From a virus, in the IMG/VR virus record IMGVR_UViG_3300018421_000017, positions 19,130 through 83,129 of that record: DNA of 64,000 nt. One strand, written 5' to 3'. The first letter of the stretch is position 1, and each line of letters opens with the position of its first letter. The translations under genes and the position numbers were made by a program. Below the pieces are notes generated by a model. That model saw only the letters and a list, made by a program, of their open reading frames with translations, made no database searches and was not told the origin of the DNA. Shown here piece after piece: positions 1 to 64,000 of the stretch.

Positions 1-1
1 A

Positions 2-400
2 CAGGCAAGCAACGTCCAAGAAGAGGTGGATCCTGTAATAATACCTGACTTAAGTGACGCTGGCTATGGGACGAGAGCATCACAAGTAGTGAGAGAGCAC
101 CATGTCCAGAGCTTGAACCTTTATAACAGTTTACTGTCAGCGGGAGTTTGTAGAGAGCAGGCACGAGGGGTGCTTCCTCAAAACCTCTACACAGAGTATT
201 ACGGGACATGTTCATTACATAACGCTCTTCATTTTTGTCGTCTCCGATTGCACGAGGGCGCCCAGTGGGAAATTCAAAGAGTGGCTGAGGCCATGGTACA
301 AATAATGTCGACATTGTATCCTGTCGCTGTGTCTGCGTGGATTGACAACTTGGATGATAAAGACCTCCGAAAAAAAATGAAAAAAAATATTAGCCTGTAA
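2..400 (+). CDS. thyX: ThyX flavin-dependent thymidylate synthase, C-terminal part
   Basis: ThyX makes dTMP from dUMP using FAD and methylene-tetrahydrofolate. The reading frame is open to the left edge, so the N-terminal part with the RHR signature lies outside the window; 132 residues are visible. Recognisable ThyX blocks are EQARGVLPQNLYTEYY, LHNALHFCRLRL and GAQWEIQRVAEAM, the last being the conserved Q-x-E-I-R-like stretch. The CDS is followed by a strong terminator. A second enzyme of the unrelated ThyA fold is encoded at 12064-13086; because ThyX can supply dTMP, that one is free to do another reaction. Confidence 0.92.
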   Translation, partial: QASNVQEEVDPVIIPDLSDAGYGTRASQVVREHHVQSLNLYNSLLSAGVCREQARGVLPQNLYTEYYGTCSLHNALHFCRLRLHEGAQWEIQRVAEAMVQIMSTLYPVAVSAWIDNLDDKDLRKKMKKNISL

Positions 401-448
401 ATACACAATACTTGCTACTGGCTCTCTTGAGAATTACCTCCATAAACG

Positions 449-484
449 AAACCTGCACGATGTAAAAGTCATGCAGGTTTTTTT
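449..484 (+). terminator. Rho-independent terminator after thyX
   Basis: A 9-bp perfect stem (449-457 with 472-480, AAACCTGCA/TGCAGGTTT) with a 14-nt loop runs straight into a T tract. It separates the thyX unit from the virion genes that follow. Confidence 0.9.
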
Positions 485-487
485 GTT

Positions 488-494
488 ATATTTA
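488..494 (+). promoter_or_regulatory. Candidate late promoter motif ATATTTA
   Basis: ATATTTA lies directly after the terminator and 31 bp before the GTG at 526. The same heptamer precedes several other virion-gene groups at a similar distance. There is no good sigma70-like -35. This is inference from recurrence. Confidence 0.45.
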
Positions 495-525
495 AAAGTA
501 GGTCGTTAGTTCCGGAGGTTTCACA

Positions 526-744
526 GTGTCAGGTAATCTTGAAAAACTTAGGTCCTTGAGGCAGGAGATTTGTGCGAAAGAGCAAGAGAGAAAACACTTA
601 CTTGAGTGTAGGGTTGTTTTGATCGCAGAGCTCTCCAGTATTCATGAGCAAATGTTGCAAGATAAGTCCGTGTCTGTGCACTATCTAGATAAAATCACTG
701 AACTACTCACGTTGGTTAGTAACCCAATCGTGAAGGAGGGATAA
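526..744 (+). CDS. Small coiled-coil protein, function unknown
   Basis: 72 residues, GTG start preceded by GGAGG with good spacing. The protein is charged and helical (KLRSLRQEICAKEQERK), predicted coiled coil, without membrane segments. It is the first gene of a unit running into the fibre genes at 1.1-5.3 kb, so a virion or assembly role is likely. No family recognised. Confidence 0.75.
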   Translation: MSGNLEKLRSLRQEICAKEQERKHLLECRVVLIAELSSIHEQMLQDKSVSVHYLDKITELLTLVSNPIVKEG

Positions 745-745
745 G

Positions 746-1066
746 ATGTCGTCAGATAATGGGTGGGCAGAATACTCTAGGTTAGTATTGAAAGAGCTTG
801 AGACTTTAGCGACTGGTATCGAAGCGTTAAGAACTGAACTCCAAGACGTGAAACAAGAGTTAGCTAAGTTTCAGTCTCGAGAGGATAAAGTAGATGAACT
901 TCGCGCTTGGAAAGAGAAGATAGATGAGGTTGCGTCCCCGACGCAATTAAAAGAATTAACTAAGGAAGTCGAAGACCTCAAACTATTCAAGACTAAAGCG
1001 GTGACCGTGTTTGCTGTTGTGCAATTCGGCATGGCGCTTTGGGCTTGGGCTTCAAAGTTTATGTAG
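746..1066 (+). CDS. Coiled-coil protein with C-terminal membrane anchor
   Basis: 106 residues starting 1 nt after the previous stop, with GGAGG upstream. Residues about 15-80 form a long coiled coil (TELQDVKQELAKF) and the last 20 (VTVFAVVQFGMALWAWASK) are one hydrophobic segment. This layout resembles phage haemolysin XhlA-like and small membrane-tethered tail or lysis proteins. The exact role is unknown. Confidence 0.75.
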   Translation: MSSDNGWAEYSRLVLKELETLATGIEALRTELQDVKQELAKFQSREDKVDELRAWKEKIDEVASPTQLKELTKEVEDLKLFKTKAVTVFAVVQFGMALWAWASKFM

Positions 1067-1124
1067 ATTGAGTGAGCTTACGTTTACTGGATCTGAAACA
1101 ATTTAGCAAAATAGAGAGTGAAAA

Positions 1125-2126
1125 ATGGCTATTACAACCCAAATTAGGCTTAAGCAGCTCACTGGGTCGCTTCCTGTTTCTAGCAGATCGGCTCCGCTGT
1201 CGCCTCCAAGTCTTGCAGATGGGCAAGACATTTTAGATGAAATCGCTTCGTCGATTCGTCGCGTTCTAGATTATGACACCTCGGCATCATCTTTCTTTGA
1301 TGCTCCCGCTACGTTCCGTTCGATGGGAACTGAAGGTGTCTTTGTCGCTACTTCTGACCTGTATGTTACAGGGACGGCTTATACAACAGCAATTACAGGT
1401 TCGGGTGGTCTTGAGCTTGTCGCTTCTAACAACGGCGCTGTTATTATTGATGGAGACTCTGGTGCTACATTCACAGAAGACGGCACTGAAGTCTTGATAA
1501 TCGATGGAGCTGGAGACACTCGATTTGCATCAGCTGGCGGATCTGCTGACGATCCCGATGTCGAAGTCGACGGGTATTTAAGGCTAGATGGAGCGATGGC
1601 AACGTCGGGGTCAGTCTTCTTCCTCGGCACGTCAACACGTCACGACTTAGCAAAGACCACTACAGGAAATCTCGTGCTGTCTGGTGCCGGCGGCAGACTT
1701 TACTTTGTGGATTCTCACGTCACATCGTCAAACTGGTCTGACAAAGACGTCGGTGTACCTTTGGCTACTGCCGATTCTCAATGGACGTCGTTTAACAGTC
1801 TCGGCTACGACTCCTTGATTGGTGCTATTACGTCGTTAGGGTCTACAGCTTCTGGAGCTACTAAAGCGCTTCAAGCGTTGTCTTCTGACGTATCCGCTGA
1901 TTCTGCTACAGGACAACTTAGCGTAGATATTTCTGCTGTACCTGCTGCAGACAGAGATGCTCGAATAGATGTGTTCGTTAATGGTGTCTTACAAGTGTCA
2001 GGTTCTTCCGGTGAAGTCACGGCCGGTACAGCTGATTATAGGCTGTCTGGTGTAGACACTGCGATAGATGCCGTGTTCTCGTATGCACTTGTTACCGGTG
2101 ATCAGCTCACGCTTATCGTCAGGTAA
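1125..2126 (+). CDS. Virion structural protein, probably tail fibre or baseplate-associated
   Basis: 333 residues, rich in Gly, Ser, Thr and Asp with short repeating beta-strand patterns typical of trimeric phage fibres (for example GGLELVASNNGAVIIDGDS). The C-terminus (about 265-333) reads as a compact beta domain (IDVFVNGVLQVSGSSGEV). It lies just upstream of four adhesin-like genes and is closed by a terminator, consistent with its own late transcript. Family not identified; the structural call rests on composition and context. Confidence 0.7.
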   Translation: MAITTQIRLKQLTGSLPVSSRSAPLSPPSLADGQDILDEIASSIRRVLDYDTSASSFFDAPATFRSMGTEGVFVATSDLYVTGTAYTTAITGSGGLELVASNNGAVIIDGDSGATFTEDGTEVLIIDGAGDTRFASAGGSADDPDVEVDGYLRLDGAMATSGSVFFLGTSTRHDLAKTTTGNLVLSGAGGRLYFVDSHVTSSNWSDKDVGVPLATADSQWTSFNSLGYDSLIGAITSLGSTASGATKALQALSSDVSADSATGQLSVDISAVPAADRDARIDVFVNGVLQVSGSSGEVTAGTADYRLSGVDTAIDAVFSYALVTGDQLTLIVR

Positions 2127-2135
2127 GGGTTTGGA

Positions 2136-2169
2136 GGCACGCACCGTGTGATGCGGTGCGTGCCTTTCT
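2136..2169 (+). terminator. Strong hairpin terminator after fibre gene
   Basis: An 11-bp perfect GC-rich stem (2136-2146 with 2154-2164), 7-nt loop, then TTTCT. The T tail is short, so it may act partly as an mRNA 3' stabiliser. Confidence 0.8.
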
Positions 2170-2204
2170 AGCATACAATACGTAATATATAAAGGAACAT
2201 AATC

Positions 2205-2990
2205 ATGGCAATAGTAATTAGAGCAAGCGGAACTTCACTGGAAGTCCCCAGTTCACCAACGTCAGACTTTACTACCGGTCTGTCTGCTAGATACCTATTC
2301 ACGTCAGACGCATCAGACTCGTTAGGGAACTATGATACAATGACAGCCGAATCTGCTGTAACTTATGATAGTAGTAACGGCGTTTACTTTGAGAAAATTG
2401 GAAACACAAGTAGGATAAGTCTTGGTGCTGACAGCACATCAACGTCGGCATCTAAGTTACTGAATGATATCGGTACCAACGACGGCACAATATCATTCTG
2501 GCTAAATCCTGACACGAATCAGATAGATGATTCGGGCAATGATGCTTCGTTCATCCTTGGCTCTTACGCTGGTTCGACTATAGGCACCCGAGGTCCCCAG
2601 TTTGGGTACTTCGACGATCAACCGACCGTCAATGGTGACAAGGGCGGGTGGCATTTCTTTAGCCGAGTTGGGACCGGTTCATCCTTTGAAGGTGTTCTTT
2701 GGGAAGGAGATTCCGGGACTACTTGGGTACATATAGTATTCACTTACGATAGTGCAACCGACACAGCCAAGCTTTACAAAGATGGAAGCCTAGCAGATAC
2801 GCAAACGTTTGCTAACGGTTTTCCTCAAGATCGCCGAGAGTGGATAATGAACGGTTCAGCCCAAAGCCCAACCGCTTCAACACTACAGTGGGAGGGATAC
2901 TTTAAAGACCTCAGCATTTGGGACGGTCGCATCTTAACAGCAGACGAGATCAGTGATCTTTACGACAACGGTCACGGCGGCAGCTACTAG
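2205..2990 (+). CDS. LamG/concanavalin-like adhesin protein, copy 1
   Basis: 261 residues. After a short N-terminus (MAIVIRASGTS) comes one jelly-roll domain of the laminin-G-3/concanavalin type: ARYLFTSDASDSLGNYD, NDGTISFWLNPDT, HIVFTYDSATDTAKLYKDGS and the closing FKDLSIWDGRILTADEI. Such domains bind glycans, and in phages they sit on fibres or decorate the capsid. It is the first of four tandem paralogs (2205-5272). Start chosen at the ATG with AAAGGA upstream. Confidence 0.8.
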   Translation: MAIVIRASGTSLEVPSSPTSDFTTGLSARYLFTSDASDSLGNYDTMTAESAVTYDSSNGVYFEKIGNTSRISLGADSTSTSASKLLNDIGTNDGTISFWLNPDTNQIDDSGNDASFILGSYAGSTIGTRGPQFGYFDDQPTVNGDKGGWHFFSRVGTGSSFEGVLWEGDSGTTWVHIVFTYDSATDTAKLYKDGSLADTQTFANGFPQDRREWIMNGSAQSPTASTLQWEGYFKDLSIWDGRILTADEISDLYDNGHGGSY

Positions 2991-2999
2991 GGAGGAATT

Positions 3000-3740
3000 A
3001 TGCCGATAATATTTAAGGTAAGTCGCTCCATAGACTTTACAACAGATCTCGTGGCTAGGTATCTTTTTACGTCAGACACATCAGATTCGCTTGGAAATTA
3101 TTCAGATGTATACGCTGGTTCTGGTGTTACCTTTGATTCATCTGGGGCACGTATGCAGACCACCTCGAACCATAAGATCAAATTTGGCGCTGATGGTTTA
3201 TCGAATCTATCGACAACATTGAATGATCTAAACGGTGTTGGGGGGACGATATCATTCTGGGTTAAGATGAACACAGGGTACACCGCTGGTGGGACTGCTG
3301 ATAATCGTTATATCTTTGGTTCTTACAGAGGCGGGTCAGCCAACCAGCGTGGGGTCCATTTTGGGTACTTTGACCAAAACAGCGTTCTCGCTAGCGGCGC
3401 AGGCGGATGGCATTTCTTCAATAGCGCCAGTCCAGCCTCGGCCGGATATGAGGGTATCGTCGCGACTGGTGACTCTGGTACTTCTGAGGTGCATATAGTC
3501 GTTACTATAGACAACGGTGACTTCCGCATGTACAAAGACGGCTCGCTGGTAGGTACCGAGACTGCAAGTTACTGGCCTGAATATTCTCTTGAGTGGGAGG
3601 TAAATGGCTCTGCTGGAAGCTACCTTACCTCGCGTATGTTCGATGGGTGGTTCAAGGACTTGTGCGTGTGGGATGGAAGAGTGTTGTCAGCAGCAGAGGT
3701 AGCGGCGTTGTACAGCAATGGATCTGCTGGAAGCTTTTAG
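3000..3740 (+). CDS. LamG-like adhesin protein, copy 2
   Basis: 246 residues, starting 9 nt after copy 1 with GGAGG upstream. It is the closest relative of copy 1: ARYLFTSDTSDSLGNY, GGTISFWVKMNTGY, GWHFF and FKDLCVWDGRVLSAAEV are shared in order. The N-terminus MPIIFKVSRSID is shared instead with copy 3, which points to module swapping at the N-terminal attachment segment. Confidence 0.8.
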   Translation: MPIIFKVSRSIDFTTDLVARYLFTSDTSDSLGNYSDVYAGSGVTFDSSGARMQTTSNHKIKFGADGLSNLSTTLNDLNGVGGTISFWVKMNTGYTAGGTADNRYIFGSYRGGSANQRGVHFGYFDQNSVLASGAGGWHFFNSASPASAGYEGIVATGDSGTSEVHIVVTIDNGDFRMYKDGSLVGTETASYWPEYSLEWEVNGSAGSYLTSRMFDGWFKDLCVWDGRVLSAAEVAALYSNGSAGSF

Positions 3741-3748
3741 GGGGAAAC

Positions 3749-4543
3749 ATGCCAATCATATTTAAGATAGATAATATAATCGACAACTTGGTATCTGCGA
3801 TAAATTCTCGCTGGAAGCTAGAGACAAATGCTGATGACTCTGTAGGTTCCAACGACGGCACTGTTGTTTCTGCGACTGGTGCTGGTACAGACGTTTCATT
3901 TGGTACCGCTGGGGATACTTCTGCTGCAATCTTTGCGGGAGGACAAGCCAACCAGCACGTCAATGGAAAAATATCTCTTCCAACAGCAGCAACAGATGAC
4001 TTTAACTTTGAATATGGTTCTGGGACGATATCTTTTTGGGTAAGACCTGCAAACATTTCAACGTTTTACATGTTGTCAGATTACGCACCTTCATCTGAAC
4101 CGGATGGGTTTGCGTTCTGGCAAGCAATGGACTACTACAGTTATAAGTACGATGAAGAGGGACCGGCCACCCGGCTTCTCTTGATAAGTTCTCCCTCATC
4201 GGACAGCTTAGCAGGATCGGTCTTAGCGGCTTCAAACACTCGGGTTTCCGCTAACAACTGGTCTCACATATGTTACGTAAAGAACCATAACGTGAGTACA
4301 TTGTACATAAACGGTGAGCCGGTAGAGCAGAAAGTATGGAATGACAACAGGCCGTTTGTCAGCAGCGCTTCTTCGCTGGTACCGGGATCAACTAGAAATG
4401 TTGGCATCGGTTCTCAGACGGGAACAGTTGGGCAAAGGTATCCGGGAGCTATAAAAGATGTCATTGTTGCCAAGGGTTACGCTGCGAGCTCTCTTCAAGT
4501 CAAGCAGCTTTATTTAGCTGGTAACGAAGCACCTGATCTATAG
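3749..4543 (+). CDS. LamG-like adhesin protein, copy 3
   Basis: 264 residues from the ATG at 3749, which follows AGGGGGAA and aligns its N-terminus MPIIFKIDN with copy 2; the frame is open further upstream but that part overlaps copy 2. The jelly-roll strands are recognisable (SRWKLETNADDSVGSND, GSGTISFWVRPAN, NWSHICYVKN, GAIKDVIVAKGY) but diverged from the other copies, so the tandem array is not a recent duplication throughout. Confidence 0.77.
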   Translation: MPIIFKIDNIIDNLVSAINSRWKLETNADDSVGSNDGTVVSATGAGTDVSFGTAGDTSAAIFAGGQANQHVNGKISLPTAATDDFNFEYGSGTISFWVRPANISTFYMLSDYAPSSEPDGFAFWQAMDYYSYKYDEEGPATRLLLISSPSSDSLAGSVLAASNTRVSANNWSHICYVKNHNVSTLYINGEPVEQKVWNDNRPFVSSASSLVPGSTRNVGIGSQTGTVGQRYPGAIKDVIVAKGYAASSLQVKQLYLAGNEAPDL

Positions 4544-4552
4544 GAGAGAACT

Positions 4553-5272
4553 ATGATTATTGTTAGAGCAAGCGGAACCTCATCGGAATCCCCTAATTTT
4601 ACTACCGATCTGTCTGTGAGATACCTTCTAACTTCGAACTACGATGATTCCGTCACTTCTGATTCTGCAACTGCAGTCAGCTCGCCAGACGGAGTTAATT
4701 CTGAAGGCTTTTCGTCGAGTCAGGGGTATCTTCAGATGCCGAGCTCATTCGCATCCGCGATGTTTTGGGACACTGGAGACGGTACTCTGTCTTGGTGGAA
4801 CACTTTTGATGAAGTACCCCCTACAAACAACGTCTACGCTTTTACAGATCGTGAAGGTGGAAACTCCAACGATACAGGGGCTATAAGCATTTATCTCGGC
4901 GGAGATTACCTCCGGTTTTATAGGAACTACGAAAATTCACAAGGTAATTACGGTCCATCCATGACAAGAGCTGAGTCAGGGCTAGATTATACCTCGCCTT
5001 TTCAGCAGAACCATATCGTCTTAGTTAAGGACACGACATCATCGACTATGAAGGTCTACGTGGACGGTGCCGAAGTCGATTCTGTGGCCTGGGGCTCAAC
5101 CGATCAGTGGGTGATCAGCGCATCCAGGACATGGTACATAGGAAACTATAATACGGGTACTTATTATGATTGGCCTGGTAGAATCGCGGATGTAGCTGTG
5201 TGGAAAGGACGTGCACTTAGCGCTAGCGAGGTAACCGCACTCTACAATAAAGGCCAGGGCGGAAGCTACTAG
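4553..5272 (+). CDS. LamG-like adhesin protein, copy 4
   Basis: 239 residues. The N-terminus MIIVRASGTSSESPN matches copy 1 while the core is its own version (VRYLLTSNYDDSV, GTLSWWNTFDE, GRIADVAVWKGRALSASEV). It ends GQGGSY, like copy 1 (GHGGSY). It closes the fibre region and is followed by an early-type promoter for the repair genes. Confidence 0.78.
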   Translation: MIIVRASGTSSESPNFTTDLSVRYLLTSNYDDSVTSDSATAVSSPDGVNSEGFSSSQGYLQMPSSFASAMFWDTGDGTLSWWNTFDEVPPTNNVYAFTDREGGNSNDTGAISIYLGGDYLRFYRNYENSQGNYGPSMTRAESGLDYTSPFQQNHIVLVKDTTSSTMKVYVDGAEVDSVAWGSTDQWVISASRTWYIGNYNTGTYYDWPGRIADVAVWKGRALSASEVTALYNKGQGGSY

Positions 5273-5278
5273 TCTACA

Positions 5279-5305
5279 TGTAAATCCGGTACCAGTCCAT
5301 ATAAT
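5279..5305 (+). promoter_or_regulatory. Promoter TGTAAA-N15-TATAAT
   Basis: -35 at 5279-5284 and -10 at 5300-5305. The predicted start point (about 5312) coincides with the ATG at 5311, so the first mRNA would be leaderless. Confidence 0.65.
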
Positions 5306-5310
5306 ACATC

Positions 5311-5733
5311 ATGAGCTGGATACCACCGAAATCTCCTTTTGATTTACTTCAAGAAAGGTATTGGCCAGACGATTGGAAAATTCTGATCGTCTGTCTTTTA
5401 TTGAACCAAACAAGCCGTAAACAAGTTGAGCCAATGATCGAGTCATTCTTCGAGAAGTGGCCTGATCCAGAGTCAGCTTCCAATGCTGATGAAGATGAGA
5501 TGCGTGATCTTGTCCGTCCTCTTGGCATGTTCAACCGCCGGGTGAAATCCATCAAAAAGATGTCTCAACAGTTCATGTCTGGTTTCGATAACGCAATCGA
5601 GCTTTATGGTTGTGGAAAGTATGCCGATGACACCTACCGAATCTTTATGAAGGGTGAGTGGAGAGATGTTGAGCCAAATGATCATGCTCTGAACGATTAT
5701 CACGGATATTTACGGGAGGTGTATTCTGCCTGA
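5311..5733 (+). CDS. MBD4-like HhH-GPD DNA glycosylase
   Basis: 140 residues, the size of an isolated MBD4 glycosylase domain. Matching blocks: WKILIVCLLLNQTSRKQ, DLVRPLGMFNRRVKSI, the helix-hairpin-helix ELYGCGKYADDTYRIF (about 97-112) and the catalytic-Asp block VEPNDHALNDYH with Asp124. MBD4 enzymes remove T, U or 5-hydroxymethyl-U opposite G, that is, deamination products of modified cytosines. It overlaps the Fpg/Nei gene and shares its promoter. The substrate here is inferred; a modified-cytosine genome would explain why the phage carries it. Confidence 0.85.
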   Translation: MSWIPPKSPFDLLQERYWPDDWKILIVCLLLNQTSRKQVEPMIESFFEKWPDPESASNADEDEMRDLVRPLGMFNRRVKSIKKMSQQFMSGFDNAIELYGCGKYADDTYRIFMKGEWRDVEPNDHALNDYHGYLREVYSA

Positions 5734-6538
5734 AGGTCCTGAGGTAAAGAAGACCACAGACGGATTGAGAGAGTTCTTCTTAAATGAGGAGATAACTGCT
5801 CTAGATTTCGGATCTGGAAGGTACGCCAAGAAAGAACCCATCGGCTACTCATCTTTTTGCGAAGAACTTCCAAAGCTGGTGACAGCAGTTGGATGCAAGG
5901 GAAAGTTCATCTATTTTGTGTTTGCAGACGGCAGCAGCATGTGGAACACTTTAGGCATGACAGGATGGTGGTCAGAGACAGCAGGCTATCATCCTCGCGC
6001 TGCGTTGTATGTCAATGATGATAAACATATGGTGTATAACGATATGAGGAATTTTGGGACCTTCAAGTTTGTCAGCACATACGATGAGCTAAAGAAGAAA
6101 CTTAACTCCTTAGGCCCAGACTTGCTCTCTGAAGATGTTTCGTTAGATGTATTTAAGAAAAGCCTTACGAAAGGAAAGAGGGCTGAGAAACCCATCTCGC
6201 AACTCTTGATGGATCAATCTGTCGTGTCAGGAATTGGAAACTACCTCAAGGCAGAGATCTTGTACAGCTGCAAGATGTCTCCTCATCGGCTGTGTCAAGA
6301 TATCTCTGATGGCGAGTTCGAGTCGCTGCTTTACGCTTCAAGAAGTATTATGAAGTTATCGTATAGCACTGGTGGTGCGACCATCCGAAATTATAAAAGC
6401 ACGACTGGTAAAAATGGCATGTACACTAGAAGGTTCGCTGTCTATAATCAAAAGAGTGATCCTCTTGGAAACGCTGTAGTCAGAGAAACGACGGCTGATA
6501 AAAGGACCACACACTGGGTTCCAAGTATTCAGAAATAA
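5726..6538 (+). CDS. Fpg/Nei-family DNA glycosylase, CTG start, zincless finger
   Basis: 270 residues. These bifunctional glycosylases use the N-terminal Pro (residue 2) and Glu3. The only start that gives the required PEGPEV N-terminus is the CTG at 5726, preceded by GGGAGGTG at ideal spacing; the first usual start in frame would delete the active site. Further family features: GKFIYF beta-hairpin Lys, the helix-two-turn-helix block QSVVSGIGNYLKAEIL, and a C-terminal hairpin where the usual four zinc Cys are absent (FAVYNQKSDPLGN...RTTHWVPSIQK), i.e. a NEIL1-like zincless finger. It overlaps the MBD4-like gene by 8 nt. Confidence 0.88.
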   Translation: MPEGPEVKKTTDGLREFFLNEEITALDFGSGRYAKKEPIGYSSFCEELPKLVTAVGCKGKFIYFVFADGSSMWNTLGMTGWWSETAGYHPRAALYVNDDKHMVYNDMRNFGTFKFVSTYDELKKKLNSLGPDLLSEDVSLDVFKKSLTKGKRAEKPISQLLMDQSVVSGIGNYLKAEILYSCKMSPHRLCQDISDGEFESLLYASRSIMKLSYSTGGATIRNYKSTTGKNGMYTRRFAVYNQKSDPLGNAVVRETTADKRTTHWVPSIQK

Positions 6539-6547
6539 GGAGTTAAA

Positions 6548-6778
6548 ATGGAAAACTTAAATCTAACTGATAATGCGATTTCCCATATCGCCAAGCTCGT
6601 ACAGGTCGCGATTTTGACAGGTACTGATATCGTCGACAACTTACGAATGGCTCAGTTTGTAACTGTGAATGGCCAGATTGAAGTGTCACCCGACTACCAA
6701 GAGACTTTTGACGCCAATATTCAGAAGATGCTTTCAGAAGCCACTCAGCTCGCTGCGGATGGTGAAGCACAGGAGTAA
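6548..6778 (+). CDS. Small acidic phage protein, unknown
   Basis: 76 residues, ATG with AAGGAG upstream. Soluble, mixed helical (ISHIAKLVQVAILTGTDIVD), no membrane segment or known motif. It lies between the glycosylase and dUTPase genes in an operon-like run. No family recognised. Confidence 0.7.
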   Translation: MENLNLTDNAISHIAKLVQVAILTGTDIVDNLRMAQFVTVNGQIEVSPDYQETFDANIQKMLSEATQLAADGEAQE

Positions 6779-6780
6779 AG

Positions 6781-7146
6781 ATGCAAGATAGGCTAGAGCA
6801 GATTTTTGAACTCCGCCAGGAGTTTATGTCTAAGATTAATCAAAAGATACCGGGAGCTTACCCTGAATGGCCCATTGATCTTTCTTCAAAGGCAGATCAG
6901 AAAGCTGTTCGAGAATTTGCGTTCCGAGGTATGGAAGAGCTCTTTGAGGCTCTGTTACATCTCAAGAACTGGAAAGACCATAGAGCTGGGTCTGGTGACT
7001 TTGATCGAGACGAGTTTGTTGAAGAGATGATTGATGCCTATAAATACTTTACTGCAATTTTGATTCTCATGGGTGTAGATAGCCAGGAGTTTTTCGAGTG
7101 CTACGTTAATAAGCACAATAAGATTTGCGATAGGCTAAATCAATGA
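6781..7146 (+). CDS. All-alpha dUTPase / MazG-like NTP pyrophosphohydrolase
   Basis: 121 residues. The all-alpha NTP pyrophosphatase metal-binding pattern is present: FRGMEELFEALLHLKNW (ExxE-like) followed by EEMIDAYKYFTAILILMG (E-x-x-D), then ECYVNKHNKICDRLN typical of dimeric dUTPases. It would hydrolyse dUTP to dUMP, keeping U out of DNA and feeding ThyX. It starts 2 nt after the preceding gene. Confidence 0.8.
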   Translation: MQDRLEQIFELRQEFMSKINQKIPGAYPEWPIDLSSKADQKAVREFAFRGMEELFEALLHLKNWKDHRAGSGDFDRDEFVEEMIDAYKYFTAILILMGVDSQEFFECYVNKHNKICDRLNQ

Positions 7147-7167
7147 ACGAACTTCATACTTAACTGT

Positions 7168-7938
7168 ATGAAGGCACCTCAAAGAATCCTAAAGAGAAAG
7201 ATTAAAATCTTAAGTTCAGAGCTTAAGATGCTACAATCTTACAAAACTGATATCGCGTTGTTGAACGATGACTACAAGTCTGAGTTCCTTCGCGATATGC
7301 TGTATATAGAGGATAAGTTATCTTCGACACCAGAAGACGATTCGAAACCAGATGAGAATCAGGATTCAAAAGACATCGTAGACACGCTGAGATTAGATCC
7401 CTCAAAATCGAACCAGCGCTGGAAAAAAACGGAAGACGGGTGGAAACTCGAAGATGATGAAGAAGACAGCAGAGAATCTCCAGAAGATTCTTCGATAGAC
7501 GAAAAACCAGATATTCCAGCCTGGGCGAAAAAGTTATATAAAAAGATCGCATTAGCAGCCCATCCAGACAGGACATTACAGGAAGAAGAGGCGAAGAGAA
7601 AAAGATTGAATAAGTTGTTTGCTGACGCAGCTCAAGCCATAACTGATGGTGAATTTAAGAGCCTGCTCGGGTATGCGCTAGAGCTGGACATAGAGGTAGA
7701 CGAAGATCCAACCAGCATCCCGCTGCTTCAAGCCAGAGTTGATACTCTGAAACAAGAAATATCTCAAATCCAAGGTTCTCTAGAGTGGTTGTGGGGCGAG
7801 CATCTTGGGGCTCATGATATCCGAGCGAAGATAGCAATGGGGTATTTCTCTAAGAAGAACCTGCTTTTGAAAAATGAAGACCTGCTTGTTACAATAAAAG
7901 AAATGGAGCAAGCTAATGAAGCCCGGGGATCTAGTTAA
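7168..7938 (+). CDS. J-domain (DnaJ-like) protein
   Basis: 256 residues. N-terminal helices, an acidic low-complexity linker (about 50-115), then a J domain at about 116-160: KKLYKKIALAAHPDRTLQ with the invariant His-Pro-Asp at 132-134. C-terminal coiled coil about 190-250. J proteins stimulate Hsp70 ATPase, so this is probably a DnaK recruiter for phage assembly or replication, as with lambda P; the target is unknown. The phage also encodes a GroEL at 33007-34584. Confidence 0.82.
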   Translation: MKAPQRILKRKIKILSSELKMLQSYKTDIALLNDDYKSEFLRDMLYIEDKLSSTPEDDSKPDENQDSKDIVDTLRLDPSKSNQRWKKTEDGWKLEDDEEDSRESPEDSSIDEKPDIPAWAKKLYKKIALAAHPDRTLQEEEAKRKRLNKLFADAAQAITDGEFKSLLGYALELDIEVDEDPTSIPLLQARVDTLKQEISQIQGSLEWLWGEHLGAHDIRAKIAMGYFSKKNLLLKNEDLLVTIKEMEQANEARGSS

Positions 7939-8116
7939 TTTTACGTCACCTGTTCATTTTTTCGACGATTTAGGCGAGAATTACTGGGTTACGGGTATTG
8001 CTTTAGTGTTAGATGCTAACGAATACGACGTAACATGTTTGTCGTCTGGTATTATCCTATATTCATCGTGGCAAGAGATAGGTCAAGAGCATGAGAGTAT
8101 GAAGTATGTCACCTGA
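7916..8116 (+). CDS. Small SH3/KOW-like protein
   Basis: 66 residues, overlapping the J-domain gene by 23 nt. The pattern MKPGDLVNF...WVTGIALVLDANEYDVTCLSSG...YSSWQEI is a small beta-barrel repeated in several short proteins of this phage (37573, 38332, 59679, 60040, 61129). Function unknown; probably a nucleic-acid or host-protein binder. Confidence 0.72.
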   Translation: MKPGDLVNFTSPVHFFDDLGENYWVTGIALVLDANEYDVTCLSSGIILYSSWQEIGQEHESMKYVT

Positions 8117-8333
8117 AGTTCAAAAGATTATTCTTGAAGCTGCTCGATTAGCTGGTGATGAGCTTAAGGGTAAACTTCCACCCCACCACATGCACCCAAA
8201 AGGTAGAAATTCCTACGCTCACATTTTTGAGAGAATTAAGTCAAAGATGGGAAGAAGTTACAAAGAGTGTGAAGATTGGGAAGCTCAAAAGATTCTGGAT
8301 CTCATTGAGTATTACTCAAATAACCCCTGCTGA
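8106..8333 (+). CDS. Small basic helical protein, unknown
   Basis: 75 residues, overlapping the previous gene by 11 nt. Helical and basic, with the segment HHMHPKGRNSYAHIFERIKS suggesting nucleic-acid contact. It lies just before the polymerase promoter. No family recognised. Confidence 0.7.
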   Translation: MSPEVQKIILEAARLAGDELKGKLPPHHMHPKGRNSYAHIFERIKSKMGRSYKECEDWEAQKILDLIEYYSNNPC

Positions 8334-8338
8334 ATTCG

Positions 8339-8366
8339 TGAAAATGTCCTGTCTGTGTGGTATAAT
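8339..8366 (+). promoter_or_regulatory. Promoter TGAAAA-N16-TATAAT for dnaE
   Basis: -35 at 8339-8344, 16-bp spacer, perfect -10 at 8361-8366. It gives a 22-nt leader containing the AGGAG that serves dnaE. Confidence 0.75.
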
Positions 8367-8394
8367 AAACCAAACGTAGACAGGAGTTTTTATT

Positions 8395-11300
8395 ATGCGT
8401 CGTTCATCTCTTCTTGTGCCTGACAGGTTCATCTCTCTTCATTCCCATGATGGGTTTAGTACCTTCGATGGCTTAGGCTATCCTCAAGAGCACATCGATT
8501 TTGTGATTGAGAATGGGATGGACGGGTGGTGTCTTACCAACCATGGTCACATGAATTCTTTCGGTCACGCTTTTTTGCACGCTGAAAAGATTGCGAAGCG
8601 TGGCGGAAACTTTAAGTTTGTACCAGGGTGCGAGATGTATGTCCATCCTGATCTAGATGCGTGGCGCCTTGACATGCAGATCCGAGAAGCTGCTAAGAAG
8701 GGTGATAAGGCCGCGCTCATGACTCTTCGTTCTCAGCGAGAAGCTATTGCTACACCACTGACTGCAATTGTTGATGGTGATGACGAAATTGTAGATGTTG
8801 GCACCGAAGATGCTGGTCTCACTGTTGAGAATGAAGAAGAAACCAAGTCTGCAAAGTTCTATGATCCAATCAAACGCCGCCATCATTTGGTAGTCCTTCC
8901 CAAGACGAGCGAAGGTCTCCAGCGTCTTTTTCACCTCGTCAGTAAGGGGTATCAGGAGGGCTTCTATCGCTTCCCACGTATCGACTATAAGATGCTAAAG
9001 GAAGCGGCCGCTGGTGGTCATCTGATGGTTTCTACAGCTTGTATCGGCGGTCCAATCGCTTACGAGGTTTTCCGTCATGCTCAGCAAGTTGAGTTTGATG
9101 ATCTTTCGTATAAGTTGATGGATGACCCGACTTTCCGAAACAACGTCTTGACTGGCGTTGGAAATGCGTACCAGGGTCTTGTAGACGCTGTTGGTATCGA
9201 TGATGTTAATCTCGAACTTCAATTTAATAAGCTTCCTGCGCAGCATCTGGTCAACCGCGCGATTATTGAGTTTGCTAACAAGAACGGGCTACAAGATAAG
9301 CTGGTAGTCACAACCGATTCTCACTACGCACGTCCAGAACACTGGCGAGAGCGTGAGCTCTATAAGAAGCTTGGGTGGCTTAACTATCGAGAGTTTGATC
9401 CCTCCAAGTTGCCGCAAGGTATTGAAGACTTGAAGTGTGAACTATATCCTAAGAACAACGAACAGGTTTGGGATACGTACCTTAAGACAACTGACGGTAT
9501 GGATTTTTATGATGATGAGGTAGTGCACAACGCCATCACTCGCCCGTATGATCTTGTCCACAACGAAATCCAACAGATTACCCCTGATCGTTCGATGAAG
9601 CTGCCCTCTTACGTCGTTCCTGAAGGTACTACTGACGATAAGGCTCTACTTGAAGCCTGTAAGAAGGGTTTGGTCGAGCGTGGTCTTGCGCACGATGAAA
9701 AGTACATCAAGCGTCTCAAGTATGAGCTAAAGATCATCAAGGAAAAGAATTTTTCTCGATATTTCTTGACCATGGGCGCCATCATCGATATCGCTAAGAA
9801 GGCGATGCTGGTCGGTCCAGGCCGCGGTTCTGCTGCCGGAAGTCTCGTGGCGTATGTTCTCCGTCTTACCGACGTTGATCCATTTGAGTATGATCTCATG
9901 TTTGAGAGGTTCCTCAACCCAAGCCGTGAAGGTGCACCAGATATTGATACTGATGTAGGTGACCGTGATCTTCTTATCAACATGATGAAAGAGGAGTGGG
10001 GCGACGAAAACATCGTTCCAATCTCTAACTACAACACTTTTAAGCTTAAGTCTCTGGTCAAGGACATCTCTCGCTTTTACGGGATCCCGTTCGATGAAGT
10101 CAACAAGGCTTTGGCTCCTGTAGAGGATGACGTGAAGCGTGCCGTGTTCAAGCCCGGCACTGATAAAAACTTGTTTGTCTTGCTTTATGAAGATGCGATT
10201 GCTCACTCGAAGACATTTCGCGACTTTATTGAGAAGTACCCTGAGGTTGCCGAGCCGATTCAGGTACTCTTTAAGCAGAACAAGGCACTTGGCCGCCACG
10301 CCGGTGGATGTATTGTTTCGGAAAACATCGCTGAGCGTATGCCTCTGATTAAAGCCCGCGGCGAACTACAAACTCCGTGGGTTGAAGGTATGAACTACAA
10401 GCATCTTGAAACCTTCGGCTGGATTAAGTTTGACCTTCTCGGTCTTGAAACACTACGTATTGTTCAGCGTACTATCGAGCTGATTCTTCAGCGCCGGGAG
10501 GGTATCGAGGATCCGACATTCTCGCAAGTCTATGAGTGGTTCAACAATAACATGGACCCCAAGGTTCTCGATATGGACGACCAGCATGTTTATAAGCATG
10601 TCTACGAAGAAGGTCGCTTCCCAGGAGTCTTCCAGCTGGCTGGTCGAGGTGCTAGAAACCTCTTTATGAAAGCAAAGCCCAAGAGCATCATCGACATTGC
10701 TACTCTGACATCGATTTATCGCCCGGGCCCTCTCACTGCGAAAGTAGACAAACTGTATATCCAGGCAAAGAACAACCCTGATGATATTGACTACGGCCAT
10801 CCTCTTATCAAGGAAGTTCTTGAAGAGACATACGGTATGATTGTCTTCCAAGAGCAGATCATGAAGTTGTGTTCCGTGGTGGCTGGCTTCCCGGAGGAGG
10901 AAACGGACACAGTCCGCCGGAGCATTATGAAGCGTAAAGCTTCTGAAGCCGCTGAGTCCCTTGCTAAGGCTCGAGCGATTAAGGAACAGTTTGTTGCTGG
11001 TGCCGTCAAGAATGGTGTCGACGCACAGCTTGCCGATGATCTGTACGAAAAGATTCTCTACTTCTCAGGCTACGGTTTCAATAAGGCGCACGCTGTTTCG
11101 TACGCTATTGACTCGTACTACTGCGCTTGGCTTCTAACATACTTTGAGGAAGAGTGGCTTTGCGCTTATCTCGAGGCGATGTCTGGTAATGACAAGAAGC
11201 GTAGTAAGGCCTTTGGTGAGGTTAAGGCTCTCGGCTATCGAGTCGTTCCGCTTGATATCAATTATGCAACCAAGAAGTGGACTATCCTCGACGGTAAGAA

Positions 11301-12009
11301 GTTCATGCCTTCTTTCCTTTCTTGTAAGGGCGTCGGAGAATCTGCGATCGATGAGATTGTCGCTAATCGGCCGTACCAGAATATCGACGATCTGTTATGG
11401 GACGAGGATGGTAAGTGGCGCCACTCTAAGTTCAACAAGCGGGCAATGGAAGCGTTAATTAATATTCGCGCATTCGAATCCATGGATCTTGTAGGCGACG
11501 GTAAGACATTCGAGAGCTATAAGCACATGCATGAAGTCATTATAAACCGGAACACCGATATCAAGAAATGGACTAAGCGTGATCCAGAGCGAGGAAAGAG
11601 TAATTTCAAAGAGGCGCTATTGGATACTGAGGGAATCGGTAATTGGACCCGTCGTGAGATGGTCGAAAATAGCATGAAGCATTTCGGTTCATTTAACGCC
11701 TCCACACTCGTTAATGAGGAAATTCAGGCTCGGCTCTCTAAGAAGAATGTACGTTGTATCGATGACATCGACGAGCATGATGTATATTGGTTCTTGGTGA
11801 CAGACGCTAAGCCGAAGCTTACTAAAAACAAGAAGCCATATCTTTTGGTGACGGCCACAGGACTAGACGGCAAAAATATCAGGATATTCTGCTGGGGCTG
11901 GGATGGTCAGACAGAGTTGCCCCTCTACAGCCTTTGTGTTGCAGAAGTTAAGAAAAATGATTTCGGATATCAAACTTCTATGAGTAAAGTCAAGCTTCTT
12001 CGTATATGA
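8395..12009 (+). CDS. dnaE: DNA polymerase III alpha subunit (DnaE-type, C family), phage replicase
   Basis: 1204 residues, the usual DnaE length. Order: N-terminal PHP domain (LHSHDGFSTFDG, His16 and His18; NHGH; TTDSHY), then the palm with VGPGRGSAAGSLVAYVLRL (about 474-491) and the catalytic PDIDTDVGDRD with Asp516, 518 and 520, fingers (YRPGPL, YGMIVFQEQ), HhH region (GVGESAIDEI) and a C-terminal OB-like segment (VTDAKPKLTKNKKPYLLV). The PHP ligands look intact, so a PHP-borne 3'-5' exonuclease is possible; no separate epsilon subunit is seen. It has its own promoter and heads the replication/modification block. Confidence 0.95.
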   Translation: MRRSSLLVPDRFISLHSHDGFSTFDGLGYPQEHIDFVIENGMDGWCLTNHGHMNSFGHAFLHAEKIAKRGGNFKFVPGCEMYVHPDLDAWRLDMQIREAAKKGDKAALMTLRSQREAIATPLTAIVDGDDEIVDVGTEDAGLTVENEEETKSAKFYDPIKRRHHLVVLPKTSEGLQRLFHLVSKGYQEGFYRFPRIDYKMLKEAAAGGHLMVSTACIGGPIAYEVFRHAQQVEFDDLSYKLMDDPTFRNNVLTGVGNAYQGLVDAVGIDDVNLELQFNKLPAQHLVNRAIIEFANKNGLQDKLVVTTDSHYARPEHWRERELYKKLGWLNYREFDPSKLPQGIEDLKCELYPKNNEQVWDTYLKTTDGMDFYDDEVVHNAITRPYDLVHNEIQQITPDRSMKLPSYVVPEGTTDDKALLEACKKGLVERGLAHDEKYIKRLKYELKIIKEKNFSRYFLTMGAIIDIAKKAMLVGPGRGSAAGSLVAYVLRLTDVDPFEYDLMFERFLNPSREGAPDIDTDVGDRDLLINMMKEEWGDENIVPISNYNTFKLKSLVKDISRFYGIPFDEVNKALAPVEDDVKRAVFKPGTDKNLFVLLYEDAIAHSKTFRDFIEKYPEVAEPIQVLFKQNKALGRHAGGCIVSENIAERMPLIKARGELQTPWVEGMNYKHLETFGWIKFDLLGLETLRIVQRTIELILQRREGIEDPTFSQVYEWFNNNMDPKVLDMDDQHVYKHVYEEGRFPGVFQLAGRGARNLFMKAKPKSIIDIATLTSIYRPGPLTAKVDKLYIQAKNNPDDIDYGHPLIKEVLEETYGMIVFQEQIMKLCSVVAGFPEEETDTVRRSIMKRKASEAAESLAKARAIKEQFVAGAVKNGVDAQLADDLYEKILYFSGYGFNKAHAVSYAIDSYYCAWLLTYFEEEWLCAYLEAMSGNDKKRSKAFGEVKALGYRVVPLDINYATKKWTILDGKKFMPSFLSCKGVGESAIDEIVANRPYQNIDDLLWDEDGKWRHSKFNKRAMEALINIRAFESMDLVGDGKTFESYKHMHEVIINRNTDIKKWTKRDPERGKSNFKEALLDTEGIGNWTRREMVENSMKHFGSFNASTLVNEEIQARLSKKNVRCIDDIDEHDVYWFLVTDAKPKLTKNKKPYLLVTATGLDGKNIRIFCWGWDGQTELPLYSLCVAEVKKNDFGYQTSMSKVKLLRI

Positions 12010-12063
12010 TTAGCTTGGTACAAAAAGTCTACACTTAAATCTAACTGGAGTAAAATTAGTAAC

Positions 12064-13086
12064 ATGCACTTAGGCACTTATGAAGGTTTCACTGACTGTT
12101 ATGTTGATATGATTTCAAAGGTCATGCGTGAACCGCAATACGAATCTGCACCTCGCGGCCAGAATATCAAAGAGATCCTCGGGGCTTCATTTACAATCAA
12201 GAACCCTCGTGACAGAATTCCTTACGTCGTAGGTCGTAAGTTTAGCATGAGTTACATGGTCGCTGAGCTGATATGGTATCTTGCGGGTGATAATAGTACT
12301 GAGTGGATATCGAAGTATTCATCCTTCTGGAAAGATATTAGTGACGACGGTGTGACTGCAAATTCAGCGTATGGTGCCCGTCTCTTTAAGCCGCATGACA
12401 AGATTGCGCAGGGCAGATATACTCAGCTCGATTACGTGATTGAAGAGCTTAAACGAGATCCTGATTCTCGGCGAGCTGTCATGCATCTAAGAGTTCCAGA
12501 TGACTCTATTGATGCGAAGCTTGATGTACCTTGTACACTAGCTCTACAGTTTTTTATTAGAAACGGTGCTCTACACCAAGTTGCTAACATGAGAAGCTCG
12601 GACTTGATTTTTGGGATTGCTTACGATATTCCCGCATTCACAATGTTTCAAGAACTGATTGCAAATGAGCTTGGCGTTGATGTGGGTACGTACACTCACA
12701 CAAGCAACTCACTCCATATCTACGAACGTCATTTTGATATGGCTGAAGAGATTACTAGAACGGGCCTCGTTGATGAATCGCTGAATCTACAACAGGCAAA
12801 TGGTCCTATGCCACCGCTGGTAGGTGATATCAAAGAAGTCCAAGAGAAGGTGGCTGAAGTCTACGAGTATGAATCCCAACTACAGCGTTGCGAGAATTTA
12901 CAGGATGTAATAAACCTACATGATTTAAGCCAGTCTTTCTCTGATTCTATGTTCCGTGATTTTGCAACTATTCTTACGTCATCTCGTCTAAGAAAACTTG
13001 GTCATAAAGCGGATGCGCGAGCAATGTCCGCGCAGACGTCCTTTAGCGGATATTCTTTTAATGTCAGGAGTAACTCTAATGCATAA
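12064..13086 (+). CDS. Thymidylate-synthase-fold enzyme, predicted dCMP (hydroxy)methylase
   Basis: 340 residues of ThyA fold: SRRAVMHLRVP phosphate-binding Arg pair, nucleophile Cys157 in LDVPCTLALQFF, NMRSSDLIFG and the HTSNSLHIYERH block. The residue that reads the base in ThyA is Asn (PFNI); here it is Asp188 (AYDIPAF). Asn-to-Asp at this site is the established hallmark of dCMP-specific enzymes such as T4 dCMP hydroxymethylase. ThyX is also encoded at the left edge. I therefore call it a dCMP hydroxymethylase or methylase; hydroxymethylation rather than methylation is inference. Confidence 0.8.
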   Translation: MHLGTYEGFTDCYVDMISKVMREPQYESAPRGQNIKEILGASFTIKNPRDRIPYVVGRKFSMSYMVAELIWYLAGDNSTEWISKYSSFWKDISDDGVTANSAYGARLFKPHDKIAQGRYTQLDYVIEELKRDPDSRRAVMHLRVPDDSIDAKLDVPCTLALQFFIRNGALHQVANMRSSDLIFGIAYDIPAFTMFQELIANELGVDVGTYTHTSNSLHIYERHFDMAEEITRTGLVDESLNLQQANGPMPPLVGDIKEVQEKVAEVYEYESQLQRCENLQDVINLHDLSQSFSDSMFRDFATILTSSRLRKLGHKADARAMSAQTSFSGYSFNVRSNSNA

Positions 13087-14224
13087 GAAATACGACTACC
13101 TTATCGTAGGTGCTGGCCTTTTCGGTGCCACTTTCGCTCGGCAGCTGACTGATGCGGGATACACATGTCTAGTTGTTGATAGACGGAGCCACATCGGCGG
13201 GAATGTATACAGCGAAAAGAGAAACGGCATCGATGTTCACGTCTACGGTGCTCACATTTTCCACACTAATGATGACCGTATTTGGGACTATGTAAATCGA
13301 TTTACAGAGTTTAACAATTACATTAACAAGCCTAAGGTTCGGTACGGTAACAACATCTATTCTTTCCCGATCAATTTGATGACTCTTCACCAGCTCTGGG
13401 GTGTTACGTCACCAGCAGAAGCAGAAGCAAAGCTAAAAGAGGTCAGGATTCCTTGTGAGAATCCCGACAATCTAGAAGATTGGATTCTATCACAGGTAGG
13501 CCCGGAGATCTATCAGACGTTCATTAGGGGGTACACGATGAAGCAGTGGCAGCGTGACCCAAGAGAGCTACCAGCCTCTATTATCAAGCGGCTACCGATT
13601 CGAATGATTTTCGAAGAGAATTACTTTTTTGACAAGTACCAAGGTATTCCAGTAGGCGGGTATACGCAAATGGTCGCGAATATGTTAGAGGGTATTGAGG
13701 TCAGGACAGGGGTCGAGTATTTTACCGACCGGTCAGAGCTTGAGTCCTTGGCACACAACGTAGTATTTACCGGTAAGGTCGATGAATATTTCGATTACTG
13801 TGAGGGTGAGCTAGAGTATCGAACCCTACGGTTCGAACATGAAGAGCTTGAGGGCGATTTTCAAGGTAACGCGGTTGTGAATTATACACATCCAGAAGTG
13901 CCCTTCACACGTATTCTAGAGCATAAGCATTTTCAGCCCCAGACGGCTTCGAAGATTGAGAACACAATCGTCACTCGAGAGTATTCTGCAGAGTATAAGC
14001 GAGGAAAGACACCGTACTATCCGATCAACGATGCGCGAAATACTGCTCTATACCAAAAGTATGCTGCCATGAAAGCTGCGACTCCTAACGTCATTTTTGG
14101 CGGGAGGTTATCTGAATACAAGTACTATGATATGCATCAGGTGATCGGTTCTGCTCTTGTTAAGGCAAGAAAAGAAATTGAAAAACGTAAGAGCAACGAC
14201 TACAATATAACAGTTGAATCATAA
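13079..14224 (+). CDS. glf: UDP-galactopyranose mutase
   Basis: 381 residues from the ATG at 13079, which follows CAGGAG and overlaps the previous stop by 8 nt; an upstream in-frame extension lies inside the previous gene. FAD-binding YLIVGAGLFGATFAR, then the family signature SHIGGNVYSE and VYGAHIFHT, MKQWQRDPRELPASI, and the C-terminal YYPINDARN and GGRLSEYKYYDMHQ are all present. It converts UDP-galactopyranose to UDP-galactofuranose (some homologs act on UDP-arabinopyranose). It sits between the dCMP-type enzyme and a glycosyltransferase-like gene. Confidence 0.95.
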   Translation: MHKKYDYLIVGAGLFGATFARQLTDAGYTCLVVDRRSHIGGNVYSEKRNGIDVHVYGAHIFHTNDDRIWDYVNRFTEFNNYINKPKVRYGNNIYSFPINLMTLHQLWGVTSPAEAEAKLKEVRIPCENPDNLEDWILSQVGPEIYQTFIRGYTMKQWQRDPRELPASIIKRLPIRMIFEENYFFDKYQGIPVGGYTQMVANMLEGIEVRTGVEYFTDRSELESLAHNVVFTGKVDEYFDYCEGELEYRTLRFEHEELEGDFQGNAVVNYTHPEVPFTRILEHKHFQPQTASKIENTIVTREYSAEYKRGKTPYYPINDARNTALYQKYAAMKAATPNVIFGGRLSEYKYYDMHQVIGSALVKARKEIEKRKSNDYNITVES

Positions 14225-14235
14225 GGAGATTTGTA

Positions 14236-15291
14236 ATGAGAGTACTTTATAGCTTTTGGGGCTTTATCACCCCGCTCGAAAAGAACACAGTTGTCAACAC
14301 ACCAGACGGTGAGCGAGGTAACAGGGTTGATTTTGTCAATGAACTAATGTCTCGAGGGCATACTCCAGTTCAGCTGCAGAAGATGCGCGATGAAGAGCAG
14401 TACCCAGGCGTTGAGTATGATGCAACTGGCTTCCCAGATGGTGACATTCTGTACGTTGAGTGGAGGTGGCCAACTTGGAAGAACAGCGGAGAAAACCCAG
14501 CTGAATCTGATTACAATCGACAATGCGAGGTTCTTGATTACTATCACGCTCAGGGTGTTCCGATTATTATTCACGACGGTGATTTGAAGATGACTCCTGA
14601 GGAAGAACTCCGATGGCCAAACGCTATTCTAGCAGATGCCTGTGTGTCACCGCAGCACCAGACCCGTAATCGTATCACAATTCCGTGGTGCAATTACCTT
14701 AAGCGGTATTTCGAGCCAGTTGAGTATTCGTACAACTACACATACGTTGGAAACAACTACGAGCGAGAGGATCCATTTGAGAAGTATTATGTACAGCCCT
14801 CTCAGCGGCTTCGCATGGCCGGCCTACAGACATCCATCTACGGTAACTGGCTTCAAAAGTCTCCAGAGCGAATTGATCCAGCTCTTTTGCTAGCCAAGAC
14901 GCCAAGCGTTGCTTTTGGGCCACGTCTTTCCTACAAGGATATTTTCGCAGTCTTAAACGAGTCGATTACTGTGACTCACATTACCAAGCCTGCTTACACT
15001 CCTTATGGGAACATCACAGGTCGATTCTTCGAGGCAATCAAGAGTAACGTTCCAGCCTTGGTGCCGATTGAGTTTCAGCATGCTGTTCCAGTGGGCCTTA
15101 AGGATGAGTCCCTACTCGTAAGAAGCGCTGACGATGTTGTTGAGAAAGTAAAGTGGCTTTCTACATTAAATGCTTCCGAGAGAAAAGCTCTTGTTGACGC
15201 TCAAGAAGAAGCATTACGAACCGTGATAAACCCTCATCCCGGATACCGAGTTGACCTTCTTGAAAGTGTTGCAGGAGATTTTATCCGATGA
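14236..15291 (+). CDS. Putative GT-B-like glycosyltransferase
   Basis: 351 residues, ATG preceded by AAGGAG. The N-terminal half begins MRVLYSFWGFITPL with acidic patches. The C-terminal half has the GT-B donor-site pattern: LSYKDIFAVLNESITVTHI, then YGNITGRFFEAIKSNVPALVP, the usual R-x-F-E-A with a following pyrophosphate-binding segment. Donor and acceptor are not readable from sequence; next to a UDP-galactofuranose-forming enzyme and a dCMP-modifying enzyme, a DNA-base or surface-glycan acceptor are both possible. Confidence 0.65.
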   Translation: MRVLYSFWGFITPLEKNTVVNTPDGERGNRVDFVNELMSRGHTPVQLQKMRDEEQYPGVEYDATGFPDGDILYVEWRWPTWKNSGENPAESDYNRQCEVLDYYHAQGVPIIIHDGDLKMTPEEELRWPNAILADACVSPQHQTRNRITIPWCNYLKRYFEPVEYSYNYTYVGNNYEREDPFEKYYVQPSQRLRMAGLQTSIYGNWLQKSPERIDPALLLAKTPSVAFGPRLSYKDIFAVLNESITVTHITKPAYTPYGNITGRFFEAIKSNVPALVPIEFQHAVPVGLKDESLLVRSADDVVEKVKWLSTLNASERKALVDAQEEALRTVINPHPGYRVDLLESVAGDFIR

Positions 15292-15806
15292 AAGTAGCTT
15301 TTATTGGTCCTGACATGACTGGCAAGTCGAATATTGCTGAAGCGTTATCAGAGAGGTTGTCGATTCCAGTATTCAAGAACTCTGGAGAGTGGAAGACACA
15401 GCTGGATAGCCCAAATTACTTCCTGAACTTGCTTCGTTACGGCGGTCCGTTTTTAATGGATTTTATGAAGCAGACCAACGTAAGCGTTATTCTGGACAGG
15501 TTCTACCCTTGTGAGCTAGTATACTCTCAAGCGTTCGATAGAGACACTGATCATCAAGCCATCGCGTGGATGGATGAGCAGTTTTCGAATGAAGGAGGAG
15601 TCTTTATTCTTTGCCTGAGAAAAGATTATTCTGGACTAGTCGATGATGTATTCCCAGAAGACCTCCCTGGGGAGAAACTAGAAGAGATTGGCTCTCTTTA
15701 TAAGGATTTTGCGAAGTGGTCCCAATGTGAAGTGATGACTCTATACACTGATGATTGGGATATCAATAGACAGATTAAAGACATAACTGATTTTTTGGGA
15801 GTTTGA
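15288..15806 (+). CDS. P-loop (deoxy)nucleotide kinase, dNMP-kinase-like
   Basis: 172 residues, overlapping the previous gene by ATGA. Walker A GPDMTGKS (7-14) and the DRFYPCELVYSQAF block (DR-x motif of thymidylate and deoxynucleoside kinases). T4 phosphorylates hydroxymethyl-dCMP with its own dNMP kinase before incorporation; this gene, in the same operon as the dCMP-type enzyme, could do that. Substrate is inferred. Confidence 0.78.
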   Translation: MKVAFIGPDMTGKSNIAEALSERLSIPVFKNSGEWKTQLDSPNYFLNLLRYGGPFLMDFMKQTNVSVILDRFYPCELVYSQAFDRDTDHQAIAWMDEQFSNEGGVFILCLRKDYSGLVDDVFPEDLPGEKLEEIGSLYKDFAKWSQCEVMTLYTDDWDINRQIKDITDFLGV

Positions 15807-15807
15807 C

Positions 15808-16800
15808 ATGAGTTTGCGTAAAGCGTTAGTTACAGGGTGTTGTGGTTTTATTGGATCTCATCTTACTAGGATGTTAGTAGGACAAGGTTGGTACGTAGAG
15901 GGTGTTGATGATTTGTCGAACGGCGATCTTACATCTATCGATGACCTAAAATTCAGAGCAGTACATGATTCTTTGTTACCGTTCTATAATGCTGAACCCT
16001 CGGCTGGTAGTCTTCTTGTGATGACGTGCGATTTCGCTTCGCCAGCTGTCTTAGAGAGGGTTACAACTGGAAGTTATGATGTTATTTTCCATCTTGCTGC
16101 AAACCCCCGTGTTGAGTTCTCCGTACAAAATCCAGCTTTGACAACTAATGATAACGTTCAAAAGACTGTAGAGCTGATGTCAGCCGCAAGAAATAATATC
16201 GATCGTTTTGTCTTCGCTGCTTCTTCTGCCGCATATGGAAACGGTGTAGAGTTGCCTACTACAGAACAAGAGCAGTGTAATCCCACTTCACCATATGGTC
16301 TACAGAAGCTTGTTGTAGAGCAATTCGGTAAGCTGTATAGTGAGTTATACGGCATGGATTTTGCCGCCTTGAGGTTCTTCAATGTGTACGGTCCAGGTCA
16401 GGACGGGACTAGCCCTTACTCAACAGCAATATCTGCTTGGTGCACACGCCTAAAGAAAGGTGAGCCTCTACGAAGTGATGGTGACGGCCAGCAGTCAAGA
16501 GATCTAGTCTATGTCGAAGATGTAGCTAGCGCTCTAACGCAGGTAGCGAATCATCCAGAGAGACTTGGGTTTGAGGTCTTTAATGTTGGGACCGGTATTG
16601 CCTTGACGAACAAAGAAGTTCTAGATCATCTGACAAAGCTGTTTCCTGATGCTGAAGTAAATCATGCTCCTGAAAGACCTGGCGACGTTAAGCACACTCT
16701 AGCTGCCGCTGATCACATCAAGGAGAAAATTGGGTGGGAACCTAAGGTTGAATTTTGGGATGGTCTGACAGCCACACTAGAGTGGTGGAAGCTAGCATGA
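15808..16800 (+). CDS. NAD-dependent sugar-nucleotide epimerase (GalE/WbpP-like SDR)
   Basis: 330 residues. Extended SDR: Rossmann GCCGFIGSHL (10-19), Ser139/140 in FAASSAAYG, Y163-x-x-x-K167 in SPYGLQK, RFFNVYGPGQD and VYVEDVASAL. The most likely reaction is a C4 epimerisation such as UDP-glucose to UDP-galactose, which would feed the mutase two genes upstream. A UDP-GlcNAc or GDP-sugar substrate cannot be excluded. Confidence 0.85.
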   Translation: MSLRKALVTGCCGFIGSHLTRMLVGQGWYVEGVDDLSNGDLTSIDDLKFRAVHDSLLPFYNAEPSAGSLLVMTCDFASPAVLERVTTGSYDVIFHLAANPRVEFSVQNPALTTNDNVQKTVELMSAARNNIDRFVFAASSAAYGNGVELPTTEQEQCNPTSPYGLQKLVVEQFGKLYSELYGMDFAALRFFNVYGPGQDGTSPYSTAISAWCTRLKKGEPLRSDGDGQQSRDLVYVEDVASALTQVANHPERLGFEVFNVGTGIALTNKEVLDHLTKLFPDAEVNHAPERPGDVKHTLAAADHIKEKIGWEPKVEFWDGLTATLEWWKLA

Positions 16801-17228
16801 ATCGCTCTGCCTGGCGTGGCAAGTCCTCGAAAATAAAGAAGCCATGGGGCTTCGAAATAAAGTGGACCGGCCTTTTTAATGGAAAAGAGATTCATATCTC
16901 TGATGGGAAAAGAACGAGTCTGAAGTTTAACTCTCACAAAAGCGAGATTCTTTACGTGTCAGTAGGAAGAGTTAGTATTGAATGTGCAGATGAGAATCAC
17001 TTTTTAGATCCCGTAGGATCCCCGTCAAGGCTCGTTGAATTAAAGGCTGGTGAATTCATTAATGTCCAAGCAGGCTGTCCTTATAGGGTGACAGCATTAA
17101 TGAATAGCATAGTGTTTGAAATATCTGATAATACTTCAGATGTTGGAAGGATTATTCTAGAAGATGATTATGGGAGAGAAGTGGATCAAACTGGCATGTG
17201 GATATTTAATCCTCCAAAGTCAGAGTAA
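16797..17228 (+). CDS. Cupin protein, mannose-6-phosphate-isomerase-like
   Basis: 143 residues from the ATG at 16797 (ATGA overlap with the epimerase). Begins KKPWGFEIKWT, then ISDGKRTSLKFNSHKSEILYVSVGR and LKAGEFINVQAGCPYRV, the order seen in the type II phosphomannose isomerase C-terminal cupin. It probably binds a sugar phosphate and completes the sugar-nucleotide block. Only one His of the usual metal set is clear, so the activity is uncertain. Confidence 0.7.
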   Translation: MNRSAWRGKSSKIKKPWGFEIKWTGLFNGKEIHISDGKRTSLKFNSHKSEILYVSVGRVSIECADENHFLDPVGSPSRLVELKAGEFINVQAGCPYRVTALMNSIVFEISDNTSDVGRIILEDDYGREVDQTGMWIFNPPKSE

Positions 17229-17251
17229 AAGTTAGTGAAGATGCCTATAAT
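17224..17251 (+). promoter_or_regulatory. Promoter AGTAAA-N16-TATAAT
   Basis: -35 at 17224-17229, -10 at 17246-17251. The predicted start at about 17258 leaves only about 3 nt before the ATG at 17261. Confidence 0.6.
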
Positions 17252-17260
17252 GGAGTATAC

Positions 17261-18139
17261 ATGAGCACACTAGATCCTAATTCAGTAAACGTAGTAATCT
17301 ATCACGCCGATTGTACCGATGGATTCGGCGCCGCCTACTCTGCATGGAAGTGCTTGGGCAATAGAGCAGAATACTACCCATGCAAGCACGGGACAGAGCC
17401 ACCCAACGTGAAAGGAAAGAATGTTGTCATTCTTGACTTTTCATTTAACAATGAAACGACAAAGAAGATGATCGAAGAGTCTGCCGCACTCTTGATTATC
17501 GACCACCACAAGTCTGCGATGGTTGAGCTTCATGACATTCCTAACACGCATTTCGATATGACAAAGTCAGGTGCGATGCTTTCATGGGAATTCTTTCACC
17601 CTGGGAAAGAGCCACCGAAGTTTATCAAATACATCATGGATAGAGACTTGTGGACCTGGGAACTTGACTACTCAAAAGAGTTCTCTGCCGCGTTCGATAT
17701 GGTTCCTTTTGAGTTCGAAGAATTTGAAAAGTTTGAAGATGATTCCGTCTTTGACGATGCAGTGAAGAGAGGCTCATACATTCTTGCTTATAGTAAGACT
17801 GTTATAAAGAAAGTCTGCGAAAAAGCACAACAAAGAAAACTGGATGACAAAGATGTCTTAGTTGTCAATGCATCTCACTGGATGTCAGAGATTGGTGCTC
17901 GTCTAGCTCCTGATTGCGATTTTGCTTTAATCTGGTACTGGGATCACGAGGAGGGCCACACAAAGGTTAGTCTCCGTTCATTCCATGATACTGTTGATGT
18001 AGCTGAGGTCGCAAAAAGGTTTGGCGGCGGCGGCCATAGAAAGGCTTCCGGGTTCCAGCTCCCAAAGGGATCCCACATAGAGGATATATTTGATAAACCA
18101 AAAAAGACCTTGAGGTCCAGAAAGAAGCAGGAAGAGTAA
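17261..18139 (+). CDS. DHH-family phosphoesterase (nanoRNase/NrnA-like)
   Basis: 292 residues. Motif order of the DHH superfamily: VVIYHADCTDGFGAA (motif I), VVILDFSF (II), LLIIDHHKSA (III, the DHH), IMDRDLW (IV) and a C-terminal DHHA1 segment FGGGGHRKASGF. Members cut short oligonucleotides or cyclic dinucleotides with Mn2+. In a phage it could recycle nanoRNA or remove cyclic-dinucleotide defence signals; neither is shown by sequence. Confidence 0.85.
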   Translation: MSTLDPNSVNVVIYHADCTDGFGAAYSAWKCLGNRAEYYPCKHGTEPPNVKGKNVVILDFSFNNETTKKMIEESAALLIIDHHKSAMVELHDIPNTHFDMTKSGAMLSWEFFHPGKEPPKFIKYIMDRDLWTWELDYSKEFSAAFDMVPFEFEEFEKFEDDSVFDDAVKRGSYILAYSKTVIKKVCEKAQQRKLDDKDVLVVNASHWMSEIGARLAPDCDFALIWYWDHEEGHTKVSLRSFHDTVDVAEVAKRFGGGGHRKASGFQLPKGSHIEDIFDKPKKTLRSRKKQEE

Positions 18140-18142
18140 TTG

Positions 18143-18697
18143 ATGAGTAAGGTTTATTCTACGATCTTAGCCGATCCACCCTGGATGCAACGTGGAGGTG
18201 GTAAATCAAAACGAGGTGCTGACAGGCACTACCCTTTGATGAAAGAGGCAGATATCAAGAAAGTCATGTCTGACATGCTGGATGGCAAAGTGGCCGACAA
18301 TGCTCACATGTATATGTGGGTCGCCAATAACCACCTTCCTGAAGCGCTGAGAATAATAGAGCATCTGGGTTTCAAATATATCACCAATCTTGTATGGGCT
18401 AAGACTCATTTCGGTTTAGGAAGGTACTTCCGCGGCCAGCATGAGCTGTGCATATTCGCTACTAAGGGCCGCGGCTTTTCTGCTAGGACACAAGCTAATA
18501 ACGTTCCCTCCCTTATTGGGGGTAAACTAGTTTCTCCTACCCGCCACAGTGCGAAGCCCGCCGAGATGTACGAATTGATAGAAGGTAGAAGTGAGGGCCC
18601 CTTTCTGGAGCTGTTTGCGAGGACGAGACGCCCCGGCTGGGATGCGTTGGGTAATGAAGTACCTGAGGAAAAAGATGCAAAGACCGAACTGGGATGA
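18143..18697 (+). CDS. MT-A70-family adenine methyltransferase
   Basis: 184 residues from the ATG at 18143 (a TTG one codon upstream is less likely). Catalytic DPPW at 11-14, MYMWVANNHL, NLVWAKTHFGLGRYFRGQHEL and the SAM-binding C-terminus KPAEMYELIEG, LELFARTRRPGWDALGNE. It would add N6-methyl to adenine in DNA (or RNA), most simply to protect phage DNA from restriction. No cognate endonuclease is adjacent. Confidence 0.9.
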   Translation: MSKVYSTILADPPWMQRGGGKSKRGADRHYPLMKEADIKKVMSDMLDGKVADNAHMYMWVANNHLPEALRIIEHLGFKYITNLVWAKTHFGLGRYFRGQHELCIFATKGRGFSARTQANNVPSLIGGKLVSPTRHSAKPAEMYELIEGRSEGPFLELFARTRRPGWDALGNEVPEEKDAKTELG

Positions 18698-19094
18698 CAT
18701 ATGGATGAAGTTTGCCTATTTGATTGCTGACCGGTCATATGACCCGCGTCACAAGGTGGGTTCTGTAGTTGTTACTGACTCAAACACACAAGTGCTAGCA
18801 ATAGGCTACAATGGAAATTATTCAGGCGGTCCAAATGAAGTCGAGTCAAACACACCTGGCGAGTCTGGCATGATCCACGCGGAGATCAATGCAATGATAA
18901 AGCTAGACTTCAATAATCCGAATAGAAAGATAATGTATTTGACGCTAAGTCCTTGTCGAGCCTGCGCGAAAGCTATTGTCAATGGTGGCATTTCTGAGGT
19001 GGTGTACAGCGAAGAATATCGCGATACTTCTGGCTTAGAACTACTAAGTCACGCAGGAGTCAAAGTCAGAAGGCACGATATTAAGCAACTCTAG
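18675..19094 (+). CDS. dCMP deaminase
   Basis: 139 residues from the ATG at 18675, chosen because GAGGAA lies 6 nt upstream; it overlaps the methylase gene by 23 nt. Zinc motif H68-A-E70 (GMIHAEINAM) and P-C94-x-x-C97 (LSPCRACAKAI). It turns dCMP (in T4 also hydroxymethyl-dCMP) into dUMP for ThyX. It competes with the TS-like enzyme for dCMP, so the two together set the pyrimidine balance. Confidence 0.9.
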   Translation: MQRPNWDDIWMKFAYLIADRSYDPRHKVGSVVVTDSNTQVLAIGYNGNYSGGPNEVESNTPGESGMIHAEINAMIKLDFNNPNRKIMYLTLSPCRACAKAIVNGGISEVVYSEEYRDTSGLELLSHAGVKVRRHDIKQL

Positions 19095-19104
19095 ATGACT
19101 TTGT

Positions 19105-19111
19105 ATATTTA
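19105..19111 (+). promoter_or_regulatory. Candidate late promoter motif ATATTTA
   Basis: Lies 37 bp before the ATG at 19149, at the boundary between metabolic genes and the first block of tagged virion proteins. Confidence 0.5.
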
Positions 19112-19148
19112 ATGATGTTACGTTTAGCTATGATGGAGATGTGATAGC

Positions 19149-20567
19149 ATGAAAAAGAATCTTACAGAGTCCCTTGCATACGAGTGCGTGCGATTAGTTT
19201 TTAAGTCTAGGTTAGAGGACTTGACTGAAGCTGCCCTCAACGAAGGGGTATCCGACGGCATTATGCTGTTGGAGAAGTTTGACGAAAACGACGCCGCCAA
19301 TCTTGAAAAAAATGTGAAGGCGATAGCAGATATGATAGGTAGCCTCGAAAGCAAGCTTTCAAACGCTGGTGAGGGCTGGAAGCCTGTGGTCGACTCCCTA
19401 AAAAATCAAGTCAGCGGTTTGGATACGAAAGCTATTGCTCAACTTGCTATAAGCGGTGACACAAAGAAGCTAGCAAAAGCCTCCGCTGAATATACGAAGA
19501 AAGTCCAGACCATCGCGTCTGAGGTAGCAGCTATCCTTGACGCCACCGAGCAGATGAGAAAGAACCTCAAGAATTTTGAGGGTGATGTCGGCGATAACAA
19601 GTCTGAAACGATCGCCTCTCTTTCTGACAAAGTAGAGAAGTTCCCCGATGTCAGCAAGCTTGAGAAGGGCATAGATTCTGTTTATAAGGTCCCTAAGTGG
19701 TTCCAGTCGGCATGGGCAGAGGGATCCAAGTCAGCTGAGAAAGAAACTAAGGGTGGGTTTTTTAAGAAAGCTATGTCCTTCATTGGAGGCCTCTTCAAAG
19801 GCGCCAAGACCGGTCGTGTTGTTGATGCCAAGGTTCTGGCGGACGCGATCAAAGCGACCCCCTATGAGGCTCTGATGGCTCTAGATCTTCAAGGAGAAGT
19901 TCAAGCACTAACAGGGGCTTCCCAGGGAACAGCGGGAGAAACTGCCGAATTGGCTTCCGCAGGAGTCGCTGCATCTGGCGATGGCGAAGGAGGCGAGTCA
20001 TCTGGCGGCGCAGACGCGGAAGCAGTAGAGAAGGAGTTGGGAGCTCCTCCCGCTTCAGAAGAGGAGTCGGCAGAAGAGCAAGCCGCCGCCGAAGAGGAGC
20101 TAAAAGCAGCAGCTCAAGATGCAGCCAGCGAACCAGTGCCGCCAGCCGTTGCTGCCGCAAAGGCGTTAGACGACTGGCAGGCGGGTCTTTCAAAGTCTTC
20201 GCAGCAGGCTCTCGCTACAAAGGACCGCATTGGCTCACTGAAAACAGCTATTAATACATCTTTAGAAGGCGGAGCTGATGCGTTAGCAAAAGAAGTCCAG
20301 TCTGCAGTTGCCAGTTGGAGATCAGAACATGAAGAGACATTGATGAAATCTCGCCGATTTGCTAAGAAGAATTTTGATTCTCTCGAAAGTTTGATTCCGC
20401 AGTTAGTATCAATGATGTTAAAAAAGACTTCAGAATCTCAACTAAAGTTGACTAAAGGGATGGTCCACAAGACAGTCCACAATGCGCTTAGCCGAAAGTT
20501 TAATGCTTCCGGAACTCTACTTGAGTCTTCTAGATGGCAAAAGCTCGCCGGAATGGGGGAAAAGTAG
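19149..20567 (+). CDS. Large helical virion protein with N-terminal packaging-type tag
   Basis: 472 residues. N-terminus MKKNLTESLAYECVRLVF...LTEAALNE ends in an L-x-E site at about 32. The body is helical, with a Gly/Ala segment GGFFKKAMSFIGGLFKGAK and an acidic Ala/Glu-rich stretch (about 280-340) typical of phage scaffold or head-core proteins. It ends LLESSRWQKLAGMGE, a motif also seen in the protein at 23576 (LLERWTRLAGI). No family recognised; probably a prohead core or internal protein. Confidence 0.72.
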   Translation: MKKNLTESLAYECVRLVFKSRLEDLTEAALNEGVSDGIMLLEKFDENDAANLEKNVKAIADMIGSLESKLSNAGEGWKPVVDSLKNQVSGLDTKAIAQLAISGDTKKLAKASAEYTKKVQTIASEVAAILDATEQMRKNLKNFEGDVGDNKSETIASLSDKVEKFPDVSKLEKGIDSVYKVPKWFQSAWAEGSKSAEKETKGGFFKKAMSFIGGLFKGAKTGRVVDAKVLADAIKATPYEALMALDLQGEVQALTGASQGTAGETAELASAGVAASGDGEGGESSGGADAEAVEKELGAPPASEEESAEEQAAAEEELKAAAQDAASEPVPPAVAAAKALDDWQAGLSKSSQQALATKDRIGSLKTAINTSLEGGADALAKEVQSAVASWRSEHEETLMKSRRFAKKNFDSLESLIPQLVSMMLKKTSESQLKLTKGMVHKTVHNALSRKFNASGTLLESSRWQKLAGMGEK

Positions 20568-20978
20568 ATGTCAGTTGATACGAAATTTCTTCTTGAAGCA
20601 TTTCGATATGAGTATAATACTCGCTTAAATGAGATCATCGGTGAGGTTGACGCGTTTGATGAAGATGGAAACATGCTGTTATCACCTGACCTGAAGGTTC
20701 GCCACAAAGACTCGGGATTAGAATATACGATCGATAGAGTCGAGGGCGAGGAGGGTGATATCCAGATATTCTTAAGAGCTCCTGAAGAGCCACGCTTTGA
20801 GCCTCAACCAGAGGAAGCAGAGCTTTTAGGTGAACCAAGAATGGAAGACATTCTGGGAGAGCAAGACCCCGCTCCTGAGACAGTTTCACTTTTACAGGAT
20901 GAACCTGTTGATTCCCAAGAAGAGACAATTTTTGTGATCGATCAAGAAGAGTTCGAGAAAGACTACGAGGTAGACTGA
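20568..20978 (+). CDS. Acidic virion-associated protein with N-terminal tag
   Basis: 136 residues, directly after the previous stop. N-terminus FLLEAFRYEYNTRLNEIIGE carries candidate I-x-E/L-x-E cleavage sites. Then a small beta domain (LLSPDLKVRHKDSGLEYTI) and a long Glu/Asp/Pro-rich tail. Probable head-internal protein; function unknown. Confidence 0.68.
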   Translation: MSVDTKFLLEAFRYEYNTRLNEIIGEVDAFDEDGNMLLSPDLKVRHKDSGLEYTIDRVEGEEGDIQIFLRAPEEPRFEPQPEEAELLGEPRMEDILGEQDPAPETVSLLQDEPVDSQEETIFVIDQEEFEKDYEVD

Positions 20979-20979
20979 G

Positions 20980-21693
20980 ATGCCAGCAATTACAGACAAA
21001 GAGATTTTGCAAGTTATTCAAGAGACGTTAGGAAAACCCAAGGTCTCGAAAAAAATTCTTAATGAAGCCTATGTGCTACAACCCAAGAAGTACGACATTC
21101 AAACTGACGTTTTGAGTGAAAAATCTATTGCTGCCAATATCCAAGATTTCGAAGATACAGTAAAGATCGTGAACGAAGTGTCTGCAAAGCTTGATACTGT
21201 AGACAGAACAGACTTGAACGCCAAAGACAGCGGCTTTCGAGAACTAAAGGTCGCAGAAGCCTATAACTTAAATAACGCGTTTTTGACCTCATTACACTTT
21301 GATAACATAGCTGATCCAACCTCTAAAGTCTCTATGGATTCTTTGGCGTACATAAGACTCTCACGTGATTTTGGCAGTTTTGAAGACTGGCAAAAGGATT
21401 TCATAGCATGCGCGTTATCTGCTAGGGATGGGTATGTTGTAACAGTGTATAATGGTTCTTTAAACAGATACATGAACATTATGATTGATGATTGTCAGGT
21501 TGGGATGATGGCAAACTGCTTTCCCGTGATCTGCCTGTCTGTTAGAGAAAGAAACTACTTTAGGGATTATCTAAATGATCGCCGTTCTTACGTCTTTGCT
21601 ATGATGAAAGAACTTCGATGGTCATTGATCGAGAAAAGAATTAAAAGAGCCGACAAAGTGGCAAAACTTTTGTCAACACCATTAGGGGACTAG
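20980..21693 (+). CDS. Fe/Mn superoxide-dismutase-fold virion protein, metal ligands lost
   Basis: 237 residues. After a tag ending KKILNEAYVLQPKKYD (L-N-E), the body follows the SOD order: LNNAFLTSLHFDN, SRDFGSFEDWQKDFIACAL, a GYVVTVYNG segment, PVICLSVRERNYFRDYLNDR and MMKELRWSLIEKR. In active enzymes the fourth block is DVWEHAYYLDYxNxR; here the Asp and His ligands read Ser and Arg, and the N-terminal His ligands are also not found. The fold looks retained but not the chemistry, suggesting a structural or binding role in the virion. Confidence 0.65.
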   Translation: MPAITDKEILQVIQETLGKPKVSKKILNEAYVLQPKKYDIQTDVLSEKSIAANIQDFEDTVKIVNEVSAKLDTVDRTDLNAKDSGFRELKVAEAYNLNNAFLTSLHFDNIADPTSKVSMDSLAYIRLSRDFGSFEDWQKDFIACALSARDGYVVTVYNGSLNRYMNIMIDDCQVGMMANCFPVICLSVRERNYFRDYLNDRRSYVFAMMKELRWSLIEKRIKRADKVAKLLSTPLGD

Positions 21694-21695
21694 TC

Positions 21696-22322
21696 ATGAA
21701 AAGAAGCGACCTGAAAGAGTATTTCCGCCGTCAATATTCAATCCTCGTAGAGCAGGAAGAAGAAGAAGATCTGTTTGCTACGGACGATGAAGGTGATGAG
21801 GGCGGTGATGACGAAGCCGGTGATGAGGATACAGGTGGTGAAGGTGCCGGTGAAGAGGAAGCTGAAGCCGAAGCCGAAGAGGAAGAAGAAGTTGAAGTTG
21901 ATGAAGAAGACAAGCAGAGATTTCAGCGCTCAATAGACGATCACCTCCAAGCTCTTTTAATAGACATTGAAGCAGACGCCATAAAGTCGGCTGCAGTACA
22001 GGAAGAGAGCTACAGCCTGAAAAGATTATTTTTGTTTGAGTCTTCTGACGTTTCTTTAGACGTTGATAAGTTTGCTAGTGAGGTTGCTCGTCTCATCCTC
22101 AACTTCGATGCGTTTGTTGACGTTGAAGAGTTAATGTTAACTAAAGTCAGAAATTTTCTTCTTGACAAGCACGGACAAGAAGTGGCTGATGAAGTAGAGA
22201 ATCTTTTATCTGGTCGTCACGACATTAGAAGAAAAGAAGACGTTCGTCATGATGAAGAAGAAGTTGACGAGCAAGTTCCTATTGCTGTTGGCGCAACTAC
22301 AGCGGCAGGAGGAGGCGCGTGA
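21696..22322 (+). CDS. Acidic low-complexity virion protein with N-terminal tag
   Basis: 208 residues. MKRSDLKEYFRRQYSILVE ends in L-V-E, followed by a Glu/Asp/Gly-rich stretch (about 20-72) and a helical C-terminal half (KRLFLFESSDVSLDVDKFASEV). The composition fits a head-core or internal protein, where acidic peptides released by proteolysis fill the prohead. Function otherwise unknown. Confidence 0.68.
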   Translation: MKRSDLKEYFRRQYSILVEQEEEEDLFATDDEGDEGGDDEAGDEDTGGEGAGEEEAEAEAEEEEEVEVDEEDKQRFQRSIDDHLQALLIDIEADAIKSAAVQEESYSLKRLFLFESSDVSLDVDKFASEVARLILNFDAFVDVEELMLTKVRNFLLDKHGQEVADEVENLLSGRHDIRRKEDVRHDEEEVDEQVPIAVGATTAAGGGA

Positions 22323-22597
22323 GCGATACTTTCGTTACAAGAAAGTCTGTGCACATCAACCTTATGAAAGAGACCCATGCGGAATTTAGGGTCTTGGCGT
22401 TTAGAAAGAAGCTGTCGATGCAAGCAATAGTTGAAGGGCTCGTTTCACAACTAGTTAACGGTCATCCAGCTTTGAATAAGATTGTAGATAATATAGCGGC
22501 CGCCAAGAAAGACGAAGATTTTCGAAAAGTTATTGGTACTGATGCCGAAAGTGTATATGATATTCTAGAGGGTCTTGATTCTCTTAAGGGTGATTGA
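22319..22597 (+). CDS. Ribbon-helix-helix-like DNA-binding protein
   Basis: 92 residues, GTG start overlapping the previous stop, preceded by GGAGGAGG. N-terminal SVHINLMKETHAEFRVLAFRK reads as one beta strand plus helix, followed by LSMQAIVEGLVSQLVNG, the CopG/Arc ribbon-helix-helix pattern. Likely a small DNA-binding protein or repressor; the target is not visible. Confidence 0.65.
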   Translation: MSDTFVTRKSVHINLMKETHAEFRVLAFRKKLSMQAIVEGLVSQLVNGHPALNKIVDNIAAAKKDEDFRKVIGTDAESVYDILEGLDSLKGD

Positions 22598-22599
22598 TA

Positions 22600-22860
22600 A
22601 TGTTCGAGTTCTTGTTTGCAAGCAGCCGGATTAAGCGACTTGAAAGAAGACTTGATTACCTCGAAAAGCAGAATGAAGTGCTTACGATGGCTCTCAGGTC
22701 AATACAAGACAACCTAATATCAGCAGCAGCGAATAGTAAGTCTCTTGAGAGAGATGTTAGAGAGATTAGAGCGTTATTGAACGAGTTCGTTCGTCAAGCA
22801 GAAGAAGCTCACAATGCCTACCTACTAAGTACCCTACCAGATGATGGGTATGAACACTGA
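22600..22860 (+). CDS. Small coiled-coil protein
   Basis: 86 residues from the ATG at 22600. Residues 10-70 are a continuous heptad pattern (IKRLERRLDYLEKQNEVL). No membrane segment. Unknown; sits between the RHH gene and two membrane proteins. Confidence 0.68.
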   Translation: MFEFLFASSRIKRLERRLDYLEKQNEVLTMALRSIQDNLISAAANSKSLERDVREIRALLNEFVRQAEEAHNAYLLSTLPDDGYEH

Positions 22861-22868
22861 CGTCGGTG

Positions 22869-22875
22869 ATATTTA
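22869..22875 (+). promoter_or_regulatory. Candidate late promoter motif ATATTTA
   Basis: 25 bp before the ATG at 22901. Confidence 0.45.
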
Positions 22876-22900
22876 TCAAATGTAACGCTGGAGGTTACCC

Positions 22901-23182
22901 ATGTCTGATCAAAGACTAGATGATGCCGTGGAGCATGTGGAAGAGATAGCTGATAGAGTTCAAGAGGCCGCCGAAAAGCTGGCTGGTAGCGATAAGTTAG
23001 GTGCGATCGATCAGATTGTGGGCAGAGTAATATCTAGAAAGTTCTTTGTTTTTTTAACGGCTACGGGCTTGTTAACTTGGTCAAATTTAGACAGCGACAC
23101 GTGGGGTCTTATAGCCGTTATATATATCGGCGGACAGACAGTAATCGATGCAGCGGTTGCCTGGAAGCATGGGAATAGATAA
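22901..23182 (+). CDS. Small membrane protein, holin-like
   Basis: 93 residues, GGAGG upstream. A charged N-terminal helix (1-40) is followed by two hydrophobic segments, FFVFLTATGLLTW and WGLIAVIYIGGQTVIDAAVAW, and a short basic tail. Size and topology fit a class II holin, and the next genes are also membrane-associated; lysis function is inference. Confidence 0.55.
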   Translation: MSDQRLDDAVEHVEEIADRVQEAAEKLAGSDKLGAIDQIVGRVISRKFFVFLTATGLLTWSNLDSDTWGLIAVIYIGGQTVIDAAVAWKHGNR

Positions 23183-23184
23183 CG

Positions 23185-23559
23185 ATGTTACCTCTTGTGA
23201 TTTGGCAAAAAATAAAGAATTGGTGTAAAGAGCGGTGGGAGCTTATCGCTGGTTTTCTCGTTGGGATATTTACTCTGTTGTTATTTCTAAAGAGAGACGA
23301 CGCTAAAGACGTCCTTGACAAGAAAGATGATTTGCAACAAGACATATCAAATTCAGAAACTAAAGCACGTGAACAACTAGAAGAAGAGTGGAACTCTAAT
23401 ATAGATGAATTTCTTACTAGAAACTCAAAGATCGAAGAAGAGCATAAGCAGAAACTCCGCGAAGTCGAAGATGACAAAAAAGACAGAGTTAAGGAACTTA
23501 TGAGTTCTGATAAACCAGAACAAGAGATAGCTGAAGCGTTGGCGAAGCTTTTAAAATAA
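23185..23559 (+). CDS. Membrane-anchored coiled-coil protein, inner-spanin-like
   Basis: 124 residues starting 2 nt after the previous gene. One membrane segment at about 19-36 (LIAGFLVGIFTLLLFLK) followed by a long charged coiled coil to the end. This is the architecture of Rz-type inner-membrane spanins. Together with the two-segment protein before it and the secreted protein at 24726 it suggests a dispersed lysis module. Confidence 0.5.
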   Translation: MLPLVIWQKIKNWCKERWELIAGFLVGIFTLLLFLKRDDAKDVLDKKDDLQQDISNSETKAREQLEEEWNSNIDEFLTRNSKIEEEHKQKLREVEDDKKDRVKELMSSDKPEQEIAEALAKLLK

Positions 23560-23575
23560 ACACAATGGAGAAAAA

Positions 23576-24688
23576 ATGAGTAAGTATTCACTTAAGAAAG
23601 CGTTATTAGGAGAAGCCACGCAGCCACGCAAACTATCAGCTCGTGAGCTTAGAAGTATGATTATGTCTGAATCTCGTCGAACTCTTAAAGAGCACACTAT
23701 ACCTGATAAGAATGCGGATATCAATGATATGGATGCCGATGCTGTTTGGGACATCATGACAGGTGATAATGTTGAAGAAGCACAGGCTCTTCTTGACAGA
23801 ATTGGTTCCGCCACTGGATGGGGCGGAGGTGCTCTAAGCAAGGCTGGTATTACTGGCGAAACTCTAAAAGACAAAGCAGAGGAGATCTTCAAGGATAAAG
23901 CGACTTTTGCTGGCCGGGTGAGTGGCATGGTCGCAAAGCTTGATGCTGCAGAAGGGTTCGCAAAACCAGAGATGCCTGCCCTGGAGGGTGGTGATGCCGC
24001 TGCTCTACAAGACGCTCTTGATGAGGAAGGCGAATTCAACGTCGATATCGGCTCTGACTTTGGCGGAGGTACGGCGGATTTCCAGGAATACGCCGCTGAA
24101 AAGCTTGAAGACGAGGTCACTTCTGGAGAAAAGAAAGAAGAAGGCGCTTGGAGAAAAGGTGATGTTCTACTTGAGCGCTGGACTCGTTTAGCGGGAATTG
24201 TACATCCTCAACCGATCAATGAGATTGAGTCCGATAAGAGGTTTCCATTCCCAGGTGCTGGGAAGGTCATGCCTGGAGCCGCAAACATTGGTGACTCCGG
24301 ATCAATTGATCTTAACGCCGCTGAGGGCGAGGCGAAAGCTTTCCTAACGAAGGGTAAAGACAACGCTGGCGACGATCTAAGTGTGACACAAAATCAGAGC
24401 ATGAAGAATAGCAAGATGAAGCCGACCCAAACTAATGTCAAGGCTGCAAAATCGATGTTGTTCGCTCTCGCAAATATCGGTCAAGACATGGAGGGAGCCT
24501 TTGCCTCTTCTGAAGGCGAGATCATTGACGGTCACCACCGCTGGTCTGGTCAATGGCTAAGGTCTGGTGGAGATGCCGACATGACAGGCGTTCACGTCGT
24601 TGATAAGGGTGGCATGAGCACCCCTGAATTCCTGACAATGCTGACAGTCGTCGGTAATGCAATGGGACGACCAACTAAGCTAGCGTAA
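23576..24688 (+). CDS. Tagged virion protein with ParB/Srx-like C-terminal domain
   Basis: 370 residues. N-terminal tag region (LSARELRSMIMSESRRTLKE, ending L-K-E), an Ala/Gly/Asp-rich middle, the LLERWTRLAGI motif at about 200, then a C-terminal domain with VTQNQSMKNSK, KPTQTNVKAAKSMLFALANI and GEIIDGHHRWSGQWLR. The D-G-H-H-R-W box is the hallmark of the ParB/sulfiredoxin superfamily. A head-packaged ParB-like nuclease or NTPase is plausible; catalysis is not proven. Confidence 0.65.
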   Translation: MSKYSLKKALLGEATQPRKLSARELRSMIMSESRRTLKEHTIPDKNADINDMDADAVWDIMTGDNVEEAQALLDRIGSATGWGGGALSKAGITGETLKDKAEEIFKDKATFAGRVSGMVAKLDAAEGFAKPEMPALEGGDAAALQDALDEEGEFNVDIGSDFGGGTADFQEYAAEKLEDEVTSGEKKEEGAWRKGDVLLERWTRLAGIVHPQPINEIESDKRFPFPGAGKVMPGAANIGDSGSIDLNAAEGEAKAFLTKGKDNAGDDLSVTQNQSMKNSKMKPTQTNVKAAKSMLFALANIGQDMEGAFASSEGEIIDGHHRWSGQWLRSGGDADMTGVHVVDKGGMSTPEFLTMLTVVGNAMGRPTKLA

Positions 24689-24690
24689 GT

Positions 24691-24719
24691 GTTTACCCTG
24701 AAGAGTAAGCCAGTACAAT
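24691..24719 (+). promoter_or_regulatory. Weak promoter GTTTAC-N17-TACAAT
   Basis: -10 at 24714-24719, with GTTTAC at 24691-24696. The predicted start point falls on the ATG at 24726. Weaker match than the others. Confidence 0.4.
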
Positions 24720-24725
24720 ATATCC

Positions 24726-25193
24726 ATGAAAGAATTGCTTAAAAACTTTATTTGTTCGTGGATTTGTTGCTGGCTTATTTTTTACCCAACCTTATCCTAC
24801 GCAGACGACAAGGTTGTGGTAGACGACCCAATACCGATAAATAAAGGTCAAGTTGCTCCCTTTTCCGGTGTTTTGTTTCCTACTCTTAAAGCAGCGCAGC
24901 TGACAGCCCAGCTAGAGTCCTTTGAAGCTTCATGCGCATTAAAGACAAAGAAAGAAGTTGATCTCGCTGTCAGTGTTGTTCAACTGAAGCTGGATAATTG
25001 TTCGTCTTCTAGAGCTGTTCTAGAAGATATGTACAAAACGCAGATACAGTCACAGAGAGAGTACATAAATTTTCTAGAGAAAAAAGCTACTTCTCCGAAA
25101 ATATCCAGAGAAGTTGTTTTTATTATTGGTATTGTAGCTGGGGTGGGAATTACAATAGGCGCTGGCTACGCCATGCGGCAAGCAGCTCAATAA
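24726..25193 (+). CDS. Secreted/membrane protein, possible spanin partner
   Basis: 155 residues. N-terminal signal (1-27, ending PTLSYADD), then DDPIPINKGQVAPFSGVLFP, a block I associate with phage lysis-accessory proteins. A charged helical region with Cys pairs follows, and one C-terminal membrane helix (REVVFIIGIVAGVGITIGAGYAM). Periplasmic with a C-terminal anchor. Lysis role inferred from topology. Confidence 0.6.
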   Translation: MKELLKNFICSWICCWLIFYPTLSYADDKVVVDDPIPINKGQVAPFSGVLFPTLKAAQLTAQLESFEASCALKTKKEVDLAVSVVQLKLDNCSSSRAVLEDMYKTQIQSQREYINFLEKKATSPKISREVVFIIGIVAGVGITIGAGYAMRQAAQ

Positions 25194-25218
25194 CCTAAGC
25201 AAACTAATTCCCCACCCC

Positions 25219-25225
25219 ATATTTA
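25219..25225 (+). promoter_or_regulatory. Candidate late promoter motif ATATTTA
   Basis: 19 bp before the chosen ATG at 25245. Confidence 0.45.
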
Positions 25226-25244
25226 GCATATGAGGTGTTTTGTT

Positions 25245-26234
25245 ATGTCAAGAAGATACGAAGCTTTTAGAAAGAAGATTGGGTCTTTATTATTCGAGGA
25301 CTCTTACGTTACACACGGTACCATAGACAATATGCGTGCCGGTCATATCGACGACCAGCCTGACTCTGATCCGCTGTCAATTAACGATTTACCAGTAGAT
25401 CCAGCACCTCAAGCAGCAGTACAGCTCTCTCAGGATGTACCTCCGATAGATGATCCTGAATATACACCTGTTAATAAAGTCGAGCTAGCAGCAGCTTTGT
25501 CTGCGTTGGCTAAAGAATTACCGGATGAGAAGGAAATGATTGGAAATACATACGAGAAGTTTAGAAAGTTTGTAGACGATAACCAAGATGTTGGGATTAA
25601 AATTGTTGACAATGGCGGTTCTTTATCACCAGAAGAAGTTAATGAAGCAAGGGTCCTCATAAGAAACTATTTGCTTACAGAAGCTCTTAGTGATACAGAC
25701 CTTTACGGTAATAAATATGACGAAGATCCGTTGGGAGATCTGGACGGCCCGTCCGAAGAAGAGCTCAAGGCAATTGAGAATCCAGCGAAGGATCAAGACA
25801 CATTAGCGGATATTGCAAAAGAAATGGGCGTTAGTACTTCTGGAGTTAAGAGACTCGAGGCAGAAGCGATTAAGAAGATGAGACTGTTTGCCGTTCATTT
25901 CCCGCAAGATGAGCAAGCAATAAAAGAAATGGCTATGGAATATTTCGCAAAAGGGCTACATGAGCTAGACTTGATTGATGCTGAAGATGCCGCCGACCTT
26001 ATGACAAGTCCAGATGCTTTTCTTCTTCCATCCTTTAGGCAGTTCATGTGGGATTCATTTCTGAATAACGTCTATAAAAAAATGCTTAGAGATGCTGAAG
26101 CGCAGGGTATATCTGAAGATAACTTAAGTGACCTGCAGCCCGGGCTGCTAGACAGAGCCAGAGATTACTTCACAAGATTAGCAGATTCTAAAAAGATGAA
26201 GGTACTAGTATCTTCTTTGGCTGTCGCAGAGTAA
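25245..26234 (+). CDS. Tagged virion protein containing a sigma-region-4-like HTH
   Basis: 329 residues from the ATG at 25245 (GAGGTG at good distance; an ATG five codons upstream lacks this). N-terminus YEAFRKKIGSLLFED matches the packaging-type tag. At about 190-218 the sequence DTLADIAKEMGVSTSGVKRL followed by EAEAIKKMR closely matches the recognition helix region (4.2) of sigma70 factors. No sigma region 2 is present. It may be a virion-delivered transcription regulator or simply reuse the fold. Confidence 0.65.
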   Translation: MSRRYEAFRKKIGSLLFEDSYVTHGTIDNMRAGHIDDQPDSDPLSINDLPVDPAPQAAVQLSQDVPPIDDPEYTPVNKVELAAALSALAKELPDEKEMIGNTYEKFRKFVDDNQDVGIKIVDNGGSLSPEEVNEARVLIRNYLLTEALSDTDLYGNKYDEDPLGDLDGPSEEELKAIENPAKDQDTLADIAKEMGVSTSGVKRLEAEAIKKMRLFAVHFPQDEQAIKEMAMEYFAKGLHELDLIDAEDAADLMTSPDAFLLPSFRQFMWDSFLNNVYKKMLRDAEAQGISEDNLSDLQPGLLDRARDYFTRLADSKKMKVLVSSLAVAE

Positions 26235-26236
26235 CG

Positions 26237-26626
26237 ATGAAAATTAGCATGCTGATGAAGGAGTATATGGAGGAAACTAGCAGACGCTCTACAGCGTACA
26301 ATAGAAGTTTGCTTCCTGAATCCTTTAGTACACTTCACACCATGCCTGTTGAGGTTGTGGAAAACCACTGGAAAGTTTTAGAGGCACCAGAACGCTTAGC
26401 AAGAAAATATGAATTTAATACGCAAGAGCAAAGAGCGTTGTTTCTAAATGAGCTTCTCCATGAAGAGTCAGCACATGGTCATTTTGCTAAAATAACAATC
26501 GAAGGTCTTGAGTTGCTTGTCGAGGTTTGGACTCATGACCTAGAGCGTGTGACGGAACTGGACCAAGAATATGCAGAGGCTTGCGATTCTCTCTATAACG
26601 ATGTAATGCTAATGAGGAGATTCTGA
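26237..26626 (+). CDS. Pterin-4a-carbinolamine-dehydratase-like protein
   Basis: 129 residues. The C-terminal 90 follow the PCD order: VVENHWKVLEAPERLARKYE, FNTQEQRALFLNELLHEES, AHGHFAKITIEGLELLVEVW, THDLERVTELDQEYAEA. The T-H-D and E-L-D blocks match, but the usual H-H-P active-site box is AHGHF, so dehydratase activity is doubtful. It is in a virion operon, so the fold may serve as a dimerisation module. Confidence 0.6.
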   Translation: MKISMLMKEYMEETSRRSTAYNRSLLPESFSTLHTMPVEVVENHWKVLEAPERLARKYEFNTQEQRALFLNELLHEESAHGHFAKITIEGLELLVEVWTHDLERVTELDQEYAEACDSLYNDVMLMRRF

Positions 26627-27096
26627 TGAGTGAGCATACCGGTAATCCAGAGATTCGCGTAATTAATGAAGAGTATGAGCGAGTCCTGTCAAATCCAGAC
26701 AATATTATCGTGTCAGAAGAGCTCCAGCAGCTCATAGATTTGCCAATGGAACCGTCTGAAGAAGTCTATCCTTATGATGAAGAAGCTCCCTTAGATACAG
26801 CTGCAGTAACTATACTTAATTCTGAAGGTATGCCCATGTCAGTTCGTGGTGCATTGGCAGAGCTTAGTTACTCTGGAGAAGCATACACTATCACAATACA
26901 GGCCGAAAAGGTCAGACAGGGCTTTCTAGAGGCTTTAGACACCAACGTTCGGAACTCACAAGACATCCAGCTAATTGTTGATGGCGTATACGAGTCTGAC
27001 ATGACGGCTAGAATCTATAAGTGGGCTGTTAAATCAGTTGCACCACATGTACAAGAGTTTACATTACACTTTAGGAGCAAAGATGGCATCTTTTGA
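26626..27096 (+). CDS. Phage protein, unknown
   Basis: 156 residues, 1-nt stop/start overlap with the previous gene. An acidic N-terminal half is followed by a compact alpha/beta C-terminal half (YTITIQAEKVRQGFLEALD, IQLIVDGVYESDMTARI, HVQEFTLHFRSKD). No family recognised; probably a virion or assembly protein from its position. Confidence 0.68.
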   Translation: MSEHTGNPEIRVINEEYERVLSNPDNIIVSEELQQLIDLPMEPSEEVYPYDEEAPLDTAAVTILNSEGMPMSVRGALAELSYSGEAYTITIQAEKVRQGFLEALDTNVRNSQDIQLIVDGVYESDMTARIYKWAVKSVAPHVQEFTLHFRSKDGIF

Positions 27097-27259
27097 TAAA
27101 TTTATTGCTGACCTTGATCGACGTCAAGAGGAAAAGCGCAAGAGGTTAGAGCAGCTCCGTCAGGCGCAAGAAGAACTATCTGTAAGAGATAGAGTTAAGC
27201 TATACGCTGAGAAATGGCAGAATAGTATTAGATACTCTTCAAGCAAGGAGAGCAAGTAA
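27083..27259 (+). CDS. Very small basic helical protein
   Basis: 58 residues from the ATG at 27083, with AGGAG upstream; overlaps the previous gene by 14 nt and touches the next by 1 nt. A single charged amphipathic helix (DLDRRQEEKRKRLEQLRQAQ). Unknown. Confidence 0.62.
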   Translation: MASFDKFIADLDRRQEEKRKRLEQLRQAQEELSVRDRVKLYAEKWQNSIRYSSSKESK

Positions 27260-28122
27260 TGGACATCAACTTGTTATCAGAAAAGATAGCTGCCCTCCTT
27301 TTAGAGGAAGAGTTTTCTGACGAAAGAGCGAAGCAGGATGATATTACTTCTGCAATCAAGGCCCACAATTTAGAGGCGCCGACTAAGAAGGACGATGAGA
27401 AAGCCCAAACCATAACAGACGAAGCTGAAGAAGACAAAGACTCTGAAGATGAGCAAGACGAAGAAGAGATCGATCCAAAGCCGACCCCAGAACCTGAAGA
27501 GGATGACGAGAATGAGTCGTTCGAAGCCGAAGTTAAGGCACCCCCTAAAGATCCTACGGTAGATGACATAGCTGATCAGATCAACAATCTCCGCGCCGGC
27601 AAAAGCTTAAAAGATGAAGGTGTGCTGAGTCAATTAAACGATTATTTCGAGAAGCTTGGACAAGCAGAAGAGAGGTCACTTTATGTATTCCTCAGCTCTC
27701 TGGCTGCGATCCTCACCGGGGGTGCGACTGGCGAAGAAGCACCGCGTCCTGAGACGATGGGTGTCAACATTGACATGAAGCCGAAGAAGGTAAAACAACC
27801 AACTGCTTCTGCGGTTCCCCAAGTCGACATGACTGGAGCTCAAGCTCCGATAACGGTCGGCGAAGTTTCTGACACAACTGCTTATAAACTCATGGTTCTT
27901 GAGGGCCACGGTCCAGGTGATCGCCATAGATGTGTAGATGGCAGACTTGTCAAATTTGGTAGCAGAGACTGCATCAGGGATGTAAAGAAGAGGATAAATG
28001 ATACCATGTCTTTACGAGATGGGTGTGGCACTGGCACCGCCGACAGAGCTAGCTTAAATGGCGTTCTGAAATTTTTAAGACAGAAGCTTCGTGCTGCCAA
28101 CAAAATCTATGCAGACAGATAG
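27259..28122 (+). CDS. Tagged acidic virion protein
   Basis: 287 residues. N-terminus MDINLLSEKIAALLLEEE contains the [LI]-x-E type tag; then a strongly acidic Pro/Glu linker (about 50-95). The conserved C-terminal part has YKLMVLEGHGPGDRHRCVDG and RDGCGTGTADRASLNGVLKF. Probably head-internal or connected to the head core. No enzyme motif recognised. Confidence 0.68.
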   Translation: MDINLLSEKIAALLLEEEFSDERAKQDDITSAIKAHNLEAPTKKDDEKAQTITDEAEEDKDSEDEQDEEEIDPKPTPEPEEDDENESFEAEVKAPPKDPTVDDIADQINNLRAGKSLKDEGVLSQLNDYFEKLGQAEERSLYVFLSSLAAILTGGATGEEAPRPETMGVNIDMKPKKVKQPTASAVPQVDMTGAQAPITVGEVSDTTAYKLMVLEGHGPGDRHRCVDGRLVKFGSRDCIRDVKKRINDTMSLRDGCGTGTADRASLNGVLKFLRQKLRAANKIYADR

Positions 28123-28134
28123 TAGGAGCGCTTT

Positions 28135-28926
28135 GTGCTTAGAGAAGCCAGGACCAGACTACATACATTATCTTACACTGAATTTGAGCGTGTCGCCACT
28201 GAGCTTTGCTGTTCTTCTTTAGAGGTTTTCCCGATATTCGAATGTGTCAAAGTATTTGCTCGCTTGAATAGCGTCGGTGATGTAACGTATGCTAGACACC
28301 CTGAAGACGTAAATAGAGATGACATATCTTTATTTGAAGTGTCATCCAGGATAAAAGACTCTGCTCGAGCGGCAGCTGTAGAGCTGGCACTAACAGAGCT
28401 CGAGAGTGCCTTAAAACTAGAGTGGCCCTTCTCGGCTGGTTCTTCGACGTGGTTACAACTAGAAATACTGCACCCATCGATACAATCTCGTGCCGTCCAA
28501 AATAGTCCATCCATCGTGATCAGGAAAGCATGCCGACTTCGCACACGAGGAGGAAGGGTTATTTGCGAATCTTCTCCTGTCGTAGAGAGAATATTTGAAA
28601 GATTCAAGCCTCAGTGTCCACAATCACTCTCTACATTTAGCTTATTATGTGCACCAAGTATAACTTTGAAGAATATCGCGGGTCATGGAGTTCTATCAGA
28701 AAGTGTAAAGTTGGCGTCTGAAGGTCTTTTAATGGAAGCGAGTTCGTATCTTACCAAAGCTTTGATTTACGAAAATAAAATGACAGAGTCTACACCCGGT
28801 TTCTTTTTCGAGTTCGGTGGAGAGCAAATCAGGGTAGTCAGCGATAAATACTTCAACAAGGAAGTAGGAAACTCTAGTAAGATGAACAGTACACTTCCAA
28901 TACCGATAGCCGGGTGGGTAAAATGA
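28135..28926 (+). CDS. Phage protein, possible nucleotidyltransferase-like
   Basis: 263 residues, GTG start preceded by TAGGAG. Middle part STWLQLEILHPSIQSR and the C-terminal GFFFEFGGEQIRVVSDKYFN recall a family of marine-phage proteins with a ligase/nucleotidyltransferase-like C-terminal motif, but I see no complete catalytic set. Treat as unknown with a weak hint. Confidence 0.55.
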   Translation: MLREARTRLHTLSYTEFERVATELCCSSLEVFPIFECVKVFARLNSVGDVTYARHPEDVNRDDISLFEVSSRIKDSARAAAVELALTELESALKLEWPFSAGSSTWLQLEILHPSIQSRAVQNSPSIVIRKACRLRTRGGRVICESSPVVERIFERFKPQCPQSLSTFSLLCAPSITLKNIAGHGVLSESVKLASEGLLMEASSYLTKALIYENKMTESTPGFFFEFGGEQIRVVSDKYFNKEVGNSSKMNSTLPIPIAGWVK

Positions 28927-29153
28927 AAAACTGGGAAATCATAGAAGAAGCTATTGAGCTTGGGTCCCGATGTGAAGTCGAGACTTGGCTCGAATTAAAA
29001 AAGATGTTGCTGCTCACTCTGCCGGCTATGGAGAGAACAAAATTTTCCACTAGAGACCCGGACACTAAAATGCAATCCTTAAACCAGCTAGAAAAAGAAA
29101 TAATTGATAATTATAGAAGGAAGACAGGCATCGACTTGGAGGTACCCAGGTGA
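28923..29153 (+). CDS. Small helical protein, unknown
   Basis: 76 residues from the ATG at 28923 (ATGA overlap). Helical and mixed charge (NWEIIEEAIELGSRCEVETW). No motif recognised. It links the 28135 gene and the tagged protein at 29150 in one translationally coupled run. Confidence 0.62.
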   Translation: MKNWEIIEEAIELGSRCEVETWLELKKMLLLTLPAMERTKFSTRDPDTKMQSLNQLEKEIIDNYRRKTGIDLEVPR

Positions 29154-30358
29154 GTAATCAAAATGAGACATTTATAAGGGAGCAAGTTCGTAAGATTCTC
29201 CTGGAGTTTGACGGTGATGCGGCTTGGGCCGTCGACAGATTCGGCGCAGGCCCTCGGTTGAATGTGATGAAGGCGTTGATTATGCCCTTTGTCGACGTTT
29301 TCAAGGTCGCATTTGTAGCAGCAAAAGACATCACATCAGCCGCCCTTGACATCACTCACTATGCGCTAACGTTTGATGGCGAAAAGCAGAAAAACATCAA
29401 GGAACGCTTTCGACAGAGAAGAGAAAAATACAAGGGTCAAATGAAGAACGCCATGAAGAACACAGATGCAGCCCTAAACAGCCCTGATGCTAAGATGTTT
29501 ACGTTCTTAGCAGCACCACAGCTTGTTCTTGCAAAAGCCGCCGGCGGCCTTGCGTGGAGTGCTTCAGAGCCAGTTAGAGACAAGGTCGAAGATTTCTTTG
29601 GTGGTTCTTTAGGTATAGGCGACCGCGCGATATCTGCGTCGACTGATGCTGATAAATCACCCGGCTTAATGGCAGACCTTAAGAGAGCGTTCTTTGGAGA
29701 GGGACTTGACGAGATTGATGAGATAGAGCTGATCTTGATAGAGCAGGAAAAGCAGAAAGACTTTAAGCCACCGACAGAAGATGAGTTAGCAGAAATGGCT
29801 GCTGAATATATCAAGGAGTCCGGGTTCGATAAACAGATAGATGAGGCGTGGGACTCTATCATAGAAGATAAGCAGAAAGAGATTGACGAAGTCTTAGAGT
29901 CTCAACGTGCAAAAATAGAAGGCTTAACAGCTTTATCAATGGCCGAAACCCTAGAAGAAGCAGAAACAGCCGTAGGAAATTTAAAATCTCTAGACATAGA
30001 TTTGTCAGAGCCCTTCACAAAAGTTAAAGAAGCGCTAAAGCAAGAAGCTGAAAAACTCAAGGCAGGGGGTCCAGAAACTGAAAAAATCATTGCCGCTCTA
30101 CGAAAGTCACCCGAGGGTAAGGGGCTTGCCAAAGATGCTCCGCCCGAAGAGTTCCTTCCGATAATTGAAGCTAGTCTACTGGGCAGCACATTCAGCTCAG
30201 TGGTCGAGGATGCCAAGAACGAAGGTGCTGGTGAACTACTAGGCTTCGTCGCGGAAATGTCACCAGACGATCTAAAAAAGTTATCCTCTATGAGCCCTCG
30301 TGGAAAAGAGTACGCCGATATGATTTTCAAGTTTAGAGATGATCTCTTAAGCGTCTGA
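29150..30358 (+). CDS. Tagged large helical virion protein
   Basis: 402 residues, GTG start with GGAGG upstream. Tag FIREQVRKILLE (about 8-19) followed by DGDAAWAVDRFG. Helical body with Ala-rich hydrophobic stretches (FVDVFKVAFVAAKDITSAAL, MFTFLAAPQLVLAKAAGG) and a charged second half. Resembles other large internal head proteins of this phage in composition. Function unknown. Confidence 0.7.
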   Translation: MSNQNETFIREQVRKILLEFDGDAAWAVDRFGAGPRLNVMKALIMPFVDVFKVAFVAAKDITSAALDITHYALTFDGEKQKNIKERFRQRREKYKGQMKNAMKNTDAALNSPDAKMFTFLAAPQLVLAKAAGGLAWSASEPVRDKVEDFFGGSLGIGDRAISASTDADKSPGLMADLKRAFFGEGLDEIDEIELILIEQEKQKDFKPPTEDELAEMAAEYIKESGFDKQIDEAWDSIIEDKQKEIDEVLESQRAKIEGLTALSMAETLEEAETAVGNLKSLDIDLSEPFTKVKEALKQEAEKLKAGGPETEKIIAALRKSPEGKGLAKDAPPEEFLPIIEASLLGSTFSSVVEDAKNEGAGELLGFVAEMSPDDLKKLSSMSPRGKEYADMIFKFRDDLLSV

Positions 30359-30414
30359 TTTCTTTTATATCTGCAAGTTAGTCGATATAATGTCTTCAAT
30401 CACGGGAGCTAACT

Positions 30415-30771
30415 ATGCAAAACAATAATCAAAGAAACTGGATACCTGAAATCTATTATGAAGAGACAGATGAGGGTATCACATCTCATATTCCTTTTAT
30501 ATCAGTGCCAGCTAATGAGCAAATGCCGAATGTTCTATTCATGTTTGAGTCTAGGGAGACTGGGGAAGAAGAAGTGGGTCCTGATGGCGAACCAATGCCG
30601 ATTGTAGATCTAGACCTTCACCAGTATGCAAATATGAATATTTTACGTGATAATTTGCCAGCAAGTGTTTATGATACTGTAAGGCAAGCTCTTGGCCTTG
30701 AGCCTCTCGCGGAGGCCACAGAGAAAGGAAAAAAGATAACAGAGAGTGTGAGAGATAAGCTCTCTACCTAA
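30415..30771 (+). CDS. Conserved-looking phage protein, unknown
   Basis: 118 residues. Blocks WIPEIYYEE, GITSHIPFISVPANEQMP, LFMFESRETGEEE and VDLDLHQYANMNIL look like a compact beta-rich protein that I associate with large marine phages, but no function is known to me. A TATAAT at 30386-30391 upstream could be its promoter, though no clear -35 fits. Confidence 0.68.
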   Translation: MQNNNQRNWIPEIYYEETDEGITSHIPFISVPANEQMPNVLFMFESRETGEEEVGPDGEPMPIVDLDLHQYANMNILRDNLPASVYDTVRQALGLEPLAEATEKGKKITESVRDKLST

Positions 30772-30782
30772 TCTGACATTCG

Positions 30783-30810
30783 TGTAAATTGCTGTTAACT
30801 AGTGTATAAT
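30783..30810 (+). promoter_or_regulatory. Promoter TGTAAA-N16-TATAAT
   Basis: Perfect match to the phage consensus: -35 at 30783-30788, -10 at 30805-30810, 16-bp spacer. Drives the nuclease gene and probably the exonuclease/GroEL run. Confidence 0.8.
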
Positions 30811-30845
30811 AATCCTGTAAGTCATTCAACAGGAGGTGCTAGTTT

Positions 30846-31511
30846 ATGCGACAATACTTGAACCGCGAGAGATCGGTAGAAGCTATAAAAAATATCAAAT
30901 CTTTTTTCTCAGATCTTGACGGCGTGTACAGCAAGTATGGAATCGATATCAGTCGAGATGTTGGTCGAAAGAATATTTTGATTTCCGCCGCTCAGGAACA
31001 CTTCTTTGCGCAAGCCATCGCGAGCCTTGTTGGTGAGTGCTCAAATGACGGCCGCACTGGAATGGCTGATATTGTTATCGACAGTTTAGACGACAGAGAA
31101 GTTGAGTGTAAGGTCGTATGTCAAGGAAAGAAGGGATCTTGGTCTCTTCAAGCCGACAAAGCCTCTCTGGAAAGAAAGGGAAGCTGCGATTTTTTATATC
31201 TTCTTTTTGACAGAGATCACGAAAACGTAGCAGTGTTTTTATTCTCTGATCTTGTAGCAGATGATTTTTACGATCCAGCACCAGGATCGAGGGGCAAAGC
31301 TCGACTTAAGAAATCCTCAGCGTTTAAGAAATGCTTGCCTATCGTAGGTGACTTCCAGAATCTCCGTGAAGAGTACGTAAGAAAGTATACCGCTAGCGTC
31401 TCCGCCGCCGAAACACCGGCTCAAAAAACTAAAGCTGAACAAAAGCTGGAAATGTGGTACAATAAAGAAGATTCATATCGTATCAAACTGGAGAGTGTCA
31501 ATGAGTTATAA
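30846..31511 (+). CDS. PD-(D/E)XK-type endonuclease-like protein
   Basis: 221 residues, AGGAGG upstream. The restriction-endonuclease core is readable: Asp75 in MADIVIDSL, then E87-x-K89 in REVECKVV, with a following WSLQADKASL helix and DFLYLLFDRDHENVAVFLF strand. First gene after a strong early promoter, so it could attack host DNA, process phage DNA or counter defence. No HTH or specificity domain is evident. Confidence 0.68.
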   Translation: MRQYLNRERSVEAIKNIKSFFSDLDGVYSKYGIDISRDVGRKNILISAAQEHFFAQAIASLVGECSNDGRTGMADIVIDSLDDREVECKVVCQGKKGSWSLQADKASLERKGSCDFLYLLFDRDHENVAVFLFSDLVADDFYDPAPGSRGKARLKKSSAFKKCLPIVGDFQNLREEYVRKYTASVSAAETPAQKTKAEQKLEMWYNKEDSYRIKLESVNEL

Positions 31512-31998
31512 AGACTTTCCTGTAGGGAGCGTTGTCTATTTTCTACACAAAGAAAGAGTTGTACCCGCACAGGTTTACGAAAAGATAGTCAGAACATCGA
31601 TGGACGGATCAAAATCTACGTATCTTGTGAAGGTTAGGTCGAAGTCTAAGGCCCCAGCTCAAGATGGGTTTACTGTATTTGAACTTGATCCATCGAACAT
31701 ATCTGTGTTTCAAACCCCAGACGAGATCAAGCAGTTTATGGTCGAAAGAGCGACCGAAGCAGTTTCTAGTTTAGTGGATCTTGCTGTACAGGCATCCTCA
31801 ATCTTTGAAAATGTTGTTTCACCTGCCACTGCTGATGCGAGCTTACCTACCGAGCCTGACTCCGTTAAAGAAGACCACGAATCCTGGCACGTTCCCGCCG
31901 CCGAGCGACCCCTAAAGGGTGCTTCTTCAAAGCCCAATGCCAACGAATACGCAGAAGTAGACTTAGGAAACGGGCAAAAAGCAAGAATTAAAATGTGA
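31501..31998 (+). CDS. Phage protein with SH3-like N-terminus and ESWHxPAA motif
   Basis: 165 residues from the ATG at 31501. The N-terminal 60 form an SH3-like beta pattern (FPVGSVVYFLHKERVVPAQV). The C-terminal tail contains ESWHVPAAERPLKG, which is shared with the protein at 36308 (ESWHTPAALRPLRK). No known family; the shared tail suggests a common binding partner. Confidence 0.65.
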   Translation: MSYKDFPVGSVVYFLHKERVVPAQVYEKIVRTSMDGSKSTYLVKVRSKSKAPAQDGFTVFELDPSNISVFQTPDEIKQFMVERATEAVSSLVDLAVQASSIFENVVSPATADASLPTEPDSVKEDHESWHVPAAERPLKGASSKPNANEYAEVDLGNGQKARIKM

Positions 31999-32004
31999 GG
32001 AAAT

Positions 32005-32844
32005 ATGAGACATCTAATTCTAGATGCTAACAACTTGCTGTTTCGCGCGCGCCATGCGTGCTATCAGCGAAATTATGACCACGTGATTATTCACACATTC
32101 TTTCGGAGCATCAAGCCGATCGTAGAAAGGTTTGATCCAGACTGTGTGTATTTTGTTCTCGATGGTTATCCGAAGAAGAGAATGGAGCTAGCATCTGACT
32201 ACAAGGGAACTAGAGAGTATCACGATAAAGACAACTTTCGTGTCCAGCGCAAGAAGTCTGTCGCAATGATTAAAGAAAGTGTCCCCTTTCTTGTCATGCG
32301 TCATCCAGAGATGGAGGCAGATGATGTTATCGCTGATCTAGTTTTAAGAAAGCTGCCTGCTCAGGATGAGAAGATTATTTGCTCCAGTGATACTGACTTT
32401 ATCCAGCTTTGTCAAGTCCAGGGCAATGAGGTTAAGCTTTACAATCCTGTAAAGAAAGATTTCCGCGAACCACCTGAGTACCCCTACGCTGAATGGAAGG
32501 CTCTACGGGGTGACGCCGCAGATAACATTCCTGGTCTTCGTGGAATCGGCAACAAAAGGGCGACCACTCTTCTTACTGAGGCAGATGCGCTCGCAGATTT
32601 CTTTGAGAAGAAGCCTGATATGAAGCCACAGTATCTTCATAATCTAGAAATGATTGAGCTAAGAGCGATGTCTGAAAAAGAGTTCGATGAGGTAGACATG
32701 TGGTTTGCGTCTGATTCACTTCAAACGCTCAGGGAAACCTTTACGTCAATGAACTTGAAAAGTATGATTACAGACAAAGCTTGGAACAATTACACAAAGC
32801 CATTTGGAGGTCTGAAAGATGGACGAGAATGTTTTATCAAATGA
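32005..32844 (+). CDS. 5'-3' exonuclease / flap endonuclease (FEN, T4 RNase H-like)
   Basis: 279 residues. FEN motif order: LILDANNLLFRARH (first metal Asp), YFVLDGYPKKRMELASDYKG (arch), MEADDVIADLV, ICSSDTDFIQLC, and the H3TH block LRGDAADNIPGLRGIGNKRA. It removes RNA primers and flaps at the fork; it complements the DnaE polymerase, which lacks a 5' nuclease. Confidence 0.92.
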   Translation: MRHLILDANNLLFRARHACYQRNYDHVIIHTFFRSIKPIVERFDPDCVYFVLDGYPKKRMELASDYKGTREYHDKDNFRVQRKKSVAMIKESVPFLVMRHPEMEADDVIADLVLRKLPAQDEKIICSSDTDFIQLCQVQGNEVKLYNPVKKDFREPPEYPYAEWKALRGDAADNIPGLRGIGNKRATTLLTEADALADFFEKKPDMKPQYLHNLEMIELRAMSEKEFDEVDMWFASDSLQTLRETFTSMNLKSMITDKAWNNYTKPFGGLKDGRECFIK

Positions 32845-33010
32845 AGAAATCCAGCGATTAAGAAGCCTGGGCGTCTTGACAGAGACTGAGATCGCGATGA
32901 GGCAAGGAGATCTTCTTGTTGCTGTTGACGTAGTTTCTAACACCCGCCGCGTCGTTGATTCTTCTAACGTTACAGAGAGTGTGTCTTCTAAAAGGTTACT
33001 AAAGGGATGA
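32819..33010 (+). CDS. Small protein, unknown
   Basis: 63 residues, overlapping the exonuclease by 26 nt and the GroEL start by 4 nt, so translationally coupled to both. Begins with a helical SNEEIQRLRSLGVLTETEI segment and a hydrophobic strand. No family recognised. Confidence 0.65.
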   Translation: MDENVLSNEEIQRLRSLGVLTETEIAMRQGDLLVAVDVVSNTRRVVDSSNVTESVSSKRLLKG

Positions 33011-34584
33011 TAGAACAAACATACAAGGTCGTCAGCTTCGGAGACGATGCCCGTGAACGAGTCCGTGTTGGTGTAGAGACATTAACGGATGCTGTAAAAG
33101 TTACGATGGGACCCAGCGGACACAACGTCTTGATTGAGCAGCCTTCTGCTCCCCCTATATTGACAAAGGACGGTGTCACAGTCGCTAGAGCAGTGAACTT
33201 GCGAGATAAATTTGCGAATCTCGGCGTACAATTAGTTCGTGAAGCAGCACAAAGAACAGCTGAAGAAGCTGGTGATGGAACAACAACTGCGACTGTTTTG
33301 GCTAATGCTCTGTATAGAGAAGGACTGACCGCTCTTGATAATGGGACAGGTCTACGAGAGCTTCGAGAAGGAATGCAGACTGCAACAACTGAGCTGTGCC
33401 AGAGAGTACAAGATGCTGCCACACCGATAACGTCGGATGACGAGCTTCTTAAAGTCGCAAACATATCTGTTAATCATGAGACAGAGCTAGCTCGTTTGAT
33501 TGTGGAAGCGATAAAAGCAGTGGGAGACCACGGCACAGTGACAGTTGACGAAGCAAAGGGGTTTGCGAGCTCTCTAGAGGTTGTGGAAGGATGCGAGCTC
33601 GATAGAGGATATACTTCGCCTTATTTTGTGAACAAGCCGGCTCGCATGGCTTGTGAGCTCCAGAATCCAGCTATTTTGGTAACAGACCAGAAGATATCCG
33701 CTGTTAGTCATATTATGCATTTTATGGAGGAGTCGCATAGGGAGAACCGTCCTTTCGTGATAATTTCTCCTGAAGTTGCTGGTGATGCAATGCAGGCGCT
33801 AATTGCGAATACGACAAAGAACATTCTTAAGTCATGTGTTCTCGCAGCACCAGAATTTGGAAATGCACGTCTAGAATCTCTAAGAGACCTTTGCGTGTTA
33901 TTGGGGTGCGAGCTCCTGACCGGTGATCCTTCAGGCTGGAGAGAAAAGAAGCTGTCCGACTTAGGCAGCTGTAAGAAACTATCGGCGTTTCGGTTTAGAA
34001 CGATATTCGTTGGCGCCCGAGGTTCTAAAGAAGAGTGTGAGAACAGGTCTATGGAGATAAAAGATGCAATGGGGACGTCAGACGATGATCTAAGACAAGT
34101 TCTTTCTCGAAGGCTCCGGCGTCTTAATAGCGGAATCGGGATTCTACGAGTTGGCGGTTCAACGGAAGCGGAAATTGGAGAGAGAAAAGATCGTGTTGAA
34201 GACGCTCTATACGCCACAAAAGCTGCGATGCAAGAAGGTATTGTGGCAGGGGGTGGTTCTCTTCTAGCAAAACTAGCGAAGCAAAGACTAGACAGTAGCG
34301 AGAAAATCAGCGCCGGTGAGAAAGTTGTATACACCGCCGCGTGTGAACCGTTACTCCAGATTGCTTTAAACTGTGGATCGTCTCCTGACGAAATATTAGA
34401 TGAGGTTGGTGAAAAACCCGCTGGGTACGGATATAATGGTATCAGTGGCGAGGTTTGTGATTTGCTTGATGCGGGTGTTATTGATCCTGTTAGGGTTACG
34501 AGACTAGCACTTCAAAATGCTTCAAGCGTTTCTATAAACCTACTCTCAATTGGCTGTACAATGGTAGAAGATCAGTTAGACTAA
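33007..34584 (+). CDS. groL: GroEL-like chaperonin (Hsp60)
   Basis: 525 residues, near full GroEL length. Equatorial MGPSGHNVLIEQ, ATP-site AGDGTTTATVLANAL with Asp90, the hinge and apical domains, RVEDALYATKAAMQEGIVAGGG with Asp399 (the hydrolytic Asp), and a normal C-terminal equatorial part. The C-terminal GGM tail of bacterial GroEL is absent. No GroES gene is seen in the window, so it may use host GroES or none, as known for phage EL chaperonin. Probably folds capsid or other large phage proteins. Confidence 0.95.
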   Translation: MIEQTYKVVSFGDDARERVRVGVETLTDAVKVTMGPSGHNVLIEQPSAPPILTKDGVTVARAVNLRDKFANLGVQLVREAAQRTAEEAGDGTTTATVLANALYREGLTALDNGTGLRELREGMQTATTELCQRVQDAATPITSDDELLKVANISVNHETELARLIVEAIKAVGDHGTVTVDEAKGFASSLEVVEGCELDRGYTSPYFVNKPARMACELQNPAILVTDQKISAVSHIMHFMEESHRENRPFVIISPEVAGDAMQALIANTTKNILKSCVLAAPEFGNARLESLRDLCVLLGCELLTGDPSGWREKKLSDLGSCKKLSAFRFRTIFVGARGSKEECENRSMEIKDAMGTSDDDLRQVLSRRLRRLNSGIGILRVGGSTEAEIGERKDRVEDALYATKAAMQEGIVAGGGSLLAKLAKQRLDSSEKISAGEKVVYTAACEPLLQIALNCGSSPDEILDEVGEKPAGYGYNGISGEVCDLLDAGVIDPVRVTRLALQNASSVSINLLSIGCTMVEDQLD

Positions 34585-34603
34585 AACAGGAGTGAGAAAT
34601 CAT

Positions 34604-34900
34604 ATGTCTAAACCGCAACCAACCTTTAATTTTGACGACTTGGGTCTCTTTAGGGAAGATAAGATTCGAAGAGAAGTTTTTTCCCTTGAAAATAAAAGAG
34701 GTGCTCTTATTCGTTCAGCTCGCGAAAAGTCAGATAAGACAGAGTTAGAACGAATTAATGCGCAGATTTTGCTAGTTGAGAACGATATTTGTTATCTGCA
34801 AAGAGAGCTAGACGTTAGGGAAAAAAGAAAGAAAGCTCACGAAAAATTCCTACAAAAAAATAAGAATAATCGTGCAAGAGGCGGCAGAACTGTTGTATAA
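34604..34900 (+). CDS. Small coiled-coil basic protein
   Basis: 98 residues from the ATG at 34604; a GTG at 34592 is also possible, but AGGAG lies too close to it. Starts PQPTFNFDDLGLF, then a coiled coil (KTELERINAQILLVENDI) and a Lys/Arg/Asn-rich tail. Unknown; sits directly before the sigma gene. Confidence 0.65.
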   Translation: MSKPQPTFNFDDLGLFREDKIRREVFSLENKRGALIRSAREKSDKTELERINAQILLVENDICYLQRELDVREKRKKAHEKFLQKNKNNRARGGRTVV

Positions 34901-34901
34901 T
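34873..34901 (+). promoter_or_regulatory. Promoter TGCAAG-N17-TATAAT before the sigma gene
   Basis: -10 at 34896-34901; -35 is a variant of the phage consensus. Lies at the end of the preceding gene and leaves a leader of about 48 nt for the sigma factor. Confidence 0.55.
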
Positions 34902-34955
34902 GTTTATGTTGGTTGGAATGGTTCTAGCTAACTGGTAACAAACAATGGAGGCCAA

Positions 34956-35714
34956 ATGATCTTAGATTCATATTTTGAAAAAGTAGGGAACCACTCTCTT
35001 CTCAGCAGAGAAGAAGAGGTCGAGCTAGCGAAAGCTATCGAGAATGGCGACGCTCGAGCCCGTAACAAGATGATTGAGTCAAATCTTCGTCTTGCTATTT
35101 CTATTGCGAAGAATTTTCGTGATAAGGGCTGTTCTTTTGAGGACCTGATTCAAGAATCTAACCTTGGACTTATTCGCGCTGTCGATAGGTTCGACTGGCG
35201 TAAAGGCTTTAAGTTCAGTACCTACGCTGTGTGGTGGATTCGTCAAGCGGTCCAAGCTCATGTTGCAGGTCAGTCCGGTGCGATTAAGATGCCAACATCT
35301 GCTCGAGCCATCATGTATAAGGCGCAGAAGTTTCGAGAAGAGTACGCTGAGGAGTTCGGATGTGATCCATCGCCTGATGAAGTTGCAACCGCTGTAGGTA
35401 TTCCAACTGAGACTCTTAGGGCGATCTACAAATCTGGATCAAATGCTGTCTCTCTGGATCGTCCACTTGCAAGTGATGATTCTGGTGGTCGTACCTTCGC
35501 AGAGGTTGTTGGTGGCGTCGATGATAGCGATCCTGGAGAAGAGCTAGATAAGGTAGCTGTCAGGAAGATTCTGACTCAAGCGCTTAGAAAGCTGACACCC
35601 CGTGAGGAAAATATTATCCGTCTCCGGTTCGGCCTAAGTGAAGAACCTTCGAATCACCAAGAGTTTCCAGTAACCGAACAAATGAAAGAAGAGATGAAAA
35701 GGAGAGTTAAGTAA
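34956..35714 (+). CDS. Sigma70-family RNA polymerase sigma factor lacking region 4.2
   Basis: 252 residues. Region 1.2 (DSYFEKVGNHSLLSREEEVE), region 2 (NLRLAISIAKNFRDKGCSFE, DLIQESNLGLIRAVDRFDW, GFKFSTYAVWWIRQAVQ), region 3 (ARAIMYKAQKFREEYAEEFG) and region 4.1 (LRKLTPREENIIRLRFGL). It then ends within 30 residues, with no -35-binding helix-turn-helix. The next gene supplies an HTH. It would redirect host RNA polymerase to phage promoters whose -35 (TGTAAA) differs from TTGACA. Confidence 0.92.
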   Translation: MILDSYFEKVGNHSLLSREEEVELAKAIENGDARARNKMIESNLRLAISIAKNFRDKGCSFEDLIQESNLGLIRAVDRFDWRKGFKFSTYAVWWIRQAVQAHVAGQSGAIKMPTSARAIMYKAQKFREEYAEEFGCDPSPDEVATAVGIPTETLRAIYKSGSNAVSLDRPLASDDSGGRTFAEVVGGVDDSDPGEELDKVAVRKILTQALRKLTPREENIIRLRFGLSEEPSNHQEFPVTEQMKEEMKRRVK

Positions 35715-35992
35715 TGAGTATGCCAAAAGGATTCAAAGCACAGAATGGATATGCAACAGTCGGAGACCGCGGGGGTCTCGGGTATCGAGAGATTGCTGAG
35801 GTTATGACGAACAACGGCGATTCGATGAAGCATTCAGCAGCGCGTAATTATTTTCTGCAGGGTATGCGAAAGCTAGCCGCACCTCTCGCAGAAATGTACG
35901 GTATGTCTGCCGATGAGATTGATCGTATTGCTTTGGACCCACGCTTTCAAGAGAGTGTAGCTGATCTCATCGAAGAGGGAATCACGCTATGA
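35714..35992 (+). CDS. HTH protein, candidate detached sigma region 4.2
   Basis: 92 residues; its ATG shares 1 nt with the sigma stop. The segment GLGYREIAEVMTNNGDSMKH followed by SAARNYFLQGMRKLA reads as the region 4.2 helix-turn-helix that is missing from the sigma protein just upstream. Gly-rich N-terminus GYATVGDRGG. I infer that the two proteins act together; it could also be a separate transcription factor. Confidence 0.7.
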   Translation: MSMPKGFKAQNGYATVGDRGGLGYREIAEVMTNNGDSMKHSAARNYFLQGMRKLAAPLAEMYGMSADEIDRIALDPRFQESVADLIEEGITL

Positions 35993-36306
35993 TGACAGAG
36001 CTCTTCAAGAGACTTCAGTCTATTCATATGCGAACCGCGATCTTAGAAGTTCTAGAGTGGGATGATACTGCTCTAGAACGATTTATGGACGAATTAGAGT
36101 TAATGTTGATAGCTGCTCCTCCCAACGTGGAGAAGGCTCTTTTCTGGATTAGGGAAACTCCGTGGGATGCTTTTAATGGCACGAAAATGCCACACGAGAT
36201 TTACGGCATTCTTGATCGGGAGATTAGAAATCAACAGAAGGTCTTTACACAGATGACTGAACTCTCTAGAATGACTAGACTACCTCCAGACGAAGAGTGG
36301 AATTGA
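35989..36306 (+). CDS. Phage protein, unknown
   Basis: 105 residues, ATGA overlap with the HTH gene. Helical, mixed charge (TAILEVLEWDDTALERFMDE). No family recognised; operon position suggests a transcription-related or assembly role. Confidence 0.65.
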   Translation: MMTELFKRLQSIHMRTAILEVLEWDDTALERFMDELELMLIAAPPNVEKALFWIRETPWDAFNGTKMPHEIYGILDREIRNQQKVFTQMTELSRMTRLPPDEEWN

Positions 36307-36307
36307 T

Positions 36308-36679
36308 ATGAGAAATCTCAAGGCGTATCTAAACCGCCGCCGCATAAAAGACTTAAAGAGTTGGGCTTTACAAAACAACATATTCAATGAAGAAGATCTA
36401 AACAGCTTCTGTGCAAGTAAAGAGTTGATGGTTGGAAATGCTATCTCTGAGTTCACGTTCTTTAAAGAGTTGTCTAAAGAAGAGAAGCCCAGCAAAGTTA
36501 GTCCAACAAACGAAACCACAGAGAACGCTTCTGATGCTAAGAGAACGTCGGAAAGCTGGCATACCCCTGCCGCTCTTCGTCCTTTAAGAAAAGCAACTCC
36601 TGAAGTTACTTCTAGCTCTGCTAGAAAGAAGACAAGAAAGCCGAGATCACGTAAGGGAACTGTTAAGGCAGAAGAATGA
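36308..36679 (+). CDS. Basic-tailed protein with ESWHxPAA motif
   Basis: 123 residues. Helical N-terminal half, then ESWHTPAALRPLRK (shared with the 31501 protein) and a Lys/Arg/Ser/Thr tail (RKKTRKPRSRKGT) of the kind that binds nucleic acid. Unknown function. Confidence 0.65.
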   Translation: MRNLKAYLNRRRIKDLKSWALQNNIFNEEDLNSFCASKELMVGNAISEFTFFKELSKEEKPSKVSPTNETTENASDAKRTSESWHTPAALRPLRKATPEVTSSSARKKTRKPRSRKGTVKAEE

Positions 36680-36849
36680 TACCAAAGTCAGCAAAAGGGT
36701 GGTTGTTCCTAGCATTGACTTTTGTGAATGCAACTTTAACGACACATTTTTTGCTAGAGTCTTTGGTGACTCAATCTGTCATCAGCGCGATATCGTGCTT
36801 TTTATGCGCGATTGTTTGGTCGACTGAAACAGAAACAAAGAAGGGATAA
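36676..36849 (+). CDS. Small two-helix membrane protein
   Basis: 57 residues, ATGA overlap with the previous gene. Two hydrophobic segments, WLFLALTFVNATLTTHFLL and VISAISCFLCAIVW, with a charged C-terminal tail. Unknown; found by reading the 170-nt stretch between larger genes. Confidence 0.6.
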   Translation: MIPKSAKGWLFLALTFVNATLTTHFLLESLVTQSVISAISCFLCAIVWSTETETKKG

Positions 36850-36851
36850 AA

Positions 36852-37517
36852 GTGTACAGAAAGCCTTTAACGGTGTTGGAGAATAGACTGACACTAAAAA
36901 AGAAGTCGCTACCGTTTCCTCCAACCTCAGAGATGGGTGACCAAGACTGGGCCGAGATCCAAGATCTGCAAGATACCTTCAACGTCCTAGAAGGGTATGG
37001 TCTTGCACTACCACAATTGGGTATTTTAAAGCGCGCCGTTATCGTAAATTTTAACGCATTGGGTTTATCTGATATGCCTGCTGCAGAGGTGATGGTGAAT
37101 CCTGAGATAGAAGCGTGGGGTGAAGACCAGCGCAACGAGGAAGCATGCTTCTCGGTACCCCATATCTCTGCTTTTGTTCGCCGACCCATTTCTTGTCGTG
37201 TCAAGTATACCAACTTACAGGGAGAGCTTAAAACGATAGAACTAGAGGGTTTTCCCGCTGCTTGTTTACAGCATGAGATCGACCACCTTGATGGTACACT
37301 ATATATCGATAAGTCGGGCCGAGTATACGCTGGGATGTTGTTAAAGAAGTGTCTGAAAGCAGAAAAGAAGCTCCAGAAAGAAAAAGAAGCTGCGCGTCTG
37401 GAGTTCGAGAATGAACATAGGGAGCTTATGGGCTTTACGAAGACTAAAACGACTAGTACTCGAAAGCGCGCCTCAAAGAAGAGAAAAAAACGTCCAAACC
37501 GCTCCAAGAAGAAGTGA
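36852..37517 (+). CDS. def: Peptide deformylase with basic C-terminal tail
   Basis: 221 residues, GTG start with AAGGGA upstream. All three motifs: GYGLALPQ (48-55), EEACFS with metal ligand Cys99, and QHEIDHLDG with His141, Glu142 and His145. It removes formyl from nascent N-termini, supporting fast phage translation. The last 60 residues are a Lys/Arg-rich coiled tail (RKRASKKRKKRPNRSKKK) not usual in bacterial deformylases, possibly for ribosome binding. Confidence 0.93.
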   Translation: MYRKPLTVLENRLTLKKKSLPFPPTSEMGDQDWAEIQDLQDTFNVLEGYGLALPQLGILKRAVIVNFNALGLSDMPAAEVMVNPEIEAWGEDQRNEEACFSVPHISAFVRRPISCRVKYTNLQGELKTIELEGFPAACLQHEIDHLDGTLYIDKSGRVYAGMLLKKCLKAEKKLQKEKEAARLEFENEHRELMGFTKTKTTSTRKRASKKRKKRPNRSKKK

Positions 37518-37572
37518 GTTCTTTCTGTATAATCTTTACTCGCTCTCTACTATTACTAGACTGGAGCTACAA

Positions 37573-37812
37573 ATGATTAATCGAATTAAGCTAGAGGAAG
37601 GATATATCGTAAGAGTGTCAGAGTTGGGTGAGAGAGGCTTCTTTTATCCTTCCTCTCGCAAGATTAGGATAACTTCACGCTGCGTCGGTAACCCGGTCCC
37701 GGGCTGGCTCACTCAAGAAGACCTGATACCCATCTCAATACCTTCAAGCTGCGTAGAAGATGACAACAGGTATGATGAGAAGCCTTACATGGTCGTGTGG
37801 TGCTCTAAATAA
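37573..37812 (+). CDS. Small SH3-like protein
   Basis: 79 residues from the ATG at 37573, which has CTGGAG upstream; the frame is open further left but that part lacks a ribosome site and overlaps the deformylase. Beta-rich (EEGYIVRVSELGERGFFYPS, RITSRCVGNPVPGWL). Unknown. Confidence 0.65.
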   Translation: MINRIKLEEGYIVRVSELGERGFFYPSSRKIRITSRCVGNPVPGWLTQEDLIPISIPSSCVEDDNRYDEKPYMVVWCSK

Positions 37813-37826
37813 GAAAGGATGTAGAT

Positions 37827-38156
37827 TTGGCAAAGCGAAAAAACGTAAGAGTCAGAAAAGTAAACACAACTAACTGGGGTCAGCGTGGTGTCTCGATACC
37901 TCTAGCAGCGACGATACTAGTTCCATCAGGTCAATGTCCTTTTGTGATAGATGAATACTCAAGAGAAAATGTGATCGATTGGATTATTGACCTGACTGAA
38001 GAGAAGCATGAAGTAATCACGTACGATAGGAATGTGTACACTTATTGGTTGCGACATTCATTTAGCCCTTTTTCACAAGACTATAACGACGCTAAAGAGA
38101 TTGTGGAAGAGATTGTGCCAGACAGAGTTAAGGGAGTAAAAGACTTAATGCTATGA
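37827..38156 (+). CDS. Phage protein, unknown (TTG start)
   Basis: 109 residues, TTG start at 37827 with AAAGGA upstream. Basic N-terminus (AKRKNVRVRKVNTTNWGQRG) then an acidic alpha/beta body with TEEKHEVITYDRNVYTYWL. No family recognised. Confidence 0.62.
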   Translation: MAKRKNVRVRKVNTTNWGQRGVSIPLAATILVPSGQCPFVIDEYSRENVIDWIIDLTEEKHEVITYDRNVYTYWLRHSFSPFSQDYNDAKEIVEEIVPDRVKGVKDLML

Positions 38157-38365
38157 TTGGGCACTTGTTCAGATATAGGCCAAACCAGCAATTAGATCTT
38201 TTTCAACACCTCTCTTTACCAGAGCCCTTGCTAGACGAATCAGTTTTGTTTGTTAGTATGCTAGGGCAACATACTTGTCTGGTACTTGCTGCTTGCGGTA
38301 CTTGCGTAGTTCCCGCGGCATACTTAGAGACATGGCAGGTAACCACAAAAAAGGAGATGTTGTAA
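38153..38365 (+). CDS. Small beta-rich protein, unknown
   Basis: 70 residues, ATGA overlap with the previous gene. Pattern ESVLFVSMLGQHTCLVLAAC followed by VVPAAYLETWQV suggests another small SH3-like barrel. Weak ribosome site; kept because of tight coupling. Confidence 0.5.
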   Translation: MIGHLFRYRPNQQLDLFQHLSLPEPLLDESVLFVSMLGQHTCLVLAACGTCVVPAAYLETWQVTTKKEML

Positions 38366-38499
38366 GACTCAGAACGGGTGAGAGTTGTCTCATTACTGAA
38401 ATCCTCATTCTAAAGGGAATCGGTACTTTTTACGAAGTGTTATTACCAGATGGAGATCAACTTCTTATCGATGAGTCTGATATTGTTGTGAAATTATGA
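38332..38499 (+). CDS. Small SH3/KOW-like protein
   Basis: 55 residues from the ATG at 38332, overlapping the previous gene by 34 nt. KKGDVVRLRTGESCLITEIL and YEVLLPDGDQLLIDESDIV give a clear KOW-like beta pattern. Confidence 0.58.
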   Translation: MAGNHKKGDVVRLRTGESCLITEILILKGIGTFYEVLLPDGDQLLIDESDIVVKL

Positions 38500-38843
38500 G
38501 TATTAACGCGAATCTTTTTTATTGTTTTATCTGTTTTGTATTACTACAGGTTGGAGCGTGGTTTAGCACGAACTTGCAACTTGCGGGACACTCTCAAGTA
38601 AAGACTTTGACACTGGCAGTATTATTATCGATACCAACTACTTTGCTGGCTTATTTCGGGACCAAATTTGGATACCAATCTCTTGGAGCCGCGTGGAGCG
38701 TCCGGTTTTTCGTTTTTGCAGTGTCTTACCTTGTTTTTCCAGCATTAACTTGGTGGTTCCTTGGAGAGTCAATGTTCACCGTTAAAACGATGTCGTGTAT
38801 TGTTTTATCGATTATCATCATGCTAATTCAAATATATTTGTAA
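38496..38843 (+). CDS. Four-helix membrane protein, small-multidrug-resistance-like
   Basis: 115 residues, four predicted membrane helices (FYCFICFVLLQVGAW, TLTLAVLLSIPTTLLAYFG, FFVFAVSYLVFPALTWWFL, MSCIVLSIIIMLIQIYL). Size and order resemble SMR/DMT transporters, but the conserved Glu14 of SMR pumps is not seen. Inner-membrane protein of unknown role. Confidence 0.65.
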   Translation: MSINANLFYCFICFVLLQVGAWFSTNLQLAGHSQVKTLTLAVLLSIPTTLLAYFGTKFGYQSLGAAWSVRFFVFAVSYLVFPALTWWFLGESMFTVKTMSCIVLSIIIMLIQIYL

Positions 38844-38856
38844 TAAAGGAGGCAAT

Positions 38857-39540
38857 ATGCGCTTTAGAAGAAGTAACAGGCTAAAATCTTTACCTTTGAA
38901 GAGGTACGGGTTGAATGAGCAAGAAGCCGTCGAGCTCGAACAACAGGAGCTATCAGAACAGCAGGCACTTGCTCTTCTTATGAGCGAAGAAAAGTCTCCA
39001 ACTACGGGAGTCGATGCAGATGAGAATCATGTATATTTTTACTCTCCCGTGACAGAAAAGTCTTCTCTGGAGCTGATTAGATTGATTAGACGGCTAGATA
39101 TAGAGATGAGTTATCTCGCATCCCGGATCGGCTTACCAAAAAACCCGCCGATACACTTATATATTCAAAGTCCTGGAGGCGACGTCTTTTCCGGTCTTAA
39201 CATATGCGATGCGATCGATAGATGCAAGACCGATGTATACACCTACATAGAGGGATCTGCCGCCTCAGCGGCCACTCTAATTTCCTCTATGGGCAAAAAG
39301 AGATTCATGGCCAAGAGGTCATTTATGCTTGTACATCAACCACAGATCTTGTGGCATGGCAAGCATGATGAGTTTATAGACGAAATTGAGAACCAGAAGC
39401 ACATCTTTCGAGCAGTCAAAGACATATATCTACAAAAGTGCACTATAGACGAAGAAGAGCTCGAAGAGTTATTGAAGCATGAACTTTGGCTGCCTGCCGA
39501 GAAGTGCTTAGAGCTTGGTTTGGTGGACAAAATCATTTAG
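38857..39540 (+). CDS. clpP: ClpP-like serine protease
   Basis: 227 residues. ClpP core from about 55: HLYIQSPGGDVFSGLNICD, catalytic Ser137 in EGSAASAATLISSMG, His160 in FMLVHQPQ, and the C-terminal LELGLVD. By alignment the usual third residue Asp (ERD) falls on a Leu in ELLKHELWL, so the triad may be incomplete or use another acid. It has a charged extension of about 50 residues. Could degrade tmRNA-tagged proteins with host ClpX, or act as a maturation protease. Confidence 0.88.
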   Translation: MRFRRSNRLKSLPLKRYGLNEQEAVELEQQELSEQQALALLMSEEKSPTTGVDADENHVYFYSPVTEKSSLELIRLIRRLDIEMSYLASRIGLPKNPPIHLYIQSPGGDVFSGLNICDAIDRCKTDVYTYIEGSAASAATLISSMGKKRFMAKRSFMLVHQPQILWHGKHDEFIDEIENQKHIFRAVKDIYLQKCTIDEEELEELLKHELWLPAEKCLELGLVDKII

Positions 39541-39558
39541 AATATTCTGCGGTGAGTC

Positions 39559-40113
39559 TTGAATTTATTCGTATTAGACACTGATCCTGATGTAGCAGCT
39601 TCGTACCATTGTGATAAACACGTGCTAAAGATGATCATCGAAACTGGTCAACTTTTGTGCACTGCTCATTGGGTTCTTTGGCTTAAGCATCTTGGGAAAA
39701 ATCGAGATGACTTTCGTCTTTTGCGCGATGTGAATGATTTCCTACTACAGAGTATACCAGTTGACGAACAGCCACCCTGGAAAATGACACATGTTAATCA
39801 CCCTTGTGCGATATGGGTTAGGGAAACTGTGTCGAACTATAGTTGGGCCCTTCGACTAATGAAGGCGCTTCTTTTACAATACAAAATTCGTTATAAGAAA
39901 GCTCATAAATCTCAAGCTGTCTATAGGTGGCTACATCAAAACATTCCACCCGGCATAAAAGACGAGTCTCTTACGGACTTCCCGATATGCATGCCTGAAG
40001 ACTGCAAAGTAAATGAAGATCCAGTTTTGTCATATCAAAAATACTACTTGGAAAAAAAGTCATACATGGCGAAGTGGAAGACCGGTAAAGTTCCCCCATG
40101 GTGGCGGGATTAG
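39559..40113 (+). CDS. Conserved phage protein with HCDKHV motif
   Basis: 184 residues, TTG start at 39559 with GCGGTGAG upstream. Begins NLFVLDTDPDVAASYHCDKH and continues VLKMIIETGQLLCTAH, an N-terminus I recognise from many phage hypothetical proteins; also HPCAIWVRETVSNYSWALRL and a Trp-rich C-terminus. The Cys/His cluster suggests metal binding. No function known to me. Confidence 0.75.
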   Translation: MNLFVLDTDPDVAASYHCDKHVLKMIIETGQLLCTAHWVLWLKHLGKNRDDFRLLRDVNDFLLQSIPVDEQPPWKMTHVNHPCAIWVRETVSNYSWALRLMKALLLQYKIRYKKAHKSQAVYRWLHQNIPPGIKDESLTDFPICMPEDCKVNEDPVLSYQKYYLEKKSYMAKWKTGKVPPWWRD

Positions 40114-40133
40114 GAATATTTCTGTGCTATTCC

Positions 40134-40140
40134 ATATTTA
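40134..40140 (+). promoter_or_regulatory. Candidate late promoter motif ATATTTA
   Basis: Lies 22 bp before a TTG at 40163 and 115 bp before the preferred ATG at 40256 of the tubulin-like gene. Confidence 0.4.
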
Positions 40141-40255
40141 ATAGGGGAAAAGGTTTAATAATTTGGCTTCTACTATACTAAGATCTTATCATGGTTTATA
40201 CGACACAAGAAGCCCAAAAGAGAACAGCTTACAAAACTTAAGTGAGGAAGAACAT

Positions 40256-41338
40256 ATGTCAAGTAACAACAAAGATGATCAATACATTAACACACCTCAG
40301 GCGGATGACGATTTTGATTTCGTCATGGCATACGATGATGATCCTGCGGAGGGAGATGAAAGGCTCTTGCCTGAAAACTCTGCACGTTCCGCTATAAGCT
40401 GTGGTTTCATCGGAGTCGGGGGCGGAGGTGGAAAGCTTGCTAGCGCCTTTCTTGATGTAGGATTCAATAAGACTCTACTAGTTAATACAACAGAGAAAGA
40501 CCAGCCTGGCGGACTTGATGCAAACCACTTCCTATTAGTACCAGGCGCTGATGGTGTAGGTAAAGATGTCGAGTTGGGTAAGCAGGTTCTCGGTGAGAAT
40601 TCAGCCATGGTTGAAGACGCTGTACGAACGCGTATTGGTCAGGTGGATTGGCTTTTCGTACTCGCTGGCGGCGGCGGAGGTACGGGTTCAGCTTGTCACG
40701 AGCTTCATTCTTCTCTATCACGTTATCTCGGGTCGGTAGAAGCTTCTGGCAATGTCGTCTATATAATTTCAAAGCCGACAGCTCAAGAGCTACTAAATCC
40801 AGCTATTAAGAAGAATTACTCTACCCTCATGTCGGATGTTGCCGATCACCCGCATATTGTGATCGACAATGAAAAACAGCTCCAGCTTCTGCGAGGCAAA
40901 GTTGGTATGCTTAATATGTTCCCTGCTGCTAATAAGAACTTTGCTAAGCTCTTTAGTCAAGTTCTCAAGCTTGCTGACGAGCACACCGAGATCCAGACTT
41001 TCGATAGTAAAGACCTAGAGCGTTGTCTAAAAGCTCCTGGTCGAATTGTTATTGGCTCTACGATCATCAAGGATGTTAATAGAAATGACCTTGGGTCACT
41101 CGTCTATCAAGGATGCTTGCGTTCATCACCTTGCCCGACACCATCTGGTACTGCTACAACGGGTACACTACTTTTGATCGTCGACGGAAACATGGCTGCA
41201 GATCCTGATGTTAGTAGACGACTCGAATCAGCGTTCTCATATGTCGGTGGTAGAGCGGACGTCTTATTCTCGGGAGTTTATATGAAGGAAGGAATCCCTG
41301 GTTTAATTGGTCTAACGATGTTAGGTGGTTTGAAGTAA
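40256..41338 (+). CDS. FtsZ/tubulin-like GTPase
   Basis: 360 residues from the ATG at 40256 (GAGGAA upstream); a TTG at 40163 would add 31 residues. N-terminal nucleotide fold CGFIGVGGGGGKLASAFLD, LLVNTTEKD, and the tubulin signature LAGGGGGTGSACHE (G138-S145), then ISKPTAQELLNPAIKKNY. FtsZ/PhuZ-type proteins polymerise with GTP; in jumbo phages PhuZ centres the replicating phage nucleus. The short C-terminus has no FtsZ-type tail. Class (PhuZ, TubZ, FtsZ or CetZ-like) is not decidable by eye. Confidence 0.85.
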   Translation: MSSNNKDDQYINTPQADDDFDFVMAYDDDPAEGDERLLPENSARSAISCGFIGVGGGGGKLASAFLDVGFNKTLLVNTTEKDQPGGLDANHFLLVPGADGVGKDVELGKQVLGENSAMVEDAVRTRIGQVDWLFVLAGGGGGTGSACHELHSSLSRYLGSVEASGNVVYIISKPTAQELLNPAIKKNYSTLMSDVADHPHIVIDNEKQLQLLRGKVGMLNMFPAANKNFAKLFSQVLKLADEHTEIQTFDSKDLERCLKAPGRIVIGSTIIKDVNRNDLGSLVYQGCLRSSPCPTPSGTATTGTLLLIVDGNMAADPDVSRRLESAFSYVGGRADVLFSGVYMKEGIPGLIGLTMLGGLK

Positions 41339-41908
41339 TAGAACTTCTCTAACAAGCTTTCGAAGCCCTGATATTTCTTTACTTTCTGTAAGAGATGTCA
41401 GGGCTTCCCAATGTTTGGGGCTTATACCCTTCGGTATTCCACCGGCCACGTCCGATATTTGGTCTATCGCATTTGCGTATTTCTGCTTCTGGCGAGGTGT
41501 GGGAGTAGAGCTTAGATTGTGTACCATGTCAGCAAGCTTTACTCTTAGAGCAAGCTGGTTGTTCAATAGCCCAACCACATACTCGCTGTAAGGCGCGCCC
41601 TTCTCGTGCGTTAACGCTTTCACTGCGTCTATCACAACCTGACCAGCTTGTGGGTCTCGGATCGAACCTCTTATAAATTGTTCCATCTCTTCGACACTAT
41701 CAACAGTCAACCCTGGTGCGTCTTCGATACTATCATGCAAGAGTGCGACCATCTGTGCAGCGTGATCTCTAGGGTAGAATTTTCTTATTATGTTACGAAC
41801 TTCTGACGGGTGAGTGAAATAATCTTCGCCTGACCTACGTTTTTGTCCTGTATGTGCCATTCGTGCAGTCGCATATACATCTCTGAAGTCATCTCTAGTA
41901 AATTGCAT
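41321..41908 (-). CDS. HD-domain (p)ppGpp hydrolase-like protein (SpoT/MESH1 type)
   Basis: 195 residues from the ATG on the minus strand at 41908 (shares its A with the upstream TGA). AHTGQKRRSGEDYFTHPSEV with His33, LLHDSIEDA with His58-Asp59, and VKLADMVHNL are the SpoT/MESH1 hydrolase motifs. No synthetase domain. It could lower alarmone levels during infection. It ends SGLRKLVREVLLLQ, a C-terminal version of the packaging-type helix. Its 3' end overlaps the tubulin-like gene by 18 nt, converging. Confidence 0.85.
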   Translation of the reverse strand: MQFTRDDFRDVYATARMAHTGQKRRSGEDYFTHPSEVRNIIRKFYPRDHAAQMVALLHDSIEDAPGLTVDSVEEMEQFIRGSIRDPQAGQVVIDAVKALTHEKGAPYSEYVVGLLNNQLALRVKLADMVHNLSSTPTPRQKQKYANAIDQISDVAGGIPKGISPKHWEALTSLTESKEISGLRKLVREVLLLQTT

Positions 41909-42498
41909 CAAGTTGTCCCTTCGTAGTACCCTTGTACTTGAAACAACTGCTTCTTTATGAAGAGAGCTCCACCGCTATTACCACTGAAGTCATCGTTCAG
42001 CACTATCTCAAGACGTTCGTTATTCGCACCAACAAGTCGTAGTGGGTACCCAGAACGAGAGAACGTCCACCTAACCCTAAGGTAGCTATCAACGTTACCA
42101 TTGCTTGACGGATAAACTTCTGCATCGAAGCACAAGCCGCCCCAGTCTGCATTAGTTTTAATTGGTATACCGTCGGTGAGTTCTAAGAGCGTTCCAGAAT
42201 CGTTTTGTATTCTGACTGTTATACCGTTAGTCAGACCGCCGGCGATCCCACCATAAGAGTCTGTATAGAATTCGTTCTTCCTACCACCTACGAGAACTAA
42301 CATACGTTCTAGTCTAATAATCTCGCTGGGGCCTGGTTGTATATAGAAGATTTCTGGAGTTACAGAGTAATTGCCGTTCGCGTTTGATGTCCCTGTACCA
42401 TCGCCGTCCGTATCTAAATAGCGATATAAGGCAGTTGGGACAGGCCCATACCCGCCTGAGCTCGGTCCGCCACCACCGTTAAGATCTGTAAATCCCAT
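41908..42498 (-). CDS. Virion structural protein, unknown
   Basis: 196 residues, Gly/Ser/Asn-rich N-terminus and a beta-sandwich-like body (IIRLERMLVLVGGRKNEFY, GITVRIQNDSGTLLELTDG, YLRVRWTFSRSGYPLRLVG). Reads like a capsid decoration or baseplate protein. One base separates it from the following upstream gene; both are on the minus strand. Confidence 0.65.
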   Translation of the reverse strand: MGFTDLNGGGGPSSGGYGPVPTALYRYLDTDGDGTGTSNANGNYSVTPEIFYIQPGPSEIIRLERMLVLVGGRKNEFYTDSYGGIAGGLTNGITVRIQNDSGTLLELTDGIPIKTNADWGGLCFDAEVYPSSNGNVDSYLRVRWTFSRSGYPLRLVGANNERLEIVLNDDFSGNSGGALFIKKQLFQVQGYYEGTT

Positions 42499-42499
42499 C

Positions 42500-42910
42500 T
42501 TAGCCGACTCCTGCTGATCCTGAGTAGTTATTTATTAGCATATTCGATTCGATTCCAGTAAGTCCGGCCACAACTGAAGCAGTAACTCCAGTCGTCGAAT
42601 CGCTGAGCAAGAAAACACTGGAGACCCTAAGTTCTCCCTCAAAGCTTTCTTGATTATTCAAGATGAAGTAGTTGTTGTTCACGACACCTTTGACACCGTT
42701 AGCGGAGAACCCTACTCTTAGCGGTACATTTCCGCTCGAGCCGGCGAGGTTATTCGTTACCATTATGAATCTTGTGATGTTCGGGAATTCTACTTCTATA
42801 GGTTCTTCGCTAGAGGCAGGCACGGCCAGAGATGAAGTAACATACGGCACCGCACTAATGGCGTACGAAGACACATCACCAAGTCCTCTTTTCGGCCACG
42901 AACTGCTCAA
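42500..42910 (-). CDS. Virion structural protein, unknown (TTG start)
   Basis: 136 residues, TTG start on the minus strand at 42910 with AGGAGG upstream. Beta-rich (IEVEFPNITRFIMVTNN, LRVGFSANGVKGVVNNNYF, ELRVSSVFLLSDS), small single-domain structural look. Preceded by the ATATTTA motif, like plus-strand virion genes. Confidence 0.65.
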   Translation of the reverse strand: MSSSWPKRGLGDVSSYAISAVPYVTSSLAVPASSEEPIEVEFPNITRFIMVTNNLAGSSGNVPLRVGFSANGVKGVVNNNYFILNNQESFEGELRVSSVFLLSDSTTGVTASVVAGLTGIESNMLINNYSGSAGVG

Positions 42911-42938
42911 CAGGTACCTCCTCTTACAACACTTTTAT

Positions 42939-42945
42939 TAAATAT
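42939..42945 (-). promoter_or_regulatory. Candidate late promoter motif ATATTTA (minus strand)
   Basis: 28 bp before the TTG at 42910, correctly oriented for the minus-strand virion genes. Confidence 0.45.
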
Positions 42946-42951
42946 TCTTTG

Positions 42952-43209
42952 CTACCCATTAATAACAATCAATTTTGAGCATTTTGCTGGACCGAAATGA
43001 CAGCACAAGCCACAAGAGACACAGTACTCACTAATCTCTTCCTCTGTGTTCAAGACTAGTTGCTCTTCCATAGTACGTAACTTCTTGTTCTCCACATCGA
43101 TAAAGATACATTTTTCGAAGTGAGAATTAGCGAAGTTCCAAGGGTATTCTATACACGAGATAGGTCTATCTTTATAGACGCTACAAACATATTTCAATTT
43201 CTTTTCCAT
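42952..43209 (-). CDS. Cys-rich small protein, YkgJ-like metal-binding
   Basis: 85 residues if it starts at the ATG at 43209, just after the tmRNA; a longer frame to 43302 would run into the tmRNA acceptor arm. RPISCIEYPW followed by CVSCGLCCHFGPAKC recalls the YkgJ Zn/Fe chelate family, but with the CxxCGxCC block after rather than before the RPxxCxxYP block. No clear ribosome site. Downstream of, and perhaps cotranscribed with, tmRNA. Confidence 0.5.
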   Translation of the reverse strand: MEKKLKYVCSVYKDRPISCIEYPWNFANSHFEKCIFIDVENKKLRTMEEQLVLNTEEEISEYCVSCGLCCHFGPAKCSKLIVING

Positions 43210-43242
43210 ACTGCATTCTATATACAGCGGAAAGAAGATAAA

Positions 43243-43582
43243 TGGTGGACCCGTCCGGTACTGCCCCGGAGTCCAAAACAACATTAGATTAAAGTCATTC
43301 ACAAGCTTGTCTGGTCATTTCTCCGGCCAGAAGGATATTCACCATAGCTTTTCGCCTCCGTTGTGAAGTGGGAGGACTGGCGGCTTTTTATTTCTTGGCA
43401 GAACCACCTGCTAAAGTCTAAATTGGATAGATGGTTTTAGACAACCACCCGACTAAGCTGCTAGAGCAACGTTGTCGTAGTGATAATTGTTATTGGCAAT
43501 TATAATTGTTGAACTTTTAAGGATGTATCTTTCCTGCTTGCACTCAAACCCTCCGTCGCCCTGTCGAAACTAGTTCGGGCCC
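43243..43582 (-). ncRNA. ssrA: tmRNA (ssrA)
   Basis: About 340 nt on the minus strand. The 5' end GGGCCCG (43582 down to 43576) pairs over 7 bp with CGGGTCC just before an encoded ACCA at 43246-43243. After the 5' strand comes AACTAGTTTCGACAGGG, the conserved tmRNA segment. The tag frame (43497-43453) reads GCC then ANNNYHYDNVALAA and stop, ending ALAA like bacterial tags. The T arm has a 5-bp stem (TCCGG/CCGGA) but an odd loop GGCAGTA instead of TTCAANT. It would rescue stalled ribosomes and tag products for ClpXP. Confidence 0.9.
43453..43497 (-). other. tmRNA tag reading frame
   Basis: 14 codons plus TAG encoding ANNNYHYDNVALAA, beginning at the GCC resume codon. The C-terminal ALAA is the usual ClpXP degron end; the N-terminal part differs from ANDENYALAA. 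Confidence 0.88.
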
Positions 43583-43597
43583 ATGTTCATTTTAAGT

Positions 43598-43625
43598 ATA
43601 TTATGTAGAATAAAGTCGTAATACA
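43598..43625 (-). promoter_or_regulatory. tmRNA promoter TGTATT-N16-TAATAT
   Basis: On the minus strand, -35 at 43625-43620 and -10 at 43603-43598, spacer 16. Predicted start is a few nt before the mature 5' end at 43582. Confidence 0.6.
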
Positions 43626-43629
43626 TGAG

Positions 43630-43636
43630 ATATTTA
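43630..43636 (+). promoter_or_regulatory. Candidate late promoter motif ATATTTA
   Basis: 31 bp before the TTG at 43668. It lies back to back with the tmRNA promoter, dividing plus and minus transcription. Confidence 0.5.
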
Positions 43637-43667
43637 AGATAGCGTGGTATAACAATAGGAGCCGCTT

Positions 43668-44543
43668 TTGAAGAATTTGCAAGACAAGCTTTTTGAAGCA
43701 GTACTTAAACGTCTGGTGTCTTCTCGTCTTGAAGAGTGTATCATCGTCGCCGGCGAGACGCAGGGTAAAAATATCTTAGCTAAGTCTCGAGACAGAAACT
43801 ATCATGCGCGTGTCGAGATAATCAGAGACCTATTAGATGACGGGACAGAAGTCGTTTACTTTGAGGATCTTGATACTGGGTACGCTGAAGGTATGAACTC
43901 CCACGGCTTGGGAGTGGTGAATGCTGCCCTATCCATCAGCGATGACGAGAATGCAGTGAAAGGTAAAGTGAGATCAGACGATGGTCCCAGAATGATTCAA
44001 GCCTTAAAGCATTCCAGCATAGACGATGCTGTCAAGTCTCTTGTCGGTTATAAGGGCGGCATTAAAGGTCATACTTTCGTAGGGACTCCAGACGCAGTTT
44101 ACAGTATAGAAATGTCATCCGAACACACGCCTGTCATTAATAAGCTTGACCCAACAACAGGTTTCGACGTTCGAACCAACCACGGTAAAGATCACCATGG
44201 TGCTGGGTACACTCCTGACAGACGCCCAAAAGATTACATGTCTTCTAAGATTAGAAAGGCTCAAGCAGAAGTGGAGCTAGCTGGAGTCAATGATTTTGAT
44301 GAAGTCGCTCCTGCTTTAGCGAAGCAACACTTTGATCACGACTCAAATGATAACATGCTTCGTAGAGTACCAGACAAAGCCGGGATGGTAACGACGAGTC
44401 AAGTGGCGATGCATCTTCCAAAAAGAGAGTTCGTATTCTACTACTTCCCAAACGAATGCGATTTTGAGGGCATCGTCGATAAAACACCTGATGATTATGA
44501 ACCCAAGATCAACGTTCGTGTCGTTCGCCGCGACGAGAAGTAG
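43668..44543 (+). CDS. Tagged Ntn-hydrolase-family protein (C45/choloylglycine-like)
   Basis: 291 residues, TTG start with AGGAG upstream. The first 23 residues are the packaging-type helix ending SRLEE, and residue 24 is Cys: CIIVAGETQGKNILAKSRD matches the Ntn nucleophile block C-x(n)-R-x-D. Then MNSHGLGVVNAAL (N-x-x-G-L), KHSSIDDAVKSLVGYKGG and VRTNHGKDH follow the acylase order. Ntn enzymes work only with a free N-terminal nucleophile, so cleavage after Glu23 at the L-E-E site would activate it. It would hydrolyse an amide bond; substrate unknown. Confidence 0.75.
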   Translation: MKNLQDKLFEAVLKRLVSSRLEECIIVAGETQGKNILAKSRDRNYHARVEIIRDLLDDGTEVVYFEDLDTGYAEGMNSHGLGVVNAALSISDDENAVKGKVRSDDGPRMIQALKHSSIDDAVKSLVGYKGGIKGHTFVGTPDAVYSIEMSSEHTPVINKLDPTTGFDVRTNHGKDHHGAGYTPDRRPKDYMSSKIRKAQAEVELAGVNDFDEVAPALAKQHFDHDSNDNMLRRVPDKAGMVTTSQVAMHLPKREFVFYYFPNECDFEGIVDKTPDDYEPKINVRVVRRDEK

Positions 44544-44551
44544 AAGCGTAA

Positions 44552-44579
44552 AGTACATCTGGATGATTCTTCTTATAAT
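44552..44579 (+). promoter_or_regulatory. Promoter AGTACA-N16-TATAAT
   Basis: -35 at 44552-44557, -10 at 44574-44579. Predicted start is about 2 nt before the ATG at 44588. Confidence 0.6.
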
Positions 44580-44587
44580 ACTAAAGG

Positions 44588-45331
44588 ATGGAAAAGAAGA
44601 TTAAGAAAGTGGTGGCGTTTGATTTTGACGACACCTTGGCCGTTACGAACTCACACGTAGGGATAAGGTCTAATTTACTCGAGAATGCTTTCACCATTGC
44701 ATCTCGTCTCGGATTAGATATCGCCTCCCGAGACGAAGACTGGATCTGGGTTAACTCGACCAACTACGAGACTTTTCTGTCTTTTTCTAGTGTGTCGATA
44801 TCTGATTTTGAATATGATTATTCAGAAACAATGGCAGTAGATTTAGATTCAGTGTCCCCAATCCCTTCAATGATTATACAGTTGAAGGAATATCTCGCAG
44901 ATCCCGATTGTTTGGTAATAATCTTGACGGCAAGGGCAGGCTACACTGACGTCTGGAGTCCTGTGAATAAGTGTGTAATTCCCTCCACAAACAGAGAGGG
45001 TATCGCTTCGTTCCTTAATTCACAAGGAATTATCATTCCTGATCACCACATCCATACCGTAGGTGATGTAGCTGCTGAAGGTGGTCTTACATCAGTGGCT
45101 AAGGCGAATGTTTTATCTCATTATGCGATCGCCTACCAACCTGAGGAAATCATATTTTATGATGACAGCGAGAGAAATATCGCTCGCGCGTCCAAGATAC
45201 ACTTGAGAGAAGGTGTAAATTCCAGGATCACGCTAAACTACGTAAAAGACGGTCATGTCGCACGTTCCGTCCAGAGCAATAAAGGGTTAAAACAGTGGTT
45301 GTACCGCATATTTAAGACTATGCTGGAGTAA
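44588..45331 (+). CDS. HAD-family phosphatase, 1
   Basis: 247 residues. HAD motif I VVAFDFDDTLAVT (Asp12, Asp14), motif II VIILTAR, motif III/IV IIFYDDSERNI. C-terminal extension KGLKQWLYRIFKTMLE is helical. Similar core to the tagged HAD at 50598. Possible polynucleotide 3'-phosphatase or nucleotidase; substrate not readable. Confidence 0.82.
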   Translation: MEKKIKKVVAFDFDDTLAVTNSHVGIRSNLLENAFTIASRLGLDIASRDEDWIWVNSTNYETFLSFSSVSISDFEYDYSETMAVDLDSVSPIPSMIIQLKEYLADPDCLVIILTARAGYTDVWSPVNKCVIPSTNREGIASFLNSQGIIIPDHHIHTVGDVAAEGGLTSVAKANVLSHYAIAYQPEEIIFYDDSERNIARASKIHLREGVNSRITLNYVKDGHVARSVQSNKGLKQWLYRIFKTMLE

Positions 45332-46140
45332 TGCCTGTGAAAGACCTGAGAAAACTAGTTTCCCTGCTTTTAGAAGAAGGGTACCAAAGCCATACTTTCG
45401 AGCCCGTAGTTGGTGATATTGTTGCCAATGATAACCCAAACTGTAAGCATCGAGGATCGATTGGCAGAGTCCTAACCATCCAAGCTCTGGATAATGACCA
45501 GGGAAAGACGGCGTCTTACGAATGCTTAAACTCTGGAGATGAGTGGGAAGAAGGTGATGTTTTAACAAAGACGCTCGATCAGTTGGTACCTGCTGTCTCA
45601 AAAGACTTCGCGTATCATATGACGAATGGTCTAGGCATGACTGAATCGATATATCGCCCCGGTTCCAGAGCTTTTTTTGACCTCGTAAGAGAGTTTCGAG
45701 TTTTGTCTCACAGAGGAGCCTACTCACCCTCCTACTTCGAGTCGTACTATCTTTTTGAGACTGACTTGGGCGAATATGGTATGTATGATGGTCACCCGGT
45801 ACCGCTTGACTGGCCAATGCCAGATGAAGACCTTTTCGAAGCAGAATATAAGGGCCGGGATGTCGACCTGAATTCTCCTATGAGATCTTCTGGGCCTAAG
45901 AAGTACAAGGTCTACACCAAGAATGATAAGGGTAACGTTATCCAAGTTAACTTTGGAGACGCCAAGGGTGGGTTATCAGCAAAGATGGACGATGATGATG
46001 CCCGAGCGAACTTTGCTTCTCGGCACAATTGTGATAGTAAAGCAAAGGAAGATAAGACCAAGCCAGGCTACTGGTCCTGTCGGCTGCCCAGGTACTGGAA
46101 AGAGCTTGGGTTTAAGAAGAATAGTTATAGATTTTGGTAG
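45331..46140 (+). CDS. Tagged virion protein with phage-specific C-terminal domain
   Basis: 269 residues. N-terminus MPVKDLRKLVSLLLEEG carries the tag (L-L-E or L-E-E). An SH3-like part follows (VVGDIVANDNPNCKHRGSIG). The C-terminal 75 residues, KKYKVYTKNDKGNVIQVNFG ... RANFASRHNC ... PGYWSCRLPRYW, form a small Cys/Trp domain I recognise from other large-phage head proteins. Probably internal head protein. Confidence 0.68.
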   Translation: MPVKDLRKLVSLLLEEGYQSHTFEPVVGDIVANDNPNCKHRGSIGRVLTIQALDNDQGKTASYECLNSGDEWEEGDVLTKTLDQLVPAVSKDFAYHMTNGLGMTESIYRPGSRAFFDLVREFRVLSHRGAYSPSYFESYYLFETDLGEYGMYDGHPVPLDWPMPDEDLFEAEYKGRDVDLNSPMRSSGPKKYKVYTKNDKGNVIQVNFGDAKGGLSAKMDDDDARANFASRHNCDSKAKEDKTKPGYWSCRLPRYWKELGFKKNSYRFW

Positions 46141-46146
46141 GGGATT

Positions 46147-46929
46147 ATGAGACCATTTAAACAAGTCACGATATCAGAGGGCGTTTTTGTTAGGGAGTTT
46201 TCTGGCGATGTAGACTCAGAAGAGCTCGTCTGGCACCGTGATCAAGAAGACAGACTTATTACGGTGACCGAGTCTGCTGGCTGGAAGATTCAGCGTGATA
46301 ATGAGATGCCCGTGGAGATGAAGTCTGGAGATCAATTCTTTATTCCTGCCCTCGAGTGGCACAGGGTCATCAAGGGCACCGGAAGTTTGTTGATTGAAGT
46401 CGACACCAAGGCCGCGCATCCAAGACAGTACGGGGCATCTCAGGGCTCGAAGCGTGATAAACAGCTTGACCAGACCAAGAAGGATCTAGAGAAAGCAAAG
46501 CAACTTCGTAAGGACGGAAAATCAAAGCAAGCTGATGAGCTTGAGAAAAGAGCATATGCCCGCCGGGACCGCATGGAAAAGCAACAAAGAGAAAAGAAAG
46601 GGTTCGAAAACACTCCTCGTTCCGATACCAAGAAAGAGTCAATCGATAACGACGATGCAGTTTTAAGAGCTTTTGTGGAAGAGCTTCTTCTTTCTGAGAA
46701 GAAGACGAAAATGTCTAAGAAGACAGAAAAGGCTTTGGAGAAAAAAGCGAAAGAAAAGGGATACACTCTTGGATCTGTCAAACAGGAATACAGGAAGGGT
46801 CTCGGCGCTTATTATAGCAGCGGGTCTCGAAAAGGAATGACTGCACATCAGTGGGCCATGGCAAGAGTCAATTCAGCGACTCCCTCTAAGTCTTGGGCTG
46901 TTGTTAAGAAATCGAAGGCAAAGAAATGA
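46147..46929 (+). CDS. Cupin fused to a phage basic C-terminal domain
   Basis: 260 residues. Residues 1-85 are a cupin (LVWHRDQEDRLITV, SGDQFFIPALEWHRVI with the metal-type His). Then a Lys/Glu coiled coil, an internal tag-like helix LRAFVEELLLSEKK (about 173-187), and a C-terminal basic domain YRKGLGAYYSSGSRKGMTAH ending in Lys. An internal prohead-protease cut would release the basic domain from the cupin. Function unknown. Confidence 0.7.
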   Translation: MRPFKQVTISEGVFVREFSGDVDSEELVWHRDQEDRLITVTESAGWKIQRDNEMPVEMKSGDQFFIPALEWHRVIKGTGSLLIEVDTKAAHPRQYGASQGSKRDKQLDQTKKDLEKAKQLRKDGKSKQADELEKRAYARRDRMEKQQREKKGFENTPRSDTKKESIDNDDAVLRAFVEELLLSEKKTKMSKKTEKALEKKAKEKGYTLGSVKQEYRKGLGAYYSSGSRKGMTAHQWAMARVNSATPSKSWAVVKKSKAKK

Positions 46930-47294
46930 AAGTTACAAAAACACATTTGAAGCAGCTGATTGAAACAGCGGTTTTAAAGGAACAAGTTAGGGGATTGCTC
47001 ATAGAGCGGATGTCTGTGGCAACAGTTAGTGACATCACAAGATTTAGACCATCGATAGAAGAGTGGGCTGAAGTTCTTGTGGATGAACTACAGAAAAAAG
47101 CTGAGAGGATGAAGGGGCTTGATGATAAAAGGCGGAATAGCATTATTACTATGCTGGTTGATGCAGTCGCCAAGTCTTTGATCAGCTCGACAGGTTCGAT
47201 GACGGTCTCTAGTCTTGAGCGACAGAAAAAAGACAAAGAAGAAGAACAATACAAAAAGATGAGAGACTCAAGGCGTTACGGATATAGCGGATAA
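46926..47294 (+). CDS. Tagged small helical virion protein
   Basis: 122 residues, ATGA overlap. THLKQLIETAVLKE followed by VRGLLIERM gives two possible [LI]-x-E sites. Then an amphipathic helical body (IEEWAEVLVDELQKKAERMK) and a Lys/Asp/Arg tail. No family recognised. Confidence 0.65.
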   Translation: MKVTKTHLKQLIETAVLKEQVRGLLIERMSVATVSDITRFRPSIEEWAEVLVDELQKKAERMKGLDDKRRNSIITMLVDAVAKSLISSTGSMTVSSLERQKKDKEEEQYKKMRDSRRYGYSG

Positions 47295-47300
47295 AAGACA

Positions 47301-47570
47301 ATGAGAATCACAAGACGACAACTTAGAGACATTATCCGTGAAGCTCTCGAGCTTGATGAAGACGTCCGCAAGCGCGGAGACGAGTGGTGTGCTTATGTCG
47401 ATGACAAGCTGACCAAGGCAGAGAAAGAAAACAACCCCAAGAAATATAAGGGTAAGAAGGTCGGAAGTGTCCAGCGAACCAAGTCAGGCAAAATCAGGAT
47501 GAAGGCTCGTGCTTGCTACAAATCAAAGAAAAAGGCCAACAATGCAATGGCCGCAGCAATGATGGGATAA
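47301..47570 (+). CDS. Tagged small basic protein
   Basis: 89 residues. Tag RITRRQLRDIIREALE, then a strongly basic body (KKYKGKKVGSVQRTKSGKIR, CYKSKKKANNAM). Looks like a DNA-condensing or DNA-bound internal head protein. Confidence 0.7.
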   Translation: MRITRRQLRDIIREALELDEDVRKRGDEWCAYVDDKLTKAEKENNPKKYKGKKVGSVQRTKSGKIRMKARACYKSKKKANNAMAAAMMG

Positions 47571-47573
47571 CAA

Positions 47574-47918
47574 ATGTCTACTAGCCCGGAGCTTTACACA
47601 TATCGAGCGTTCGTTAGGAAAGTGTACGATGGGGATACGGTCACAGTTGACGTCGATCTCGGGTGGTCAGTTGTGCTCAAAGCTCAAAAGATCCGCCTCG
47701 TCCGCATTAATGCTCCAGAAGTTCGTGGAGAACAGCGCACGGAAGGTCTAAAATCTAGAGACGCTTTACGAGACAAAATCGGAAACAAGTGGGTAAAGAT
47801 CAAAACTGAAAAGGATAAGAAGGGTAAATTCGGCCGATGGCTCGGAGAGATCTGGCTTGAAGACGAGTGCGTCAATGATTGGCTTCTCAAGGAAGGTCAT
47901 GCTGAGGAGTATAAATGA
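47574..47918 (+). CDS. SNase-like (thermonuclease family) nuclease
   Basis: 114 residues. Staphylococcal-nuclease OB fold: VRKVYDGDTVTVDVDLGW (Asp21), IRLVRINAPEVRG (catalytic Arg and Glu49), KFGRWLGEIWL (second Arg). Catalytic residues look intact. No tag or signal peptide, so it acts in the infected cell or is packaged by another route; host-DNA degradation is the simplest role. Confidence 0.85.
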   Translation: MSTSPELYTYRAFVRKVYDGDTVTVDVDLGWSVVLKAQKIRLVRINAPEVRGEQRTEGLKSRDALRDKIGNKWVKIKTEKDKKGKFGRWLGEIWLEDECVNDWLLKEGHAEEYK

Positions 47919-49210
47919 GTCTACTGCTAGAATACAGTAAGTACAATCCTGTGATAAGGGATAGAAGCTATATCACTGAAGTTTTAGGGATTAAAGTCCC
48001 TCTGTACGAGTCGTATGAGTACTATACTCCAGAGCTACAGTCAAGGATTATTCGAGAGCACTTGCTTCTTGAGGGCTTCTTTGACGGTTTAAAGAGACTG
48101 AAGGATGACGCTCTATTATTCGGTAAATCTCTTAAGCAGATAATCACTAAACCTGACCTCATTGGATCGTTTGTGGCGGCCCTCAATAAGATGGTACTTA
48201 ACAAGATGATTAGACCGATAGGGTCTTTTCTTAAGATGGTCAAGGAGAAGCTTACTGAGTTGGGGGCGGACAAGTTTCCGACGTTCATAAAGTTTGCAGA
48301 CGGCTTGCTTACAAGCCTCAATAAGATCTTAGAAAAAGTGAATGGTCTAGATGGGTGGAAGAAAGCTGTGGGAGCGATGAGCTTAGCATTATCCATGAAA
48401 TACATCTGGAACGAGATCGGTGAGCTGATCGAAGAAGGTCAAAAGAAGATTGGAGAAGTGGTACCAGCTTTTGACATAATCAAAGCAGCAGCGGAAGGAG
48501 CTGCTGAGGCCGCAGGCGATAAACTGGAGAAAGCCAAGGAGGCTGTAAAGGGTCTTTTGAGCTGGCTGAAAGAGCAGATAGTAGAGAAAGCCGGTGAATT
48601 TATAAAAGAGAAGCTTAAGGGTCTAGCTACGTCTGTTTTAGGGTCTGCGATATCAGGTGGTGTTAAAAAAGTCTGGGACACCCTTACAGCTCTTTACGGA
48701 GGAGCGAAATTTGTTATGGATACGTTAAATCCAGCGTTCAAGCGTTTTACACACAAAGTGACTGCCGAAAGTACACTTCGTGAATACGTAAGAGAGCTTT
48801 TATCTGAGCAAGCCAGTTACGGGTCAGCAGACGGCCAGTCTCGGATTGTCAAAGTCAATAACATGAAGATTCGTATAGACTTAGAAGATCTAGACTACAG
48901 AGCCACTCAGCACTCTAGAGAGCGTCAGCACCGACATAAGGATTCTTCCGGCCGCGGATTCAAGATATCGGGTGATTCCATCCAGAGAGCTATTGACGCT
49001 GCAATTGGTAACATCATAAACGACTATGCCAATGGCGAACTCAGGAACAACGAGCGGTTCTTGATCGCCGCGAAAACAGGGAAAGGTGACCCGCTGAATA
49101 TTGTTGGCGCTCTGAATATGCAGAAGGGTCCTGACGATTTTGCAGTTATTACAGTAATGAGAAAGCAGAATTTTATGTCTGATCTGCCGACGTACGAGGT
49201 GAGTCTATGA
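47915..49210 (+). CDS. Large tagged virion protein with C-terminal toxin-like domain
   Basis: 431 residues, ATGA overlap. N-terminal segment with LQSRIIREHLLLEG, long Ala/Gly/Lys helices (about 60-280), then an internal copy of the tag, STLREYVRELLSEQ (about 290-303). The last 125 residues, MKIRIDLEDLDYRATQHSRERQH followed by ISGDSIQRAI and PLNIVGALN...FAVITVMRK, resemble the small alpha/beta domains of polymorphic-toxin RNases or DUF4258-like toxins. Cleavage at the internal site would free it. Enzyme call is tentative. Confidence 0.6.
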   Translation: MSLLLEYSKYNPVIRDRSYITEVLGIKVPLYESYEYYTPELQSRIIREHLLLEGFFDGLKRLKDDALLFGKSLKQIITKPDLIGSFVAALNKMVLNKMIRPIGSFLKMVKEKLTELGADKFPTFIKFADGLLTSLNKILEKVNGLDGWKKAVGAMSLALSMKYIWNEIGELIEEGQKKIGEVVPAFDIIKAAAEGAAEAAGDKLEKAKEAVKGLLSWLKEQIVEKAGEFIKEKLKGLATSVLGSAISGGVKKVWDTLTALYGGAKFVMDTLNPAFKRFTHKVTAESTLREYVRELLSEQASYGSADGQSRIVKVNNMKIRIDLEDLDYRATQHSRERQHRHKDSSGRGFKISGDSIQRAIDAAIGNIINDYANGELRNNERFLIAAKTGKGDPLNIVGALNMQKGPDDFAVITVMRKQNFMSDLPTYEVSL

Positions 49211-49515
49211 AGCTGTTATCATGGCTCAAACATCGATTAAGCCACAAACTAGAACATTTCTCCCTAGAAAATCTTAAACGTTTCCTGAAAGAAAACGGTC
49301 TCGCGTTTGTTGTTATATTTCTAGCGTGGGAGATTATCGAGGATGTACTTTTCCCGATCCTCTTTACCGTTTTAGGAACATACGTCCACCCTGTGTTTTA
49401 CGCAGGTGTTCCAGCAGCTTGGCTCCTTTGTTTACACTGGCTAGCAGTACCACTGATGTGGGGTGCATGGGTAAAGATTAGAGGAAAAAGGAAAGACAAT
49501 GAGCCTTCTTCGTGA
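49207..49515 (+). CDS. Small membrane protein with two helices
   Basis: 102 residues. An amphipathic N-terminal region then GLAFVVIFLAWEIIEDVLFP and PAAWLLCLHWLAVPLMWGAW, basic tail. Could be a holin or an envelope-targeted protein; unknown. Confidence 0.6.
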   Translation: MKLLSWLKHRLSHKLEHFSLENLKRFLKENGLAFVVIFLAWEIIEDVLFPILFTVLGTYVHPVFYAGVPAAWLLCLHWLAVPLMWGAWVKIRGKRKDNEPSS

Positions 49516-50023
49516 ATACATCAAAGAGATCCTAAATGAGGGTGTTGAGTTCCATGAGCTTGATTCGCCCTTAACCTATAATAGATCACGTAACGTGAAG
49601 CGCTTGGCATATTGTGATACATCAGTCACCGAACCGCCAGAAGGTCATGACACATATTTCACGGAATATCAGAGGATGGAAAGATATGGAAAAACCGGCC
49701 GGCGTCTGAAGAAGCCACGAAAAGGTGAGCTAATCCCAGGAGTTTCGAATGTTTGTGTTATCGGCTTTCTTGACTATCACCACTACGGTAAAACTGCAGA
49801 AGGAAAGGACATGTGGTACATTGACTACATGAAGACCCGGGGTGATTCAACAGGTCAAGGCGTTGCCAGTAAACTCATAGATGAATTCTTTGAGAGGTAC
49901 GTCGATCCAGACGGTGGGTACGTTCACTTCGGCAAGATGATGAGAAAAGAGATCGGGCATCTTAAAGACAAGATGGCCGAGAAGTACCCTAATGCAGAAG
50001 TAATCGGGGCTGTGAATTATTGA
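49499..50023 (+). CDS. Tagged GNAT-like acetyltransferase, 1
   Basis: 174 residues. Tag MSLLREYIKEILNE, then a GNAT core: VCVIGFLDYHHYG, MWYIDYMKTRG and the acetyl-CoA loop DSTGQGVASKLIDEF. First of nine consecutive tagged genes (49499-54977) each overlapping the next. Packaged acetyltransferase acting on a host target is the inference. Confidence 0.72.
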   Translation: MSLLREYIKEILNEGVEFHELDSPLTYNRSRNVKRLAYCDTSVTEPPEGHDTYFTEYQRMERYGKTGRRLKKPRKGELIPGVSNVCVIGFLDYHHYGKTAEGKDMWYIDYMKTRGDSTGQGVASKLIDEFFERYVDPDGGYVHFGKMMRKEIGHLKDKMAEKYPNAEVIGAVNY

Positions 50024-50094
50024 TGAGACTACTTCGCGAATACATAAGAGAGCTGCTGAAAGAATCTGTTGATCCCAAGATCATGTCAATGATC
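50023..50094 (+). repeat. 72-nt tag repeat, copy A
   Basis: First 24 codons of paralog A. Nearly identical DNA at 51143-51214 and 53581-53652, more conserved than the rest of the genes. Confidence 0.8.
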
Positions 50095-50601
50095 GATCGT
50101 GCAGAAAAGGCTGGCTTCAAGGTCGTTGTTAGGAGTGGTTATACGGCTGTGTACGACCCTAATATCGATGTTTCAGACTGGTATGAGGGCTATATTGGTC
50201 CAGCAAACAGGGTAGCAGGTATATCTTGGAACCCAAGTCCGGGAGCACATGGGCAACCTTGTTCTGGCGCCAAGGAAGTATCAGTTTCCGGCGCCAAAGA
50301 ATTCGGGATGGGTCCATTAGCTTATGACGTTGCGATCGAAGCTTCGGGTGGTCTAATGTCTGACAGGCTGGAGGTTTCGAAAGACGCAAGAAATGTGTGG
50401 AAACATTACATGAAGAAGCGACCTGACGTGATAATCCAACAACTTGACAACCTGAAAAACGAGCTCACCCCAGAAAGAGAAGACAACTGTGATCATCCAG
50501 ATGGATTTTCGGTTAGCTCACCACTTACAAAAATGTACTCTAAGATTGGAACGCCAGTCATGGATGAGCTGCGACGACGAGGGATGTTGGAAGAACAATG
50601 A
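50023..50601 (+). CDS. Tagged acetyltransferase-like protein, paralog A
   Basis: 192 residues from the ATG at 50023. MRLLREYIRELLKESVDPKI then SMIDRAEKAGF; body with GMGPLAYDVAIEASGGLMSD and DARNVWKHYMKKRPDVII, ending GTPVMDELRRRGML. This body is found three times here (also 51143, 53581) and I associate it with GNAT-fold proteins of large phages. The catalytic base is not assigned. Confidence 0.68.
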   Translation: MRLLREYIRELLKESVDPKIMSMIDRAEKAGFKVVVRSGYTAVYDPNIDVSDWYEGYIGPANRVAGISWNPSPGAHGQPCSGAKEVSVSGAKEFGMGPLAYDVAIEASGGLMSDRLEVSKDARNVWKHYMKKRPDVIIQQLDNLKNELTPEREDNCDHPDGFSVSSPLTKMYSKIGTPVMDELRRRGMLEEQ

Positions 50602-51146
50602 GACTACTTCGTGAGTATATAAGGGAAATCTTGAGTGAGAACAAGCTGCGTGTCTTCGATTTTGATGACACACTTGCTGTCACTGATTCCATGATTATAC
50701 TTACTAAAGCGACGGGTGAGCAGATAAAGCAGACTCCTGGAGAGTGGGCCATATACATACCTGAACCCGGCGATGAGTTCGATTACAGCGAGTTCGGCGG
50801 CGAGTTAATGAACCCTCGAGAAATCAAAGACTACATGAATATCCTCCGCCGCGTTTTGGGAGCAGGTACAGACGGTCGCAAAGCTGTGATCTTAACTGCT
50901 CGTGCTGAAGTTGCTCGACAGGGCATCATTAACTTTTTACAAGACATTGGTCTCAACGTAAACGACATTGAGATTGTAACGCTTGGTGAATCCGACCCAC
51001 AATTTAAGGCGCGATGGATTGAAGACAAGATAAATAGCGGTTATGACGATGTGTATTTTGTCGATGACTCTGATAAAAATATAGCGGCTGTGCAAGCGCT
51101 AGCTGTGAAATATCCCAATATAAAGTTGAGGACACAACTGGTATGA
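50598..51146 (+). CDS. Tagged HAD-family phosphatase, 2
   Basis: 182 residues. Tag MRLLREYIREILSEN is fused directly to HAD motif I RVFDFDDTLAVTDS (Asp21, Asp23); motif II AVILTARAE, motif III/IV VYFVDDSDKNI. The HAD core starts five residues after the L-S-E site, so cleavage would yield a complete enzyme. Resembles the untagged HAD at 44588. Confidence 0.82.
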   Translation: MRLLREYIREILSENKLRVFDFDDTLAVTDSMIILTKATGEQIKQTPGEWAIYIPEPGDEFDYSEFGGELMNPREIKDYMNILRRVLGAGTDGRKAVILTARAEVARQGIINFLQDIGLNVNDIEIVTLGESDPQFKARWIEDKINSGYDDVYFVDDSDKNIAAVQALAVKYPNIKLRTQLV

Positions 51147-51214
51147 AACTATTGCGCGAATACATAAGAGAGCTACTGAAAGAATCTGTTGACCCCAAGA
51201 TCATGTCAATGATT
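51143..51214 (+). repeat. 72-nt tag repeat, copy B
   Basis: First 24 codons of paralog B; differs from copy C by only a few bases. Confidence 0.8.
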
Positions 51215-51760
51215 GACAGAGCTGAAGCTGCAGGTTACAAAGTCAGACTGTTTGTGGTCCCAAAGCAGGGAGGATCTGTCAGGTTGGTTGAACCCGGTGA
51301 CAAACCTCTACGACTGGACGGCAAAAACGCAATAGGTTCGGTTGAATGGAGAAAACCAAAGTTCAGCGATCATGGCAATTGCTCAGGCGGACAAAGCGTA
51401 GGTTGGTCTGAAGCTGATGGTGGATTCGGGCCGCTGTTATATGATGTTGCGATCGAAGCATCAGGCGGTTTAATGCCCGATAGATTCGAAGTATCCGGTG
51501 AGGCAGAGGCAGTGTGGGATAGATACATGAACTCTCGTTCTGATGTTATTGTTCGCCAGCTGGATATCTTACCTGACTACGAAGAACCACAGATCACCCC
51601 CGACAATCCCAACGATGATTGCAGCCAAGTTCCAGCGCACGACATGCTGAAGGACAAGTGGCATACATCTTCCCTCAGCAAGATATACAGCAAGTCAGGT
51701 ACTCCCGTTATTGATGAACTGATCAAGCGCGGCATGTTGATAGATAATAGGACAGTGTGA
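51143..51760 (+). CDS. Tagged acetyltransferase-like protein, paralog B
   Basis: 205 residues, ATGA overlap. Same first 24 residues as paralogs A and C except residue 2, and body GGFGPLLYDVAIEASGGLMP, AEAVWDRYMNSRSDVIVRQL, ending GTPVIDELIKRGML. The middle part is diverged, so the N-terminal segment is much more conserved than the domain it carries. Confidence 0.68.
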   Translation: MKLLREYIRELLKESVDPKIMSMIDRAEAAGYKVRLFVVPKQGGSVRLVEPGDKPLRLDGKNAIGSVEWRKPKFSDHGNCSGGQSVGWSEADGGFGPLLYDVAIEASGGLMPDRFEVSGEAEAVWDRYMNSRSDVIVRQLDILPDYEEPQITPDNPNDDCSQVPAHDMLKDKWHTSSLSKIYSKSGTPVIDELIKRGMLIDNRTV

Positions 51761-52122
51761 TGAATCTACTGCGCGAGTACGTAAGGGCTTTGCTTACTGA
51801 AAAGACTATCGCCATTGGCCAATGTTATCCCCATGCGATCAAGATGGCTCAACAGTCATCTGATGAAGAGTGGGATGATCTAGACAAGTTCAAGGTGGTC
51901 CACGGAAAAGTGACGAACAAATGGAATGATGAGTCATATGAGCATGCTTGGGTTGAAAAGGGTGACATGATATTCGACTGGCAAACACACGTAACAAAGC
52001 CAGAAGGGATTCCAAAAGCTGTGTACTACGATAACTTCCAACCTGAAGCTTATGAAGAATACACTGCTGAAGAAGCTATAATCAATTGTACTAAGTCAGG
52101 GCAAGCGGGGCCTTGGAGATGA
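51760..52122 (+). CDS. Tagged papain-like cysteine protease-type protein
   Basis: 120 residues from the ATG at 51760. Tag MNLLREYVRALLTE, then GQCYPHAIKMA (Cys22), VVHGKV, YEHAWVEKGD (His62) and IFDWQT (Asp73): a Cys-His-Asp order like transglutaminase/NlpC-type enzymes. Small and compact. Predicted injected protease or amidase; target unknown. Confidence 0.65.
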   Translation: MNLLREYVRALLTEKTIAIGQCYPHAIKMAQQSSDEEWDDLDKFKVVHGKVTNKWNDESYEHAWVEKGDMIFDWQTHVTKPEGIPKAVYYDNFQPEAYEEYTAEEAIINCTKSGQAGPWR

Positions 52123-52625
52123 ACCTGCTTCGCGAATACATAAGAGAGTTACTGACCGAGGAATCTACTACTGTTTCTCTACACAGAGGGTCAACTGAAG
52201 ATTACTTCAGAGTGAATTTCAGCGTGGACGGTAGAATGGTTGGTTATGCAGAGGTCAACTCAACTCGTAGGTACTCGAACTGCCAAGAAAATGTTATGGA
52301 ACTTGAACAATCTCCAGAGTACATTGAAGCCAAAGAACGGCACGAGGCGACAAGCAAGTGGAGCTGGTCACCAAAGATGTACGTTACGAATAACGTCTGG
52401 ATCCCCAACGAAGCTGACAGAGGGAAAGGTTACGGTAAGTTGATATATCAGGCAGCCATTGACCAGGCAATTCAATACGCAAGGTCTAGCGGTGGTGTGT
52501 TTATCGGTTCGGACGCATGCGATTCTGCCGGTTCCACCTCAGCTGATGCGGGCCGTGTATGGAGTTCACTGGGACAACAGTTCGGTGCTAGCTCAGGCCA
52601 ACTGATATTCGTGAGGACAAACTAA
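52119..52625 (+). CDS. Tagged GNAT acetyltransferase, 2
   Basis: 168 residues from the ATG at 52119. Tag MNLLREYIRELLTEE, then GYAEVNSTRRY, MYVTNNVWIPNEADRGKGYG with the acetyl-CoA loop R-G-K-G-Y-G, KLIYQAAIDQAIQYA. A clear GNAT fold. Acceptor unknown. Confidence 0.75.
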   Translation: MNLLREYIRELLTEESTTVSLHRGSTEDYFRVNFSVDGRMVGYAEVNSTRRYSNCQENVMELEQSPEYIEAKERHEATSKWSWSPKMYVTNNVWIPNEADRGKGYGKLIYQAAIDQAIQYARSSGGVFIGSDACDSAGSTSADAGRVWSSLGQQFGASSGQLIFVRTN

Positions 52626-53584
52626 TGAACCTACTCCGCGAGTACATAAGAGAGCTGCTGTTAAAAGAAGTCAAGTCCTCTGAACTTCCATGGGCAGAAC
52701 TGTCTGATATTTTACGTAAAAAATTTCCTGGGTTTGGCGAAGAAGTAGAGATGCCGGCAGGAGGGAAACGTAAGCCTTTCGAGATAGAGCAGAGGACGGT
52801 GGCAGATAGGGGTCCCCAGAGATTGGCTAGCTTTACCATCGGATATGGTGACTTCTCCTACGATAAGCCTGCCACTAAATTCTCTGACGCTGATTTAGAC
52901 GCTGTCGTTGATGAGATCGATAAGTGGGCTGCTAATTTTGGATTACATGTGGCAAGAGACCAACTCGCCATGAATAGCAATATCGCAATGCTCAAAGTCG
53001 GGCTGATGGATCTGGAGACAGACGAAGTCGAGAAACCAGCGAAACTATATCATGTAACAGATCCTGTGACAGCTGAGACGATTCTCTCGCAAGGTTTAGA
53101 ACCTCAGTCAGCTAGACGGCGAGGCAAGGCTGGAAAAGCAGGTGATATGATGGGTGCAGCAGGGAGAAGTTACCCTGGCAGAATATTCATGTTCACAGAT
53201 GCACAGACTGCCCTCGCTAGAGCTTCGAAGACTGCAAAGATTATGCATAGGCTTTCCTTTGTTAGGGATGTCTTAGAAGACGAAGCAGAGTACGAGAAGG
53301 GCGCCTCTCAAACAATCGGTAAGTCAGAAACCCCAGTTGTTTTAGAGATTGACGGATCTGCTGTCGGTAAAGTAATGGCAGATCCAGATTTTGAGATGGG
53401 TAAGGGTGCCGTATTCTCAACAGATGCAGTTCCACCATCTGCGATATCGAAGTATAAAGATGTAGACAGGGGCAGCTTCGAATACGATTGGCGAGATAAC
53501 TATAAAGTAAGAGAGATGCTCAGAAGTGATTATGGCGGCACAATGTCAAAAATCAAAGCATGGGAGCAGAGCCAAGGATTATGA
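52625..53584 (+). CDS. Tagged ADP-ribosyltransferase-like protein (KptA/DarT-type fold)
   Basis: 319 residues. Tag MNLLREYIRELLLKE, an N-terminal alpha/beta part to about 135, then LYHVTDPVTAETILSQGLEP (141-160), GRIFMFTDAQTALARAS (185-201), VVLEIDGSAV and GAVFSTDAVPPSAI (261-274), the order of ADP-ribosyltransferase folds where the first His and last acidic/Thr region bind NAD. T4 packages its ADP-ribosyltransferase Alt with a similar tag, which supports the analogy. Activity is inferred. Confidence 0.65.
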   Translation: MNLLREYIRELLLKEVKSSELPWAELSDILRKKFPGFGEEVEMPAGGKRKPFEIEQRTVADRGPQRLASFTIGYGDFSYDKPATKFSDADLDAVVDEIDKWAANFGLHVARDQLAMNSNIAMLKVGLMDLETDEVEKPAKLYHVTDPVTAETILSQGLEPQSARRRGKAGKAGDMMGAAGRSYPGRIFMFTDAQTALARASKTAKIMHRLSFVRDVLEDEAEYEKGASQTIGKSETPVVLEIDGSAVGKVMADPDFEMGKGAVFSTDAVPPSAISKYKDVDRGSFEYDWRDNYKVREMLRSDYGGTMSKIKAWEQSQGL

Positions 53585-53652
53585 AACTACTACGCGAATA
53601 CATAAGAGAGCTACTGAAAGAATCTGTTGATCCCAAGATCATGTCAATGATT
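53581..53652 (+). repeat. 72-nt tag repeat, copy C
   Basis: First 24 codons of paralog C; same block as copies A and B. Confidence 0.8.
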
Positions 53653-54132
53653 GATAGACTCGAAGCGGACGGGGGATATGTTAGAATTAGCAAGAACGCT
53701 GCAAGAGTTATTATTGATGGACACAATGTCGCGTTTGTCCAATTCGAAACACCGGGAGTTTGGTCCAAAGGTGAGTGTTCGGGCGCGAAAATAGTATCTT
53801 ACTCTGAAGCGGAAAGAAGTTACGGTCCTTTAGCATATGATATCGCCATTGAAGCAACAGGCGGACTTGCACCAGATCGCGAAGAAGTTTCAGGAGATGC
53901 AAAAAACGTTTGGTCTTACTACGAAAAGAATAGACCTGATGTAACAATCGCCCAGCTAGATGATGAAAACAATATGTTGACCCCTGACGGTGGAGACAAT
54001 TGCAATCAGAAGTCTGCCATGCTGGATGCAGAAAGTTACCACTTTGATAGATCACCGCTCAGTAAGGTATACAGGAAGTCAGGTACGCCCGTTATAGATG
54101 AGTTGCGGAAACGAGGGATGTTGAAGGAATGA
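53581..54132 (+). CDS. Tagged acetyltransferase-like protein, paralog C
   Basis: 183 residues from the ATG at 53581 (ATGA overlap). MKLLREYIRELLKESVDPKI tag, body SYGPLAYDIAIEATGGLAPD, AKNVWSYYEKNRPDVTIAQL, ending GTPVIDELRKRGML. Nearly identical DNA to paralog B over the first 72 nt. Confidence 0.68.
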   Translation: MKLLREYIRELLKESVDPKIMSMIDRLEADGGYVRISKNAARVIIDGHNVAFVQFETPGVWSKGECSGAKIVSYSEAERSYGPLAYDIAIEATGGLAPDREEVSGDAKNVWSYYEKNRPDVTIAQLDDENNMLTPDGGDNCNQKSAMLDAESYHFDRSPLSKVYRKSGTPVIDELRKRGMLKE

Positions 54133-54977
54133 ATCTACTTCGTGAATACATAAAAGAGGTATTAAGCGAGGTAACAGCTCTTCCTCAGGAATACTTCACT
54201 GCAATCGATGCCGCTGTGTCTTCTTCAAATTTTTGGGAAGAGCCGAATTCTCAAGATGATATAGACTACTATGAGTCTAAGGCAGGAGGGGTCATGGCTA
54301 CTCCTGCCGCAGAGGCTCTTTCTGAGGCTCTAGAAGGGGCTATGGAAGAGGTTGGTCTAGACATGGACATATTGGTTAGGTCACACGATACAGATGATCT
54401 GATGGGAATGTCTCTACATCCCGAGCATCCTGCTTGGCCTAATAGATGGCTCATCGACGCGAAGTGGTACGTCTCAAAAGAACGCCCGGGAAGAAGCACT
54501 ATTGACATAGAGATGATGACATCAGAGGATGAAGACAACATTTCTCAAGCTCTGAACACCAGTGAGCTAGTCCGTCATATTACAGCAACAGTGAGACACG
54601 AGCTAGTACATTATCGACAGATGAAAAAACAGGCTGCCCATAAGGGGCTGGATGACACCGCCGCTTTTGAGGAAATGCTGAAAGATCCCCGCCAGATTCC
54701 GCCGGGCTCCGCGGATGATCCGGAGTGGCAGAAGAAGTACTTGAGTTCTCATATAGAGATCGATGCTCACGCTCACGATGCCGCCGAAGACTTGATCGCT
54801 GTATACTCCGCTAAAGAGATTGACGCAATACTCAGTAAAAAGGTTGATCTGTCTGATGATAGACTGCCCAACGCTGTTAAGCACTATATCGAGGTTCTTG
54901 GGCCCGACGATAAATCAACTCGTAAGTTCATGAGTAAGCTTTATACACAAGTCGAAAAGATGAAAAGTAGAAGATAA
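54129..54977 (+). CDS. Tagged zinc metalloprotease-like protein
   Basis: 282 residues. Tag MNLLREYIKEVLSE. Zinc motif H157-E-L-V-H161 in ATVRHELVHYRQMKK, and SSHIEIDAHAHDAAEDL about 75 residues later as possible third-ligand region. Predicted to be delivered with the DNA. Target unknown; protease activity rests on the HExxH. Confidence 0.7.
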   Translation: MNLLREYIKEVLSEVTALPQEYFTAIDAAVSSSNFWEEPNSQDDIDYYESKAGGVMATPAAEALSEALEGAMEEVGLDMDILVRSHDTDDLMGMSLHPEHPAWPNRWLIDAKWYVSKERPGRSTIDIEMMTSEDEDNISQALNTSELVRHITATVRHELVHYRQMKKQAAHKGLDDTAAFEEMLKDPRQIPPGSADDPEWQKKYLSSHIEIDAHAHDAAEDLIAVYSAKEIDAILSKKVDLSDDRLPNAVKHYIEVLGPDDKSTRKFMSKLYTQVEKMKSRR

Positions 54978-55006
54978 CAGGAATACTTAACACTAAAGGT
55001 AGTACA

Positions 55007-55645
55007 ATGGACGTTCTAAGACAGTTTATAAGACAAATAATTCTTGAGCAAATAGAGCAACCCGCTCCTGAAGCCTCTTTACCAAAGGGTGAATGGGTTT
55101 CTGTTGAGGCAGGAGACCCTATGAGATCTGTTATCGTTGACGACCTTTATGATATGCTGCAGTCGACATACGCTCCAATTGGTGGTCACTTTAAAGTCAA
55201 GAAGCCGTCCGACCTTGAAAGGTACAGGTTCTGGGTAGTTGCAGACATCGACGAAGATCCTGAACCTGACGTCGCTTTATTTGCGAAGCCTGATATCGGT
55301 GGTACGAAGATGGGCGCCGCCGCGAATGATGGTACAGCTGCAGCAGCTAACGCTTACAAAGACAAATCTTCTGAGTTGAGAGCTGGCGGCTCTATTGGCT
55401 CTGGCTCGAACTGGTGGGGTGAAGTTAGCGGCAAGCCCGCTTATGCGATGCTTAAGCGTGGTGCGCCAGCAGTCGAGGATGAAGCTGTAGTAATGCAGTT
55501 ACTTGCTGGGGATGATATTATCTTTCACGGAGCTCATCCTGACCCGAATGCTCCAGCCCTTTTTAAGAGCGTGAACGGGTGGTATACCAAGAAGTTCGGA
55601 GCAAAGTCATCTACCAAGATTATTCTTGGGTCTCCGAGTTTGTAG
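55007..55645 (+). CDS. Tagged GNAT-like protein, 3
   Basis: 212 residues. Tag MDVLRQFIRQIILE. The body YAPIGGHFKVKKPSDLERYR, FWVVADIDEDPEPDVALFAK, NWWGEVSGKPAYAML and GWYTKKFGAKSSTKIILG follows an acetyltransferase-like family I know only from phages. No clear acetyl-CoA loop, so activity is uncertain. Confidence 0.62.
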   Translation: MDVLRQFIRQIILEQIEQPAPEASLPKGEWVSVEAGDPMRSVIVDDLYDMLQSTYAPIGGHFKVKKPSDLERYRFWVVADIDEDPEPDVALFAKPDIGGTKMGAAANDGTAAAANAYKDKSSELRAGGSIGSGSNWWGEVSGKPAYAMLKRGAPAVEDEAVVMQLLAGDDIIFHGAHPDPNAPALFKSVNGWYTKKFGAKSSTKIILGSPSL

Positions 55646-55757
55646 AAACGCGTTCCAGGTGACTAAAAATTAAATTTTAGATTGTAACCGAAAACCAGTA
55701 CTATTTCATGATCTAATTTACGGTTCTCCCTACTATATGTTTGTAAGGAGGTTAAGC
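55646..55757 (+). other. Short intergenic region before lipoproteins
   Basis: 112 nt. Holds an AT-rich inverted repeat (CTAAAA...TTTTAG) and the AAGGAGG ribosome site of the lipoprotein; I see no confident promoter or terminator. Confidence 0.5.
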
Positions 55758-56153
55758 ATGAAAAAAGCAGTTGTAACTATAGTCTGTGGGTTGCTCTTAG
55801 GCGGGTGTGAATTCGGAGCAGCTCCCGTTGTATACTACCCGGCTCATCATCACGAGCCCCCTGTTGTTGTGGTAGAAGAATCGACCGACGTACCACAGGT
55901 AATTGAAGAGCAAGTTACCGTAGTAGAGACGTATACATACACGAGCTGTGATCCGTATTTTGAAACCCTAGAGGCACCTTTCTATCATCAGCCTGTTACA
56001 TGTACTGACTATGGGTACGAAGTTGGCTATTGTTGCACTTGGGAATACCTCAATGGTGACTATGCTGGATGCTCTCATGAATCTTGCTTTTGGGAAGATA
56101 TTTGCGAATGGGAGTTCGTAATTGAAGAATGTGTTTATGACGATTACTACTAG
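55758..56153 (+). CDS. Cys/Tyr-rich lipoprotein
   Basis: 131 residues from the ATG at 55758 with a perfect AAGGAGG. Signal peptide and lipobox VCGLLLGGC (Cys about 18). The mature part is short, acidic, with a His cluster (YYPAHHHEPP) and eight or more Cys with many Tyr and Glu. Outer-envelope lipoprotein; could be superinfection exclusion, a spanin or metal binding. No family recognised. Confidence 0.7.
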   Translation: MKKAVVTIVCGLLLGGCEFGAAPVVYYPAHHHEPPVVVVEESTDVPQVIEEQVTVVETYTYTSCDPYFETLEAPFYHQPVTCTDYGYEVGYCCTWEYLNGDYAGCSHESCFWEDICEWEFVIEECVYDDYY

Positions 56154-56173
56154 AGAAAGGAGGTAAGTAAAGT

Positions 56174-56485
56174 ATGAAATACATCGCGTTTTTGTCTGTT
56201 TTATTTTTTTCGACTGTAGGCTGCGCCGCCACGTTTCACTCACCATACTATGTTTATGATGACTGTGAGTACGAGTACGTGTATGTGCCCGCAAAAAAGA
56301 TTGTGACTGTGTACGGTCCTGGCTATCACCATGGTTACAGTCACCACCACAAAAGCAGCTATAGAGTTGTGAAACATGGACCTTCCTATCACAAGCATAA
56401 GAAGCACAAGGGTTACAAGAAATATAAGACCCATCCACACAAAAAAGTATACAAGAAGAAAGTATACAGTCACAAGCATCACTGA
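56174..56485 (+). CDS. His/Lys/Tyr-rich lipoprotein
   Basis: 103 residues, AGGAGG upstream. Signal peptide with lipobox LFFSTVGC (Cys17). The mature part is extremely rich in His, Lys and Tyr (YHHGYSHHHKSSY, YHKHKKHKGYKKYK), opposite in charge to the acidic lipoprotein just upstream. The pair may interact electrostatically or bind metal. Unknown. Confidence 0.7.
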   Translation: MKYIAFLSVLFFSTVGCAATFHSPYYVYDDCEYEYVYVPAKKIVTVYGPGYHHGYSHHHKSSYRVVKHGPSYHKHKKHKGYKKYKTHPHKKVYKKKVYSHKHH

Positions 56486-56519
56486 TACAGTTTAACCTGT
56501 AATCCTCCACCTGGTCCGC

Positions 56520-56526
56520 ATATTTA
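56520..56526 (+). promoter_or_regulatory. Candidate late promoter motif ATATTTA
   Basis: 30 bp before the chosen GTG at 56557. Confidence 0.45.
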
Positions 56527-56556
56527 TTATTGTTGTTTGATCTTAAGGATTGTCTT

Positions 56557-57378
56557 GTGAACGAATCTACAATAAGAACCTACGTACGTGAGTGTCTTCT
56601 AGAGTCCAAAGAGAAAGTACGCGGTTATGTGAAACCAGACTCTAGTTTCTTTACTCTTGACGAGTGGCAGCTGGCTGTTGAGATGCTCCTAGAACTCCAG
56701 AAAGAAGGTGTCGATACCAGAGGTGGACAGTATACAGACCCAAGACTCATAGCGATCGTAGAGAGATATTTCGGATACCAACTAAACGATGAGGTCGAGA
56801 GATGGGACCTTCTAACAAAGAAGAACGTCCTTGATTTTGTGGAGGACTTTGTCAATCACCGCTTTTGGGGGTTGAGGAAAGAGTTTGGTCACTACTTTAA
56901 GGACATAAATCGCTTGCGATTTGCGTATTTCTACTCTCGAGGAGATCTAGAGCCATATGTCCTGATGGATGATGAGTTCACTACTCAATTGTACGGTTCC
57001 ACCAACAACCCAAAAGAACTTCTCCACTACACAACAATCAGAGGTGTTGAGAGGATTCAAAAAGCCATTGATTCTGGTTCTGCGTTTGATATATCAACGT
57101 TTACAGTCGCAGAGAGACCGTTTTTTCGTCCCGATTCGAATATCATCATAAAGCTTTTGGGAAATGTTCGGGCTGGCTTCAGAAGCGACATAAAATCTAT
57201 GGCTGTTGATACCGGCCGCCGTGCTTGTAATCTTTATCGTCTAGAGTACCCTGGCGAAGACTTCAATAACATCTGTTACGAGTTAGAAACCTGTGACGGT
57301 GAGCTAAGGACGTCTTTGTGGAATGAATATATTGCTACTCCAATCGAGATATTGGAAGTTTTGAAGGTGAAAGTATGA
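56557..57378 (+). CDS. Tagged virion protein, possible ADP-ribosyltransferase-like
   Basis: 273 residues from the GTG at 56557, which has AAGGA upstream and aligns the tag STIRTYVRECLLES with others; a TTG at 56530 is possible. C-terminal half: LLHYTTIRGVERIQKAI, FDISTFTVAERPFFRPDSNI, LLGNVRAGFRSDIKSMAVD, LWNEYIATPIEIL. The YTT...STFT...WNEYI order could be an ADP-ribosyltransferase core, but this is weak. Confidence 0.6.
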   Translation: MNESTIRTYVRECLLESKEKVRGYVKPDSSFFTLDEWQLAVEMLLELQKEGVDTRGGQYTDPRLIAIVERYFGYQLNDEVERWDLLTKKNVLDFVEDFVNHRFWGLRKEFGHYFKDINRLRFAYFYSRGDLEPYVLMDDEFTTQLYGSTNNPKELLHYTTIRGVERIQKAIDSGSAFDISTFTVAERPFFRPDSNIIIKLLGNVRAGFRSDIKSMAVDTGRRACNLYRLEYPGEDFNNICYELETCDGELRTSLWNEYIATPIEILEVLKVKV

Positions 57379-58241
57379 ACGAATGTATGGTGCTATGCGG
57401 AAACACGCCCTTGGTTAAAATAGCTGATCATTTGTACGCAAAGCTAGAGACATACAACCCTTCTGGATCTGTCAAGGACAGGATGATAACCTACGTTGTG
57501 GGTTCTGCCTTGAAAAGAGGCGAGATTAATGACAAGACTGTGCTTTGCGATGCGACTAGTGGAAACACAGGCATAGCTTTAAGCATGGTAGCTGCTTCTT
57601 TAGGCCTCCGCTGCGTGATATTTATGCCTCGTAACATGTCTGAAGAAAGAAAGCAGATGATGCGTGTTTACGGAGCTGAAATAATTGACGCTCCAGATGA
57701 TGACTTCACTGGAGCGATAGAGATGCGCGATGAGTTTATAGCTCGTAATGATAATGTGTGGTCGCCGAAGCAATTTAGTAATAAAGAGAACGTTCAATGT
57801 CATTTTACTACAACAGGACCAGAGATCTACAACGACGTATCATCTCGGGGCCTAAAGCTATCCGCCTTCATCCACGGTTCAGGTACAGGCGGTACTATAG
57901 AGGGTGTCCGTAGGTTTCTAAAGGACTCCTCTGTAGATGCCAAGGTAATCATGGTCCAGCCTGAAGAGTCGCCTCATGGGATTCAAGGGATTGCTGATGG
58001 GAAAGAATTTCTAGCATTAGACAATGATATGGACGAGATCATAAAGGTTCGTACTGCTGATGCAATAGAGAGAGCGGAAAGATTAGCGAAAGAATCAGGA
58101 CTTTTGGTCGGTATCAGTGCTGGTGCTAATATTGTTGCTAGCGAAGCCTGGATAGAAAAAAACAACCCAGAAGGTGTTGTTGTTACTATGCTCTGTGACC
58201 GAGGCGAACGCTATATGTCGATTTATGGAGAGCACGAGTGA
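57375..58241 (+). CDS. Cysteine synthase-like PLP enzyme (CysK/CysM family)
   Basis: 288 residues. Fold-type II PLP enzyme: GNTPLVKI, YNPSGSVKDRM with Schiff-base Lys34, the substrate loop TSGNTGIALSMVAA, the phosphate loop HGSGTGGTIEGVRR and GISAGANIVA. Complete active site. It would form cysteine from (phospho- or O-acetyl-)serine and sulfide. Rare in phages; could support host cysteine supply or another beta-replacement reaction. ATGA overlap with the tagged gene before it. Confidence 0.9.
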   Translation: MNECMVLCGNTPLVKIADHLYAKLETYNPSGSVKDRMITYVVGSALKRGEINDKTVLCDATSGNTGIALSMVAASLGLRCVIFMPRNMSEERKQMMRVYGAEIIDAPDDDFTGAIEMRDEFIARNDNVWSPKQFSNKENVQCHFTTTGPEIYNDVSSRGLKLSAFIHGSGTGGTIEGVRRFLKDSSVDAKVIMVQPEESPHGIQGIADGKEFLALDNDMDEIIKVRTADAIERAERLAKESGLLVGISAGANIVASEAWIEKNNPEGVVVTMLCDRGERYMSIYGEHE

Positions 58242-59308
58242 ACGTTTCGATAAAAGGCGTCCCGCTTGTAGTCCATGCAGCGGATGATGACGCTTCTAGA
58301 GCAAAAGGCCTTATGTACGCCGCAGATCTAGAAGAAAATTCTGGAATGCTGTTCAGGTGGCCCACATCTGAGCCTCGATCATTCTGGATGAAAGATACAG
58401 GGATCCCGCTTGATATTGCATTCATATCTGACACCGGCGAAATTATGAGCATACAAGAAATGGAACCCTTTAGTTTAAAGTCTGTCGTTTCGCCAGGTCC
58501 TGCTTCCTGTGCTCTAGAAGTTAACCGAGGATGGTTCAAAAAAAATGGGCTTCAAGCCGGCGATTTTGTAAATGGAGTATTCAACGACATGCCTAAGCTT
58601 AGTGAAGCAGTTGACTTACAAGAGCAGTCAGAATATAGACTTTCAGACGCCGACTTCTATTATAACGATGTCATAGATGATGTGATTAACGATGTCATGA
58701 GCCTCTTACCTGATGAAATGGGTGACGAGGAGATTGAAGTAGATGAAGTCTTCGACTATAGTTGGCCGTACCCTATAGATTCTGATGCATGGGCTGAGAA
58801 TTACGATGATGATTCTACACCTTTTTTCGAAGTAAACGTAGAGATCGTGCCAGTAGACTTTGAAGAGTCGCATCCGGGTTGGAACGTCGACGCTCATGCT
58901 GGCTGGGGTGGGGAAAGTGGTAGTGTGGAGATTACGATCAGTTTAAGACCCGGGTTCCAGGTTACAACTAAAGAGATAATGACCCTTGAGCGTGAGCTAG
59001 CCAATGTTGTCGCACATGAGGTACACCACCTGACCCAAGAAGGCGGCCCCTTTGAGAGACCGAGTTGTGCTAGGCTCCCGCCAGCCGAAGGCGATTCTTA
59101 CTACGATTATTTCACTAGCGCTTGCGAGGTACCAGCGTTCCTAATCGGTTTCCGAGCTGAGGCTTCCAGAACTGGTCGCAGCGTTGATGATTTAATCAGA
59201 GGTTATTTAGAAAATCAAGTTGGCGCGAAGCTTATTGATTTATCACAAGCGGATGATATAGCCAGCAGGTGGCTAAGTCACAGTAAGTGGAATAGAGAGG
59301 AAGAGTAA
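58238..59308 (+). CDS. DUF192 domain fused to zinc metalloprotease-like domain
   Basis: 356 residues, GTG start with 4-nt overlap. N-terminal DUF192 (about 1-115): RAKGLMYAADLEENSGMLF and SFWMKDTGIPLDIAFI. An acidic linker, then a metalloprotease-like domain with H260-E-V-H-H264 in NVVAHEVHHLTQE and a downstream SACEVPAF acidic ligand. Two domains not usually joined. No tag at the start. Function unknown; protease activity is inferred. Confidence 0.75.
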   Translation: MNVSIKGVPLVVHAADDDASRAKGLMYAADLEENSGMLFRWPTSEPRSFWMKDTGIPLDIAFISDTGEIMSIQEMEPFSLKSVVSPGPASCALEVNRGWFKKNGLQAGDFVNGVFNDMPKLSEAVDLQEQSEYRLSDADFYYNDVIDDVINDVMSLLPDEMGDEEIEVDEVFDYSWPYPIDSDAWAENYDDDSTPFFEVNVEIVPVDFEESHPGWNVDAHAGWGGESGSVEITISLRPGFQVTTKEIMTLERELANVVAHEVHHLTQEGGPFERPSCARLPPAEGDSYYDYFTSACEVPAFLIGFRAEASRTGRSVDDLIRGYLENQVGAKLIDLSQADDIASRWLSHSKWNREEE

Positions 59309-59310
59309 GT

Positions 59311-59676
59311 ATGTTTCCAATTTTTATAGAGAATTCCAGACTCCCAGTGTGGTTGTCCAAGATCGCACCCATCGATGTCTATGCATTTTCTTTTGCATTC
59401 CTTGTTGTCTGTCGTGGTGTGATGAGCGAGAAGACAAAGAATCATGAGACGATACATTACCGCCAACAGCTAGAGATGCTTTTTGTGTTTCAATGGCTGA
59501 TGTACGGGCTGTTTCATATCATAGGGTTGTTTAGATACAGGGACGGTAAGACCGCGTATTACGAGAACCCGTTTGAACGTGAAGCATATGACAATGATCA
59601 AAATCTCGATTACCTAAAGACGCGTAAACACTACGCCTGGGTGCCTTATATTTGGAAAAGAGCCGAACAGGAGTAG
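59311..59676 (+). CDS. Membrane protein with HExxH motif
   Basis: 121 residues. VYAFSFAFLVVCRG and LFVFQWLMYGLFHIIGLF hydrophobic segments flank H45-E-T-I-H49 (NHETIHYRQQLEML). C-terminus YYENPFEREAYDND is typical of small phage/bacterial membrane proteins of this type. Probably a metalloprotease-like integral membrane protein; activity unproven. Confidence 0.7.
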   Translation: MFPIFIENSRLPVWLSKIAPIDVYAFSFAFLVVCRGVMSEKTKNHETIHYRQQLEMLFVFQWLMYGLFHIIGLFRYRDGKTAYYENPFEREAYDNDQNLDYLKTRKHYAWVPYIWKRAEQE

Positions 59677-59678
59677 AT

Positions 59679-59891
59679 ATGAACAAGTTTAGAGTTGGGA
59701 TGCCAGTGTACCACTTTATGCAGATGAATAGAGTAGGGACGATCGTTGCTATTGAAGATGTGCCGCTTCAACACATGCACTATTCGACAGAGGGTACACC
59801 TTCCGTAGCTCGAAAAGCCAGAGTCAGATACCCTGACGGCACAGAAGTGCTTCATAGTTTTTCTGACTTGATGAGAGCAGACCTAGATTAA
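59679..59891 (+). CDS. Small SH3/KOW-like protein
   Basis: 70 residues from the ATG at 59679 (ACAGGAG upstream). FRVGMPVYHFMQMNRVGTIV followed by ARKARVRYPDGTEVLHSFSD is a clear small beta barrel, like the other short proteins of this type in the phage. Confidence 0.65.
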   Translation: MNKFRVGMPVYHFMQMNRVGTIVAIEDVPLQHMHYSTEGTPSVARKARVRYPDGTEVLHSFSDLMRADLD

Positions 59892-59894
59892 ATT

Positions 59895-59922
59895 TGTAAA
59901 CTGATATCCCCAAACATAAAAT
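59895..59922 (+). promoter_or_regulatory. Promoter TGTAAA-N16-TAAAAT
   Basis: -35 at 59895-59900, -10 at 59917-59922. Predicted start coincides with the ATG at 59928. Confidence 0.6.
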
Positions 59923-59927
59923 AGCAT

Positions 59928-60050
59928 ATGAGCATTAGACAAGCAGCTTACCGCAAGATGTCTAAAGTAGCCATTAAGCTGCTGGTTTTATATTGCGGTG
60001 TCTGTGTTGTCATAGGTGACGCTTTATCAAGGGAGTCAGATGCTAATTAA
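59928..60050 (+). CDS. 40-residue membrane peptide
   Basis: MSIRQAAYRKM then one hydrophobic helix AIKLLVLYCGVCVVIGDAL and a short acidic tail. The mRNA would be leaderless. Ends inside the next gene's start (ATG at 60040). Small and unconfirmed. Confidence 0.45.
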   Translation: MSIRQAAYRKMSKVAIKLLVLYCGVCVVIGDALSRESDAN

Positions 60051-60330
60051 AGAGTGTCAGCCCGGAGACTTTGTTGAAGCTCTTGGGTGGGATGTTGCAG
60101 TCAGTCGTAAGACAAAATCAGATATCCCTGTAGGCTGGCTGATTCCCCATGAGATGAATCACAAGAAAGCTCGAGAGCGTGGGTTCAAATCTACGTTGTT
60201 TTATGTCGGTCCAGTTTCGATCCACATTGACGACGTCAAGAGAAAGATGCATCACTTCTTAACATCGGATGGAGAGTCTGTTTGTTTAGAGGGTAATGAA
60301 TTTAGACTACTTTCTCTCTGTACAAATTAG
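60040..60330 (+). CDS. Small SH3-like protein
   Basis: 96 residues from the ATG at 60040 with AGGGAG upstream. KECQPGDFVEALGWDVAVSR, FYVGPVSIHIDDVKRKMHHF and EGNEFRLLSL are beta-rich with a helix. Unknown. Confidence 0.65.
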   Translation: MLIKECQPGDFVEALGWDVAVSRKTKSDIPVGWLIPHEMNHKKARERGFKSTLFYVGPVSIHIDDVKRKMHHFLTSDGESVCLEGNEFRLLSLCTN

Positions 60331-60346
60331 CTCGCTTTTATACTAT
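60319..60346 (+). promoter_or_regulatory. tRNA promoter TGTACA-N16-TACTAT
   Basis: -35 at 60319-60324, -10 at 60341-60346, 16-bp spacer, 10 nt before the tRNA 5' end. Confidence 0.65.
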
Positions 60347-60356
60347 ATCATCATGA

Positions 60357-60434
60357 GGGGCTATAGCTCAATCAGGTCAGAGCAACCGGCTCATAACCGG
60401 CAGGTTGTAGGTTCAAATCCTACTAGCCCTACCA
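60357..60434 (+). tRNA. tRNA with CAU anticodon (Met or Ile2), copy 1
   Basis: 78 nt with encoded CCA. Acceptor GGGGCTA/TAGCCCT (first pair G-U), D stem GCTC/GAGC, anticodon stem CCGG/CCGG with an A-C mismatch at 27-43, loop CTCATAA, T arm GTAGG-TTCAAAT-CCTAC. Anticodon CAU is used by Met or, after lysidine modification, Ile (AUA). The next gene is tilS, favouring tRNA-Ile2. Confidence 0.92.
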
Positions 60435-60459
60435 AATGTTTAATCGGAGAAATGAATCA

Positions 60460-61113
60460 ATGATCCGACTTTCTTTTAAGCTTCCTTCTGAGATTGCAGT
60501 TGCCGTTTCTGGAGGGGCTGATTCTATGGCAGCCCTTGACTTTTTGCGACAGAATAGAAGGGTCAAGGTCCTCCACTTTAATCACGGCACCCACGGCGCC
60601 TCCGCCGCCGAGAGGGTAGTAACGAAGTATTGTGATCTACACAATCTAGAATTGGTGGTAGGCCATCTTGATGAATCCCCTGATTCGGGACAGTCACTTG
60701 AAGATTTCTGGCGTCAAGCTCGTTATTCTTTTTTTAGTGACAGTTGCGGTGGTCTTCCTGTAGTCACATGTCATCACCTTGACGATGTGGCTGAGACATG
60801 GCTGTTCACCTCTTTGAATGGAAACCCTAAGCTTATTCCTTCTAAGAGAGACAATTACTTGAGACCCTTTCTGCAAACCCGGAAAGCCGTCTTTGAAGAT
60901 TGGTGTGACAGGAAAGACGTGGTGTATCACTACGATGAGAGTAACAACGACACGAGGTTTAATAGAAACTTCATCCGACATGAGATCATGCCTCGCGCGC
61001 TAAGGGTGAATCCGGGACTACATAAAGTTCTCCGTAAGAAGATCCAGCAAGATGTTGACGCTCATAGTTCTATCCACCAAGAAATGCGGATGATGTGGGC
61101 AAGCCTCACATAG
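60460..61113 (+). CDS. tilS: tRNA(Ile)-lysidine synthase, short form
   Basis: 217 residues from the ATG at 60460. PP-loop SGGADS (17-22), HFNHGTHG, CHHLDDVAETWLF, LRPFLQTRK and DESNNDTRFNRNFIRHEIMP: all core TilS motifs. The bacterial C-terminal domains are missing. It modifies C34 of tRNA-Ile(CAU) to lysidine so that AUA is read as Ile. It directly follows a CAU tRNA gene. Confidence 0.93.
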   Translation: MIRLSFKLPSEIAVAVSGGADSMAALDFLRQNRRVKVLHFNHGTHGASAAERVVTKYCDLHNLELVVGHLDESPDSGQSLEDFWRQARYSFFSDSCGGLPVVTCHHLDDVAETWLFTSLNGNPKLIPSKRDNYLRPFLQTRKAVFEDWCDRKDVVYHYDESNNDTRFNRNFIRHEIMPRALRVNPGLHKVLRKKIQQDVDAHSSIHQEMRMMWASLT

Positions 61114-61128
61114 TAACAGAGTTTAAGA

Positions 61129-61389
61129 ATGCTTAGTATTAAGACGGGTGATATTGTCAAGTTTAAACCAAAGTACTATGGCCCTAACCAACCTGACCAG
61201 TGGGTAGGTGTCACAGGTATAGTACTTGAGGTGATTGATGCCGACGGCTCGAACACTGGATTAGAAGTGCTAGTTCAGCATCCTGATGAGCCAGCACCGA
61301 TACCTGTTTTTGCTTTTGTTTCTGACGTAGAAAAGGTCAACTGTGAAGTCTGTGATTGTTATCCTTGTGATTGCCACCCTTGGGACTAA
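61129..61389 (+). CDS. SH3/KOW-like protein with Cys tail
   Basis: 86 residues. Beta pattern IKTGDIVKFKPKYYG, WVGVTGIVLEVIDADG, GLEVLVQHPDE and a Cys-rich end CEVCDCYPCDCHPW that could bind zinc. Unknown. Confidence 0.65.
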   Translation: MLSIKTGDIVKFKPKYYGPNQPDQWVGVTGIVLEVIDADGSNTGLEVLVQHPDEPAPIPVFAFVSDVEKVNCEVCDCYPCDCHPWD

Positions 61390-61391
61390 AG

Positions 61392-61940
61392 ATGATTACG
61401 TATGATTTCCCTCCTTCTACTCGTTCAATGACACGTAGAGAGAGGTATGCTGAAAAGCAGAAGACAGCAGAGTATCTACCAGTCATTATCGGCTGTGTTA
61501 ATTTCGAGCATGATGGAAACCTTGCTTTCGTGATGCGTGCCGCTGCATGTTTTGGCGTGAAAGAGGTCCATGTTGTCGGATCTGTGCCCCACCGCGCAGA
61601 GCTAAAGAAGCTTTCTGGATCAATGTGCGATCTCGTAGAGATTGTTCAGCATAAGAGTCCTCGTTCATTTATCGAGTGGTGTACAGATAACCACGTGAAG
61701 ATCGTAGCTGCTGAGCTTTGCGAAAAGTCTGAAAAGCTTCGTGATTATAATTTCATGTTTGAGGGTCTTACATGCATCTTTACCGGACATGAAACATCTG
61801 GAGTCCCTGGAGAGATTATTCATGTTGCCGACTGCGTAGAGATCGATATGAGAGGCCCAGGCTTTTGCTTGAACACCGCTCAGACGGCGAATATCATGTT
61901 GTATGAAGCATCAAAGCAGTACATCGGAGGTGCAGCTTGA
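61392..61940 (+). CDS. SpoU/TrmH-family RNA 2'-O-methyltransferase
   Basis: 182 residues from the ATG at 61392. SPOUT knot motifs: GNLAFVMRAAACFGVKEV (motif 1), FTGHETSGVPGEI (motif 2), GFCLNTAQTANIMLYE (motif 3). Ribose methylation of tRNA or rRNA; the neighbouring tRNA and TilS genes suggest tRNA. Confidence 0.85.
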   Translation: MITYDFPPSTRSMTRRERYAEKQKTAEYLPVIIGCVNFEHDGNLAFVMRAAACFGVKEVHVVGSVPHRAELKKLSGSMCDLVEIVQHKSPRSFIEWCTDNHVKIVAAELCEKSEKLRDYNFMFEGLTCIFTGHETSGVPGEIIHVADCVEIDMRGPGFCLNTAQTANIMLYEASKQYIGGAA

Positions 61941-62110
61941 AAGTAAAAGATCTTATCAAAATGTTAGAGCTCCAAGACCCTGAAGAGCGAGTCGTGATGA
62001 AGAACCTGCAGGCAGACCCTCGTGAGCGACCTCATGTATATGAACAGTTCAGAGTATATGAGCGTGACGGAGACGTCGTGGTCGACGCTTACAGGAAGGT
62101 CTATAAGTGA
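61937..62110 (+). CDS. Small protein, TTG start
   Basis: 57 residues, TTG start with GGAGG upstream and 4-nt overlap with the methylase. KDLIKMLELQDPEERVVMK then YEQFRVYERDGDVVVDAYR, a compact alpha/beta protein of a type common in phages. Unknown. Confidence 0.65.
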   Translation: MKVKDLIKMLELQDPEERVVMKNLQADPRERPHVYEQFRVYERDGDVVVDAYRKVYK

Positions 62111-62358
62111 TTCGTAGCTGCGAATTCATAGAAGCGCACAATGTCGATGCGCTCGGAAATAAGATCAAGTCAATATGGGTCCCTCGCCCGACAAGCTGGC
62201 TGGGAGGCTGGGCTCGACATCAGTGGCTTAAGAAACACTTCGGTCAAGAGTGCTCGATTGCGAGCCCTGAGTGGTGGAAAGTTTTGACAGACCGACACGG
62301 TCCACCAAAGGTACTTATCGAAGAAGACGGAGTTTACAGAGTGGAGAGCAAAGAATGA
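62107..62358 (+). CDS. Small protein, unknown
   Basis: 83 residues, GTG start overlapping the previous stop. Trp-rich (SIWVPRPTSWLGGWARHQWL). No family recognised. Confidence 0.62.
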   Translation: MIRSCEFIEAHNVDALGNKIKSIWVPRPTSWLGGWARHQWLKKHFGQECSIASPEWWKVLTDRHGPPKVLIEEDGVYRVESKE

Positions 62359-62504
62359 AGTGGGAAGTTAGACCCCTCGAGCCCGACGGCTGGGGAATTT
62401 TTTTGATGCAGAAATTTTGCAAGACCGATGAACCTGTCTGTTATGCGAGGTCAGCCTCGAAAGAAGCAGCCGAGCGTATGGTCAAGCGGATGAACGAAGG
62501 ATGA
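62355..62504 (+). CDS. Very small protein, unknown
   Basis: 49 residues from the ATG at 62355 (ATGA overlap). KWEVRPLEPDGWGIFLMQKF then a Lys/Arg/Ala helix ending in RMVKRMNEG. Unknown. Confidence 0.55.
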   Translation: MKWEVRPLEPDGWGIFLMQKFCKTDEPVCYARSASKEAAERMVKRMNEG

Positions 62505-62800
62505 GGTGCCACAAGTGTGACGAGGGTGTCCTGCAGATAACAGCACTAACCCCGCCAGACGAAGGGTGGGCTATTGGCTGTAATCGGTGTGATTATTCCA
62601 GTTGGATCCCAACAGCAGACCAAATGGTAACAGCACAGCCTATGATTGCGCCAACAAAGATCAAGTGGAAAATCAAATGGATTCCTCAAAGGGAAAGCTC
62701 TTATCAAGGGCTATCTGAGCATCCACTAGATTGCCCTTGGCATAAAGATTGGCACGCTTGTAATTGTGGTTTATATAATACAAAGGAAGACGAAGAATGA
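62501..62800 (+). CDS. Zinc-ribbon-like small protein
   Basis: 99 residues, ATGA overlap. CHKCDEG plus CNRCDYSSW form a Cys4 zinc ribbon; CPWHKDWHACNCG may be a second site. Likely nucleic-acid or ribosome binding, given the tRNA neighbourhood. Confidence 0.65.
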   Translation: MRCHKCDEGVLQITALTPPDEGWAIGCNRCDYSSWIPTADQMVTAQPMIAPTKIKWKIKWIPQRESSYQGLSEHPLDCPWHKDWHACNCGLYNTKEDEE

Positions 62801-62850
62801 AAGTCGTCACCTAAGTCTAAACAAGAAGTCATAAATAATCTTCTAAAGCG

Positions 62851-62878
62851 TGTAAACGAACGGCCACTGTGATATAAT
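62851..62878 (+). promoter_or_regulatory. tRNA promoter TGTAAA-N16-TATAAT
   Basis: -35 at 62851-62856, -10 at 62873-62878. The leader that follows can fold as a hairpin (GGTGG/CCACC) before tRNA-Arg. Confidence 0.8.
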
Positions 62879-62957
62879 CTAAATGTTGGTGGGGATGGAA
62901 ACTAACCACCGCGACCTTTGAAAACTTAATAGCGAAAAGCATTTAGTTATTGTGAAT

Positions 62958-63239
62958 GCGCTCATAGCTCAGCTGGATAGAGCAACGGCCTTTAAGCAAT
63001 AGGAGCCTCATATTGGAAACAGTATGTTGCGTACACTCTCAAATTCGGGGAAACCTTTAAAATGGCAATCCCGAGCCAAGCCTCGAAAGAGGAAGGTGTA
63101 GAGACTAAACGGGAGTGGCCTAAGTCCCAATGGGATATGGTTGAGAGATAGTCCAGACCACAAACACTTCGGTGGTAGCGAAAGCTATAGTGGTAAGCTA
63201 AGCCGTGGGTCCCAGGTTCGAGTCCTGGTGAGCGCGCCA
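62958..63239 (+). tRNA. tRNA-Arg(UCU) interrupted by a group I intron
   Basis: Exons 62958-62992 and 63198-63239. Acceptor GCGCTCA/TGAGCGC with discriminator G and encoded CCA, D stem GCTC/GAGC, anticodon stem ACGGC/GCCGT. The spliced loop reads CTTCTAA, giving anticodon UCU. The intron lies between positions 34 and 35. Bacterial tRNA-Arg also has GCGC ends and discriminator G. Confidence 0.88.
62993..63197 (+). other. Group I intron (IC3-like) in tRNA-Arg
   Basis: 205 nt. Core segments in order: AATTCGGGGAAACC, GGCAATCCCGAGCCAAGCC, GGAAGGTGTAGAGACTA, GAGATAGTCCAGACC. These match the cyanobacterial/plastid tRNA-Leu intron. Exon CTT pairs with GAG in the intron start (U-G at the splice site) and the intron ends in G. 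No homing endonuclease. Confidence 0.88.
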
Positions 63240-63250
63240 TTTATGTGGGG

Positions 63251-63331
63251 GACACAGACCAGAGAGAAACAGGTGATGCTGGCTCGTGGTTGCGTAAGCG
63301 TGGTCGAAGTACTGACCTTACAGGCTGTGTC
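63251..63331 (+). ncRNA. Possible structured RNA between tRNAs
   Basis: 81 nt closed by a 7-bp stem GACACAG/CTGTGTC, with inner CCAG/CTGG and GGTC/GACC stems. Not a normal tRNA (no T loop consensus, no CCA). Could be a decayed tRNA or small RNA. Confidence 0.35.
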
Positions 63332-63333
63332 TA

Positions 63334-63367
63334 GATGAGGAAGCTGGGAACCTCATCACTTTTTCTT
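63334..63367 (+). terminator. Terminator of tRNA-Arg unit
   Basis: GATGAGG/CCTCATC 7-bp stem (63334-63340 with 63351-63357) followed by ACTTTTTCTT. Confidence 0.85.
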
Positions 63368-63390
63368 CAAAAAATATATCGCTGAAGTCT

Positions 63391-63418
63391 TGTAAACACA
63401 GGTCCTTGGAGATATAAT
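63391..63418 (+). promoter_or_regulatory. tRNA promoter TGTAAA-N16-TATAAT
   Basis: -35 at 63391-63396, -10 at 63413-63418. The leader contains a hairpin AAGTTGGTGG...CCAC-CAACTT before tRNA copy 2. Confidence 0.8.
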
Positions 63419-63462
63419 CTAAAAGTAAAAGTTGGTGGAAATACCACACAACTTCAAAATAC

Positions 63463-63540
63463 GGGGCTATAGCTCAATCAGGTCAGAGCGTCCGGCTCAT
63501 AACCGGCAGGTTGTAGGTTCAAATCCTACTAGCCCTACCA
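63463..63540 (+). tRNA. tRNA with CAU anticodon (Met or Ile2), copy 2
   Basis: 78 nt with CCA; differs from copy 1 only by GT for AA at positions 26-27. Same loop CTCATAA and acceptor. Cotranscribed with tRNA-Leu. Confidence 0.92.
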
Positions 63541-63545
63541 ATTTT

Positions 63546-63869
63546 GGCTGAATGGTGGAATCGGTATACACAGGAGACTTCGCGGGATCAAGGTAAAAAC
63601 TTGATCAAATATTGAGCACCTTGGGAGAAATCCCATGAGTGAATCTGGTCAAATTCGGGGAAACCTTAACAGATAAAGCTGATGGCAATCCCGAGCCAAG
63701 CCCGAAAGGGAAGGTGTAGAGACTTGACGGCCAGCCCTTAACAGGTAATGCTGAAGGTGAAGAGAAAGTCCAGACCACAAACAACTTCGGTTGGCAGTGA
63801 AAACTGTAGAGGGTAAGAAAATCTCCCGGTCACATGACCTTGCGGGTTCGAGTCCCGCTTCAGCTACCA
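63546..63869 (+). tRNA. tRNA-Leu(UAA) interrupted by a group I intron
   Basis: Exons 63546-63580 and 63818-63869. Acceptor GGCTGAA/TTCAGCT plus A and CCA, anticodon stem GGAGA/TCTCC, spliced loop CTTAAAA (anticodon UAA), long variable arm CGGTCACATGACCTTG of class II type, T arm GCGGG-TTCGAGT-CCCGC. Intron position is the same as in cyanobacterial tRNA-Leu(UAA). Confidence 0.93.
63581..63817 (+). other. Group I intron (IC3-like) in tRNA-Leu
   Basis: 237 nt. Core segments AATTCGGGGAAACC, GGCAATCCCGAGCCAAGCCC, GGAAGGTG-like TAGAGACTTGACGG and GAGAAAGTCCAGACCAC, closely related to the tRNA-Arg intron. Ends in G; no ORF of its own. Confidence 0.9.
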
Positions 63870-63905
63870 ATCATCGATATATTTATCAACAACAAAATCG
63901 TCATT

Positions 63906-63990
63906 GGGTGTTTCGGTGACGTTGCAACGCCGCTGGCGCCATAGTACATTATACCTAGTACATGTGAACCCAGGAGAAACACCCTCCTGG
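63906..63990 (+). promoter_or_regulatory. Alternative hairpins in a leader
   Basis: GGGTGTTTC (63906-63914) can pair with GAAACACCC (63976-63984), or CCAGGAG (63970-63976) with CTCCTGG (63984-63990). Both use bases 63976 and 63984, so they exclude each other. Confidence 0.35.
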
Positions 63991-64000
63991 TAGTAACATC

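What the first reader, a model, noticed from the sequence alone, without database searches (positions are those of the whole stretch)
43668..57378. A family of about 24 proteins with a shared N-terminal helix ending in [LI]-x-E: a predicted head-packaging tag and injected effector set
Seen: LLREYIRELLKE, LLREYIKEILNE, LLREYIREILSE, VLRQFIRQIILE, IRTYVRECLLE and looser forms start genes at 49499, 50023, 50598, 51143, 51760, 52119, 52625, 53581, 54129, 55007, 56557, and also 43668, 45331, 46926, 47301, 19149-21696, 23576, 25245, 27259 and 29150. The same helix sits in front of unrelated domains (GNAT, HAD, ADP-ribosyltransferase-like, cysteine protease, metalloprotease). Known: T4 internal proteins and Alt carry an N-terminal capsid-targeting sequence cut by the gp21 protease after [LI]-x-E. 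Inference: this is the same logic on a much larger scale.
Basis: partly seen in the sequence, partly recalled or inferred. Interest (0 to 1): 0.93.

Follow-up and report, generated by a model that had tools for sequence, protein, structure and literature searches.

The report
Phage cargo proteins with head-entry tags
A large uncultured phage puts a short removable address tag on dozens of unrelated proteins, most likely so that they are loaded into its head, trimmed (and in one case perhaps switched on) by the head's own protease, and carried into the next cell with the DNA.

Summary
The shared N-terminus is real. In the window 17 of 100 genes pass a profile threshold that 0.5% of shuffled N-termini pass; one I judge chance. 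The window belongs to a phage also held at 280.9 kb, where 45 of 382 genes pass (about 37 plausible by eye). The predicted gp21-like protease, absent from the 83-kb fragment, is in that genome and in 8 of 8 records searched (three of this phage, five of relatives). Near it lie two small head genes with tag-like N-termini. Two tests that did not use the tag support a cut after [LI]-x-E. ORF 43668 is a C45-like N-terminal-nucleophile hydrolase; before its catalytic Cys, P1 is Glu in 21 of 23 and P3 Leu/Ile in 20 of 23 clusters of relatives. A zeta-toxin-like kinase has [LIV]-x-E at its domain start in 36 of 37 clusters. The capsid protein has [LIV]-x-E where T4 gp23 is cut (6 of 6). This works like T4 capsid targeting, with other tags and on a larger scale; the protease may also activate an enzyme. 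Packaging, cleavage and injection are inferred: no virion data.

The parts
43668..44543 (+). C45-like N-terminal-nucleophile hydrolase; leader 43668-43736 ends L-E-E, nucleophile Cys24 codon at 43737; GATATTTA at 43629-43636
   Evidence: NCBIfam C45_proenzyme E 1.5e-9, below curated cut-off; model pLDDT 92, residue 1 on the nucleophile of solved relatives; [LI]xE|C in relatives
45331..46140 (+). weaker tag DLRKLVSLLLEE; C-terminal domain shared with phages immuto, Melnitz, HTVC008M
   Evidence: score 11.6, threshold 10.7
46926..47294 (+). tag VLKEQVRGLLIE
   Evidence: score 15.4
47301..47570 (+). type-B tag MRITRRQLRDIIREALEL, small basic protein
   Evidence: score 21.1
47915..49210 (+). 431-aa protein with internal tag TLREYVRELLSE from 48773 (residue 287) and RIIREHLLLE from 48044: possible two-part precursor
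49499..50023 (+). tag LLREYIKEILNE + GNAT-like body
   Evidence: score 24.1; Pfam GNAT E 0.006, below cut-off
50020..50601 (+). tag LLREYIRELLKE + unknown body (paralogue of 51143, 53560)
   Evidence: score 25.6
50598..51146 (+). tag LLREYIREILSE + HAD phosphatase-like body
   Evidence: score 25.3; PHROG E 8.9e-10
51143..51760 (+). tag LLREYIRELLKE + unknown body (paralogue)
   Evidence: score 25.6
51757..52122 (+). tag LLREYVRALLTE + unknown body
   Evidence: score 19.1; no family hit
52113..52625 (+). tag LLREYIRELLTE + GNAT-like body
   Evidence: score 23.9; Pfam GNAT E 0.005, below cut-off
52625..53584 (+). tag LLREYIRELLLKE + unknown body
   Evidence: score 22.7; no family or PDB hit
53560..54132 (+). 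tag LLREYIRELLKE + unknown body (paralogue)
   Evidence: score 25.6
54129..54977 (+). tag LLREYIKEVLSE + body with HELVH (HExxH)
   Evidence: score 22.2; motif read from the translation
55007..55645 (+). tag VLRQFIRQIILE + unknown body
   Evidence: score 21.8
56530..57378 (+). tag TIRTYVRECLLE + unknown body
   Evidence: score 17.8
27259..28122 (+). weaker tag LLSEKIAALLLE
   Evidence: score 11.5, threshold 10.7
29150..30358 (+). tag FIREQVRKILLE, 402-aa candidate internal protein
   Evidence: score 18.0
19149..20567 (+). 472-aa protein with C-terminal RWQKLAG (from 20532), shared with the scaffold-like protein; TATATTTA at 19104-19111
23576..24688 (+). 370-aa protein with internal LLERWTRLAGI (RW from 24176)

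Best explanation
A T4-type head-targeting system enlarged into a cargo platform. A leader of about 12-25 residues, in two related types (MxLLREYIRELLxE and MKITKRQLRRIIREE), resembles the N-termini of two small head genes. It docks its carrier into the assembling core (inferred). The gp21-family protease then cuts after [LI]-x-E and frees the mature protein in the head (inferred from junction conservation). The mature proteins leave with the DNA at infection and act on the new host (inferred from T4). For the C45-like hydrolase the same cut would create its N-terminal catalytic cysteine, so head maturation would also be the enzyme's on-switch (inferred).
For: S77 protease in 8 of 8 records (three of this phage, five of relatives, two of those alike), in 12 of 18 records with the hydrolase, in 11 of 13 large type-B contigs (13 of 50 given, chosen for size). 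His and Ser blocks of T4 gp21 conserved in the five sequences compared. Head genes: portal, S77, two small tag-like genes, scaffold-like, capsid protein. Capsid protein site aligned with T4 gp23: [LIV]xE in 6 of 6. Junctions: hydrolase P1 Glu 21 of 23, P3 Leu/Ile 20 of 23 clusters; kinase [LI]xE 33 and [LIV]xE 36 of 37. Residue 1 of the mature model sits on the nucleophile of isopenicillin N acyltransferase, NAAA, acid ceramidase, bile salt hydrolase and penicillin V acylase. Octamer [TG]ATATTTA (22 on +, 4 on - in G001) precedes the scaffold-like gene and five tagged or cargo operons. T4 precedent: PMC9026906, PMC5694885 (passages).
Against: No virion proteome, cleavage assay or injection data. 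The window's own record has no S77 match, as a fragment might. Six of 18 hydrolase records have none; they also match no Gp23, S78 or Terminase_6N (the Gp23 control rang nowhere), so this decides little. Two hydrolase clusters break the rule (RTA|C in L101, M|C in L137). Ntn hydrolases can cut themselves; Glu|Cys self-cleavage is recalled for B. subtilis PurF. The phage also has a ClpP-like protein matching head-maturation-protease families (E 1.1e-24), so S77 may not be the only candidate. The order of the small head genes differs from T4, where 67 and 68 precede 21. Six of 23 listed genes fail the threshold. Clusters share descent, so binomial values overstate. Amphipathicity of five tags is not clearly above shuffles (fractions 0.02-0.28). 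The octamer's strand bias is weaker in G005 (30, 11) and absent in G004 (19, 17).
Confidence: 0.83

Rival explanations
1. Core only: the tag takes carriers into the prohead core, but they act in assembly or DNA condensation and are not injected effectors.
For: Tag-like N-termini are on head genes; of 10 tagged G001 proteins outside the window given to Pfam, 9 have no hit above cut-off.
Against: Some carriers are enzymes with no evident assembly role: hydrolase, zeta-toxin-like kinase, HAD.
Confidence: 0.13
2. Self-cleavage: the conserved [LI]xE before the hydrolase Cys serves autoproteolysis of that enzyme family, and the head protease is not involved.
For: C45 enzymes are named autoproteolytic (NCBIfam); Glu|Cys self-cleavage is recalled for PurF; two clusters lack the motif.
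Against: The same [LIV]xE junction occurs in a kinase of another fold that needs no new N-terminus and at the capsid protein site; P3 Leu/Ile is the gp21 rule.
Confidence: 0.2
3. The leader is a docking helix for some other phage or host partner (for example an RNA polymerase or a compartment), and [LI]xE is part of that helix.
For: The leader type is similar over many proteins and no packaging data exist.
Against: In hydrolase and kinase relatives the helix varies or is almost absent (MIKE|C, MDLLE|G) while [LI]xE stays; link to head genes.
Confidence: 0.07
4. Plain paralogy: one expanded protein family.
For: 50020, 51143 and 53560 are paralogues.
Against: Bodies are otherwise unrelated: hydrolase, kinase, HAD, GNAT-like.
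Confidence: 0.02

Closest known systems
T4 internal proteins and Alt with capsid targeting sequence, cut by gp21 (PMC9026906, PMC3012670, passages)
   Same: Short N-terminal leader on unrelated proteins, [LI]-x-E site, gp21-family protease, T4-like head genes
   Different: About 37 plausible carriers in one genome by eye, two leader types unlike T4's (T4's recalled), enzyme cargo whose active site begins at the cut, a further C-terminal motif
Ejection proteins of giant phages phiKZ and SPN3US (PMC5694885, passages)
   Same: Many head proteins cut after Glu by a gp21 relative; two paralogues sharing an identical N-terminal 15 residues
   Different: Their sites are S/A-x-E or A-x-E and most propeptides exceed 100 residues; here P3 is Leu/Ile and leaders are short
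C45 / acyltransferase Ntn hydrolases (isopenicillin N acyltransferase, NAAA, acid ceramidase)
   Same: Fold and nucleophile position in the model
   Different: Known ones are autoproteolytic; here a head-protease motif stands before the Cys

Membership tests
T4-type capsid targeting system | gp21-family (S77) head protease in the genome | tested here: met
   8 of 8 records, E 9e-28 to 9e-25, three of them this phage; no match in the 83-kb fragment
T4-type capsid targeting system | Short N-terminal leader shared by unrelated proteins | tested here: met
T4-type capsid targeting system | [LI]-x-E at the leader/mature boundary | tested here: met
   hydrolase 20 of 23 clusters with Leu/Ile at P3, 21 of 23 with Glu at P1; kinase 33 of 37
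T4-type capsid targeting system | Carriers packaged in the head, leader removed | not testable with these tools
   needs virion proteomics
T4-type capsid targeting system | Carriers ejected into the host | not testable with these tools
   needs infection experiments
phiKZ-type ejection protein system | S/A-x-E cleavage and long propeptides | tested here: not met
   P3 Leu/Ile, short leaders; definition from PMC5694885 and PMC9026906 passages
C45-like Ntn hydrolase (ORF 43668) | Ntn fold with Cys nucleophile at the mature N-terminus | tested here: met
   Cys invariant in 34 of 34 aligned (rows were cut to begin at it)
C45-like Ntn hydrolase (ORF 43668) | Curated family score | tested here: not met
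   NF040521 37.7 bits against cut-off 85; Pfam AAT 13.1 against 23.2: a distant relative, not a named member

The most novel reading that the evidence does not exclude
Head maturation is the activation step of a stored enzyme arsenal: the gp21-type protease cuts right before the catalytic cysteine of a C45-like zymogen (and before other enzyme domains), so enzymes become active only inside the closed head and reach the next cell switched on. The rule holds across many uncultured T4-like phages, and a second tag, RWxxLAG, shared with the scaffold-like protein, marks further cargo.
Probability: 0.5. Interest if true: 0.9.

Novelty: new variant of a known kind. Interest (0 to 1): 0.8.

Why it matters
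If right, a readable code (leader ending in [LI]-x-E plus an S77 protease) would let cargo carried in phage heads be listed straight from metagenomes, where most such genes are unannotated. Which phage proteins are injected would become a question that sequence can address, there would be natural targeting leaders beyond T4's, and a case in which capsid maturation switches on an enzyme could be tested.

Tried and rejected
Protease inside the window's own record: S78 and S77 searches negative. The ClpP-like protein at L001 15811 matches head-maturation-protease families (E 1.1e-24) but lies by ribonucleotide reductase and endolysin genes; I did not use it and cannot exclude it. A 22-residue tag query against cultured phages found nothing, probably too short. 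The first structure model of ORF 43668 failed (6 sequences, pLDDT 38) and was not used. Two scans of cellular genomes confirmed no relative of the hydrolase, so its junction could not be compared with untagged cellular forms. PDB sequence searches of 43668, its alignment, 52625 and 51757 gave nothing useful. Cultured-phage searches with 50598 and 52625 found no match. The cause of the RTA|C exception (L101) is open. The T4 late promoter TATAAATA is not strand-biased in G001 (3 and 3). The tag profile gave few hits in cultured relatives: five of 218 genes in about 148 of 160 kb of immuto, six of 58 in part of RM378 (all at or below 15.1), none of 15 in a T4 stretch, none of 13 in an MA9V-1 stretch. 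Literature: nine searches listed, in titles and starts of abstracts, no paper on this tag set or on head-protease activation of such a hydrolase; I read passages of five papers only.

Rows dropped: 3 of 80 hydrolase loci without an identifiable Cys in range; 1 of 80 kinase loci (L308). The tool reported 273 and 463 relatives but gave only the best 80 of each. In one search only 22 of 37 kinase clusters fitted the first pattern (19 of 22 [LI]xE); one search uses one fixed register for all 37. G008's S77 was not picked up by my pattern and is missing from that alignment.
Full report
WHERE IT IS. The window is part of an 83,129-base IMG/VR record. The same phage is held at 280,913 bases as G001 (99.986% identical over all 83,129 bases; window position = G001 position minus 149,927). 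Among cultured or named phages its capsid protein is closest to Microcystis phage Mel-JY01, an uncultured phage, Flavobacterium phage immuto (47.5% over 61%) and Rhodothermus phage RM378. A host in Bacteroidota is a guess from this.

THE OBSERVATION. The leader is not chance. A strict pattern finds nine N-termini, all in frame on the + strand. A profile from eight window 12-mers, applied to genes outside the window, finds 7 of 282, 19 of 403, 5 of 277, 5 of 156 and 0 of 158 N-termini where shuffles expect 0.2, 0.25, 0.4, 0.2 and 0.05. Internal slices give 10 of 4343 in all; in G005 and G004 that rate is above the shuffle rate, so the shuffles are somewhat lenient. An iterated profile gives 45 of 382, 45 of 403, 38 of 277, 12 of 156 and 7 of 158 genes in G001, G005, G004, G007 and G008, 6.9 false hits expected in all; it was retrained on its own hits, so I rest and use as a list. 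By eye about 37 of the 45 G001 hits are plausible; ORF 43668, head gene 108187 and the internal copy in 47915 come on top. There are two leader types: MxLLREYIRELLxE (window cluster) and MKITKRQLRRIIREE (G001 11-14 kb and 238-242 kb). An exact type-B pattern occurs in 76 stretches of 50 viral contigs by my count.

THE PROTEASE. PF03420 (T4 gp21 family) matches in 8 of 8 records, E 9e-28 to 9e-25: three hold this phage, five hold relatives, two of which look alike. It matches in 11 of 13 large type-B contigs and 12 of 18 contigs with the hydrolase. In G001 it is a 206-residue protein (PHROG head maturation protease E 6.6e-49; portal and major head protein nearby). The GExxHP and G[IV]SSRG blocks of T4 gp21 are conserved in the five sequences compared (catalytic roles recalled). 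The phage also carries a ClpP-like protein that matches head-protease families.

THE HEAD LINK. After the protease come one gene and then two small genes that begin MAKMTRNDLKSLVKECLFEILLE (like type A) and MAKNLKLTPALLKKLVMEEKAKLME (like type B). T4 has its small core genes 67 and 68 just before gene 21, so the order is similar, not the same. The first passes the profile in G001, G005, G004 and G007, the second only in G005 and G007. That each leader type mimics one core protein is inference.

CLEAVAGE SITE, THREE TESTS NOT BASED ON THE TAG. (1) Hydrolase: ORF 43668 resembles C45 proenzymes (E 1.5e-9, 37.7 bits, cut-off 85). A model of the part from Cys24 on, from 34 sequences, has pLDDT 92. 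Best solved matches are 3gvz (Foldseek E 7.4e-10) and isopenicillin N acyltransferase (1.5e-8). In the second alignment residue 1 falls on residue 103 of that enzyme, 126 of human NAAA, 143 of acid ceramidase, 2 of bile salt hydrolases and 1 of penicillin V acylase; entry titles there name the Cys126, Cys143, Cys2 and Cys1 mutants. In 23 clusters of relatives the residue before this Cys is Glu in 21, and P3 is Leu or Ile in 20; P2 and P4 to P8 vary. Exceptions are RTA|C and M|C. Some have a leader plus a second site, such as MKNLIRSILNEELHREVIHE|C. (2) Kinase: a tagged G001 protein is zeta-toxin-like (37.2 bits, cut-off 22.3). In 37 clusters of relatives [LI]xE stands directly before the domain in 33, [LIV]xE in 36; the last (L322) has FLKE|A off register. 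Its relative in cultured phage HTVC008M reads MIPFILKE|GLYDPG. (3) Capsid protein: the T4 gp23 cut (65-residue propeptide, PMC5694885 passages) aligns with LRE, VSE, LRE, LKE, LRE and LNE in G001, immuto, G005, G007, G004 and G008, the last across an insertion. Binomial values (5e-23 and 2e-14; 2e-41 and 8e-24) treat clusters as independent and are too small.

EXPRESSION. An octamer [TG]ATATTTA, picked from 8-mers enriched before genes, is strand-biased in G001 (22 on +, 4 on -), with 14 intergenic places in 8.5% non-coding DNA. It precedes the scaffold-like gene 109645, some unassigned genes (92591, 125254, 150453 and others) and the tagged or cargo operons at 11361, 12020, 169076 (window 19149), 193595 (window 43668) and 238299. 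The bias is weaker in G005 (30, 11) and absent in G004 (19, 17). A late promoter is inference.

A SECOND TAG. RWxx[LIM]AG sits at the C-terminus of the scaffold-like protein in six of six phages (G001, G005, G004, G007, G008, immuto; G008 assigned by size and place) and in nine further proteins of G001, G005, G004 and G007, among them window 19149 (C-terminal) and 23576 (internal). The looser pattern also gave two unrelated hits, and 6 in reversed proteins of four genomes. Several copies follow an [LI]xE closely (LLERW, LILERW, LIMERW). A core- or shell-binding tag is a proposal.

SPREAD OF THE LEADER. Some unrelated carriers share leader codons (50020 and 52625: 8 of 10 identical, 3.0 expected), others do not (50598 and 51143: 2 of 9, 2.8 expected) (52 pairs). 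So the leader seems sometimes copied as DNA and otherwise held at the protein level.

MECHANISM. Shown by computation: leader, protease gene, junction rule, enzyme fold, gene neighbourhood. Inferred: docking, cutting, packaging, ejection, action in the host, activation of the hydrolase. T4 is the tested precedent: the first ten residues of IPIII are enough for packaging and gp21 cuts after L/I-x-E (PMC9026906, passages). A 2026 jumbo-phage review (passages) describes co-injected phiKZ head proteins; the terms 'capsid targeting' and 'prohead protease' do not occur in it.

VERDICT. It works like the T4 capsid targeting system and meets its testable features; packaging and ejection remain untested. 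Scale, leader sequences, enzyme cargo and the likely activation step differ: a new variant of a known kind.

Noticed in passing
G005 176269-180150; G004 139110 and 141082: Two neighbouring, very similar major capsid protein genes in each of two relatives.
   Followed up: no
window 25230-26234: Matches an RNA polymerase sigma factor family over 30 residues (PHROG 351, E 5e-4) in the 19-30 kb region; a packaged sigma factor would be notable.
   Followed up: no
L001 15811-16413: Stand-alone ClpP-like protein matching head-maturation-protease families (E 1.1e-24) beside ribonucleotide reductase and endolysin genes.
   Followed up: no
window 487, 19104, 22868, 43629, 63878: Octamer [TG]ATATTTA, possible late promoter element.
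   Followed up: partly
L250 and L251 (phages Melnitz and HTVC008M): Relatives of this phage's cargo genes sit among proteins whose N-termini (MKKFSEIIEA, MKSFKDF) look to me like T4's targeting sequence (recalled), so the same cargo may travel under different tags.
   Followed up: partly
window 58238-59308: DUF192 domain (E 2.6e-28) followed by a region with a visible HExxH.
   Followed up: no
window 57375-58241: By eye a cysteine-synthase-like protein directly after the tagged cluster.
   Followed up: no
window 60357-60434 and 63463-63540: Two tRNA-Met (CAT) genes.
   Followed up: no
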